Below, in pieces: positions 1-38,373 of a DNA stretch of 38,373 nt (its first letter is position 1; each line of letters starts with the position of its first letter). Under the pieces are notes generated by a model. It was given only the letters and a program-made list of their open reading frames with translations. It had not been told where the DNA came from and did no database searches. Source of the DNA: an uncultured Eubacteriales bacterium (GTDB lineage: Bacteria > Bacillota > Clostridia > Oscillospirales > Oscillospiraceae); contig ONPN01000046.1 of the NCBI GenBank assembly GCA_900319695.1, forward strand, positions 1-38,373. Direction: 5' to 3'. Position numbers and translations under genes: made by a program.

Positions 1-116
1 CTGATAAAGGCACTTTTTCGCAGATGTACTTTGTGTACCTCAAGAAAAAGTGACGAAATCAGGGCACAAATTTTCCAGGAGATGCCGCAGGCGGATTGTT
101 CGGTGTCGCCTTAAGA
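1..116. repeat. Dispersed repeat, copy A (cut by window edge)
   Basis: Partial copy of a short repeat seen twice more (7418-7579 and 15219-15379). Shared landmarks are a central TACTTTGTGTA(C/T)(C/T)TCAAG at about 29-46 and an end close to ATTGTGCGGTATTGCCT of the third copy (here ATTGTTCGGTGTCGCCT, about 97-113). The left part lies outside the window. No reading frame is credible. It is probably a non-autonomous, MITE-like element. Confidence 0.7.
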
Positions 117-123
117 AAAACAT

Positions 124-155
124 CGCGGTTCCCGGCACGTTTGCCGGGAACCGCG
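124..155. terminator. Bidirectional intrinsic terminator
   Basis: A perfect 13-bp stem (124-136 with 143-155, loop ACGTTT) is flanked by GTTTTTCTT on the plus side and, read on the minus strand, by ATGTTTTTCTT. It lies just after the stop of the minus-strand gene at 182-1192 and would end that transcript. It could also end one entering from the left. Confidence 0.85.
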
Positions 156-181
156 GTTTTTCTTCGGGACAGAGGACAGCA

Positions 182-1192
182 TCAGAAGGTCGGGCACCAT
201 TCCTGCCAGTTCATAGTGTTGCCCTTGACGCGCGATACCAGATCCAGCGTGTCGTCACCGAAATCATAGCTTTCGCACAGCTCGCCGAAGCCGATCTCGT
301 CGCCAAACCAGATATCGCCTTGCTTGAGCAGGACGTGGTAGCTTGAGGCCGGGAGATAGACCTCGGAGGTATCGCCCTGGCGCACATAGAAGCGGGTGTT
401 CAGGTTTTCGTTCTCCACATCGGTGATGATCATCTCAAACGGCCCGCTCTCAGCGGTCGCCCTCACGCAGTTTTTGCCGTAGAAGGGGAAGTTTCTTTCA
501 ATCTCACCCGTTTTCGGTTCCTTGTCCTTGAGCGCGGTTTTGATCTGCGCCATCATCTCGTCGCCCTTCTGGGACGCGTCGCTGTTGGGGTACTCGGCCT
601 GGCAGTCAAGGATCGCCAACGCAGCCTTATAATACTCGCCCGCGTCAAAGAGCTTTTGTGCCTCGTCGATGGCGACCTGCGCGCCTGTGTCCTCTTCTGA
701 CACGATCGCGTCCGCAGCCTTGACCGCTGTCTCAACTGCTGCGTCCAGCACGGCATCCTCGCTCAGCCAGAAGGGCAGCGGGTCCTTTTCACCAATGTCG
801 ATGAGGAGCTGATCCGGGAGTGCGTCTCCGTCGCTGGGGAATTTTGTTGTCATCTTATAATTCTTGGCCCCGGCCGGCAGAGATTTGACGGTTTCATTCG
901 TGAAGAGCTTGGTCTTGAGCTCCATGCCGGAGTCCCCGTAGGTTATGATCAGAGAAGGAGGATCCTCATCCTTCCATTCGGTGATCCCGTCGATGGAGAC
1001 GGAGAGCACAAGCTTGCCGTCCTCGATTTCCATCTTCAGCAATCTGAGGTTCAGCGGCAGCCCGTTTTTCTCCAGATGCAGTTCGGCCAGCGGGGCAGTC
1101 TCCTCGGCGAAGGCGGAGCCGCCAAAGAGCGCGAGCAGGAACGTCAGCAGCAGGAAAAGCGCAGTCAAGCCGCAGGTTTTTTTGTTGTACAT
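182..1192 (-). CDS. Secreted protein with TPR-like segment, function unknown
   Basis: 336 aa. The N-terminus has a Sec signal peptide: basic MYNKK, a hydrophobic stretch at about residues 8-27, and a likely cut after SAFA (around 29), so the mature protein is extracytoplasmic. The middle (about 170-215) holds a helical segment of tetratricopeptide character (AQKLFDAGEYYKAALAIL). The C-terminal 100 residues look beta-rich and contain three cysteines. No catalytic motif is visible. The start at 1192 follows a GGGGG ribosome site and a matching promoter at 1250-1278; a terminator follows the stop. It is monocistronic and divergent from the tat operon. I do not recognise the family. Confidence 0.8.
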   Translation of the reverse strand: MYNKKTCGLTALFLLLTFLLALFGGSAFAEETAPLAELHLEKNGLPLNLRLLKMEIEDGKLVLSVSIDGITEWKDEDPPSLIITYGDSGMELKTKLFTNETVKSLPAGAKNYKMTTKFPSDGDALPDQLLIDIGEKDPLPFWLSEDAVLDAAVETAVKAADAIVSEEDTGAQVAIDEAQKLFDAGEYYKAALAILDCQAEYPNSDASQKGDEMMAQIKTALKDKEPKTGEIERNFPFYGKNCVRATAESGPFEMIITDVENENLNTRFYVRQGDTSEVYLPASSYHVLLKQGDIWFGDEIGFGELCESYDFGDDTLDLVSRVKGNTMNWQEWCPTF

Positions 1193-1249
1193 ATCTGTTG
1201 CCCCCTTTTCATAATGATGTCGATTGTATTCATAATACCTGACGATACT

Positions 1250-1278
1250 ATTATAGTATACCGAGATTACCTTTTCAA
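1250..1278 (-). promoter_or_regulatory. Sigma-A-type promoter of the 182-1192 gene
   Basis: On the minus strand TTGAAA (1273-1278) and TATAAT (1250-1255) are separated by exactly 17 bases. The -10 box ends about 58 bases before the start codon. Confidence 0.75.
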
Positions 1279-1327
1279 TAGGTTGATTTTTATTTGGCGC
1301 TTACCTCTGACAATCATTTCTGGCTCC

Positions 1328-1356
1328 TTGACAGATACCTCAAAAACATGTATTAT
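1328..1356 (+). promoter_or_regulatory. Sigma-A-type promoter of the tat operon
   Basis: TTGACA (1328-1333), a 17-base spacer and TATTAT (1351-1356) lie about 57 bases before the first tat gene. A small GC hairpin (GGGGC/GCCCC) sits in the leader just before the ribosome site. Confidence 0.8.
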
Positions 1357-1412
1357 TCTACTGTTGAATCCGGGGGCGCTTTAGCCCCTTCTGTCGGAAA
1401 GGAGGGCCCTGT

Positions 1413-1856
1413 ATGAAGATCGGCGCCATGGAATTGGTGGTCATCTTTATCGTGGCTTTACTGGTGATCGGCCCGGACAAGCTGCCGCAGTACGCCCGCA
1501 AATTCGGCGCCGCGCTCAAGGAGTTTCGCAAGGCCTCCTCGGGCGTGACCAAGGAGATCCGCGAGAGCGTCATTGACCCGCTGGAGGAGGCGCAGAAACC
1601 TCTGCGCGAGGCGATGGAGCCGCTGGAGGGCATCACCAAGGATCTCAAGAGCGAGCTGACCGGCGTGGAAAAGGAGCTCAAGAACATCGGCAAAACCAAA
1701 CCCACAGAGAAAAAGTCTGTCGCGTCTGTGGAGGAAAACACCCCCGCGGAAGAGGCAAGCCCCGCTGCCGAGGAGGCAGCACCCGTATCCGAACCCGCGC
1801 CCGCACCGGAAACCGGGGCGGAATCAAGCGATAACAAGGGAGGAGAATCCGCATGA
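1413..1856 (+). CDS. tatB: Twin-arginine translocase TatA/TatB-like subunit
   Basis: 147 aa. It has the TatA/B plan: a short N-terminal membrane helix (about residues 6-22, ELVVIFIVALLVIGPDKLP, with the family's GP before the amphipathic helix), an amphipathic helix (about 23-45), a long charged region that could be coiled coil, and an acidic Ala/Pro/Glu-rich tail. The length and the Leu-Pro after the membrane helix suggest a TatB role, but TatA and TatB cannot be told apart surely in Firmicutes. AAGGAGG precedes the ATG. It overlaps the next gene by 4 bases (ATGA). Together with the two following genes it forms a complete Tat set for exporting folded proteins; one clear substrate is coded at 5412-7400. 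Confidence 0.9.
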   Translation: MKIGAMELVVIFIVALLVIGPDKLPQYARKFGAALKEFRKASSGVTKEIRESVIDPLEEAQKPLREAMEPLEGITKDLKSELTGVEKELKNIGKTKPTEKKSVASVEENTPAEEASPAAEEAAPVSEPAPAPETGAESSDNKGGESA

Positions 1857-2074
1857 AAATCGGTATGCAGGAGCTCATTATCATTCTGGTCGTCGTCATC
1901 ATCATTTTCGGGCCCACCCAGATCCCCAAGCTGACCAAGATGTTCGGCAAGAGCGTCAAGAGCTTCAAGGACGGCATGGAAGAGGCTGAGGCCGAAGAGG
2001 TCGCCGAGGGCAAGAAGGCCCCCAAGGCTAAGAAGGCCGAGAAGGACGCCGCTTCCGATGAAGACGAAGGATAA
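1853..2074 (+). CDS. tatA: Twin-arginine translocase subunit TatA
   Basis: 73 aa, the usual size of a small TatA. Residues 6-20 (QELIIILVVVIIIFGP) form the membrane helix, ending in the conserved FGP, followed by an amphipathic helix (IPKLTKMFGKSVKSFKDGM) and a Lys/Glu/Ala tail. TatA oligomers are thought to form the passage for folded cargo. The start overlaps the preceding gene by 4 bases and has GGGAGG upstream. The stop lies inside the tatC reading frame (17-base overlap), so all three are translated as one unit. Confidence 0.92.
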   Translation: MKIGMQELIIILVVVIIIFGPTQIPKLTKMFGKSVKSFKDGMEEAEAEEVAEGKKAPKAKKAEKDAASDEDEG

Positions 2075-2825
2075 GAAAAGCGCGCCCAATCCCGACGGGA
2101 GCATGAGCCTGTCGGGCCACCTCAAGGAGCTGCGCAACCGCATCCTGATCTGCGTGATCCTGCTGGTGGCCATGTTCGCCCTGTGCCTGAGCTTTGCGCC
2201 CCAGATCGTCACCGCGCTGACGGACATGGGCGAGAAGTACGACTACGTCTATGTCTACATTGCGCCGCAGGAGCTGTTCCTGGTGTACATGAACGTGGCG
2301 CTGATCGGCGCGCTGGTGGTCTGCTTTCCGGTGCTGGCCTATCAGGTCTACGCCTTTTGCAGTCCCGGTCTGAGCTCCAAGGAGCGGGTGTATATCTCCG
2401 GCGCGCTGATTGCGGGCGGCCTGTGCTTTCTCGCGGGCGTGGCCTTCGCCTACTTCATCAGCCTGCCCTTCATGCTGCGCTTTCTGATTCAGTTCACGGG
2501 TCAGGTGGACGTCGCCGCCTCCATCAGCATCCAGTCCTATGTCAGCTTTCTGCTGACGGTGTTTGTCATCTTTGGCCTGGTGTTTGAGCTGCCGGTGGTG
2601 TCGGTGCTGCTGACGGGGCTCGGCCTTGTGAAGGCGGAATGGCTGGTCAAGGGCCGCAAGGTCATGGTGGTGCTTATTTTCGTGCTGGCCGCCATCATCA
2701 CCCCGCCGGACATCGTGTCACAGATCATGGTCGCCATCCCGATGCTGGGGCTCTATGAGCTGAGCATCGCGCTCAGCCGCATGGTCGGCAGGGCGCGGAA
2801 GACCGCCGCGGCGGAAGCGGAATAA
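2058..2825 (+). CDS. tatC: Sec-independent protein translocase TatC
   Basis: 255 aa, the normal TatC length. Near the N-terminus it has the hallmark HLKELRNRI (family HLxELRxR, which helps bind the twin-arginine signal), then about six membrane helices through residue 240. Other family landmarks are FxPQE-like APQELFLVYMNVALIGALV and, after helix 3, FAYFISLPFMLRFL. TatC is the signal-peptide receptor. The chosen ATG lies inside the end of tatA, with a weak AAGGA 11 bases upstream; translation is probably coupled. A start at 2103 is possible but would remove only a charged leader. Confidence 0.95.
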   Translation: MKTKDKKSAPNPDGSMSLSGHLKELRNRILICVILLVAMFALCLSFAPQIVTALTDMGEKYDYVYVYIAPQELFLVYMNVALIGALVVCFPVLAYQVYAFCSPGLSSKERVYISGALIAGGLCFLAGVAFAYFISLPFMLRFLIQFTGQVDVAASISIQSYVSFLLTVFVIFGLVFELPVVSVLLTGLGLVKAEWLVKGRKVMVVLIFVLAAIITPPDIVSQIMVAIPMLGLYELSIALSRMVGRARKTAAAEAE

Positions 2826-2837
2826 AGAAAAACATGA

Positions 2838-2880
2838 AAATCAGCCTCGAAGAGACGATTCTTCAAGGCTGATTTCTTTA
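2838..2880. terminator. Bidirectional terminator between tatC and the GT2 gene
   Basis: A 16-bp stem (2838-2853 with 2860-2875, one G-U pair, loop GACGAT) lies between two convergent genes. It is followed by CTTTATATT on the plus side and by a T-rich stretch on the minus side. Confidence 0.8.
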
Positions 2881-2887
2881 TATTCTG

Positions 2888-3826
2888 CTATTTTGTCAGC
2901 ATATCGTAGCGCTCGCGCAGACGGATGAGGGCAAGCTCGAAGTCCTGGCGGTTCTTGTGGAGCATGGTCTGTAAAATCAGACCAGAAAAGATGCTCTGGA
3001 TCATGGCGATGGTGATGAAGCCGCTGACGATCAGGGTCGGGAAGCGGGCGACCAGGCCGGTTTGGAAATACTCGATCAGCACCGGGATAAAGAGGATCGC
3101 CGCGATCACGCCGAGAAACAATCCGAGTATCCCAAAGTACGCAAAGGGCTTGTAGGTGCGGAAGAGTCTTGCGATGGTGCGCAGGACCTTGAAGCCGTCG
3201 GAGTAGGTGTTGAGCTTTGACTCGCTCCCCTCCGGGCGGTCGCGGTACTGGATGACCACGTTTTCGATCTGCATGTTCTTGTCGATGGCGTGCAGGCTCA
3301 TCTCCGTCTCGATCTCAAAGCCGCGGGAGAGCACCGGAAAGCTCTTGACAAAGGCGTAGCTGAAGGCGCGGTAGCCGGTCATAATGTCCCGGATGCCGCT
3401 TTTGAAGAGGGCGTTGATGCTCCAGCGCACCAGACGGTTGCCGAAGTTGTGGAAGGGGCGCTTGTTCTCGGTAAAATAGGTGGCGGAAAGCCTGTCCCCC
3501 ACCACCATGTCGGCCTGGTGGTTCAGCACCGGCTCGACCATCCGGCGGGCAAAGTCGGCGGGATAAGTGTCATCCCCGTCCACCATGAGGTAGCAGCGGG
3601 CGTCGATCTCGCGGAACATGCGGCGGATGACATTGCCCTTCCCCTGCTGGTATTCATGCCGGACGACGGCCCCGGCGCGCGCGGCGATGGCGGCGGTGTC
3701 GTCCTTTGAGTTGTTGTCATAGACGTAGATCACGGCCTCCGGCAGCGCTTTTCGGAAATCCGTGACGACTTTTTCAATGGTGACGGCTTCGTTGTAGCAG
3801 GGGATCAGGACGGCGATCGTATCCAT
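2888..3826 (-). CDS. Membrane-anchored family 2 glycosyltransferase
   Basis: 312 aa. Residues about 4-165 are a GT-A domain of the dolichyl/polyprenyl-phosphate sugar transferase type. The N-terminal IAVLIPCYNEAVTIEKVV, the VYDNNSKDDT nucleotide-binding region and the metal-binding VDGDDTYP (DXD-like) are all present. Residues about 230-285 form two membrane helices, a layout seen in GtrB/DPM1-like enzymes that load a sugar onto a lipid carrier at the inner membrane face. The ATG follows GGGAGG. It is divergent from a polytopic membrane protein (3960-5333). That neighbour could be the partner that uses the lipid-linked sugar, but this is inference. The sugar is unknown. Confidence 0.9.
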   Translation of the reverse strand: MDTIAVLIPCYNEAVTIEKVVTDFRKALPEAVIYVYDNNSKDDTAAIAARAGAVVRHEYQQGKGNVIRRMFREIDARCYLMVDGDDTYPADFARRMVEPVLNHQADMVVGDRLSATYFTENKRPFHNFGNRLVRWSINALFKSGIRDIMTGYRAFSYAFVKSFPVLSRGFEIETEMSLHAIDKNMQIENVVIQYRDRPEGSESKLNTYSDGFKVLRTIARLFRTYKPFAYFGILGLFLGVIAAILFIPVLIEYFQTGLVARFPTLIVSGFITIAMIQSIFSGLILQTMLHKNRQDFELALIRLRERYDMLTK

Positions 3827-3858
3827 GGCGGCCTCCCGTTATTCATATTGTTTTTTTC

Positions 3859-3887
3859 AGTATACCACAGCTTTCCCCGCTCTTCAA
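3859..3887 (-). promoter_or_regulatory. Promoter of the GT2 gene
   Basis: Minus-strand TTGAAG (3882-3887), a 17-base spacer and TATACT (3859-3864). It stands back to back with the plus-strand promoter at 3899-3928, with only 11 bases between the two -35 boxes, so the two genes may be controlled together. Confidence 0.65.
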
Positions 3888-3898
3888 TCACAATCGCC

Positions 3899-3928
3899 TT
3901 GAAAGAGCCCTTTGAGACATGATATAAT
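3899..3928 (+). promoter_or_regulatory. Promoter of the 3960-5333 membrane protein
   Basis: TTGAAA (3899-3904), an 18-base spacer and a perfect TATAAT (3923-3928). The -10 box ends about 31 bases before the start codon. Confidence 0.75.
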
Positions 3929-3959
3929 GTCTTAAACAATCACGTTGGGGAGTAAGACA

Positions 3960-5333
3960 ATGGAGAAACGACATGGAGACAAAGGCTTTTGGACGGCGCT
4001 CGGTCTGGGGCTGCTTGTGTTTTATCTGGGCTTTGCCCTGCTGGACGGCCATGGGCTCTATCCCGACTCTGAGAGCTATATCGGCATGGAGGTCGGGCGG
4101 GAGCCGGTCTACGCCCTGTACCTGGCCCTGTTCCGGCTCTGCTTTGGCAGATTTGGGGAGGGCGCGTGGCTGACCGCCGCGATGCTCGGTCAGAGCATGT
4201 TCGCCGCCTGGGCGGGCTGGTTCTTTGCGCGGCGCTGCGCGGCGCTGTTCGAGCTGCGCCGTTTTGAGAGCGCGGTGATCGCTCTGTGCACGCTGCTGCC
4301 CTCGCTGATGTGCCGCTTCTTTGCCAACCGTCACGCCATGTACAGCACCTCCATCCTGTCGGAGAGCCTGGCCTTTCCCCTGTTCACGGTCTTTTTTATC
4401 GTCCTGCTGTGCTGGGCGCTGGGAGGCAGACGGCGTGAGCTGCTGGGGGCGCTGCTCCTCGCCCTGCTGCTCTACTCGACGCGCAAGCAGATGGTCATTA
4501 CGCTGCCGCTGCTCGTCCTCGCAGGGCTCTGGCGCGGCGTGCGGACGCGGCGCTTCCGGAAAACGGCGCTTATGTCCGTGCTGCTGGCCGCGGCAGTGCT
4601 GATTACGAATGCCTTGCTTGACCGTGGCTATAACTATGCCCTGCGCGGCGAGGCCCTGCGCCACACGGGCGACATGCGCTTTATCTCCACGATGCTGCTC
4701 TACACCGCCGAGGAGGAGGACGCGGCGCTGTTTCCCGACGAGGACACGCGGGCGCTGTTTCTGGAGGTTCTTGACGCCGCAGACGAGAAACAGTACCGGC
4801 AGCGCTATGCACCAACGGACTGGTTCGGCCGCTCGCTCTACTTTATGAACGTCTATGACGGGATTCAATTCCTCTGCCTGCGCGACACCATTGAGGCGAG
4901 GGCGGAAGAGCGCTTCGGGGGCGATGAGCTCGCGATGGCGCTGGAGAAGGATCGGGTTTACACCGCGATCAACGCGGCGCTTCTGCCGGTGAGCGCGGGA
5001 CGGCTGGTCGGTGTGGTGTGCGACAGCTTCCTTGTGGGCCTGGTCTCGACCGTGCTGGCCCAGCGCCGCCTGTTCACGCTGCCGGCGCTCGGACTGTACG
5101 CAGTATTTATTTTGCTGCTCGTCCTGAATATCCGCAGAAAGCGCGAGGGGGAGGCGGCCTTCGGCGCGCTGACGCTGCTGTCCATCCTCGGGAACGTGGC
5201 GCTGGTGTCGCTCACGATCTTCTGTCAGGCGCGCTATACGCTGTACAACATGCCGATGTTCTATGCGGGGGCCTTCCTGTTGCTGCGCGGCACGCTGTCA
5301 AAAAAGACGGGCGTGGATAAAAACGGCAATTGA
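3960..5333 (+). CDS. Polytopic membrane protein, possible lipid-linked-sugar glycosyltransferase (GT-C-like)
   Basis: 457 aa from the ATG at 3960, which has GGGGAG 7 bases upstream; an in-frame TTG at 3945 lacks a ribosome site. About ten hydrophobic segments are seen. After the first is an extracytoplasmic loop with DGHGLYPDSESYIGMEVGRE. Acidic motifs in the first outer loop are typical of GT-C enzymes that use polyprenyl-phosphate sugars, and a loop at about residues 225-320 is soluble and rich in acidic residues. The pairing with a GT2 gene supports that reading, but no family signature is certain. The 3' end carries the -35 box of the next gene across its stop codon. Confidence 0.75.
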   Translation: MEKRHGDKGFWTALGLGLLVFYLGFALLDGHGLYPDSESYIGMEVGREPVYALYLALFRLCFGRFGEGAWLTAAMLGQSMFAAWAGWFFARRCAALFELRRFESAVIALCTLLPSLMCRFFANRHAMYSTSILSESLAFPLFTVFFIVLLCWALGGRRRELLGALLLALLLYSTRKQMVITLPLLVLAGLWRGVRTRRFRKTALMSVLLAAAVLITNALLDRGYNYALRGEALRHTGDMRFISTMLLYTAEEEDAALFPDEDTRALFLEVLDAADEKQYRQRYAPTDWFGRSLYFMNVYDGIQFLCLRDTIEARAEERFGGDELAMALEKDRVYTAINAALLPVSAGRLVGVVCDSFLVGLVSTVLAQRRLFTLPALGLYAVFILLLVLNIRRKREGEAAFGALTLLSILGNVALVSLTIFCQARYTLYNMPMFYAGAFLLLRGTLSKKTGVDKNGN

Positions 5334-5358
5334 CGGCTCGTCTGCAATCCTGTATAAT
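5330..5358 (+). promoter_or_regulatory. Promoter of the Tat-exported flavoprotein
   Basis: TTGACG (5330-5335) overlaps the stop codon of the preceding gene. A 17-base spacer and TATAAT (5353-5358) follow. The gene therefore has its own strong-looking promoter. Confidence 0.8.
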
Positions 5359-5411
5359 AGTTGAGTCAGGTGCGATAAACATCAATTTTTGAATGAAAGA
5401 AGGAGATTCCT

Positions 5412-7400
5412 ATGGGCAAGAACATTTCCCGCAGAGATTTTCTGAAGGGCGCTCTGGCCGGTTCCGCGGCTGTCGCGCTCAGCTCCGTCGCAGGCGTCAC
5501 CGCCTTTGCCGACGACGCGAAGGCCCTCTACACCCCCGGCACTTACACCGCTTCCGCCAAGGGCATCGCGAGCGACGTCAAGGTCACCATGGAGTTCAGC
5601 GAGACTGAGATCCTCAGTGTTGTGATCGATTCCTCCGGCGAGACCCCCGACATCGGCGGCAAGGCCGGCCCTCTTCTCGAGAAGGCCGTTCTTGAGGCCC
5701 AGAGCCCCGACATCGACGCCGTCTCCGGCGCGACCGTCACCACCGACGCGGTCAAGAAGGCCGTCGCGGACTGCATCTCCCAGGCCAGCGGCAAGGCCGT
5801 CGTTGTCCAGGAGGCCGCCCCCGTTGTCTCCGACTGGCTGGGCCAGGCTCCCGAGGTCGCCGAGAGCGACATCACCGAGACCGTGGACACCGAGGTTCTG
5901 GTCGTCGGCTGCGGCACGGGCGGCTGGATCGCCGCGATGACCGCCGCCGAGGAGGGCGCGAAGGTTCTGGTCGTTGAGAAGGCCGAGACCCCCACCAAGA
6001 TCAAGGAAGACATCGGCGCCATCGACTCCAAGCTCCAGCTTGCGAGCTTTGAGGAGTTCCCCGAGTTCAAGATCGACAAGACCGAAGCTATGCTCGAGAT
6101 CGTCCGCTACGCCAGCGGCTACGCCGACTCCGATCTGATCAAAGTCTGGGAGGACAACTCCGGCGAGCTGGTTGACTGGCTGACCGATATTCTTGAGGGC
6201 ACGGGCCACTGGTTCATGCAGTTTGAGGGCGGCGTCGGCAACCTGGAGCACCCCGATCACACCAAGGCCTACGCCACCGGCCACAGCCCCCATCCCACCG
6301 AGGACAAGCCCGCCGACGTCGATCTCAACTCCGACATGACAGAGTTTGTGACCAGCCGCGGCGGTGAGATCCGCTGCAAGACCAGCCTTGTCAAGCTCGA
6401 GCAGGACGCGGACGGCAAGGTCACCGGCATCATCGCCCAGGATATGGACGACAGCCACTACATCCGCATCAACGCCTCCAAGGGCGTCATCATGGCCACC
6501 GGCGGCTACGCCAGCAACGGCGACATGATGCTGGCTCTCCAGCCCCAGACCATGAAGATGAAGATCAACGTGCCGATGGGCTCCAAGTCCGACGGCGCAG
6601 GTATCAAGGCCATGCTGTGGGCCGGGGCCGAGATGGATCCCTGCCACGCCTCCATGATGTTCAACCGCTGCTCCTGCCTGCCCACCGAGACCGCAGGCTA
6701 CAAGACCAACGGCAAGTGGTACTGGTTCGGCGAGCAGCCCTTCCTTAAGGTCAACCTCAACGGCGACCGCTTCTGCAACGAGTCCGGCCCCTACGAGTTC
6801 ATGCTGCACTCTATGTACATGCAGCCCAAGCACACCTACGTCGACATCTTTGACGCCAACTGCAAGCAGTATGCCGAGCAGTTTGACGAGGTCGGCTGCT
6901 GCCGTCTCTTCCCCTTCCCCAACGGTGCGATTTCCAACCGGCCCTTCGACGTGTGCTGGAAGGATATGACCGAGGGCGAGAACTCCCACCTGGCGCTCGG
7001 CTATCTGCAGAAGGCCGACACCATTGCGGAGCTCGCCGAGAAGCTGAACATCCCCGCCGACGAGCTGGAGAAGACCGTCGCCCGCTACAATGTCCTCTGC
7101 GCCAAGGGCGTGGACGAGGACTACGGCAAGCCCGCCCACCGCATGACCCCGGTGGACACCGCTCCCTTCTACGGCATCCGCACCGGTGCCTGGCATCTGA
7201 CCACCCTTGACGGCTGCCGCATCAACACCGACATGCAGGTCATCCGGGAGGACGGCACCCCCATCGAGGGCCTGTACGCCACCGGCGACTGCACCGGCGG
7301 CTTCTTCGCCAACAACTACCCCAACCTCTTCACCGGTCTCGCCTGCGGCCGCACCATGACCTTCGGTCGCCGCGCCGCCAAGATCGTCGCGAAGAAGTAA
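5412..7400 (+). CDS. Tat-exported FMN/FAD flavoprotein reductase, flavocytochrome-c/fumarate-reductase superfamily
   Basis: 662 aa. Residues 1-33 are a twin-arginine signal (SRRDFLKG, then a hydrophobic stretch ending AFA). Residues about 38-125 are an FMN-binding domain with SGATVT at 105-110, where the last Thr is the expected site of covalent FMN. Residues about 160-655 are an FAD_binding_2 domain with the dinucleotide motif GCGTGG (166-171) and a C-terminal GLYATGDCTGG. Relatives use FMN and FAD to pass electrons to an organic acceptor such as fumarate, urocanate or other enoates. The usual HGxNRLGGN-type segment is replaced by FFANNYPNLFTGLACGR, so fumarate should not be assumed. AGGAG precedes the ATG. 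It has its own promoter and a terminator downstream; the substrate is unknown. Confidence 0.92.
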   Translation: MGKNISRRDFLKGALAGSAAVALSSVAGVTAFADDAKALYTPGTYTASAKGIASDVKVTMEFSETEILSVVIDSSGETPDIGGKAGPLLEKAVLEAQSPDIDAVSGATVTTDAVKKAVADCISQASGKAVVVQEAAPVVSDWLGQAPEVAESDITETVDTEVLVVGCGTGGWIAAMTAAEEGAKVLVVEKAETPTKIKEDIGAIDSKLQLASFEEFPEFKIDKTEAMLEIVRYASGYADSDLIKVWEDNSGELVDWLTDILEGTGHWFMQFEGGVGNLEHPDHTKAYATGHSPHPTEDKPADVDLNSDMTEFVTSRGGEIRCKTSLVKLEQDADGKVTGIIAQDMDDSHYIRINASKGVIMATGGYASNGDMMLALQPQTMKMKINVPMGSKSDGAGIKAMLWAGAEMDPCHASMMFNRCSCLPTETAGYKTNGKWYWFGEQPFLKVNLNGDRFCNESGPYEFMLHSMYMQPKHTYVDIFDANCKQYAEQFDEVGCCRLFPFPNGAISNRPFDVCWKDMTEGENSHLALGYLQKADTIAELAEKLNIPADELEKTVARYNVLCAKGVDEDYGKPAHRMTPVDTAPFYGIRTGAWHLTTLDGCRINTDMQVIREDGTPIEGLYATGDCTGGFFANNYPNLFTGLACGRTMTFGRRAAKIVAKK

Positions 7401-7417
7401 TCCTGGTTTTTCCCTTG

Positions 7418-7579
7418 AGTAAACGCTGATTAATACGCCTTCGGCGCCTGTCGGCAAATCTTCCCCAGCTCTGCGTTACAAAAACTTGAAATACACAAAG
7501 TATTCCTGCGTTTTTGTGCCTTGATCTGATAAAGATTTGTTCGACATTCGCTCTCGCCGTATTTAATCATCGTTTACTT
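7418..7579. repeat. Dispersed repeat, copy B
   Basis: About 162 bp bounded by an imperfect inverted repeat (AGTAAACGCTGATTAATACG at the left, CGTATTTAATCATCGTTTACT at the right). Read on the minus strand it has the order seen in copy C: CGGCGAGAGCGAAT, then ATACTTTGTGTATTTCAAG, then GGCGCCGAAGGCG. It sits between the flavoprotein stop and its terminator. No protein is coded. Confidence 0.75.
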
Positions 7580-7613
7580 GAATCCGGCGCCGAAAGGCGT
7601 CGGATTCTTTTTA
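7580..7613 (+). terminator. Intrinsic terminator after the flavoprotein gene
   Basis: A 12-bp stem (GAATCCGGCGCC with GGCGTCGGATTC, one G-U pair, GAAA loop) is followed directly by TTTTTATT. It ends the transcript before the nrfA promoter. Confidence 0.85.
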
Positions 7614-7661
7614 TTATACTATATTGCTAAAAAAGAGCTCTGTTTTTCGGCAACAATATGC

Positions 7662-7690
7662 TTGCAAAAATAAACAAAATACAATATTAT
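7662..7690 (+). promoter_or_regulatory. Promoter of the FMN-NrfA gene
   Basis: TTGCAA (7662-7667), a 17-base AT-rich spacer and TATTAT (7685-7690). A leader of about 55 bases follows. I see no clear Fnr or Rex palindrome. Confidence 0.65.
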
Positions 7691-7750
7691 ATAGATGTAT
7701 CCCTGCGCCCATTTGAGGTTTACAGGAATGTATGAGAACAGGAGAACATC

Positions 7751-9331
7751 ATGGATAAGAAGCAGAAACGTGAGAAGAGACTGAATCTGATCGGCATGAG
7801 CTGCGGTCTGTTTCTGGCCCTGCTGCTGGTGATCAACGTCGGCTCTGACGTCGTCGCCCGCGCGGCCAGCGCCAACGCCAAGACACTGACCGCCAGCGCC
7901 CCCGGCAAGGTCGGCGACGTGACTGTCGAGGTCAAGGCCGACGCCAAGAAGATTTACGAAGTCAAGGTGATCGAGCACAACGAGACCGAGGGCATCGGCA
8001 CCATGGCGGTCGACGCCATCCCCGGCCTGATCGTTGAGAAGCAGAGCCTGACGGTCGACGCCGTCTCCGGCGCCACCATCACCTCCGACGCCATCCGCGA
8101 CGCGGTTGCCCTCGCCCTGCAGAGCGGCGGCCTCAGCAGCGAAACCTACGGCTACGCGGCGCCGGAAATTGCCGCCAAGCCCATGGCCCACAAGGTGGAG
8201 ACCGGCACCGGCGTCAAGCTGCTGCACGCGGTCGACTGGAAGGATCAGTACCCCGACCAGTACAACACCTGGCTGATGACGAGCGAAAGCGACGACATCG
8301 ACGATTACCTCGAGGTCTATCCCATGCTGCGCGGCCTGTATGAGGGCTACGGCTTCGCCATCGATTATGGCTCCGCCCGCGGCCACTACTACGACGTGCA
8401 GGACATTGAGGCCACCGGCCGTCCGCACCCCCTGGCCAACTGCTGGACCTGCAAGACTCCCGATTTCACCCACATGGTGAACGAGGAGGGCATCGAGGCC
8501 TACAAGAAGGACTGGACCGAGGTGCAGTCCCAGATCACCGAGGGCATCAGCTGCTACACCTGCCACGCCAACACCCCCGGCGAAATCACCATCACGCACA
8601 CCTACTGGATCGACGCGGTGGGCGACGACTTTGACAGCATCGCGCCCGCGGATCTCGCCTGCGGCCAGTGCCACAACGAGTATTACTTCCACCCCGAGAC
8701 CAAGGCGACCACCATCGCCCACAACAGTCTCGCCTCCATGGACCCCGCGACGATGCTGGCCTTCTTCAACGACGGCTCCAATTTCCCGAGCGGCGAGCCC
8801 TTTGCCGACTGGACCAACCCCCGCACCGGCGTCAAGCAGATCAAGGTGCAGCACCCCGAGTTTGAGACCTATCTCGGCGCGGGCAGCCCCCATGCCGGCA
8901 CCTTCACCTGTGCCGACTGCCACATGCCCGATGCGGTCAATGCAAACGGTGAGGCTTACCACAGCCATAACCTGATAAGCCCGCTGGATAACCCCGAGCT
9001 CATTGCGAACACCTGCTCCGCCTGCCACTTCGATCTTGTGAAGGAAGTGCATGACCTCCAGGCCAAGGTTGAGACCCGCACCTATACGGTCGGCTACCGT
9101 CTTGAGTACCTGACTGAGCTGCTGGCCCAGGCCGTGGCGAGCGAGAAGTACACGGACGAACAGCTCGATCCCATCCGCTCCCTCGCCCGCGACGCGCAGT
9201 TCTATTGGGACTTCGTGTTCGTGGAGAACGCCGAGGGTGCGCATAACCCGACGCTGACCTACCAGTGCCTCGACAAGGCAGACGAGCTCTGCGCGGAGGC
9301 AACCTCTCAGATCCTCGCGCTGACCCGCTGA
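7751..9331 (+). CDS. nrfA: FMN-binding-domain / NrfA fusion: pentaheme ammonia-forming nitrite reductase
   Basis: 526 aa. Residues about 12-30 are an uncleaved membrane anchor or signal. Residues about 45-122 are an FMN-binding domain with SGATIT at 106-111, the motif for covalent FMN on Thr. Residues about 155-526 match NrfA: CWTCK (231-235), the special Lys-ligated catalytic heme, then CYTCH (268-272), CGQCH (304-308), CADCH (387-391) and CSACH (422-426). Active-site landmarks are Arg in RGH (210-212), Tyr in HNEYYF (311-312) and His in QHPEFE (367-372). The enzyme should reduce nitrite to ammonium with six electrons on the outer face. No nrfH lies nearby; the flavin domain may feed electrons instead (inference). 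AGGAG precedes the ATG. The resB and ccsA genes that follow would attach the hemes. Confidence 0.94.
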   Translation: MDKKQKREKRLNLIGMSCGLFLALLLVINVGSDVVARAASANAKTLTASAPGKVGDVTVEVKADAKKIYEVKVIEHNETEGIGTMAVDAIPGLIVEKQSLTVDAVSGATITSDAIRDAVALALQSGGLSSETYGYAAPEIAAKPMAHKVETGTGVKLLHAVDWKDQYPDQYNTWLMTSESDDIDDYLEVYPMLRGLYEGYGFAIDYGSARGHYYDVQDIEATGRPHPLANCWTCKTPDFTHMVNEEGIEAYKKDWTEVQSQITEGISCYTCHANTPGEITITHTYWIDAVGDDFDSIAPADLACGQCHNEYYFHPETKATTIAHNSLASMDPATMLAFFNDGSNFPSGEPFADWTNPRTGVKQIKVQHPEFETYLGAGSPHAGTFTCADCHMPDAVNANGEAYHSHNLISPLDNPELIANTCSACHFDLVKEVHDLQAKVETRTYTVGYRLEYLTELLAQAVASEKYTDEQLDPIRSLARDAQFYWDFVFVENAEGAHNPTLTYQCLDKADELCAEATSQILALTR

Positions 9332-9351
9332 TTCCATAACGAAACACACAA

Positions 9352-9377
9352 GCTGCCCGCCCGAAGGGGCGGGCAGC
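9352..9377 (+). terminator. GC hairpin after nrfA, possible terminator
   Basis: A perfect 11-bp stem (9352-9362 with 9367-9377) has a GAAG tetraloop. No T-run follows, so it may stabilise the 3' end or act as a pause rather than a full stop, allowing read-through into resB. Confidence 0.5.
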
Positions 9378-9387
9378 GAGGCAAATC

Positions 9388-9470
9388 CGTAGGGGCCGAT
9401 GCCCTCATCGGCCCGCCGTTCCGCTCCGTTGCGGCCAGTCGGCGGGTCGATCTGGGGATCGACCCCTACG
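9388..9470. repeat. Nested inverted repeat of GTAGGGG type
   Basis: Two 31-base arms (9388-9418 and 9440-9470) are imperfect inverted copies beginning CGTAGGGG. Each arm folds on itself (CCGATG/CATCGG in the left, GGGTCGATC/GATCGACCC in the right), so the whole can form a cruciform of two hairpins. It ends 5 bases before the ribosome site of resB. It is probably a MITE-like insertion. Confidence 0.7.
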
Positions 9471-9489
9471 TTTTTAGGGGGGCTTGTCC

Positions 9490-10728
9490 ATGAAAAAAGT
9501 ATTCAACTACCTGCGCTCCATGCGCTTCGGTCTGCTGCTGCTCGGGCTGATCGCGGCCTGCTCCGTGGCGGGCACCGTGATCCCCCAGGGGCGGGAGATC
9601 GCCTGGTACGCGCAGACCTATCGCTCCTTCCATGGGGTGATTCTGCTGCTCAGACTCAACCGCGTGTTCGAGAGCTGGTACTTCATCGCCCTGCTCGTGC
9701 TGCTCTGTCTCAATCTCAGCCTCTGTTCCCTGCTGCGCATCCGCAGCGTGGTGAAGGCCGCAAAGGGCGAAACAGAGCGCGCAGCGAAGCTGCCTGTCAC
9801 CGTCCGGCTCACATCCGAGGGCGTTGAGAAACTGCGGGAGTATCTGGACGCCATGCACTGCAAAAGCGAAGTTGTGAACGGCGCGACGGTCTACCGCAAG
9901 CACGGAATCGGGCGCTACGGAACCTTTATCACGCATCTGTCCATATTGCTGACGGTCGTGTTCGGCGCGCTCGCCCTCTATACCCCGACGGTAGTCGACC
10001 GGGACTGCATGCCAGGAGAGTCGATCTTTCTCGAGGACGGGACGGAGATCCATGTGGCGGACTTTCGCATCGCGGACGAGACCGGGCGGCTCGACTATCA
10101 GAGCCATGTACAGGTCACGCTGCCGGACGGGCGGCGCAGCGAAGTGGCCGAGCTCAAGGTGAACCACCCCTTCTCCTTCGGGCCGTACAAGCTGTTTCAG
10201 CAGACCTTCGGCACGACGGGGGCCGTCACGGTCACGGACCTCGACGGCAGCGAGTTTGTGACCTATGTCAGCCGCGGGGACGCGCTGATGATCGACGAGG
10301 GCAACAGGCTGGTCATCGACACGCTCTACCCCGACTATGCCGTATCGCCGGACGGGGAGCTCACCTTCGATACGATCACCACCGGGGCTTATCCGAATCC
10401 GATCTATACAGGGCTCATCATCGCCGACGGGGAGCGGACGCCGTTCTACGCCCTGCCGGGGCAGACGCTTGAGCTGACGGGGGCTCGCTTCACCTTTAAC
10501 GCGCCGGTGGACTACCCCGGCATCCGCGTCAAGCATGTCTCAACCCTTGTGAACGCCCTGCTGGTGGCCGCCTTCACGCTGATGATCGTCGGGCTGTATA
10601 TCACGTTTTTCTACGAGCCCGTCCTTGTCAAGGTCGACGAGTCGGGTTATACTGTAGCCGGGCCCAAGCCCGAGCGCATGCGTGTGGAGCTGGGCGAGGA
10701 GCTGCGGGCGTATGAGTGTGGAGAGTGA
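9490..10728 (+). CDS. resB: System II cytochrome c biogenesis protein ResB (Ccs1)
   Basis: 412 aa from the ATG at 9490, which has AGGGGGG upstream; a TTG at 9484 is too close to that site. ResB layout: membrane helices at about residues 12-32 and 53-75, a third near 140-160, a large outer domain (about 165-350) and a last helix at about 355-380. The opening (LRSMRFGLLLLGLIAACSVAGTVIPQ) is typical of the family. ResB works with CcsA to move heme across the membrane and join it to CxxCH/CxxCK cysteines. Directly before ccsA and after a pentaheme cytochrome gene, so dedicated maturation of NrfA is likely. Confidence 0.93.
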   Translation: MKKVFNYLRSMRFGLLLLGLIAACSVAGTVIPQGREIAWYAQTYRSFHGVILLLRLNRVFESWYFIALLVLLCLNLSLCSLLRIRSVVKAAKGETERAAKLPVTVRLTSEGVEKLREYLDAMHCKSEVVNGATVYRKHGIGRYGTFITHLSILLTVVFGALALYTPTVVDRDCMPGESIFLEDGTEIHVADFRIADETGRLDYQSHVQVTLPDGRRSEVAELKVNHPFSFGPYKLFQQTFGTTGAVTVTDLDGSEFVTYVSRGDALMIDEGNRLVIDTLYPDYAVSPDGELTFDTITTGAYPNPIYTGLIIADGERTPFYALPGQTLELTGARFTFNAPVDYPGIRVKHVSTLVNALLVAAFTLMIVGLYITFFYEPVLVKVDESGYTVAGPKPERMRVELGEELRAYECGE

Positions 10729-10793
10729 AGAGCGGAGTTAAGGCGTCGCCTTCGGCGACGATGGAAATGCAAGGGACAGAGAGAGGGATTTAA

Positions 10794-11582
10794 TTGAAAA
10801 CAATGTTTTTTATCGCGCTGGTGAGCTATGCGCTGGCGGTGGCTCTGGAGTTTTCCGGGACTGCGTTTAAGAAGGACAAGCTGCTGAAGGCCGCGTGGTA
10901 TGTGTTTTTAGCAGCCTTTGCCGTGCACAGCTTGTTTATCGTCTGGCGCGGGATCGCGGCCAGACGGCTGCCGCTGTCAAACCAGTTTGAGTTTGCCAAT
11001 GCCTTTGCCTGGGGCGTGGCACTCATACTGATCGTGATGCGCGGCAGGCTGAAAACCGACTGGCTCTCGGTTGCGGCGATGCCGGCTGCGCTGCTGGTGA
11101 TGGTCTATGCCTCGCTCCAGCCCATGGAGATCAAGGACCTGATGCCCGCCCTGCGCAGCGCCTGGTTCGGCGTACACATCGGCTCTGCGGTTTTGAGCTA
11201 CTCAGCTTTTGTCATCGCCGGCAGTATCAGCCTGCGCTATCTGATCGCCGTGAAGAAGGGCAGCGCGGACAAAAAGGCCCTGGATCAGATGGACTATTTC
11301 AGCTACCGCATGGTGGCCTTCGGCTTTCTGTTTCTGACGGTGGTCATCCTCTCCGGCGCGATCTGGGCCGAGCAGGCCTGGTCCGCGTTCTGGACCTGGG
11401 ACCCCAAGGAGGTCTGGGCCCTGATCACCTGGATCATCTACGCGGTGTATCTGCATCTGCGGCTGCGCATGAAAAAGCGAGGCACGGCCATGGCGTGGTT
11501 TCTTGTGATCGCGGTGCCGGTGGTGTTCTTCACCTTTGCCGGCGTCAACACCCTGATGCATGGGCTTCATACATATGGATGA
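10794..11582 (+). CDS. ccsA: System II cytochrome c biogenesis protein CcsA (ResC)
   Basis: 262 aa with about eight membrane helices. The Trp-rich heme-handling motif is clear in the second half (AWSAFWTWDPKEVWALITW), and conserved His residues appear in GVHIGSAVLSY and near the C-terminus (MHGLHTYG). CcsA presents heme on the outer face; with ResB it forms the cytochrome c synthase. The start is TTG at 10794, with GAGAGGG about 6 bases upstream; an ATG at 10803 is too far from that site. A 65-base gap containing a small GTCGCC/GGCGAC hairpin separates it from resB. The stop overlaps a strong terminator. Confidence 0.93.
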   Translation: MKTMFFIALVSYALAVALEFSGTAFKKDKLLKAAWYVFLAAFAVHSLFIVWRGIAARRLPLSNQFEFANAFAWGVALILIVMRGRLKTDWLSVAAMPAALLVMVYASLQPMEIKDLMPALRSAWFGVHIGSAVLSYSAFVIAGSISLRYLIAVKKGSADKKALDQMDYFSYRMVAFGFLFLTVVILSGAIWAEQAWSAFWTWDPKEVWALITWIIYAVYLHLRLRMKKRGTAMAWFLVIAVPVVFFTFAGVNTLMHGLHTYG

Positions 11583-11623
11583 TCAAAAAATGGCCGCCCA
11601 TTGAGGGCGGCCATTTTTTGATC
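11581..11623. terminator. Bidirectional terminator between ccsA and acpP
   Basis: A perfect 19-bp inverted repeat (11581-11599 with 11605-11623, loop ATTGA) contains GGCCGCCC/GGGCGGCC and flanking A6/T6 runs, so it works in both directions. It ends ccsA on the plus strand and acpP on the minus strand. Confidence 0.92.
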
Positions 11624-11632
11624 AAGATTGAA

Positions 11633-11860
11633 TTACTGCAGCTTATCCAGATACTCAACGATCCGCCGCACCGTGTAAAGCTGGGCGGCGTCCTCGTCGG
11701 TGATGGAGATGCCGTACATATCCTCGAGGGACATGATCAGCTCAACCACATCGAGGGAGTCGGCGCCGAGATCATCAATGAGGTTGGTGTCCGGGGTGAT
11801 GCTTTCGGGGTCAACCTCAAACTGCTGCGCGAGAGCGTCTCTGACCTGTTCAAAATTCAT
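11633..11860 (-). CDS. acpP: Acyl carrier protein
   Basis: 75 aa, acidic, the standard ACP length. The phosphopantetheine site is in LGADSLDVVELIM (Ser of DSL, about residue 35). ACP carries growing acyl chains in fatty-acid and phospholipid synthesis in the cytoplasm. GGAGG lies 8 bases before the ATG, and a promoter is found at 11894-11922. It stands alone here, without plsX or fab genes, which is unusual for a main acpP and leaves open that it is a second copy. Confidence 0.95.
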   Translation of the reverse strand: MNFEQVRDALAQQFEVDPESITPDTNLIDDLGADSLDVVELIMSLEDMYGISITDEDAAQLYTVRRIVEYLDKLQ

Positions 11861-11893
11861 TGCATATTCCTCCGTGCCAATGTTTGCTTTTGC

Positions 11894-11922
11894 ATCGTAC
11901 TACAAATACCGTCAGGATGCAA
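11894..11922 (-). promoter_or_regulatory. Probable acpP promoter
   Basis: Minus-strand TTGCAT (11917-11922), a 17-base spacer and TACGAT (11894-11899), about 33 bases before the start codon. Confidence 0.55.
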
Positions 11923-12063
11923 GAGCGGATTTGATTATTTACGGTGTTTTTACAAAGATTGAGGGGATCGATGAGTGAGACCGCCCAAGGCTGTACGGCA
12001 GTCCCAGGTTTCATTGTAATCCCTCGTCCATATCAATATGCCCGGCTTATACTGATTTTCATT

Positions 12064-12164
12064 AAAAAGTAGACAACATCTACTTTTTATAGCGCCTTGT
12101 GGCGCGTTGAAAATCGTATGAGACGTCAGTTGCGTCAGCAACTGTATGCCGCCGCAGGTGGCAT
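12064..12164. repeat. Block of four hairpins upstream of acpP
   Basis: Four neat stem-loops follow one another: 12064-12088 (10-bp perfect stem AAAAAGTAGA/TCTACTTTTT), 12092-12105 (GCGCC/GGCGC), 12128-12143 (AGTTGC/GCAACT) and 12146-12164 (ATGCCGCC/GGTGGCAT, one mismatch). The stretch between acpP and jag (11861-12355) holds no convincing gene; a 63-codon minus frame at 11950-12141 runs through the hairpins and lacks a ribosome site. The block may be a dispersed repeat or a structured RNA. Confidence 0.55.
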
Positions 12165-12170
12165 CTTTTC

Positions 12171-12209
12171 AATAAAAAGACATCCCCGGTTCTCAGAAAC
12201 CGGGGATGT
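12171..12209 (-). terminator. Terminator of the rpmH-jag operon
   Basis: A perfect 12-bp stem (12180-12191 with 12198-12209) is followed on the minus strand by CTTTTTATT. It lies about 150 bases beyond the jag stop. Confidence 0.88.
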
Positions 12210-12355
12210 AGAATAGCGCAAGTTTCGCGTCTCGCATCCCCACCGATTCAAAGCCTCTGCTTTGAATCGGAAAGGAAGAAGGAAGCAACGGATATGCAGT
12301 TTTCGCGGCTCTTACGCGAACCGCGGAAACGGAATGGAGTTGCTTTCTTCTGACG
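12210..12355 (-). other. 3' untranslated stretch of the jag operon with hairpins
   Basis: Between the jag stop and the terminator lies a perfect 11-bp hairpin (12243-12253 with 12260-12270) and a wider imperfect pairing (GAAGGAAGCAAC near 12280 with GTTGCTTTCTTC near 12345). No reading frame is seen. It may protect the mRNA end or be a decayed insertion. Confidence 0.45.
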
Positions 12356-13210
12356 TTATGCCCACTCGCGGCTCTTGGGCTTGTTGTCGGGCTTCTCGGG
12401 CTTGATGTAGGAGACCACGACGCGGCGGTTTGGCTCGACGCCGGTGGAGTTGGTGGTCACGCCCTCGTAGTTCTGGAGCGCGGTGTGGATGACGTGGCGC
12501 TCATAGGAGTTCATTGGCTCCAGTGCCATGCTGCGCTTGTACTTGATGGCCTTCTCCGCCATCTTCTCGGCTAGCCTGGTGAGGGACTCCTCCCGCTTGG
12601 AGCGGTAGGCCTCGGCGTCGACGGAGATGTGGAGGTGCTTGTCGCTGTCCTTGTTGACGACATAGTTGGTCAGGTGCTGGATGGCATCCAGAGTCTCGCC
12701 GCGGCGGCCGATGATCGCGCCCATGGCGGGGCCGGTGAGGTTGACGTTGACGCCGCCGTTGTCGCGGGGACTGATCTCCATGTCGGCGCTCACGCCCATG
12801 CGCTCAAGCAGACCGGTCAGGAAGGCGCGGATCGCGGCGTAGTCGGCGTTCTCGTCGGCGACAGCGGCAGCGGGCTTCTCGGCGACAGGAGCAGGCGCGG
12901 GCTTTTCGGCCTTGGGCTGCTTCTTCTCCTGCTTTACGGGAGCGGGCTTCTCAGCCTTTACGGGAACCTTTTCGACCTTCACGGGGGTGGGTCTCTCCGC
13001 CTTCTGGGGCGCGGGCTTGACAGGCACGGGATCGGGGACCTCATAGCTCACGGACACGCGCGCGGGAACCGCGCCGATGCCGAGAAAGCCAGTCTTGCCC
13101 ATCTCGAGAATCTCCACCGACACGTCGTCACGGCTGAGACCCAGCTCCTTGAGGGCCTCCTCAATCGCCGCGTCGACCGTGCGGGCGGATTTTTCCAGTT
13201 TTTTTATCAT
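12356..13210 (-). CDS. jag: Jag / KhpB RNA-binding protein
   Basis: 284 aa. The domains run in the normal order: Jag-N (about 3-52, with ILEMGKTGFLGIGAVPARV), a Pro/Lys/Ala-rich linker (about 60-120) of repeated KPAPVK-like units, a KH domain (about 130-205, GAIIGRRGETLDAIQHLTNY with the GxxG loop) and an R3H domain (about 210-275, with the R-x3-H of RHVIH). It binds RNA and is linked to cell elongation in Firmicutes; in Bacillus it is the SpoIIIJ-associated protein. It follows yidC by 19 bases, as is usual. The mnmE-mnmG genes often found next are absent. Confidence 0.95.
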   Translation of the reverse strand: MIKKLEKSARTVDAAIEEALKELGLSRDDVSVEILEMGKTGFLGIGAVPARVSVSYEVPDPVPVKPAPQKAERPTPVKVEKVPVKAEKPAPVKQEKKQPKAEKPAPAPVAEKPAAAVADENADYAAIRAFLTGLLERMGVSADMEISPRDNGGVNVNLTGPAMGAIIGRRGETLDAIQHLTNYVVNKDSDKHLHISVDAEAYRSKREESLTRLAEKMAEKAIKYKRSMALEPMNSYERHVIHTALQNYEGVTTNSTGVEPNRRVVVSYIKPEKPDNKPKSREWA

Positions 13211-13229
13211 ATCTGTCAGACTCTCCTGT

Positions 13230-14603
13230 TTACTCTTGTTCGGTGCTCTCGCCGACGGTCTCTGCGGTTTCGGCGGCGGTCTCGTCGACGGCCTCCTCCA
13301 TCGCGGCGGTCTGCTCGACGGCGGCGCTCGTCACGTCCTCAAGCTCCTCGTCGATGGACGGGGCATCCTCGGACGCGGCGGCAGCGGCCAAGGTCGCGGC
13401 CTCGGCGTTCTCGGGATTGCTGAAGCGGTCGGGGACGTAGGCGCGGCCTCTCGCGTAGCGGCGGTTGCCCACCTGAGAAGCGGGCTTCTCGGCCTCCTTG
13501 ATGCCGAGGCGCTCGCGCCTGGCGGCGCGGTCGGCGCGGTCAAGGGCGGCCTTGCGCTCGTCCTGCTTCTGCTTTTCGCTGGCCTGGAGCTTTTTCTTGC
13601 TGGTGTTGGTGTTGAGGGGGGTCTTTCCCTCGGCCTTCAGGCGCTCATACTCGGCGCGCTTGGCCTCCATCTCGGCTTCCTTCTCGGCGCGCTGGGCCGC
13701 GCGGACTTTGTCCTCCTCTTCCAGCTGCGCCGTGTACTTCTTGGTGAGGAAGTAGTCGCGCGCCATGCCGAAGACGGAGTTGGCGATCCAGTAGATGCCC
13801 ATGGCGGCGGGCATGATGAAGCAGATCCAGACGCTCATCAGGGGCATCATCATGTTCATGCTCTTCATGGTGGCCTGGGACTGGGCGTCGCCGGTGGAGG
13901 GGCTGGAGGCGGAGCTGACCTTCATGGACAGGTAGGACAGGCCGGCCGAAATGAACGGGATGAGGAAGAGCCCGAGGGCCGGGCCCCAGACAGAGGGATC
14001 GGACCAGTCAGTGTGGGTGAAGAAGTTCCACTCCGGCTGATCGCCGAGGTTCAGGCCGAGGAAGCTGAAATCGAGGTCGATGAGGCCGTCGATCTTCCCG
14101 GCGAGGTTGGAGGTCACGTCGCCCCAGTGCTGGTGAGCGAGGTTTGCGAGCTTGATCTCGGCATAGGCCTCGGCGCGGGCGCCCGCGTCGACATACCAGC
14201 CCTGCGCGATCATAAACTCCTTGAGTGCGTCCACCACGGAGTCCGCGGCGAACATCATGCGGGTAATGGGTCTGCGGATGACGCTGTACAGCGCGATCAG
14301 GATCGGGAAGGGAATCAGGGACCAGAGGCAGCCGGACATGGGGTTGATGCCCTCTTCCTGATAGAGCTTCTGCATCTCGGCGTTGAGCTTCTGCTGATTG
14401 CCCTCGTGCCGCCGCTGCAGCTCCTGGATCTTGGGCTGGAGGCGGGAGGTGCGCATCATGCTCTTCTTGCTCTTGGCCATGAAGGGCGTCATGATGAGGT
14501 TGACCAGCAGCGCGAACGCGATGATGGCCAGGCCGTAGTTGCCCGTCGCCTCATAGATCTTGACGAGCGGCCAGGCAAAGATCCTGCAAATTAATTCGCC
14601 CAT
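13230..14603 (-). CDS. yidC: Membrane protein insertase YidC/Oxa1
   Basis: 457 aa. The 60KD_IMP core occupies about residues 20-275: GNYGLAIIAFALLVNLIMTPFMAKSKKSMMRT starts it, followed by a helical hairpin, four more membrane helices and the late SVFGMARDYFLTKKY. It inserts membrane proteins alone or with SecYEG. The C-terminal 170 residues are a long charged, low-complexity tail (Lys/Arg/Ala/Glu, then acidic), longer than in Bacillus homologues and likely to contact ribosomes. An insertion of about 60 residues sits between the first and second core helices. The ATG follows AGGAG. Confidence 0.95.
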   Translation of the reverse strand: MGELICRIFAWPLVKIYEATGNYGLAIIAFALLVNLIMTPFMAKSKKSMMRTSRLQPKIQELQRRHEGNQQKLNAEMQKLYQEEGINPMSGCLWSLIPFPILIALYSVIRRPITRMMFAADSVVDALKEFMIAQGWYVDAGARAEAYAEIKLANLAHQHWGDVTSNLAGKIDGLIDLDFSFLGLNLGDQPEWNFFTHTDWSDPSVWGPALGLFLIPFISAGLSYLSMKVSSASSPSTGDAQSQATMKSMNMMMPLMSVWICFIMPAAMGIYWIANSVFGMARDYFLTKKYTAQLEEEDKVRAAQRAEKEAEMEAKRAEYERLKAEGKTPLNTNTSKKKLQASEKQKQDERKAALDRADRAARRERLGIKEAEKPASQVGNRRYARGRAYVPDRFSNPENAEAATLAAAAASEDAPSIDEELEDVTSAAVEQTAAMEEAVDETAAETAETVGESTEQE

Positions 14604-14631
14604 AGGGTTACTCCTTTATATAAGGATAGGC

Positions 14632-14850
14632 TTAGGGTACGGGGTCGTAAAAGCCGCGCCGCCCGTGATAGAAGGGGTGGCAGCAGCAGATTCTCCGGAA
14701 GGCCATCCAGCCCCCTTTCAGGGCGCCGTATTTTTCGATGGCCTCCACGGCGTACTGGGAACAGGTCGGGGTAAATCGGCAGCAGGGCTGGCGCAGAGGC
14801 GAGATGGCGCGCTGGTAAAAGCGGATCAGGGCAAGCAGAATGGCTTTCAT
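14632..14850 (-). CDS. yidD: Membrane protein insertion efficiency factor YidD
   Basis: 72 aa. The family signature is complete: [11 protein letters not shown], then [38 protein letters not shown]. It is an amphipathic membrane-associated helper of YidC. It overlaps rnpA by 4 bases (ATGA), as in most Firmicutes. Confidence 0.96.
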
Positions 14851-15194
14851 TCGGCATCCCCCCGCAGAAGGCCCAGCTTTTCACAGGCGGTGAGATAGGC
14901 CCGCTCGAGCTTTTTGTACTCCGTTCCCACCGCGCGGCTGCGCGCGACGAGCACGAGGTCAAAGCCGGGCTTCAGGGCCGCGCCGTTGAGGCGCACGATC
15001 TCCCGCAGACGGCGGCGCACGCGGTTTCTCACCACGGCGTGGCCGAGCTTGGTGGACACGGTGTAACCCGCGCGATTGTGGTCAAGCCGGTTTTTCCGGC
15101 AGTACAATACCAGATACGGCGTTGCCGCGCTCTTGCCTTTGGCATAGAGACGGCGGAAATCGCTGTTCTTTTTTAAGGTATACCTAACCTTCAC
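14847..15194 (-). CDS. rnpA: Ribonuclease P protein component
   Basis: 115 aa from a GTG at 15194, which has GGAGG 6 bases upstream; the GTG at 15209 overlaps that site and is rejected. Signature residues are [17 protein letters not shown] at the start and the RNR box [15 protein letters not shown] in the middle. With the RNA subunit it trims the 5' ends of pre-tRNAs. It is co-transcribed with rpmH upstream, but a 161-bp repeat lies between the two genes. Confidence 0.95.
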
Positions 15195-15218
15195 CGTTTT
15201 CCTCCGCACAAGCGCCTA

Positions 15219-15379
15219 AGGCAAGACCGCACAATCCGGCGAGAGCGAATCCTGAGAAAAAATGAGTTCTGATGAAGTCAGGTTTTCGCAGACATACTTT
15301 GTGTATTTCAAGAAAAACTGACAAAATCAGGGCGCATTTTTTCCGGGAGGCGCCGAAGGCGAATTGTGCGGTATTGCCT
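15219..15379. repeat. Dispersed repeat, copy C, inside the rpmH-rnpA interval
   Basis: 161 bp with terminal inverted repeats (AGGCAAGACCGCACAATCCG at the left, ATTGTGCGGTATTGCCT at the right). Inside are CGGCGAGAGCGAAT, ATACTTTGTGTATTTCAAG and GGCGCCGAAGGCG, in the same order as copy B read on the minus strand. It ends 57 bases short of the rpmH stop and begins 25 bases before the rnpA start, so it will be transcribed and can fold. Confidence 0.8.
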
Positions 15380-15435
15380 ACAGGGCGGATCGCTCCGCCC
15401 TCAAACGATTTTCGATGACCTGTTCACGGTGCGCC

Positions 15436-15570
15436 TCAGGCGCTGAGCTGGGCTCTGCCTTTCGCTCTGCGGCGGGCAAGGACCTTGCGGCCGTTCGCGG
15501 TCTTCATTCTCTTGCGGAAGCCGTGCTCTTTCTTGCGCTGGAGCTTCTTGGGCTGATAGGTACGCAGCAT
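15436..15570 (-). CDS. rpmH: 50S ribosomal protein L34
   Basis: 44 aa, the standard L34 length, very basic. It starts [20 protein letters not shown] and ends in [13 protein letters not shown]; the conserved GFRKRM and RKVLARRR blocks are intact. L34 is a late-assembling protein of the large ribosomal subunit. AAAGGAG lies 8 bases upstream of the ATG, and a leader of about 150 bases connects it to the promoter at 15727-15756. It heads the rpmH-rnpA-yidD-yidC-jag operon. dnaA, the usual divergent neighbour, is replaced by thiT. Confidence 0.96.
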
Positions 15571-15694
15571 GGGGTGCACTCCTTTCTCCGGGCCAGAGGG
15601 CCCATGTAATACTCAACATCCCCGGCTCAGAGCCGGAAAAGTAGTTGACAAAACATCTGCGGTGTTTCCCGACGCGACGTTTTCACGCGCAAAG

Positions 15695-15726
15695 AAGCAC
15701 CCGGCGGCAGGGGCCGCCGAGTGCTT
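15695..15726 (-). promoter_or_regulatory. Strong hairpin at the 5' end of the rpmH leader
   Basis: A 14-bp stem (15695-15708 with 15713-15726, one G-U pair) starts directly after the -10 box of the rpmH promoter, so the mRNA would begin with it. It may protect the 5' end. It could also serve thiT as a terminator, though no T-run follows. Confidence 0.55.
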
Positions 15727-15756
15727 ATTATAAAGGAAAACCTTACAATTTGTCAA
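15727..15756 (-). promoter_or_regulatory. Promoter of the rpmH operon
   Basis: Minus-strand consensus TTGACA (15751-15756), an 18-base spacer and consensus TATAAT (15727-15732), fitting for a highly expressed ribosomal gene. Confidence 0.85.
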
Positions 15757-15778
15757 CAAGAATATTTGTTTTTCCCAA

Positions 15779-16333
15779 TCACGCCAGATCCTCGCCGCGG
15801 AGGTATTTGCCCATGGGCTTATAGAGCAGCGCGCCGATAAACAGGCACAGCGCGGTGTTGATGAGGATGAAGCTGCCGTTATAGAGCAGGGAATAGAACC
15901 AGGGGCTGGTCATTGTCATGCCGAAGAAGGTCTCGGGCATATACTCCGCCCAGACGGTAGCGCCCACCACATAGTGCACCAGAAAGCGCGCAAAAGCGCC
16001 GACCACCATGCCGATGAAGAAGCCGCCCTTTTTGCCCTTGAAAAGTCCCGCAAGCCCCAGCATGGTGAAGGCCACCAGATAGTCACCCAGCATGGACTGC
16101 CAGCCCCAGGCATAGGCCCCGTCCAGGGTGAGCTGCAAAACGCCGAATACAAAGCTTGTGAGCATGCCGGGCCAGAAGCCCCAGCGCGCGCAGTAGATGA
16201 AGATCGGCAGCATCGCCAGATCCACCGCCCCGCCCTGGGGCAGCTCAAAGAGCTTGATGTAGCTGAGTACCTGGGCCATGGCCACAAAGATCGCTCCCTC
16301 GGTCAGGCAGCGCAGTTTGAGATTTTTCTTCAT
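15779..16333 (-). CDS. thiT: Thiamine ECF transporter substrate-binding subunit ThiT
   Basis: 184 aa with about six membrane helices, the normal ThiT size. The family opening is present (TEGAIFVAMAQVLSYIKLF), as are Trp-rich segments that hold thiamine (YCARWGFWPGMLTS, DGAYAWGWQSMLGDY, FARFLVHYVVGATVWAEY). It captures thiamine for the shared ECF module (EcfA1A2T), which is not coded here. The start at 16333 follows GGGGAGG; a longer frame to 16384 runs into the riboswitch terminator and is rejected. Control is by the TPP riboswitch upstream. Confidence 0.95.
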   Translation of the reverse strand: MKKNLKLRCLTEGAIFVAMAQVLSYIKLFELPQGGAVDLAMLPIFIYCARWGFWPGMLTSFVFGVLQLTLDGAYAWGWQSMLGDYLVAFTMLGLAGLFKGKKGGFFIGMVVGAFARFLVHYVVGATVWAEYMPETFFGMTMTSPWFYSLLYNGSFILINTALCLFIGALLYKPMGKYLRGEDLA

Positions 16334-16373
16334 GTGTGATTCCTCCCCAAAAGATTTGTTGGGAAGCGGAGCA

Positions 16374-16404
16374 ACAAAAAACACAGGCTCAAAAAACGAA
16401 CCTG
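16374..16404 (-). terminator. Expression-platform terminator of the TPP riboswitch
   Basis: On the minus strand CAGGTTC and GAGCCTG pair around a GTTTTTT loop (16384-16404), followed by TGTTTTTTG. When TPP is bound, this hairpin should form and stop transcription before thiT. A second small hairpin (GCGG/CCGC) lies between aptamer and terminator. Confidence 0.75.
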
Positions 16405-16420
16405 CGGTTTCCGCGCTCTG

Positions 16421-16507
16421 TTTCCTACGCCGGCATTATCCGGATCAGGTTCCAGGGTTTCAAGGCTCGATTACCTTGTCTCAGCCGGAAATATCCAGCG
16501 CCCCTTT
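16421..16507 (-). promoter_or_regulatory. TPP riboswitch (thi box) aptamer
   Basis: Read on the minus strand, the conserved parts occur in order: GGGGCGCTGG, CCGGCTGAGA, ACCCTGGAACCTGATCCGGA, and TAATGCCGGCGTAGGAAA. These are the diagnostic CUGAGA pyrimidine-sensor and the CCUGAUCCGGAUAAUGCCGGCGAGGGA-like pyrophosphate-sensor regions. It lowers thiT expression when thiamine pyrophosphate is plentiful. Confidence 0.95.
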
Positions 16508-16520
16508 CGATTGTGTCTGC

Positions 16521-16549
16521 ATTGTATCACCGGCGTCCAGCGCTGTCAA
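16521..16549 (-). promoter_or_regulatory. Promoter of the riboswitch-thiT transcript
   Basis: Minus-strand TTGACA (16544-16549), a 17-base spacer and TACAAT (16521-16526), about 14 bases before the aptamer. Confidence 0.85.
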
Positions 16550-16646
16550 GAACATGCGGAACTTTTTGCGCCGTCCGCCGTCTTGATAGGCAGAACCGCA
16601 AAACAGGGTTCTGTACATAGACTGATACAGTCAGGAGGATTCCGAT

Positions 16647-17390
16647 ATGAAACAGATTCAGAAAACCGTTGTGTGCGCCATTCTCGCCATTGAGCTTCTC
16701 ATGGGCTTCTGCGCCTCCGGCGCGGTGTCGTTTGCGGAGACGCCCGAAGTTCCGGCGGCTTTACCGGCGGAGGTCACGGTCTCCGCGTCCGGCACAGTGC
16801 GGCTGGTTCCCGACAAGGCGTCGGTCGCCTTCGGGGTCACGACCGAGGAGGCATCGGCAGACCTTGCCCAGAGCAAAAACAGCGAGGCTGTCGACAAGGT
16901 CATCGCGGTGCTGACCGAGCGGGGCATCGAAGAAAAGAGCATCCGCACCACAAACTACAGCCTGTATCCCCAGTACGACTACTCCGACGGCGTCTCCCGC
17001 ATCATCGGCTACAGTGTCTGCACCACACTGCTCATCCAGGATCAGGACATTGAGAGCGTCGGAAAGCTCCTGTCCGACTGCGTAGCGGCGGGCGTCAACC
17101 ACGTCGACCAGGTCTCCTTCCTGTGCAGCGGCTATGACGAGGCATATCAGGGGGCCCTGGCCGAGGCAGTTCAGAACGCGCGGGTGAAGGCTGAGGTGCT
17201 GGCCAAGGCCGCTGGGAAGACGCTCGGCGAGGCCGTGTCCGTCACGGAGGGCTGGCAGGACAGCTCCGCCCGCTACGACAAGGGCGCGGTTTACCAATAC
17301 GCGGCGATGGATTCCGTGGCCTCCCCCTCCTTCATGCCGGGAGAATCCGAGATCAGCGCCAATGTCACCGTGACCTATGCGATGAAATAA
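16647..17390 (+). CDS. SIMPL-domain (DUF541) exported protein
   Basis: 247 aa. A signal peptide spans about residues 1-31 (hydrophobic core LAIELLMGFCASGAVSFAE). The SIMPL/DUF541 domain fills the rest: VTVSASGTVRLVPDKASVAFGV, then TTNYSLYPQYDY, IIGYSVCTTLLIQ and the closing MPGESEISANVTVTYAMK. The family forms oligomeric outer-face or periplasmic proteins whose role is mostly unclear. AGGAGG precedes the ATG. It stands alone, between the divergent thiT leader and the convergent nadE. Confidence 0.9.
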   Translation: MKQIQKTVVCAILAIELLMGFCASGAVSFAETPEVPAALPAEVTVSASGTVRLVPDKASVAFGVTTEEASADLAQSKNSEAVDKVIAVLTERGIEEKSIRTTNYSLYPQYDYSDGVSRIIGYSVCTTLLIQDQDIESVGKLLSDCVAAGVNHVDQVSFLCSGYDEAYQGALAEAVQNARVKAEVLAKAAGKTLGEAVSVTEGWQDSSARYDKGAVYQYAAMDSVASPSFMPGESEISANVTVTYAMK

Positions 17391-17408
17391 CAGAAAAAGC
17401 ACCAAGAA

Positions 17409-17456
17409 CCCCCCGTGGGACGCTCCGGATTCTTTCCGGGTATGTCCCGCGGGGGG
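17409..17456. terminator. Large hairpin between the SIMPL gene and nadE
   Basis: A 13-bp stem (17409-17421 with 17444-17456, one mismatch) has a second stem CCGGA/TCCGG nested inside. T-runs are weak on both sides, though the minus strand continues to GCTTTTTCTG. It is placed between convergent genes, so termination is likely. Confidence 0.6.
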
Positions 17457-17461
17457 CAGTT

Positions 17462-18193
17462 TCATGGATTTTCAAACGTGCTGATGGGGCGGCGCTTGTG
17501 GGCGCTGCGGCTGTGATAGCGGTCGATGATGGCCTTGTCGTGCTCGTTGACCTCGCCGCGCAGGAGATAGGCGTCGACGGCGGCATAGCTCACGCCGAGC
17601 TCCTTCTCGTCCGTCTGGCCCTCGTAGAGCCCGGCGGAGGGGGCCTTCTCCACGATGGAGACCGGGGCGTTCAGATAGCGCAGGAACTCAAAGATCTCAG
17701 TCGCGCAGAGATCGGAGATGGGATTTAAGTCGCTGGCCCCGTCGCCCCATTTGGTGAAGTAGCCGAGGTGGATCTCGCTGCGGTTGCCGGTGCCCGCGAC
17801 GAGGCGGTTCTCCGCCGCCGCGATCGCGTAGAGCGTCGTCATGCGCAGGCGGGGCGCGATGTTCGTCAGGGCCATATCGTTGAGCGCGGCGGCGCCCTCC
17901 AGGGCCTTGAGCTCCGCCTCGCGCACGGCGGTGAGGTCCACGGTGCGGCACTCGATCCCGAACCGAGCGGCGAGGGCGTTGCCGTCGTCTTTATCCTGGC
18001 CGTAGTTCTGCGTTGAGGCGCAGGGCATGATGACGCCCAGGGTGTTGTCGCAGGCGGCCTTGCAGAGGATGCCGACCAGGGCGCTGTCCTTGCCGCCGGA
18101 GTTTCCGAAGACGATGCCGTCCGCGTGGGCCTCGGCGAGCTTTGCGCGGATGTAAGCCACGCGCTTTTCAAATTCTTCCCGATAGTTTCTCAT
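17462..18193 (-). CDS. nadE: Ammonia-dependent NAD(+) synthase
   Basis: 243 aa from the ATG at 18193. The ATP-pyrophosphatase loop is in FGNSGGKDSALVGIL (SGGKDS near residue 36). Other NadE landmarks are GTGNRSEIHLGYFTKWGDGASDLNPISDL and the late LGVSYAAVDAYL. No glutaminase domain is present, so it uses ammonia to amidate nicotinic acid adenine dinucleotide. The LRR gene upstream ends in GAGGAGTGATG: its last codons carry the ribosome site and its TGA overlaps an in-frame ATG at 18202. That ATG is only 2 bases from the site, so 18193 (11 bases) is preferred. It is the last gene of the LRR operon. Confidence 0.93.
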   Translation of the reverse strand: MRNYREEFEKRVAYIRAKLAEAHADGIVFGNSGGKDSALVGILCKAACDNTLGVIMPCASTQNYGQDKDDGNALAARFGIECRTVDLTAVREAELKALEGAAALNDMALTNIAPRLRMTTLYAIAAAENRLVAGTGNRSEIHLGYFTKWGDGASDLNPISDLCATEIFEFLRYLNAPVSIVEKAPSAGLYEGQTDEKELGVSYAAVDAYLLRGEVNEHDKAIIDRYHSRSAHKRRPISTFENP

Positions 18194-18201
18194 TAGTCTC
18201 A

Positions 18202-19605
18202 TCACTCCTCAACGTACAACGGATCGTTCCAGGTAAAGTTATAGGTCGTGTAGGCGTAATCCTCAAACTGCTCGCGCAGCTTTTCGTAGCGCGGGTGGAG
18301 CTTGTCCACATAGGTGTCGATGTAGTTTGCAAGCTCGATATAGCGCCAGCGGCCGCCCACCGGATCGTCATAGACCGTAAGGTCGATCTCGCAGTTGGGC
18401 GCGCGCCGGTGGAACTCCTCCACCTGCTCGGCCGGGACGGGGTTATACGCGCCGATCCAGAGGCGCTCCAGCCCCGTCAGGGGGTAGAGCGGCGTAATAT
18501 CCGTCAGGGAGGGGCGCTCGCCGTCCCCGTAGAAGTCGTAGCCGATGCTGGCGATGTTCAGATGGCGCAGCTTGTCAAGTCCCGACAGCGGGCGCAGATC
18601 CGAGGCGTAGCTGTTGGAGAGCTCCAGATATTCAAGCTCATGGCAGCTCGCCAGCGGCGTGAGGTCGCGGATATTGCACATGGAGAGGATCGCGACCTCG
18701 AGCTTCGGCATGCGTGAGCAGAAGCCGATATCCGTCAGCATGGTGTTGTGGCCAAGGTCGAGATACTTGACGTCATGGCAGTAGTAGAGGCCGTCCACGT
18801 TGTCGTTGGTCAGCATGCCGCCGCGCGAGGCCATGGAGGCCAGAATGCGCTCGGTATCCGTGCGGGCGGTGTAATTGTCGCCGAAGAAGACGCGGAAGAC
18901 CACCTTGACACTCGGGTGGCGGAGATTGATGTCCTCGAGCCGCTTCACGTCCAGGCCGCAGCTGTCCATGTCGACATAGGTGAGCTGGGGCATGTAGTTC
19001 ATGACCTCGTCGATAAAATTGCCGTTGTCCTTGACGGGGACGCGGTAGAGGTTGATGGTGGTGTTGGAGAGGTCGCAGTCGACGCCGTAGAGCTTGAAGG
19101 CGTATTGGAAGGCGGGCCTCGGCAGGATCTGGCGCAGTCTTGAAATATCGCTCCAGGTGAGCACGCCGCCCTCGGCGCCGAGCTTGACGCTCTCAATGCC
19201 GGGCAGCAGGGCGAGCTTGCGGGCCGCTGCCTCGCAGTCGGCAACGGACATGGCGCTCAGATCAGCGGAGCGCGCGTCGGTATCCAGCACGGTCCCGTTC
19301 GGGAGCGTGACGGTGTAGCGGGCGCTCACCTGCGGGTGGGCCATGGCCCAGTTGGCGGCCTCCTCCTCGTTCTCGCTGCCGCTGAGATCGACGGCGCGCA
19401 GGGCGGGCAGAGAATCAAGCAGGGCGGCCTCCCCGGCGGCGAGGCGGATCTGCAGCGACTCCGTCGCGACGTCCACATCGCCGGCGGCAAAATGCACGGG
19501 CGGGATCGGCGTCGGCTCCGGCGGGGTCTGTTCCCTCTTGCCGCAGGCGTTGAGAGCAAGGCAGAGGATAAGAACAAGTGCGATAAACAATTTGCGAAAA
19601 TTCAT
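18202..19605 (-). CDS. Leucine-rich-repeat lipoprotein 4 of tandem array
   Basis: 467 aa from the ATG at 19605, with AAGGAG upstream; a longer frame to 19641 overlaps the previous gene. A lipoprotein signal ends LCLALNAC (lipobox, Cys near residue 21). The N-terminal half has the array's module (ANWAMAHPQVSARYTVTLPN then GTVLDTDARSADLSAM). The C-terminal half has about five 22-residue repeats (KYLDLGHNTMLTDIGFCSRM, LEVAILSMCNIRDLTPLASC, LEYLELSNSYASDLRPLSGL). It closes with FTWNDPLYVEE. LRR surface proteins usually bind protein partners; the ligand is unknown. The stop overlaps the possible nadE start. Confidence 0.85.
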   Translation of the reverse strand: MNFRKLFIALVLILCLALNACGKREQTPPEPTPIPPVHFAAGDVDVATESLQIRLAAGEAALLDSLPALRAVDLSGSENEEEAANWAMAHPQVSARYTVTLPNGTVLDTDARSADLSAMSVADCEAAARKLALLPGIESVKLGAEGGVLTWSDISRLRQILPRPAFQYAFKLYGVDCDLSNTTINLYRVPVKDNGNFIDEVMNYMPQLTYVDMDSCGLDVKRLEDINLRHPSVKVVFRVFFGDNYTARTDTERILASMASRGGMLTNDNVDGLYYCHDVKYLDLGHNTMLTDIGFCSRMPKLEVAILSMCNIRDLTPLASCHELEYLELSNSYASDLRPLSGLDKLRHLNIASIGYDFYGDGERPSLTDITPLYPLTGLERLWIGAYNPVPAEQVEEFHRRAPNCEIDLTVYDDPVGGRWRYIELANYIDTYVDKLHPRYEKLREQFEDYAYTTYNFTWNDPLYVEE

Positions 19606-19618
19606 GGTTCGCTCCTTT

Positions 19619-21001
19619 TTATTCAGAGGGGGCAGCCGCATTTGGGCCGTCGTACAGCGGGTCGTTCCAGGTCAGGGAGAAGACGTCGTCGTCATAGTAG
19701 TCAAACTGCATGCGCAGCAGGTAGTAGCGGGGTACGATGTTGCCGTCCCCGTCCCAGCGCCAGTGTCCGCCGGTGGGATCGTCATAGACAAGGGTGTCGA
19801 TCTCACAGTTTGGGAGGTGGCGGCGCAGCTCCTCTGCCTGCTCGTTCGGGACGCGGTTCATGCTCCCCAGATACAGGCGCTCAAGCTGGGTCATGCCGAA
19901 GAGCGGAGAGACGTCCTCAATATCCACGATGCCGGCGATGTTCAGGTGCTTGAGCTTATGCAGCTTTGCAAGCGGGCGAAGGTCCGTGCACTCGGTGCCG
20001 AACATCTCGAGGTATTCAAGCTCCGGGCAGTTGGTGAGGGGCGTGGCGTCCGACCAGCCGCACATGGCGAGGATGGCGGTCTCCAGCTTCGGCATCTGCG
20101 CGACGAAGGAGATATCCGTCAGCTGCTGGTTGTGGCCCAGGTCGAGGAACACGACGTCGTGGCAGCAGGCCAGAGCCTCCGCGTCCCAGGGGTAGATCAT
20201 GCCGCCCGCCGACGGTCTGGACGCGAGGATGCGCTGCACGTCGGTGCGCACGCTGTAGTTCTCGCCGAACCACACGCGCCAGACGAATTTCACGTCCGGG
20301 AAGTCCGTGCGCAGCTTTTCCATCTCCGGATTGGGAATGCCCGTGGTGTCCATGTCCACATAGTTGAGCTCGGTCATCAGAGGGATGACCTTCCGCAGCG
20401 CTTCGGCGTTGTCATCGATGGGGATGTGGCTGAAGTTGAGGGAGGTGTCCGAGAGATCGCAGTCCTTGCCGTAGAGCGTAAAGCCGTAGCGGAACGCGGT
20501 CTCCGGCAGCAGGGCGCGCAGGCGCGCGAGACTCTCCCAGGTATGCGCGCCGCCCTCTTTCCCGAGGCGGACGTTTTTCAGATCCGGCAGCAGGGCGAGC
20601 TTTGCGGCGCAGGCCTCGCACTCGGCGGGAGACAGGCTGCGCATGTCATAGCTCTGTGTGCCGGAGTCGATCACCGTCCCGTCCGGCAGGGTCACCGTGT
20701 AGAAGCATTCGATCTCCGGGTGGGCCTTGGCCCAGGCGGCGACCTCCTCCTCGTTCGCGCTGCCGCTCAAATCAGCCGAGCGCAGGGCGGGCAGGGACGC
20801 GAGCAGCGCGGTCTCCCCCTCGGCGAGAGGAAGGCGCAGCTCCTCGCTGTCCGCGGCAGCGCTTCCGGCGGCGAAGACCACCGGCGGCAGACCTGGCTCC
20901 TCAGTCGCGGCCGGCGCGCCGCTCTTCCCGACGCCGCAGGCGGTCAGGAGAGAGCAGAGCGCGAGGAGGGAAAGGCTGTAAAGCAATTTTTTCTTAGACA
21001 T
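19619..21001 (-). CDS. Leucine-rich-repeat lipoprotein 3 of tandem array
   Basis: 460 aa. The lipoprotein signal is MSKKKLLYSL with lipobox LLTAC (Cys 22). The order matches its neighbours: a short Ala/Pro/Glu spacer, the WAKAHPEIECFYTVTLPDGT module, KNVRLGKEGG and YVDMDTTG segments, the VWRVWFGENYSVRTDVQRIL block, then LRRs (VFLDLGHNQQLTDISFVAQM, LETAILAMCGWSDATPLTNC, LEYLEMFGTECTDLRPLAKL). The C-terminus has FSLTWNDPLYDG before an Ala-rich tail. AAGGAG lies 7 bases before the ATG and 9 bases separate it from the gene upstream. Function unknown, surface exposure predicted. Confidence 0.86.
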   Translation of the reverse strand: MSKKKLLYSLSLLALCSLLTACGVGKSGAPAATEEPGLPPVVFAAGSAAADSEELRLPLAEGETALLASLPALRSADLSGSANEEEVAAWAKAHPEIECFYTVTLPDGTVIDSGTQSYDMRSLSPAECEACAAKLALLPDLKNVRLGKEGGAHTWESLARLRALLPETAFRYGFTLYGKDCDLSDTSLNFSHIPIDDNAEALRKVIPLMTELNYVDMDTTGIPNPEMEKLRTDFPDVKFVWRVWFGENYSVRTDVQRILASRPSAGGMIYPWDAEALACCHDVVFLDLGHNQQLTDISFVAQMPKLETAILAMCGWSDATPLTNCPELEYLEMFGTECTDLRPLAKLHKLKHLNIAGIVDIEDVSPLFGMTQLERLYLGSMNRVPNEQAEELRRHLPNCEIDTLVYDDPTGGHWRWDGDGNIVPRYYLLRMQFDYYDDDVFSLTWNDPLYDGPNAAAPSE

Positions 21002-21010
21002 GAAAGCTCC

Positions 21011-22312
21011 TTAGAACGGGGACGTATCCTGGAAATCGAGAACGTCCGGATCGGGTACGACCTCGCGGGGACAGCTTACGTCGTAGAGCGGATCGTTCCA
21101 GGTGAAGGCGAAAGCCCCCTCCTCATAGCCGCCGAACTGCTCACGCAGCAGCTCATAGCGCGGATCGTAGCGGGGGTTGCCCATCTCGTCGCCGTGCTCG
21201 CTGAAGCGCCAGTACTCCTCGGTGGGGTCCGGCGTGGTGTCGTTGACGATACAGTTGGGGTGCAGGGATCGGAAGTGCTCGACCTGCTCCGTTGAGACAG
21301 GGTCGTGCATGCCGATCCAGAGTCGTTCGAGATCAAGGCCGTAGAGCGGTGAGATGTCCGTCACGGCGAAGTTATAGCAGATGTTGAGGTGCTTGAGATT
21401 GTGGCAGTTGGCCAGGGGCGTCAGATCGTGGAGCCTCGTGGTCATGGCCTCCAGGTACTCGAGCTTCGGGCAGTTGGCCAGCGGGGAGAAGTCCTCCACG
21501 AAGGTCATGCCGACGATCAGCACCTCGAGATCGGGCATGTAGCGGCAGAACTCAATGGTGTCCAGATAGTTGTTGTGGCCGAGGTCCAGGTACTTGACCT
21601 TGGTGCAGTATTTGAGATTCTGCACGTTGTTGTGCGCAAGCTCCCCCGCTTTGCCGGGCATGGAGGCCAGGATGCGCGTCACGTCCGTGCGGGCGGTGTA
21701 GTACTGGGCGAAGTTCACGCGCCAGACAACTTCTGTATTCGGCAGACTGTCGCGCAGGCGCGCCATGGCCTCATTGGAAACACGGCAGCTGTCCATGTCC
21801 AGCAGGCGCAGTCTGCTCATACAGGCGGTGACCTTGGCGACCAGCGCCCCCTCGTCTTCCATGTGGATATACTTGAGATCCATCACCTCGTCGCTGAGGT
21901 TGAAGCTGCGGTCGAACATGGTAAAGGCGTAGTCGATCACGGCCTGTGGGGCCGCGTCGTGCAGGAGCTTCAGGCTCTCCCAGCTCAGGGGCGTCGCCTG
22001 CTCGCTGCCGATGCGGATGGTCTGCAGCGCGGGCATTTTGCCGAGCGTGTCCGCGATTGCCGCCGCGTCCGCGTCCCGCAGTCCCGCGAGGTCGACAGAG
22101 GTGTCGGAGGCGCGATAGGTTTTGCCGAGGATTTGGAATTCCGGCTCCGGCGTCGGGGTCGGCTCCGGGGTAGGCGCGGGCGTCTCCGTCGGCGCAGGCG
22201 TTTCCGTCACGGCCGGGGTCTCAGGCTCTCCCCCGCCCCCGCAGCCTGCGAGCAGCAGGCACAGCGTCAGGCAGAGCAGCAGAACGGGAAAGCGCTGTTT
22301 GTTCAGTATCAT
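21011..22312 (-). CDS. Leucine-rich-repeat lipoprotein 2 of tandem array
   Basis: 433 aa. The lipoprotein signal has lipobox LLLAGC (Cys 24), followed by a Thr/Pro/Glu spacer (ETPAPTETPAPTPEPTPTPE) suited to crossing the cell wall. It lacks the first WAKAHPE module of its neighbours, which makes it the shortest. The YLDLGHNNYLDTIEFCRYMP, LEVLIVGMTFVEDFSPLANC and LEYLEAMTTRLHDLTPLANC repeats and the closing FAFTWNDPLYDV are shared. The ATG overlaps the upstream stop by 4 bases, so translation is coupled. Confidence 0.87.
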   Translation of the reverse strand: MILNKQRFPVLLLCLTLCLLLAGCGGGGEPETPAVTETPAPTETPAPTPEPTPTPEPEFQILGKTYRASDTSVDLAGLRDADAAAIADTLGKMPALQTIRIGSEQATPLSWESLKLLHDAAPQAVIDYAFTMFDRSFNLSDEVMDLKYIHMEDEGALVAKVTACMSRLRLLDMDSCRVSNEAMARLRDSLPNTEVVWRVNFAQYYTARTDVTRILASMPGKAGELAHNNVQNLKYCTKVKYLDLGHNNYLDTIEFCRYMPDLEVLIVGMTFVEDFSPLANCPKLEYLEAMTTRLHDLTPLANCHNLKHLNICYNFAVTDISPLYGLDLERLWIGMHDPVSTEQVEHFRSLHPNCIVNDTTPDPTEEYWRFSEHGDEMGNPRYDPRYELLREQFGGYEEGAFAFTWNDPLYDVSCPREVVPDPDVLDFQDTSPF

Positions 22313-23949
22313 AGTCCGTATACCTCTTTGCCGAACTTTCCGCGGAATTCCTCCGGGGCTTCGAGGTCGCAGTAGGGGTCGAGCCAGTAGAAGCTGTACT
22401 CCTGATAGTTGTAGCCCATCTGGTTGCGCAGCAGCTCGTAGCGCGGGACCCAGTAATACTTCGGCTCCTCCGGATCGTAGCGGGTATAGCGCCAGTATTC
22501 CTCCGTGGGGTCCTCGGTCGTGGTGTTGATGGTGCAGCCCGGCGCGACGGACTTCATTTGTGCCACCTGATCGGCGGGCACGGGCGTCTTGCAGCCGATC
22601 CAGAGGCGTTCCAGCTCGGTCATGCCGTACAGCGGGGAAATATCCGTGATGTTGGGGCAGCCCGCGATGTTGAGGTGGTGGATCTTCGTGCAGCTCGCGA
22701 GAGGACTGAGGTCCTTGATATTGGTGGAGTTGAGCTCCAGATACTCAAGGTTGGGGCAGTTTCTGAGGGGGCTGATGTCCGTGATGGCGGTCATGGCGAC
22801 GATCAGCACTTCGAGCTTCGGCATGGCTCCGAGGAAGCTGAAATCGGCCAGCTCGTAGTTGTGGCCGAGGTCAAGATACTTGACGTCGGTACAGTATTTC
22901 AGCACGGAGGCGTCGTAGATCATGCCGCCGACCGTGGGCTTGGAGGCGAGGATGCGCTCCACGTCGGTACGCACGCTGTAGTAGTCGCCGAACCAGACGC
23001 GCCAGACGATCTTGGTCTGGGGGAAGAGGTCGCGCAGACGCTCCAGGGATTCGTTGGAGACGTCGGTGCTGTCCATGTCAAGGTAGGTGCAGTTGTTCAT
23101 GCAGGAGAGCACGGAGTACAGCGCGTCGCCGTTGTCGGTGATCTTCACGCCGCGGTAGTCCAGCTTCTCCGTGTCGAGGTCGACGTCCTTGCCGTAGAGC
23201 GTAAAGCTGTAGTGGAACTTCACGTTGGGCTGCACGGATTTGAGCAGGGCGATATCCGCCCAGGGGATCATACCCGCCGTCTCGCTGCCGAGCTCCACAG
23301 TCTGCAGGTTGGGCATGCAGGAGAGCATGACAGCCAGCTCCTGCACATCTTCGCGGCGGGCGTCGTGCAAATCAAGGCTTGTCGCGTCGCCGTCGAAGAC
23401 ACGGCCGCCGATGAGGGCGGAGAAGTGAAACTCAGCGTGCGGCAGGACTGCCCGGATGGTCTGCATGTCCTGGATGCCGAACTGTGCGCCGCCGACCTCA
23501 CCGAAGCGCAGCCGCTGCACATCGGTCATAAAGCTCAGCGCGTCAAGCAGCGCGGGGACCTGATCGCTTGTCAGGCGCGTCAGGTCGAGCTCCTGCGTGT
23601 TGCTGTCCACGATCTGGCCGTCCGGCAGGGGGATTGAGAACAGGACGTTGACCTCCGGGTGCGCCTTGGCCCAGGCGGCCAGCTCCGAATAGCAGTCGCT
23701 GCCGCGGAAGTCCACGCTTTTCAGCTTCGGGAAGTAGGCAAGCTGGGCGATCTCCCGCTTGGTGATTTTGGCTTTGAGAGTCTCCGTATCAACGGAGAGG
23801 CGTTCGCCGCCCAGTTCGATCTTGACGCTGCCGAACAGCGGAGGGATGATCCACGGCGCCTCGTGATAGATGCCGGACATGCCGAAGATCAGCGCGCCGC
23901 CTATAATCAGCAGGGCAAGCAGCCGCTGCATCGCTGTCTTAAAAGTCAT
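22309..23949 (-). CDS. Membrane-anchored leucine-rich-repeat protein 1 of tandem array
   Basis: 546 aa, the first and longest of four paralogues. Residues about 9-30 are a membrane anchor without a lipobox, unlike the other three. Two copies of an N-terminal module appear (LAAWAKAHPEVNVLFSIPLP, and a second ending in TVELGSETAGM). Then come the YSVRTDVERILASKP block and about five 22-residue LRRs (VKYLDLGHNYELADFSFLGA, LEVLIVAMTAITDISPLRNC, LEYLELNSTNIKDLSPLASC). The C-terminus has FYWLDPYCDLE where the paralogues have WNDPLY. GGGGAGAG precedes the ATG, and the promoter at 24024-24052 should drive all four genes and nadE. Confidence 0.86.
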   Translation of the reverse strand: MTFKTAMQRLLALLIIGGALIFGMSGIYHEAPWIIPPLFGSVKIELGGERLSVDTETLKAKITKREIAQLAYFPKLKSVDFRGSDCYSELAAWAKAHPEVNVLFSIPLPDGQIVDSNTQELDLTRLTSDQVPALLDALSFMTDVQRLRFGEVGGAQFGIQDMQTIRAVLPHAEFHFSALIGGRVFDGDATSLDLHDARREDVQELAVMLSCMPNLQTVELGSETAGMIPWADIALLKSVQPNVKFHYSFTLYGKDVDLDTEKLDYRGVKITDNGDALYSVLSCMNNCTYLDMDSTDVSNESLERLRDLFPQTKIVWRVWFGDYYSVRTDVERILASKPTVGGMIYDASVLKYCTDVKYLDLGHNYELADFSFLGAMPKLEVLIVAMTAITDISPLRNCPNLEYLELNSTNIKDLSPLASCTKIHHLNIAGCPNITDISPLYGMTELERLWIGCKTPVPADQVAQMKSVAPGCTINTTTEDPTEEYWRYTRYDPEEPKYYWVPRYELLRNQMGYNYQEYSFYWLDPYCDLEAPEEFRGKFGKEVYGL

Positions 23950-24023
23950 ACTCTCTCTCCCCTGGGTTATTTACACCCGCGCGTCCGAAAAAGCGCGGCT
24001 TTGAAATCACGTAGCAATAAAAA

Positions 24024-24052
24024 ATTATATCATTCACAGACGGGTTTTGCAA
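24024..24052 (-). promoter_or_regulatory. Promoter of the LRR-nadE operon
   Basis: Minus-strand TTGCAA (24047-24052), a 17-base spacer and TATAAT (24024-24029). The leader is about 70 bases. A 10-bp hairpin (AGAGCGGCAT/ATGCCGCTCT, about 24059-24091) lies just upstream. The rest of 23950-24145 shows nothing else. Confidence 0.7.
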
Positions 24053-24145
24053 GCCAAAGAGCGGCATAATCGCGCAAAAAATGCCGCTCTCGCAAACAAA
24101 AACGGCGAGGGCGAAAAATTGAAAAAGAAAATTTTGAAAAATTGC

Positions 24146-24174
24146 TTGACAAATCGGAATCCGTCTGCTATTAT
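24146..24174 (+). promoter_or_regulatory. Promoter of the tRNA pair
   Basis: TTGACA (24146-24151), a 17-base spacer and TATTAT (24169-24174), 11 bases before tRNA-Asp, typical of stable RNA genes. Confidence 0.85.
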
Positions 24175-24185
24175 AACGACGCTGT

Positions 24186-24262
24186 GGCCGGGTAGTTCAG
24201 TCGGTTAGAACGCCGGCCTGTCACGCCGGAGGTCGAGGGTTCAAGTCCCTTCTCGGTCGCCA
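24186..24262 (+). tRNA. tRNA-Asp (GTC)
   Basis: 77 nt with CCA encoded. The anticodon stem GCCGG/CCGGC-type pairing holds the loop CTGTCAC, anticodon GTC. The acceptor stem GGCCGGG pairs with CTCGGTC with two G-U pairs, and the T-arm has GTTCAAG. It is followed by a 9-bp hairpin (24268-24289) before the next tRNA, probably a processing signal. Confidence 0.96.
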
Positions 24263-24296
24263 CAGATATGCCCCTTTTATAAGGGGCATATACTTT

Positions 24297-24372
<76 letters not shown>

Positions 24373-24384
24373 GTAGCAGCTCCA
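24373..24384 (+). repeat. Direct repeat of the tRNA-Thr 3' end
   Basis: The last 12 bases of tRNA-Thr (GTAGCAGCTCCA, 24361-24372) are repeated exactly and without a gap. Such a copy can be the scar of site-specific integration at a tRNA, or replication slippage. Confidence 0.7.
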
Positions 24385-24423
24385 AAAGAGACACGATTTT
24401 GCATGAAATCGTGTCTCTTTTTT
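24384..24423 (+). terminator. Terminator of the tRNA transcript
   Basis: A perfect 16-bp inverted repeat (24384-24399 with 24406-24421, loop TTGCATG-like) ends in a run of T residues. Confidence 0.9.
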
Positions 24424-24681
24424 GCGTTTTGGGGAAAAATCGGAACCTGCGGAACAGCCTGACCCACACGCCGACCCACACGGGCAAAACCCGCAACTTG
24501 AGGTGTGCCAACGGTTTGCGGCATCGCTGTGGGTCAGTTTTTTATAAATGGCACTGTATTTAGGCTTTGGCGCAGTCTTCGATTTCCGCCTTTAACAAAA
24601 TCTGATCGCGCCGGGGAAACGAGCTTTGCACTCCTCCCCGGTGCTTTTCTTTGTTTTGCGACGCAAACGGTGAGGCCGCTG
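24424..24681. other. Gene-free stretch with an inverted repeat, between tRNA block and accessory region
   Basis: No convincing gene. A perfect 10-bp inverted repeat CTGACCCACA/TGTGGGTCAG (24459-24468 with 24528-24537) encloses a tandem GACCCACAC pair (24461-24482) and a CGGG/CCCG hairpin, and is followed by TTTTTT. It may be a terminator with a long loop, or recombinase-type sites next to the tRNA. Confidence 0.4.
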
Positions 24682-25323
24682 TTATCTGAGTGCCTCCACT
24701 GACCAATCCTGATTTTGCAGCATTGCGCGTCCTACGCCGATCAGGTCAGCCGTGTCTTCGCGCAAAAGGCTCTCCGCTTCCTCGGCGGTTTTCACTCCGC
24801 CTGTGAGGATTACAGGAATCTGAACATTCTTCTTTGCCAGAATACTCAGCTCCGAGAACCAGCCGGGCTGTGTGTTGTCCTTCACGGTAAAGCCATTTAA
24901 GCCGCCGGAGATATCCAGCATATCGGCGCCTGCCTCCGCAAAGATGCAGCCTGCCTCGGGAATTTCCTCTTTTCTGCTGCCCCCGGCCATATAGTCGTAT
25001 GCGCCGAAGCGGATCGCAATCGGGAAATCCGCGCCTGCTGCGGTTCGTACAGCTTTGAGGATCTCCACATGCAGTCTGGTTCTGCCATCCAGTGTTTGTC
25101 CGCTGTATTCGTCTGTACGGTGATTGGTGAGCGGAGAATAAAACTGATTGAGCAGATAGCCGTGTGCACTGTGAATCTCCACCCCGTCAAGCCCGGCCTC
25201 TTTCACGCGCAAAGCCGCACCTACAAAACACTTCTTTACAGCCAATGCCGCTTCGCCTGCGGTCCTGGTCATCATTGTCTGTGCGAAGGGATCGGTGCGC
25301 CGTTCAGCTTTGCTGTGACCCAT
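24682..25323 (-). pseudogene. 5'-truncated old-yellow-enzyme family NADH:flavin oxidoreductase
   Basis: 213 codons matching the second half of the roughly 350-residue OYE barrel: KEAGLDGVEIHSAHGYLLNQF, SPLTNHRTDEYSG, the FMN-phosphate region PVILTGGVKTAEEA and the closing DLIGVGRAMLQNQDW. The first 140 or so residues, with the N-terminal FMN-binding strands and catalytic Tyr, are missing. The frame begins inside the last codons of the upstream phosphatase gene (20-base overlap), so an original 5' end was lost and the remnant joined to that operon. A functional protein is unlikely. Confidence 0.8.
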
Positions 25324-27691
25324 GATATTTCAGACACAGCATCGTCATATCGTCAAATTGGGGCACATCTCTGGCGAAAGCATCAATCTGACTGCGGATA
25401 TGATTCACCAGCGTCTGCGGATCAGACGATGGGGAGTTGTCCGCCGCCTGGACTACCCGATCCTCTCCAAATAGTTCATCCTGGATATTGGTCGCTTCTG
25501 TGATACCGTCAGTATATTGGAAAATCATGTCTCCTGGCTGCAACTGGATACATTGATCCCGGTATTTTACAGGATGTAAAGGATCTGCCGGCACACGCGG
25601 GGAAAACACAGCAAGCGGAAGACCTGTCTTTTTAGGTATAAGCTGCCATTTCCCCTCACTGTACAGCATCATCAGCTCATGGCCGGCATCGGCAAAAGTT
25701 AAACTGCCGGTGGAAATCTCCAGAATGCCAAACCAGACCGTAACAAACATGTTATCTTCGTTGTCCGCCGCCAACTGTTCATTGATCTTTTCCAGAACAC
25801 CGGCCGGGCTGAAGCCCATCTGTGCGGCAGATTTCAGCAGGGCTCTGGTTATCATCATAAATAACGCAGCAGGGACTCCTTTCCCGCTGACATCCGCCAC
25901 CGCCATGGCCAGGTGATCGTCATCAACGAAAAAGAAATCATAGAAATCACCGCCTACCTCTTTGGCAGGATTCATGGAAGCGAAAATATCAAACTCTCTG
26001 CGGTTCGGAAATGGCGGAAAACTATTTGGTAAAAAATGTGCCTGAATACTGGAGGCCATGCTAAGTTCTGTCTCGATGCGCTGCTTCTCCTGTATATCCC
26101 GCGTCCTATTCTGCTCATATTCATTGAGTTCCGATGTCATAAAATCAAAGGATTTTGATAAAAACCAGATTTCATAACCGCCCTTCACCGAGAGCGGCTC
26201 TGTTTTCTTGTTTCCATCTGCGAAAAAGCCTTGGATATAGCGGGAAATCATAAAAATGGGCTTTAAGAATGCCCGATCAAGCAAAATAAGCAGGACCACC
26301 AGCGTTACAAAATATAACAGGAGCACCGGAACCAACTCTCGAATCGAATTCTTGATGGTTTCAGTCTGCTGTTTCTCCACATCAATGTCCGCTCCGATCA
26401 GCGCCAGCACCTGTCCATCCGCGCCTTTATACGGATAAAACCAGTCGAGATTGTGTCCGTAGCTGTTGTTCTGCTCGGAATATCGATCGGTGAACTCTCC
26501 CGCCAGGGCAAGCAGTTCCGTTTCCGTCAGAAAGCTGCTGTCAGACCATACACTCGCGCCGGGCCAACCAAGGGTCTCCAGCACAATTTTGTCCTCTTCG
26601 TCCGACGAGGCGACGGCTATCACAAAAGAACGGGTGCCCTCGTTCGTATCAATGGTCTCCACATACAGATTCTGAAGATTGAAGGCCCGGCAAAGGATGC
26701 GCATATCCGTCCGTACACTTTGATAAAGCGCCGTGTTGTCAGGATCGCTCAGCTCTCCCAGTCCGACATCATCCAATACGTGGGCAGTGAGCGTGAAGAT
26801 GCCTTTCGCACTCTCATAACCCTCCCGTATTGCCTTTTGGCGGCTAAATAAATAGATCGTCGGGCCATAAATGAGCATGGCACAGAGAAGTAAAAGAGTA
26901 AAAATCCGAATGACGAGTTCCTTCAGCCGAACGCGCTCGATGAATATGACGCAGTTGGCCATGAGCACAGCCATGACCGTAACAGTATAGGCTATCGCGA
27001 ACTGCGGCTGATAGGCGGTGACCATAAAGACGACAACAGAGACTGTCGCAAATATCATTACGGAGGCTTTCTTCCATTTCTCAAGCTGGGAGCGAGCGGT
27101 TTCAGCCGCCAGAAGAATAAAGACAATCAAGATATAGCCAGAGCCTATCGAATAGCCCCATGCTTTTTCAAACACCCCGTCCGAACTGACACGGAACAGC
27201 ACAGGCGTAAAGAAGTTGGTCAGACACAGCATCTGGGTAAACAAAAGCAGGCCGCGCATGACAGCATACAGCCGCTCTGGCCGCGCACCTGCCGGCCGAA
27301 GCACAGCACAGGCATAGCGCCAGAACAGATACATGAGTGTATTCACAGTCATATAAAATGAAACAGAGCTCATCAGGTTAAGAAGCCGCATAGCCGGATT
27401 GCCGTCCGCAAACCACATCAGCGCGTCCAGAAACAGGACAAGCGCATTCACAAAAAGCAAGGAAGAAAACGCAGGCCAGATCCGAACCTGATGGTTTTTC
27501 ACCGAGATACAGCCGTAGCAGAGCAGGGCGCACGCAAGTGTCCCCAGCATATCCATGCTGAGATTGAATACGTCCGAGATCGCCGCTGTATAAAGGCGTT
27601 TATGAAGGCACATGCCGACTATCCCTGCCGCCATCAAGCAGATTACGGCAAAGCCCGCAGCTTGTGTCCATTTTTTTCGGTGGAGCATCAT
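25304..27691 (-). CDS. Membrane-bound PP2C/SpoIIE-type serine phosphatase
   Basis: 795 aa from the ATG at 27691, which overlaps the upstream permease stop (ATGA). Residues about 5-270 have seven or eight membrane helices. An outer sensor-like domain (about 285-430) is followed by another helix (about 450-475), a HAMP-like linker (LKPIFMISRYIQGFF), a coiled-coil segment, and a SpoIIE phosphatase domain (about 545-790). Metal-binding acids appear in GGDFYDFFFVDDDHLAMAVADVSGKG, QYTDGITEA and FDDMTMLCLKY. Such proteins dephosphorylate anti-sigma-factor antagonists in partner-switching pathways. Co-translation with an ABC exporter is unusual. The partner proteins are not coded here. Confidence 0.9.
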   Translation of the reverse strand: MMLHRKKWTQAAGFAVICLMAAGIVGMCLHKRLYTAAISDVFNLSMDMLGTLACALLCYGCISVKNHQVRIWPAFSSLLFVNALVLFLDALMWFADGNPAMRLLNLMSSVSFYMTVNTLMYLFWRYACAVLRPAGARPERLYAVMRGLLLFTQMLCLTNFFTPVLFRVSSDGVFEKAWGYSIGSGYILIVFILLAAETARSQLEKWKKASVMIFATVSVVVFMVTAYQPQFAIAYTVTVMAVLMANCVIFIERVRLKELVIRIFTLLLLCAMLIYGPTIYLFSRQKAIREGYESAKGIFTLTAHVLDDVGLGELSDPDNTALYQSVRTDMRILCRAFNLQNLYVETIDTNEGTRSFVIAVASSDEEDKIVLETLGWPGASVWSDSSFLTETELLALAGEFTDRYSEQNNSYGHNLDWFYPYKGADGQVLALIGADIDVEKQQTETIKNSIRELVPVLLLYFVTLVVLLILLDRAFLKPIFMISRYIQGFFADGNKKTEPLSVKGGYEIWFLSKSFDFMTSELNEYEQNRTRDIQEKQRIETELSMASSIQAHFLPNSFPPFPNRREFDIFASMNPAKEVGGDFYDFFFVDDDHLAMAVADVSGKGVPAALFMMITRALLKSAAQMGFSPAGVLEKINEQLAADNEDNMFVTVWFGILEISTGSLTFADAGHELMMLYSEGKWQLIPKKTGLPLAVFSPRVPADPLHPVKYRDQCIQLQPGDMIFQYTDGITEATNIQDELFGEDRVVQAADNSPSSDPQTLVNHIRSQIDAFARDVPQFDDMTMLCLKYHGSQQS

Positions 27692-28854
27692 CTCTTCATT
27701 TGGCAGGACGATACAATCACGGTCAGGATCAAAAGCAGCAGGAAGAAGCCTGCCTGTGCCCCAAAGCAAACCCAAATGTCATGCATCGTCCCAGTCTGCG
27801 CGCCAGAAAGAATGTCGATTGCTTTCACATACCAATAACCGGGAAGGAGCTTCCCCACGGTAAGGACGCTGCTGTCCAACATGCTCTGTGGGAGAAATGC
27901 CCCGCACAGGAAACTCATCCCAAGACCAACGATCTGCGAAATCATCCCGACTGCCATCGTGCCAAGACGGAAGGAACACAGGAAGATAGAGAACATGGCT
28001 GTCAGAAGGGCGAAGAGGAAAGCGTCACCCACTGCAAGTGCGCAGTTCATGCCTTTATAGAATCCGCCATAGAGGATCATGCCGCAGGCCATGAATGTCA
28101 GCCAGATCAGCACGACCATCACAGCACTTCCCAGAAAGGTCTGGGCGATCGCGGATGAGGTGCTGACGCTAGAGCATTGAATACGCTTTTGCTGATCGCC
28201 GCTGTTCAGGCTCAGCAGGATCGGACAGAGCGCATTGGTGATGACAGCAACAAAAATATACGTCAGCAGCCGGAAGAACACAGAGAAGCTCTCTGTGAAA
28301 TTTTCATCCTTAATCTCCTTGGCAGGATCGGCGACGATCTCCACCGGGATCTCACGGGCAAGGTCTTTTTCAGCCTCCGGGATTGCCTCGGGAAGTTCGA
28401 GCCCCAGCGCCATCCTGGTGCGGACCGAGCGGACATAGTCGTTTAAGTACAGGCTCATCATGGCAGCGGCGTAGCTGTCGTGCATATGGTAAGTCTCAAA
28501 TAGCGTTTCCTCCGCCGTATCCTCATCCGCATTCAGCAAACGCGACTCATAACCCGCTCGAATGACAAGCGCGTAATCCACGATTTCGTAGTACATGGCG
28601 TCCAGAATCATCTGCCGGTCATGCGGAAGCTCCACGATATCGTTATTTGCTGCCAGGTTTTCGATGAGCCGACGGCTTGCCTCGCTTTGATCTTCGTCAT
28701 AGATGTACAGGCTCAGGGAGGTCTCCTCAAAATTGCTTTGCTCACGGGTAGCCCTTGTCATGGGAAAGCAGATCGTCATAAACACGGCGAGGAACAGTAG
28801 TGAGATCCCGATCTTGGAACGGGCAATCTTGAAAAACAGCTTAAAGACTTGCAT
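27688..28854 (-). CDS. ABC-2 type permease, subunit 2
   Basis: 388 aa. It has one N-terminal membrane helix (about 13-32), a large outer domain (about 33-205, with YIYDEDQSEASRRLIE) and five to six helices at about 210-385. This is the ABC2_membrane_3/YhgE-like plan of exporters. It pairs with the permease coded just upstream (14-base overlap at 28841-28854) and the ATPase at 30204-31187. Its stop overlaps the phosphatase start. The substrate is unknown; peptides, lipids or antimicrobials are the usual candidates. Confidence 0.88.
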   Translation of the reverse strand: MQVFKLFFKIARSKIGISLLFLAVFMTICFPMTRATREQSNFEETSLSLYIYDEDQSEASRRLIENLAANNDIVELPHDRQMILDAMYYEIVDYALVIRAGYESRLLNADEDTAEETLFETYHMHDSYAAAMMSLYLNDYVRSVRTRMALGLELPEAIPEAEKDLAREIPVEIVADPAKEIKDENFTESFSVFFRLLTYIFVAVITNALCPILLSLNSGDQQKRIQCSSVSTSSAIAQTFLGSAVMVVLIWLTFMACGMILYGGFYKGMNCALAVGDAFLFALLTAMFSIFLCSFRLGTMAVGMISQIVGLGMSFLCGAFLPQSMLDSSVLTVGKLLPGYWYVKAIDILSGAQTGTMHDIWVCFGAQAGFFLLLLILTVIVSSCQMKR

Positions 28855-30187
28855 ACTGTCTCCTCCTTGTCAGAAGAAATCCCAGCAGAACAAATACCGC
28901 CGTAAAGATCAGCATGGCCAACAGCTTCCCAAAATAGCGTGTCAGGTCCGCGTCGACACTCAGATAATACAGGGAATCGCAGACGACGGCCGCCGGATTG
29001 AGCGCGTTGACAATCGGCGACCTGGTAATCAAAAGTCCCTTGATGCCGGGAACCATCGCTCCGCTTAAAAAGCAGAGCGTCATGTTCAGGGCCATAATAA
29101 TGCCGGTTTTCGCGCCCTGGCTCCATTTCCCGATGCCGCCGAAGCAGAAGCCCATCGCCACGCCCATCATGCCCCCGCAGACGCCTGTGAGGTAGACCCA
29201 AGGCAGGCGGTCGCCAAAATCAACCTTCAGCACAAAGACCAGGAAGGTCACGGTTACGCTCACGCAGGCAATCTCCGAGACGAAATAGCCCATCAGGCTC
29301 GCAAGAACAGCGATTAGTTTCGGCGTCCCCGAGCAGCTGCGCCTTGCGCCGACGGCGGAGAGGTTTGCCTGATGGTTGACCGCGATTGAGAGTCCCGCCA
29401 GGGAACCGAAGATCGCGACCATGGCGATCAGGTTATACATGTAGCTGGCAAAGGGATCGGTGTTTCCCTTTGTCAATTCCAGATTCGTGACAACCGGCGC
29501 GTCAAACTCCATGACCTTCGCGGCCTTTTCGCTGTTTCCGCCTTCGCCCGCGCCGTTTTGCCGCGCAAGCTCCCGCCCCATGATCTGGAGGTTCGCGTAC
29601 ATTTCGGCCATCTTTTTAATCGTGGTCTGCGCCACACCGCTGCCCTTCACCTTTAAGGAGAGACGGGTTTCCGGGATCAGCTCGCCGCCCTGATACATCC
29701 CGACAAACTGCTCCAGATATCCTCTATCAAGCCAGCTCAAAAATTCCGTCCAGCTCTCATCCTCCGTGTCCGTATCAGGAAGTCTGCCTTCTGTCAGATA
29801 CTGCCTGATAGCGTCCATGGCGGCGGCGTTCTGCTCCGCGCTGAGAACAGGTGCTGATTCTTCGCCCTCAGGCGGATCAATGACAAGGATACCCTTGATC
29901 TCGCCGCTCTCCAGCAGAGCATAGGCTTTCTCTTCATCACAGTAGGTTGTGTTCAGAATCGGGTTTTTGGCCTCCGCCATCGCGTCCATAACGAGATGGA
30001 AGATCACGTCTTCCTTATGCTCCACAACTGCGGCGGGCACGGCGGAAAAGGAATTCTTTTCATAGATGCTGCCAAAGGTGAATTTATAGAGAACGCCCAT
30101 CACGAGTGGAAACAGCAGCAGCCACACAATGACCTGCCTGTTCCGGAGATTCTGAAGAATCTCGTATTTTACAGCATTGAAAAACAT
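28841..30187 (-). CDS. ABC-2 type permease, subunit 1
   Basis: 448 aa from the ATG at 30187, with GGAGGG upstream; an in-frame start at 30406 lies inside the ATPase gene and is rejected. A first helix (about 19-38) is followed by a large outer domain (about 39-230, including ILVIDPPEGEESAPVL) and six helices in the C-terminal half, ending RRRQYASL. It is the sister of the 27688-28854 permease; two different half-permeases of this shape usually form a heterodimer with one type of ATPase. Confidence 0.88.
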   Translation of the reverse strand: MFFNAVKYEILQNLRNRQVIVWLLLFPLVMGVLYKFTFGSIYEKNSFSAVPAAVVEHKEDVIFHLVMDAMAEAKNPILNTTYCDEEKAYALLESGEIKGILVIDPPEGEESAPVLSAEQNAAAMDAIRQYLTEGRLPDTDTEDESWTEFLSWLDRGYLEQFVGMYQGGELIPETRLSLKVKGSGVAQTTIKKMAEMYANLQIMGRELARQNGAGEGGNSEKAAKVMEFDAPVVTNLELTKGNTDPFASYMYNLIAMVAIFGSLAGLSIAVNHQANLSAVGARRSCSGTPKLIAVLASLMGYFVSEIACVSVTVTFLVFVLKVDFGDRLPWVYLTGVCGGMMGVAMGFCFGGIGKWSQGAKTGIIMALNMTLCFLSGAMVPGIKGLLITRSPIVNALNPAAVVCDSLYYLSVDADLTRYFGKLLAMLIFTAVFVLLGFLLTRRRQYASL

Positions 30188-30203
30188 CGTGTTTCCCTCC
30201 GCC

Positions 30204-31187
30204 TCACTTTTTCTTTTTTGCGGTCGGCTCTTCCGGCCGCTCATTTTTATCCCGCAGCTCTTTGCCGGTAATTGTGAGGAACACATCGTTGAGCGTGGGC
30301 AGCTCCGAATAGACGCGCCCAAAGTCAAGATTCTCGCTCCGAATGAGCTCCATGATCTGCAGAAGATTGTGCCTGCCGCCGGCGCAGCCCACTGTGAGTT
30401 TTCCATCTGCCCAGTTTACGTCATTCACATGGGTGAGGCTGCGCATCTTTTGGAATACGGTGCTGTCCGGCTCAGCCATTTCGACGTAAATGGTCTCCGT
30501 GTTTTTGATCGTGCGCTTGAGCTCGTCCTTTGTCCCCTCGGCGATCTTCTTGCCTCTGTCCATGATGCAGATTCTTGTGCAGATCTGTTCGACCTCCTCC
30601 ATGTAATGCGAGGTATAGATTACGGTCGCGCCCCGCCTGTTAAGTTCGACAATCCCCTCCAGGATCTTGTTGCGGCTCTGCGGATCGACCGCCACCGTCG
30701 GTTCATCGAGGATAATGAGCTCCGGCTTATGCGCGATGCCGCAGGCAATATTCAGACGGCGCAGCAGGCCTCCCGAGAGCTTCCTGGGCCGGAATTTCAC
30801 GAAATCCTCCAGGCCGACAAACGCAATAGCCTCGTCAACACACTGTTTGCGCTGCGCCCAGTCTTTGATGTACAGGCCACAAAAGCAGTCCACGTTTTCA
30901 TAAACGGTCAGCTCGTTAAGTACGGCCACGTTCTGCGGAATGATCCCGATCCTGCTTTTCAGATCATAGCTCACAGGCGTCATCGTTTCTCCAAAAATCC
31001 GGATCGTCCCCTCGTCATAGCTCAGCAGGGAAAGGAGACAGCTGATCGTCGTGGTCTTGCCGGACCCGTTTGGCCCCAGAAGGCCAAAAATCTCGCCCTC
31101 TTCGATCTCAAGATTCAGATGATCCAGCGCCCTCAGTTCGGCGTAGTTTTTTACCAGATTTTCAATTTTTACAACGGTTTTTCCCAT
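30204..31187 (-). CDS. ABC transporter ATP-binding protein
   Basis: 327 aa. Walker A GPNGSGKTT (about 38-46), Q-loop GIIPQNVAV, signature LSGGLLRRL, Walker B LIILDEPTVAVDP and the switch His in YTSHYMEE are all intact, so it should hydrolyse ATP. The C-terminal 90 residues are an accessory domain ending in a Lys run. It is of the DrrA/CcmA-like export group. GGAGGAAGAC precedes the ATG; the permeases follow by 16 bases. Upstream, on the other strand, is a LytTR regulator that may control it, because LytTR-DUF3021 pairs often sit beside ABC exporters. Confidence 0.94.
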   Translation of the reverse strand: MGKTVVKIENLVKNYAELRALDHLNLEIEEGEIFGLLGPNGSGKTTTISCLLSLLSYDEGTIRIFGETMTPVSYDLKSRIGIIPQNVAVLNELTVYENVDCFCGLYIKDWAQRKQCVDEAIAFVGLEDFVKFRPRKLSGGLLRRLNIACGIAHKPELIILDEPTVAVDPQSRNKILEGIVELNRRGATVIYTSHYMEEVEQICTRICIMDRGKKIAEGTKDELKRTIKNTETIYVEMAEPDSTVFQKMRSLTHVNDVNWADGKLTVGCAGGRHNLLQIMELIRSENLDFGRVYSELPTLNDVFLTITGKELRDKNERPEEPTAKKKK

Positions 31188-31410
31188 GTCTTCCTCCTTT
31201 TTCCTCTCGGCGCAAAAGCATCGTACATCAAGTTTCGAATTTGTTCGTAACAGAGTATTTGCAGCCCTATTATAATGGATAATCTGCGATTCAGGGGCAC
31301 CGCTTGTGCCGAATTTCCTACCGCTTACTCCATATTGCTTGCGTCTTCCGAGGTTATTTTATATATTAAGTTTAATAGATCATTATGTGGCCTGCGTTTT
31401 TTTGTGAAAT
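31188..31410. other. Intergenic region between divergent ABC operon and LytTR locus
   Basis: AT-rich 223 bases. A TATAAT-like box is found near 31271, but no good -35 partner on either strand. I could not make out a paired LytTR-type direct repeat with certainty. This is where the control sites should be. Confidence 0.3.
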
Positions 31411-31662
31411 ATGAGTGAAACGAGAATGAGATACCATCAGGAATGCCAAGAAGCATATATCTCAGCGCAATGTCCCCTGTTTGCCTGCCGGGTCTGCCGG
31501 ACGAAAACAGGCTGGGAGCATCAGCGCTGGTGTGCGCTTTCGGATGTGCTCAGGCCGACGTGCGCTGAATGCCGCTATTGGGAGCAGCGCCTGGAAACAT
31601 GCGGACATCCGTTACACAGAAAGTTGGGGATCACACATGAAAACCATTCGAATCCGATTTGA
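31411..31662 (+). CDS. Possible small Cys-rich protein
   Basis: 83 codons. Eight Cys, several in pairs (CRVC, CAEC), plus His residues suggest a metal-binding fold if it is real. It lacks a ribosome site before the ATG and overlaps the LytTR gene by 26 bases. I do not recognise it. It may be a spurious frame or a decayed gene. Confidence 0.3.
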   Translation: MSETRMRYHQECQEAYISAQCPLFACRVCRTKTGWEHQRWCALSDVLRPTCAECRYWEQRLETCGHPLHRKLGITHENHSNPI

Positions 31663-32095
31663 GCAGAACCCCGCTCTTGACGATATAGAGGTGCTGATCC
31701 GCGCGGCAGAGGAGGACCCGCAGATTTTGGCGATGATCCGGCACCTGTCTGACACGTCATTGGAAAGCATTCCCGTTTATGACCGAAATGAGGTGCGGAG
31801 AATGATTCCGGTCAAAGAAATTGTCAGTATCAACGCCAACGGAAAGCTGATCAATGTCGTGACCGATAATGACAACTTCTATTTGCGACAGCCGCTGAAA
31901 AACCTTGAATGCACTTTGGATGAGCGCCGTTTTGTAAGGATTTCCCGCTATGAGATCGTAAATATTTCAAAGGTTACAGGCTATGATTTCACCATCGCGG
32001 GCACACTTCGGCTGGAGCTGGCTGGGGGAATGGAAACCTGGGCTTCCAGACGATGTATCCCGCAGATCCGCAAGAGACTATTGGGAAAGGAATGA
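31637..32095 (+). CDS. LytTR-family DNA-binding regulator without receiver domain
   Basis: 152 aa from the ATG at 31637, with GGGGA 6 bases upstream. Residues about 48-148 are a LytTR domain: EVRRMIPVKEIVSINANGKL, VVTDNDNFYLRQPLKNLE, RRFVRISRYEIVNISKV. The N-terminal 45 residues (KTIRIRFEQNPALDDIEVLI) are the short helical piece seen in stand-alone LytTR regulators. It should bind paired repeats upstream of its targets. The stop overlaps a possible start of the next gene (ATGA), a DUF3021 protein, its usual partner and possible membrane inhibitor. Confidence 0.92.
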   Translation: MKTIRIRFEQNPALDDIEVLIRAAEEDPQILAMIRHLSDTSLESIPVYDRNEVRRMIPVKEIVSINANGKLINVVTDNDNFYLRQPLKNLECTLDERRFVRISRYEIVNISKVTGYDFTIAGTLRLELAGGMETWASRRCIPQIRKRLLGKE

Positions 32096-32100
32096 GCGGC

Positions 32101-32580
32101 ATGCGGAAGAAAGTATTGATACATGGCGGGATAGGCTTTTTGGTCGGGATGGTGTTGGTGATGCTCATTCCCGCCATCTCCAATCTCGCAGAGGACGGCA
32201 CGGCGAGGCTGGTCAGTTCCTCACTCATTGCCCGCGTGGGAAGCGCGCAGGCAGCTTTTGTAATGTCTCTTCTCATGTATGGGTTGTACGGCTCGTGCTG
32301 CCTCGGCGGGATGCTGCTGTATGAGATCGAACGTTGGCCTCTCGCCCTTGCCACCGCCGTACACTATTTCGGCATTGCGCTGGGTTATTGGCTCGTCTCC
32401 CTGCTCCTTTGCTGGGAGTTGACATGGAGGGAACTACTGTTCATCGAGGGGCTGATGGCCGTCGGCTTTGTTCTGATCTGGCTCGTGCTGTATCTGCGCT
32501 ACAAGGCGGAGGTGCGGGAACTGAATCATCTGAATGAAATGGAACAACGATTCCAGCCGGATGACACCTGTCAACGTTGA
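32101..32580 (+). CDS. DUF3021 membrane protein, LytTR partner
   Basis: 159 aa from the ATG at 32101; GGGAAAGG lies 10 bases upstream. An in-frame ATG at 32092 overlaps the LytTR stop but is only 1 base from that site. It has four membrane helices (about 4-24, 44-66, 76-98, 103-128) and a charged, probably coiled C-terminus (EVRELNHLNEMEQRF). DUF3021 proteins are almost always coded after a LytTR gene and in some systems hold the regulator at the membrane. Confidence 0.88.
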   Translation: MRKKVLIHGGIGFLVGMVLVMLIPAISNLAEDGTARLVSSSLIARVGSAQAAFVMSLLMYGLYGSCCLGGMLLYEIERWPLALATAVHYFGIALGYWLVSLLLCWELTWRELLFIEGLMAVGFVLIWLVLYLRYKAEVRELNHLNEMEQRFQPDDTCQR

Positions 32581-32679
32581 CGATAATATCCGCAAAAAAG
32601 GTGCTCTCAAGTGTGACATTTTTGTGTCAAAGCCTGTGCTACGCTAAAACTGCAAGGGCAAAACCAAAATCTGCCGGAT

Positions 32680-32820
32680 ATGCCCGGACGAAAAAGCGTC
32701 TTGGCAACCATCTCCAATGTTTACGGAAGTGTATCCCTCACCGCCGCCTGGCACTTCAACGGCACCTGCAGCGGCATCCCCATCGGCACCGTCTATGCGA
32801 GCGGCATGGCGAATATTTAA
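32680..32820 (+). CDS. Uncertain 46-codon frame, possible gene remnant
   Basis: It reads MPGRKSVLATISNVYGSVSL and ends SGIPIGTVYASGMANI. No convincing ribosome site is present. The sequence between the DUF3021 gene and 32912 holds nothing else except a small TGACA/TGTCA pairing near 32615. It could be the 3' end of a lost exported protein. Confidence 0.25.
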   Translation: MPGRKSVLATISNVYGSVSLTAAWHFNGTCSGIPIGTVYASGMANI

Positions 32821-32911
32821 GAAGAGCACTACAAAATCGTGCAAAGCTGCAGTGTATAGATCCTTATCATGAGAAAAACCAATTAAAGAAATGAAAAAAG
32901 GAGCAATCAAC

Positions 32912-33223
32912 ATGAAGAACAGTCCCTACAGCGAAATGGTCAAAAAGTACAGAGAGCAAGCGGTTGGAGCCGAAATGGCAGCTCTCTCCGATCGGGATCT
33001 GGAGAGGGTTGCCGGCGGCGTGGGCGGCGCAGACGAGGCTACTTGCCCGGTCTGCGGAAAGGCTATGCGGGTTGACAAGAGCTTCGGCGACCCTGTCTGG
33101 TTCTGCGACAAATGCGACGTAACTCAGATCGCTTCCGACGCGGAATTTATTGAGATCGTAAAATATATGGAGAAGCTCGGCTGTCCCGTCGACTACCCCG
33201 TTTGGTGGAACCAGATCAAGTGA
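32912..33223 (+). CDS. Peptide with double-glycine leader and zinc ribbon
   Basis: 103 aa from the ATG at 32912, which has AAAAAGGAG about 9 bases upstream; the ATG at 32891 lies before that site. Residues 1-36 look like a bacteriocin-type leader: helical, charged, ending LSDRDLERVAGG, with the double glycine where C39-type peptidase exporters cut. A second GG follows at once. Residues about 44-70 are a zinc ribbon (CPVCG, then CDKC after 16 residues). The tail is acidic with Trp-Trp near the end. It heads a run of exported proteins. Modification and exporter are not identified. Whether it is cleaved is inference. Confidence 0.8.
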   Translation: MKNSPYSEMVKKYREQAVGAEMAALSDRDLERVAGGVGGADEATCPVCGKAMRVDKSFGDPVWFCDKCDVTQIASDAEFIEIVKYMEKLGCPVDYPVWWNQIK

Positions 33224-33261
33224 TACTCCGGATAATAAATATAGAAAAAGGAGAACGCAAC

Positions 33262-34989
33262 ATGAAAAAAACAATCGCATTCGTATTGATGATCTGCATG
33301 CTGCTGTCCATGCCGGCCTTTGCCGCAGCGAACGCTCCACCCTTTGTCGGGAATTGGAAGATCTATTCCATGGAGGGCGACATGCCCGTGCCGCATGAAC
33401 AGCTCACAGGCACCTTCATGGACAACATTGCCGCGACATTAAGCGCGGACGGAAAACTGAGCGTCAGCATGTTCGGCGAGGTCATCGAGGATGTCTGGAC
33501 CGACAACGGCGACGGCACCGGCATCTTCAACATCAACGGATACTCATGTCAGATGAGCGTGCGCAACGGCTTCCTGTGGGTTGACATGGGCGCTGACATG
33601 TCTAATTCTTTTTACGTGTTTGAAAAGAGTGAGCAGTCCGCCGGGGAACTGGCCGGGTCGACCGAGATTGACTGGAGTGCCGTTCAGACGGAATACAGCT
33701 ATCATATGCCGGAGCAGGAGAAAAGCGACTCCCTGCTTGCGGGGCAGTGGCGCTTTTACTCCCGCGAGAGCAGCGACGGAGATGTCCCGCACGAGGCGCT
33801 GGCGGAGCTCAAGGAGCAGGGCCTCGACTATGCGGGCGAGTGGACCATCAGCATCCAGGATGACGGCTGGTTTAAGATTAATGACTTCAACGGCTTTGAG
33901 CAAAACAACTGGACAGACGCCGGCAACGACACCGGCTCTCTTAATCTAAACGGTGAAAACTGCACGTTCTCCATTAAAAACGGTCTTCTGGTTCTGCGCG
34001 CCCCCGACAGTGTGACCAGATACGAAAAGATAGTTCCCATCGGCACGACCGGGTACTATGTCGTTGTTCCAGCGGATTATGTTGAGGGCGCAGTCACCGA
34101 AAGAGAACGGCAGGACGACATGGTCGCTTATTACCGCAGCGAAGCGCATCTGATGGATTTTGACGTGTATCAGTTCGCGGCCGAAGGCCGCAGTCTTGCG
34201 GAGTATGCGGCCGACGAGGCGGAGGAATACGGTGCCGCTGGTATTGAAGACGTAACGGTCAACAGCATTTCGCTTGCTCTGTATAAATCCGTGGAACAGT
34301 ACGACGATAGTTTTTTCCGGGTGGCAAACTATCTCTTTGAGGCGGGGGATGATTTCGGTGAACTGTCCTTCTGGCTGGACGGTGAAGACGCTGAGGCGCT
34401 GGCCGGGCAGATCATCGGCAGTCTCTTTGAAAAGCAGGAGCAAAAGGACATCCGCGGCATGGTCGTGGAGAAACTGCCCAGCGACTTCATTGACCGTTAC
34501 AGTGTACGCGGCTATGATGGAGAGCTCTACGAGGGCGAGTACATCGGCTTTGAGGCTCTGGACCCGGGGGCCGAGGTGACACTCTCCAGACGCGGTTCGG
34601 ATTGGTGGATTGAAAAGGAGGATGACTGGTCCTGGTCTCACGACGAGCCGGCGCTCCCTGAGGGCGTGTACACCACGGCGGACGGGATCGTGATCGACGA
34701 GCTGAGTGTGCGGCTCGCCGGCGGTCGGATCTGGAGCTTTGGCTACGCGCTTCATAATCCCAACAACGAAACCATGTATTTTGACCCTTCCCCCTTCGTA
34801 TTGAAGACCGCAGACGGCACGGAAATCAGAACGGCGGCCCCCTATGTCTCCGCCGATGAGATCTGGGCCAACAACGTAACGCGCGTCTCGACCACCATCA
34901 TGTCGCCGGAGCTTGTGAATCTCGGAGACGAGATTTCCTTCTGGTATAACGGGACCTTCCTCGGTACAGTGATCTCGCAGGAGTTTTGA
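33262..34989 (+). CDS. Large exported protein, function unknown
   Basis: 575 aa from the ATG at 33262 (AAAAAGGAG upstream; the frame runs back to 33202 over the previous gene's end). The signal peptide is MKKTIAFVLMICMLLSMPAFA. Two similar lipocalin-like or beta-barrel-like modules follow (GNWKIYSMEGD-DGTGIFNINGYSC at about 25-110, and GQWRFYSRESSDG-DTGSLNLNGENC at about 165-265). A middle domain (about 270-430) and a last beta-rich domain with DELSVRLAGGRIWSFGYALH follow. The protein is acidic. No enzyme motif is seen. It lies in the same gene run as the zinc-ribbon peptide, 38 bases downstream. Confidence 0.85.
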   Translation: MKKTIAFVLMICMLLSMPAFAAANAPPFVGNWKIYSMEGDMPVPHEQLTGTFMDNIAATLSADGKLSVSMFGEVIEDVWTDNGDGTGIFNINGYSCQMSVRNGFLWVDMGADMSNSFYVFEKSEQSAGELAGSTEIDWSAVQTEYSYHMPEQEKSDSLLAGQWRFYSRESSDGDVPHEALAELKEQGLDYAGEWTISIQDDGWFKINDFNGFEQNNWTDAGNDTGSLNLNGENCTFSIKNGLLVLRAPDSVTRYEKIVPIGTTGYYVVVPADYVEGAVTERERQDDMVAYYRSEAHLMDFDVYQFAAEGRSLAEYAADEAEEYGAAGIEDVTVNSISLALYKSVEQYDDSFFRVANYLFEAGDDFGELSFWLDGEDAEALAGQIIGSLFEKQEQKDIRGMVVEKLPSDFIDRYSVRGYDGELYEGEYIGFEALDPGAEVTLSRRGSDWWIEKEDDWSWSHDEPALPEGVYTTADGIVIDELSVRLAGGRIWSFGYALHNPNNETMYFDPSPFVLKTADGTEIRTAAPYVSADEIWANNVTRVSTTIMSPELVNLGDEISFWYNGTFLGTVISQEF

Positions 34990-35024
34990 GAAAATTCGTG
35001 TATATAAAGAAGGAGAAATGTATA

Positions 35025-35222
35025 ATGAATATCAAAATTCTCAACACGATCATCCCTGCTGCCTCCGTTGTGATTTTCTTCGTTTGGGGCTGGATCGAAG
35101 GCGGCAATGAGCACAGTTGGATCATTTTCATGATCGGCGGTGGACTCATGGCCATTCTGTCAGTAATCGACAAGAATAAGAAGCAAGAGGCAGTGAAGAA
35201 AGACGAAGACGACAGAAAATAG
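35025..35222 (+). CDS. Small membrane protein, two helices
   Basis: 65 aa from the ATG at 35025, with AAGGAG 9 bases upstream; a longer frame starts inside the previous gene. Helices lie at about residues 7-23 (IIPAASVVIFFVWGWI) and 29-45 (WIIFMIGGGLMAILSVI), then a Lys/Asp/Glu-rich tail. It is placed between two exported proteins. No family is recognised. Confidence 0.75.
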   Translation: MNIKILNTIIPAASVVIFFVWGWIEGGNEHSWIIFMIGGGLMAILSVIDKNKKQEAVKKDEDDRK

Positions 35223-35253
35223 ACTGCAGAATGACGTTTTGAGGAGAATACAT

Positions 35254-36984
35254 ATGAAAAGCAGAAACACTCTCAGTCTGTTTCTTATATTCGCCATGCT
35301 GATCACGTTAGTTGCCTGCACCGGCGGAACCGCCTGGGCTGCCGGGGCCGACGCGGAGATTGACACGCAGATCAACCTCATCTTTACGCAGCTTGATAAA
35401 CTGCTGCAAAAGGACGGCGAACAACCGTGGTATTATTCCGTAACAGATCTCGATCACGATGGATATGTAGAGTTTATCGCGGCGTCCCAGCACCCGCTGG
35501 ATCGCTCCGCAAACGTAAGAGTCTGGGAAGTCAGCACCGACGGAAGCGCGCTGACGGAGTGTGTTCTCGTCAAAAATCCGGATGAATCCTTCCCGGATAT
35601 TCTGGCGGACTGTGCCGATACCTTTTATGAGGCCGGAACCGATACCTGGTCCTATTTGTTCTATGACAATGTTGTTCTCTCCGCCAATGAAGTCTACACC
35701 AGCAAAAGCGCCTATCATCTGAAGGACGGGGCGATCAGCTACCAGGCTTTTGCGGTCGAGCATGCGCTTGTTGAAAACGGCTGGAGAAGCGTCTCCCACA
35801 CGGATGCCAACGGTATTGCGATCTCCCAGGAGCAGTATAATGCAGCCGGCGTGAACTCCTTCCCCGGCGCAGAGCGATGCAGTACCAATTTCGACTGGTT
35901 TACCGTCAGTGATATCGGCAATCTCTCGCGGCTGGCGGACAGTTTCGCGGTCTTTACAGGCAGAAAGGCTCCGACAGAGGTCTTCCCGGTTCCGAAGCCG
36001 GAGGCCCTGCAGAAACCGGCAGCTTCGCCGGCACCTTCCGCGCCTCCTGCTCCGGCGCCGACGCCTGCGCCGGTTTATCTCAGCATTACCAAAAATCCCA
36101 CCAATGAAAACAGGCGGGAAAATGAGACGGCGCTGTTTGTCTCCTGCGCAAACGTCTATGAGTCTCTTTCCTGGACGATGATCTCACCCGACGGAGGCGA
36201 GTATACGGTGCAGAGCTTCCGAAATCGTTTCCCCCGGGCCAGCGTGACCGGCGAATACAGCACCACCCTGAGTATCGAAGATACTGCCGTGGACATGAGC
36301 GGATGGGGCGCTTACTGCACCTTCTATTACAGAGGCCAGACCGCGCGGACTACAACAGCCTGGCTTTATGTGAGTGAGAATAAGCCGCAGCCCACGCCCG
36401 GAGGCACCTATTCCGGCACTGTCGTTGACTGGACCTACAACACAGTGATGATCAACGTGGAGGGACAGGTTACGGCAACGATCTCCCGGAGTCTTTGCGA
36501 TGTGGACGGCGACCTTTATTATGGCGCACCTGCTTCGGTCGATTGGAATGGGGTCAGTATCACCTACTGCTTCATCTGGGGCAGCCATCCCTCCCCGGAA
36601 CCGACCTACGGCTCTATGGGCGGCAACATCTATCAGGATACGGCATACTCGGTTTATGTTGTGCTTCAGGACGGAAGCGCCTGGCATCTTGACGCCAGCC
36701 TTGTCAGTGTTCCCGACGGCGTCTCGATTGACGGCGCGAGCTGTACAGTCTACTACACCGGTTATCCAAGCGACAGCACCATTTACCTGGTCGAGGTCTA
36801 TGGCTATACGCCCATCTATCCCGATGAGCCATGGTATCCTGATCCCGAGCCGTGGTATCCCGGCAAGCCCGATCCGTTTTACCCCGGTATTCCGAAATAC
36901 ATCTCCTGTCCAAATTGTGGGATCGACGTGAGGGCAGATCTGAGCATTTGCCCGTATTGTGATACAGTACTCTGGGACTACTGA
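35254..36984 (+). CDS. Exported Pro-rich protein with C-terminal zinc ribbon
   Basis: 576 aa from the ATG at 35254, with GAGGAG upstream. The signal is MKSRNTLSLFLIFAMLITLV with LVAC as a possible lipobox (Cys 22), though an AWA cut site also occurs. Residues about 30-235 form a globular domain (TDLDHDGYVEFIAASQ, Ca-loop-like). A Pro/Ala linker (about 250-275) and Ig-like regions (about 277-380, 385-500) follow. Next is a WYPDPEPWYPGKPDPFYPG stretch, and last a zinc ribbon (CPNCG, then CPYC after 11 residues). Zinc ribbons are common in the cytoplasm and odd on an exported protein. Part of the same gene run; function unknown. Confidence 0.85.
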   Translation: MKSRNTLSLFLIFAMLITLVACTGGTAWAAGADAEIDTQINLIFTQLDKLLQKDGEQPWYYSVTDLDHDGYVEFIAASQHPLDRSANVRVWEVSTDGSALTECVLVKNPDESFPDILADCADTFYEAGTDTWSYLFYDNVVLSANEVYTSKSAYHLKDGAISYQAFAVEHALVENGWRSVSHTDANGIAISQEQYNAAGVNSFPGAERCSTNFDWFTVSDIGNLSRLADSFAVFTGRKAPTEVFPVPKPEALQKPAASPAPSAPPAPAPTPAPVYLSITKNPTNENRRENETALFVSCANVYESLSWTMISPDGGEYTVQSFRNRFPRASVTGEYSTTLSIEDTAVDMSGWGAYCTFYYRGQTARTTTAWLYVSENKPQPTPGGTYSGTVVDWTYNTVMINVEGQVTATISRSLCDVDGDLYYGAPASVDWNGVSITYCFIWGSHPSPEPTYGSMGGNIYQDTAYSVYVVLQDGSAWHLDASLVSVPDGVSIDGASCTVYYTGYPSDSTIYLVEVYGYTPIYPDEPWYPDPEPWYPGKPDPFYPGIPKYISCPNCGIDVRADLSICPYCDTVLWDY

Positions 36985-37010
36985 CCCGATTAAAGAAGGA
37001 GACGAGAAAA

Positions 37011-37135
37011 ATGGACACTGGAAAAATCATGCAAATGGATGAGCAACTCGAAAAAGTCCCTGGAGGCACTGTTCTTCCCTATGTCGTTCAGCCGGGCGAC
37101 AGTCTTAGAATGATTGCGAACAAATATCATATACC
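37011..37135 (+). pseudogene. Double-glycine-leader LysM protein, truncated by IS remnant
   Basis: The ATG at 37011 has AAGGAG upstream. The start reads MDTGKIMQMDEQLEKVPGG, again a short leader ending in a double glycine, followed by YVVQPGDSLRMIANKYHIPV, the first half of a LysM domain (peptidoglycan binding, usually about 44 residues). From about 37130 the sequence becomes IS1182 transposase in another frame. The original frame runs on without meaning to 37250. The intact gene would have been a leader-LysM protein, a likely cell-wall-binding secreted product. Confidence 0.7.
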
Positions 37136-37603
37136 TGTGCAAACGGAAAGGCGATCACGTTTGACGGCATTAAGAAAACCGCTTCTCAAAATGGTTTTAA
37201 GATGGAAACCTCAATATACAGTTGCAAAGACTGTGCGGGCTGTCCAATGAAGGGAAAATGTATCCGCGCCTGTGGAAGTAAAAAGCCGTTGGAAGAAAGA
37301 AACAAGGTTATCTATGTCTCCAAGCGCTTTGCCAGACAGAGAGAAACGATGGAAGAACGCATCAGCACTTACGAAGGAAAGCTGATCCGAGTAAATCGCA
37401 GCATCCAGGCCGAGGGTGTTTTTGCCATGACCAAGGAAGACATGGGGTTTCGTAGATTTCTTCTGCGCAGCGCGGTCAAGGTTGAAGTGGAATGGACTTT
37501 GCTCAGCTTGGCATACAACGTCCTCAAACTTCATCATAAGATTCAAAAAGGCCGCTTGGGAACGGGCCTCGTGGTTCCCACGAGTTTTCCGGCGGGGCTG
37601 TAG
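37130..37603 (+). mobile_element. IS1182-family transposase, 3' remnant
   Basis: About 157 codons without a start. Homology begins at YTCANGK (37130) and includes the zinc-type cluster CKDCAGCPMKGKC, the block ERISTYEGKLIRVNRSIQAE, GVFAMTKEDMGFRRFLLRS and the end LLSLAYNVLKLHHKIQKGRL. All are typical of the C-terminal third of IS1182 transposases. The catalytic DDE core is mostly missing, so it cannot move by itself. It directly interrupts the LysM gene. Confidence 0.85.
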
Positions 37604-37812
37604 TATACCAGGCAACTGAATATGGAAAAGCCATCTGGGAGCGCCGCTTTTTTGTGGTACTCTCTGGATGGTTTTTCACATTTTCGGTGGCAGTTGTGCT
37701 TCGTAAAGCCTTGTTTTCCACAATCTACGCCAATTCAAAGAGGCGCTGCCTCTCAATAGCTCCTTTTGCTATTTTGAGACAACGCCTTTGCTTAGCTTCA
37801 TCAGATTCAAAT
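37604..37812. other. Right flank of the IS remnant with hairpins
   Basis: A stem-loop at 37626-37676 (AAAAGCCATCTGGGAG with CTCTCTGGATGGTTTTT) could be a terminator. A 20-base imperfect inverted repeat (37741-37760 with 37768-37787, 16 matches) ends AGGCG/CGCCT and may mark the IS end. No gene is seen. Confidence 0.45.
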
Positions 37813-37948
37813 CTTGCCTCCCCCCGTCGGGGGGAGGTGTCACGAAGTGACGGAGTGGGGAAAGTCGCAGCACCCCGCCCCCCTCTCAGTCACGGCGCTT
37901 GCGTGAGACGCGCCGCGACAGCTCCCCCCAACGGAGGGGGGAGCCAAG
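37813..37948. repeat. Nested palindromic repeat of CCTCCCCC type
   Basis: 136 bp. The ends are inverted copies (CTTGCCTCCCCCC and GGGGGGAGCCAAG, one mismatch). Inside are further hairpins (CCTCCCCC/GGGGGAGG, GTCAC/GTGAC, and a right-hand CTCCCCCC/GGGGGGAG). The pattern matches highly dispersed, non-coding repeats known from gut Clostridia genomes. Confidence 0.7.
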
Positions 37949-37998
37949 CTGCGCGCCGCGGGGGAACAGTTTGCGTCTGCTTTCTTTTACACCTAAAC

Positions 37999-38159
37999 CT
38001 ATTTCCTCTCCGCTGTCAATTCCTGATACATCTTCATCAGCTCCGCGACGCATTTGGGCTCGGAGTTGAGCCTGCCCCAGAAGCCGTAGGCCTGCATGAC
38101 CGCCTTGTCGTTTAACTGGTGGGCCTTGCGCAGCTCCGGCGGCATGGTCAAGGATCATA
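37999..38159 (-). pseudogene. C-terminal piece of a restriction-modification DNA methyltransferase
   Basis: 48 codons read TMPPELRKAHQLNDKAVMQA and end CVAELMKMYQELTAERK, recalling the last 50 residues of class I SAM-dependent (type IIL/YeeA-like) DNA methyltransferases. Just upstream TAT GAT CC would give the Y-D-P that normally precedes L-T-M-P-P, but a single missing base shifts the frame. Beyond it the match stops at a hairpin repeat. It is therefore a broken gene end. Confidence 0.6.
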
Positions 38160-38163
38160 TTGT

Positions 38164-38226
38164 AGGGGAGGGGCTTGCCCCCTCCCGGCAGAATGAGGTT
38201 TGTTCTGCGTATTCGCCCGGGCGAAT
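38164..38226. repeat. Three consecutive hairpins next to the methyltransferase fragment
   Basis: GGGAGGGGC/GCCCCCTCCC, GCAGAA/TTCTGC (38188-38208) and a perfect 16-base palindrome ATTCGCCCGGGCGAAT (38211-38226). It begins TAGGGG like the element at 9388-9470, and may be a related MITE-like insertion. Confidence 0.5.
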
Positions 38227-38238
38227 TTGAGGAAATGC

Positions 38239-38373
38239 ATGTCATACCTTGCCAAAAACAGCATTCGCTTTTGCGATTCGATCATGATAGAGATATCAAT
38301 TCGATCTTGGAAGCGGGATGTTATTATTAAGGTAATAACTCCAAGGCTGTCCCTGCGTGTTGAAATTTACATT
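38239..38373 (+). CDS. Possible start of a gene running off the window
   Basis: 45 open codons from an ATG that has GAGG 6 bases upstream, reading MSYLAKNSIRFCDSIM. No family is recognised and the frame is cut by the window end. It could be chance. Confidence 0.25.
   Translation, partial: MSYLAKNSIRFCDSIMIEISIRSWKRDVIIKVITPRLSLRVEIYI

Follow-up and report, generated by a model that had tools for sequence, protein, structure and literature searches.

The stretch of DNA analysed here (the window; 38,373 nucleotides) carries a gene in which a nitrite reductase of the NrfA type is joined in frame to an FMN-binding domain, raising the question of where such an enzyme takes its electrons. A 2025 review of NrfA names NrfH, CymA and NrfB as redox partners, and its main text contains none of the terms flavin, FMN, Rnf or Clostrid- (PMC12285233). 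The sequence-only reading of the locus had proposed that a covalently bound flavin may be the point of electron entry, making the enzyme self-contained. We compared the gene with its relatives, its neighbours and the partner genes of the genomes that carry it.

A flavin domain and a pentaheme reductase in one frame

The fusion gene (P0001; 7751–9331, plus strand, as are all features of the locus given below unless noted) is an uninterrupted frame of 526 amino acids with an ATG start. Its product begins with a basic N-terminus and a predicted membrane-spanning stretch (residues 1–44; 7751–7882), where hydropathy is strongest within residues 11–36 (peak of 2.3 from residue 13), remaining at or below 1.01 for every 19-residue segment starting beyond residue 45; this N-terminus would act as a membrane anchor or signal peptide. 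The FMN_bind domain that follows (residues 52–124; 7904–8122) scored 57.6 bits against a Pfam cut-off of 22 for PF04205 and was matched again in the profile search of the genome. It contains the predicted flavinylation motif SGATIT (residues 106–111; 8066–8083), in which Thr109 is presumably the exact residue modified with FMN. A linker of varying length and sequence (about residues 125–161; 8123–8233) leads into the NrfA pentaheme nitrite reductase domain (residues 162–521; 8234–9313), identified by Pfam (PF02335, Cytochrom_C552; 244.6 bits against a gathering cut-off of 24.1), by PDB sequence matches and by Foldseek. Five heme motifs were read within it: CWTCK at residue 231 (8441–8455), assigned to the active-site heme, CYTCH at residue 268 (8552–8566), CGQCH at residue 304 (8660–8674), CADCH at residue 387 (8909–8923) and CSACH at residue 422 (9014–9028). 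Pfam and motifs thus confirm what had been read from the sequence, a single frame running from a membrane stretch through FMN_bind into a full NrfA with CxxCK and four CxxCH motifs. A basic start followed by a hydrophobic stretch would suit an extracytosolic protein, a location that c-type heme sites would imply. With PF04205 above its cut-off and a motif of the form [S/T]GA[S/T], the protein also carries both marks of a flavinylated FMN_bind domain, the motif rule being that set out in the parts of PMC8238504 available to us.

The reductase part is divergent in sequence and conserved at its catalytic positions. It scored well below the curated NCBIfam cut-offs (209.1 of 595 bits for the equivalog model NF008339 and 169.7 of 692.5 bits for TIGR03152), which on sequence score makes it a divergent branch outside both models. 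Residues R210, Y311/Y312, H368, K365 and Q367 align with E. coli NrfA (chain 1gu6); we take the first four to be the active-site Arg, Tyr and His, and K365 and Q367 to lie near the calcium site. These residue roles are in part those described in the available text of PMC12285233. In an alignment of 40 rows (A3), the Cys and His/Lys residues of all five heme motifs were invariant and R210 was retained in 10/10 fused rows; the same column holds Ile or Val in 6/30 unfused relatives, the activity of which may differ. Foldseek with the model of the window protein placed NrfA structures at the top, with an FMN domain (8p2b) at rank 43 (E = 0.017). The AlphaFold model, built without cofactors, had a mean pLDDT of 80.6, falling under 50 at residues 79–110, the flavin loop.

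Upstream lies a separate gene for an FMN_bind-bearing, fumarate-reductase-like flavoprotein (5412–7400; TAT_signal, PF04205 and FAD_binding_2), which appears to follow the same flavin logic as the fusion, with tatC (Pfam) further upstream. Between it and nrfA, pattern matching found a terminator-like hairpin (7580–7607) and a promoter-like site with 9/12 consensus matches (7662–7690), suggesting that nrfA begins its own transcript; across positions 5300–11,700, six terminator-like sites were found against 4.2 expected in shuffles, and four promoter-like sites against 1.4. Co-transcription of nrfA with the fumarate-reductase-like gene appears unlikely given the terminator-like hairpin between them, itself a pattern match. 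Downstream, a structured intergenic stretch with two hairpins (9352–9469; fold z-score of −6.4 for 9332–9483) separates nrfA from resB. This double hairpin is very stable and contains a GTAGGGGC...GACCCCTAC palindrome; an inverted-repeat search of the gap returned no match, though folding gives strong hairpins. The next two genes encode the System II cytochrome c synthesis proteins ResB-like (9484–10,728; PF05140) and CcsB (10,794–11,582; TIGR03144 above cut-off), which, judged by family, would attach the hemes. With these as its neighbours on one side and the fumarate-reductase-like gene on the other, the window gene does not lie directly behind rnfB.

Elsewhere in the window, jag (khpB), yidC and rnpA lie on the minus strand at 12,356–15,209, a set usual near the replication origin, and a YidC-like frame was seen by eye near the fused nrfA of one relative (L082) as well. 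Four successive leucine-rich-repeat proteins, apparently a tandem family, occupy the minus strand at 18,202–23,949. The host genome (2.82 Mb, 79.3% complete) yielded one NrfA and one ApbE in the profile search, together with 17 FMN_bind matches, of which eight fall within a multi-flavin region on contig C63. Another contig (C91) carries, as read by eye, rnfC, rnfD, rnfG, rnfE and the beginning of rnfA, with a profile match for RnfD.

Recurrence of the fusion and rnf-linked relatives

The GTDB scan, whose query was a three-row alignment with one row (P0002) itself rnf-linked, returned at least 79 loci, the best matches being listed. FMN_bind lay within the NrfA frame in 14 of the best 79, ten of which (L074–L082 and L085; 57–88% identical) share the window's arrangement by HMM. 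Among these, L081 deviates: its NrfA frame has two partial FMN_bind matches, and a further FMN_bind frame overlaps it upstream. Fused scan records were labelled Oscillospiraceae, Ruminococcaceae, Eubacteriales, Clostridiales or Clostridia, with ruminant gut as the stated source of several, and the labels of many of the best 79 records name the gut of cattle, sheep, goat, deer or buffalo.

Of 400 genomes sampled from the family, 31 had a match; in 14 of these, the window's own included, the match spans from residue 10 or earlier to residue 516 or later. Ten of the 13 other full-span genomes were retrieved, and HMM searches found the FMN domain in 10/10; one of the 13 is the record of L085. From the 30 other NrfA-bearing genomes of the family sample, 20 regions were retrieved (ten fused, five rnf-linked, five neither), the remaining ten including one that was analysed separately (G379). 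Within the window's genus, five of the ten genomes listed have NrfA, all fused by match span. The samples of higher rank (order, 394 genomes; class, 391; phylum, 398) gave 2, 5 and 67 genomes with a match, the window's own included each time, and among the matches listed no NrfA outside the window's genome reaches into the FMN part. These three samples and that of the family overlap, and the scan and family sets are not independent (L217, L227, L230 and L232 are probably the same records as L085, L087, L151 and L097). Recurrence in ten other GTDB records and 13 other family-sample genomes (one shared) shows that the fusion is not an assembly accident; it is a genuine, patchy trait of one family. 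Misassembly, a lone chimera and chance were considered and ruled out, the same in-frame order being present in ten other GTDB records and ten family regions.

A different association was found in the relatives at large. Upstream of nrfA, rnf genes occur in 44 of the best 79 GTDB loci in the order rnfC-rnfDG-E-A-B-nrfA, a proportion that is not a natural frequency, since P0002 in the query is rnf-linked and only the best matches were listed. The rnfD and rnfG parts form a single frame in 42/44, the other two loci beginning at contig ends after rnfDG; FMN_bind is matched in 42/42 of these frames, with [S/T]GA[S/T] in 41 (SSAS in L091). Between rnfB and nrfA lie a median of 14 bp, and no more than 70 bp in 38/43 (1.4 kb in L090, 2.9 kb in L113), so that the flavin of RnfG is encoded together with NrfA. 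Both resB and ccsB follow nrfA in 69 of the best 79 loci. The full set rnfC-rnfDG-rnfE-rnfA-rnfB-nrfA-resB-ccsB recurs in gut clostridia (L066 and 44 loci within L090–L151), and rnf-nrfA sets were also seen in records labelled Christensenella, Solobacterium and Spirochaetales. The rnf-nrfA set looks like an Rnf complex equipped with a dedicated nitrite reductase. Four of the 44 rnf-linked loci are themselves FMN-fused. L098 and L148 carry several FMN domains and L136 carries two; in L122, a 973-aa FMN_bind-FAD_binding_2-NrfA protein with a fumarate-reductase-like FAD part is encoded behind the rnf genes (L122:7342–10,263). In the remaining 25 of the best 79 loci, neither a fusion nor a visible rnf link is present; 18 of these show more than 2.5 kb upstream and 7/25 show less. 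They include L083 and L084, the nearest unfused relatives of the window's group, showing that this NrfA scaffold also occurs with no FMN domain attached.

The NrfA tree, built by a quick method with SH-aLRT support only, excluded L086 (319 aa) for its length, L022 and L023 as FMN frames rather than NrfA, and L094 as a tandem NrfA. The window, 77/79 scan loci and G379 fall together in an NrfH-free clade of mostly gut-clostridial NrfA (79 rows; SH-aLRT 100), which takes in every Rnf-linked row and 0/15 NrfH-linked rows. Within it, the fused type of the window (11 rows) is one group (SH-aLRT 99) with L083 and L084 nearest, while L098, L122, L136 and L148 are separated from that group by a branch with support of 96. 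FMN_bind and NrfA were therefore joined at least twice, unless losses are invoked; by domain order we count three putative separate joins.

Partner genes and the source of electrons

Searches for NrfH and ApbE covered 52 genomes, mostly drafts (those of 50/79 scan loci, the window's own and G379). A protein of the NrfH/NapC family (PF03264) was found in 0/52, the window's genome included; the same search was positive in the E. coli control. Genes of this kind are detectable, since four-heme NrfH-like genes adjoin 15/35 NrfA loci drawn from the samples of higher rank (order, class and phylum). The sequence-only reading, which saw no NrfH encoded with the window's NrfA, holds for NrfH across the 79.3% complete genome, and a hidden NrfH in the clade is rejected within the limits of these 52 mostly draft genomes. 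The flavin transferase ApbE, on which that reading also depended, is present in the window's genome and in 10/11 fused-clade genomes (one as a fragment); across the 52, 44 had a match, 43 of these above cut-off, and ApbE was not found in eight.

On this evidence we favour, with a probability of about 0.72, an extracytosolic NrfA fed by a covalent flavin on the same chain, the flavin domain probably replacing the usual cytochrome partner, NrfH, as electron inlet. ApbE would attach FMN to Thr109, an outer-face membrane donor, most likely Rnf via RnfG, would reduce it, and the flexible linker would bring the flavin domain to an exposed heme of NrfA. In known NrfA, heme 2 is the entry side. From there electrons would pass along the five-heme chain to the Lys-ligated heme and reduce nitrite to ammonium, as the conserved catalytic residues suggest. 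We read covalent flavins as the electron source of the clade as a whole, in most cases an RnfG-type flavin encoded in an rnf operon and acting in trans, with the flavin domain of the window's group standing in for NrfH in cis. The idea of a covalent flavin as entry point is supported by the lack of NrfH matches, the presence of ApbE, the retention of SGAT and, most strongly, the rnf-linked relatives, with the electron flow itself a matter of inference; against it count the 25/79 unlinked loci, the unfused L083 and L084, the eight of 52 genomes without a detected ApbE, the poorly modelled flavin loop, the incompleteness of the window's genome and the draft state of most others, and the substitution rates considered next. 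To call the enzyme self-contained goes too far: its FMN still depends on a membrane component for reduction, most probably Rnf (RnfD in 10/11 fused-clade genomes).

Alternatively, the flavin domain could serve chiefly to anchor the protein in the membrane, or be a remnant of the gene fusion, with NrfA fed by another donor and FMN, if present, off the route. In favour of this reading, L083 and L084, directly beside the fused clade, lack the FMN domain, and the linker, 33–41 residues long across ten fused proteins, is poorly conserved (32–70% identity in five pairs). In four of these pairs (the exception being L082) identity is lower in the FMN part than in the NrfA part, and dN/dS of the FMN part reaches 0.8–1.0 between the window and L078 and L079, two more distant relatives, so that the argument from selection is weakened. 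Residues 17–140 are, moreover, 50% identical to part of the multi-flavin frame on contig C63 of the same genome, so the membrane-FMN module probably derives from a multi-flavin protein of that kind and may have arrived ready made. Set against this, Asp103 and the SGAT residues (S106, G107, A108, T109) are identical in 10/10 fused proteins, and against the closer L074, L082 and L075 the FMN part shows a dN/dS of about 0.2–0.3, as expected of purifying selection in these pairs. With ApbE in 10/11 genomes and further FMN-NrfA joins elsewhere in the clade, we consider a mere anchor or leftover decidedly improbable and retain the flavin inlet.

Which donor reduces the FMN is a separate matter. RnfD, searched in the genomes of 33 scan loci, the window's own and G379, was present in 10/11 fused-clade genomes, compared with 6/11, the window's among them, for a NapH-like protein (PF12801; searched in the genomes of 12 scan loci and the window's own), and for this reason Rnf is preferred and is probably the best candidate. 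A quinol-linked or other membrane flavin donor (NapH-like, multi-flavin or Ndh2-type) in place of Rnf is rather doubtful; it would accord with the NapH-like matches, with the multi-flavin region on C63 and with the position of the fused genes outside rnf operons, though 3/10 fused scan loci show less than 2.5 kb upstream and L220 has a convergent rnf set whose end lies about 1.2 kb from ccsB. NapH-like proteins are missing in 5/11 genomes and RnfD in 1/11, the contig with the NapH-like frame in the window's genome (C79) has no FMN_bind match, and that frame runs, by eye, into a thioredoxin-like part. This membrane iron-sulfur and thioredoxin-like combination (C79, L186) may serve cysteine reduction for heme attachment. 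Besides the donor, the purpose of the enzyme could differ: a mainly protective role (removal of nitrite, NO or hydroxylamine) or another substrate, with the flavin fed by any reductant, would fit the lack of a nitrate reductase among the window frames given to Pfam, the several FMN_bind proteins of the genome, which suggest a shared flavin pool, and the reduction of hydroxylamine by NrfA-type enzymes described in the accessible part of PMC12780646. Such a role is compatible with the flavin route itself, but the rnf linkage in many relatives points to energy metabolism, and we regard it as unlikely. A flavin-fed NrfA with Rnf as its probable donor therefore remains our preferred account.

Relation to known systems

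With the NrfHA complexes of Desulfovibrio and Wolinella and the NrfAB system of E. coli, the window protein shares CxxCK and four CxxCH motifs, the active-site Arg, Tyr and His, the Lys and Gln positions and the fold, and System II maturation genes adjoin it. Unlike these, it comes from a genome without an NrfH-family match, has a membrane stretch and FMN_bind on the same chain, and falls below the NCBIfam cut-offs. Closer in design are the Listeria FrdA-type fumarate-reductase-like enzymes, in which, in the text available of PMC8238504, an extracytosolic reductase likewise has an ApbE-type FMN domain fused to it through which electrons enter; there the catalytic part is an FAD reductase, whereas here it is a five-heme cytochrome. 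The same source reports, for Christensenellales, a multi-flavinylated RnfG with a multi-heme cytochrome domain, encoded in rnf clusters. Flavin domains and a multi-heme cytochrome thus occur in one protein, as in L098 and L148, with which it is possibly identical; the window protein differs in being short, with a single FMN and outside any rnf operon. Also reported there are NapH-like flavinylated clusters with NirS in 133 genomes, again a flavin-associated extracytosolic nitrite reductase, but NirS is a different enzyme and is cluster-linked to the NapH-like protein. A cytochrome route from methanogen Rnf is mentioned in the same text, and in Methanosarcina acetivorans the multiheme cytochrome MmcA is proposed to work with Rnf; in the parts available of PMC11024163, MmcA is a heptaheme conduit and not a nitrite reductase, unlike the pentaheme NrfA of the window. 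The word nrfA does not occur in the text of PMC8238504, and we found no description of an FMN_bind-NrfA fusion or an rnf-nrfA operon in partial listings of the open-licence literature, judged by titles and the beginnings of abstracts.

If true, a flavin-fed NrfA, in cis or via Rnf, would add a further partner to NrfH, CymA and NrfB and, in fermenting gut bacteria, would couple the ammonification of nitrite directly to ferredoxin and to ion pumping. Going further, we tentatively suggest, at slightly less than even odds, that this mostly gut-clostridial NrfA constitutes a further redox-partner class in which the outer flavin of Rnf feeds NrfA, giving a ferredoxin-driven, ion-pumping nitrite respiration without a quinol dehydrogenase, and that the window's clade made this link portable through a covalent flavin of its own. 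Nitrate in the ruminant gut has been discussed as a hydrogen sink competing with methane formation (by the title of a reference in PMC10811737), and surveys that count nrfA and ignore its partner would misjudge the energy metabolism of such organisms.

Several relatives show other rearrangements of the same parts. RnfB and NrfA form one 705-aa frame in L142 (7990–10,107), placing iron-sulfur domains of a cytosolic type and outer heme domains on one chain, and L094 (8800–11,235) encodes tandem NrfA domains with ten heme motifs in a single frame. At the unfused nrfA-resB-ccsB locus of L228, a separate 161-aa RnfG-like FMN_bind protein follows ccsB, as though the flavin part had a gene to itself there.
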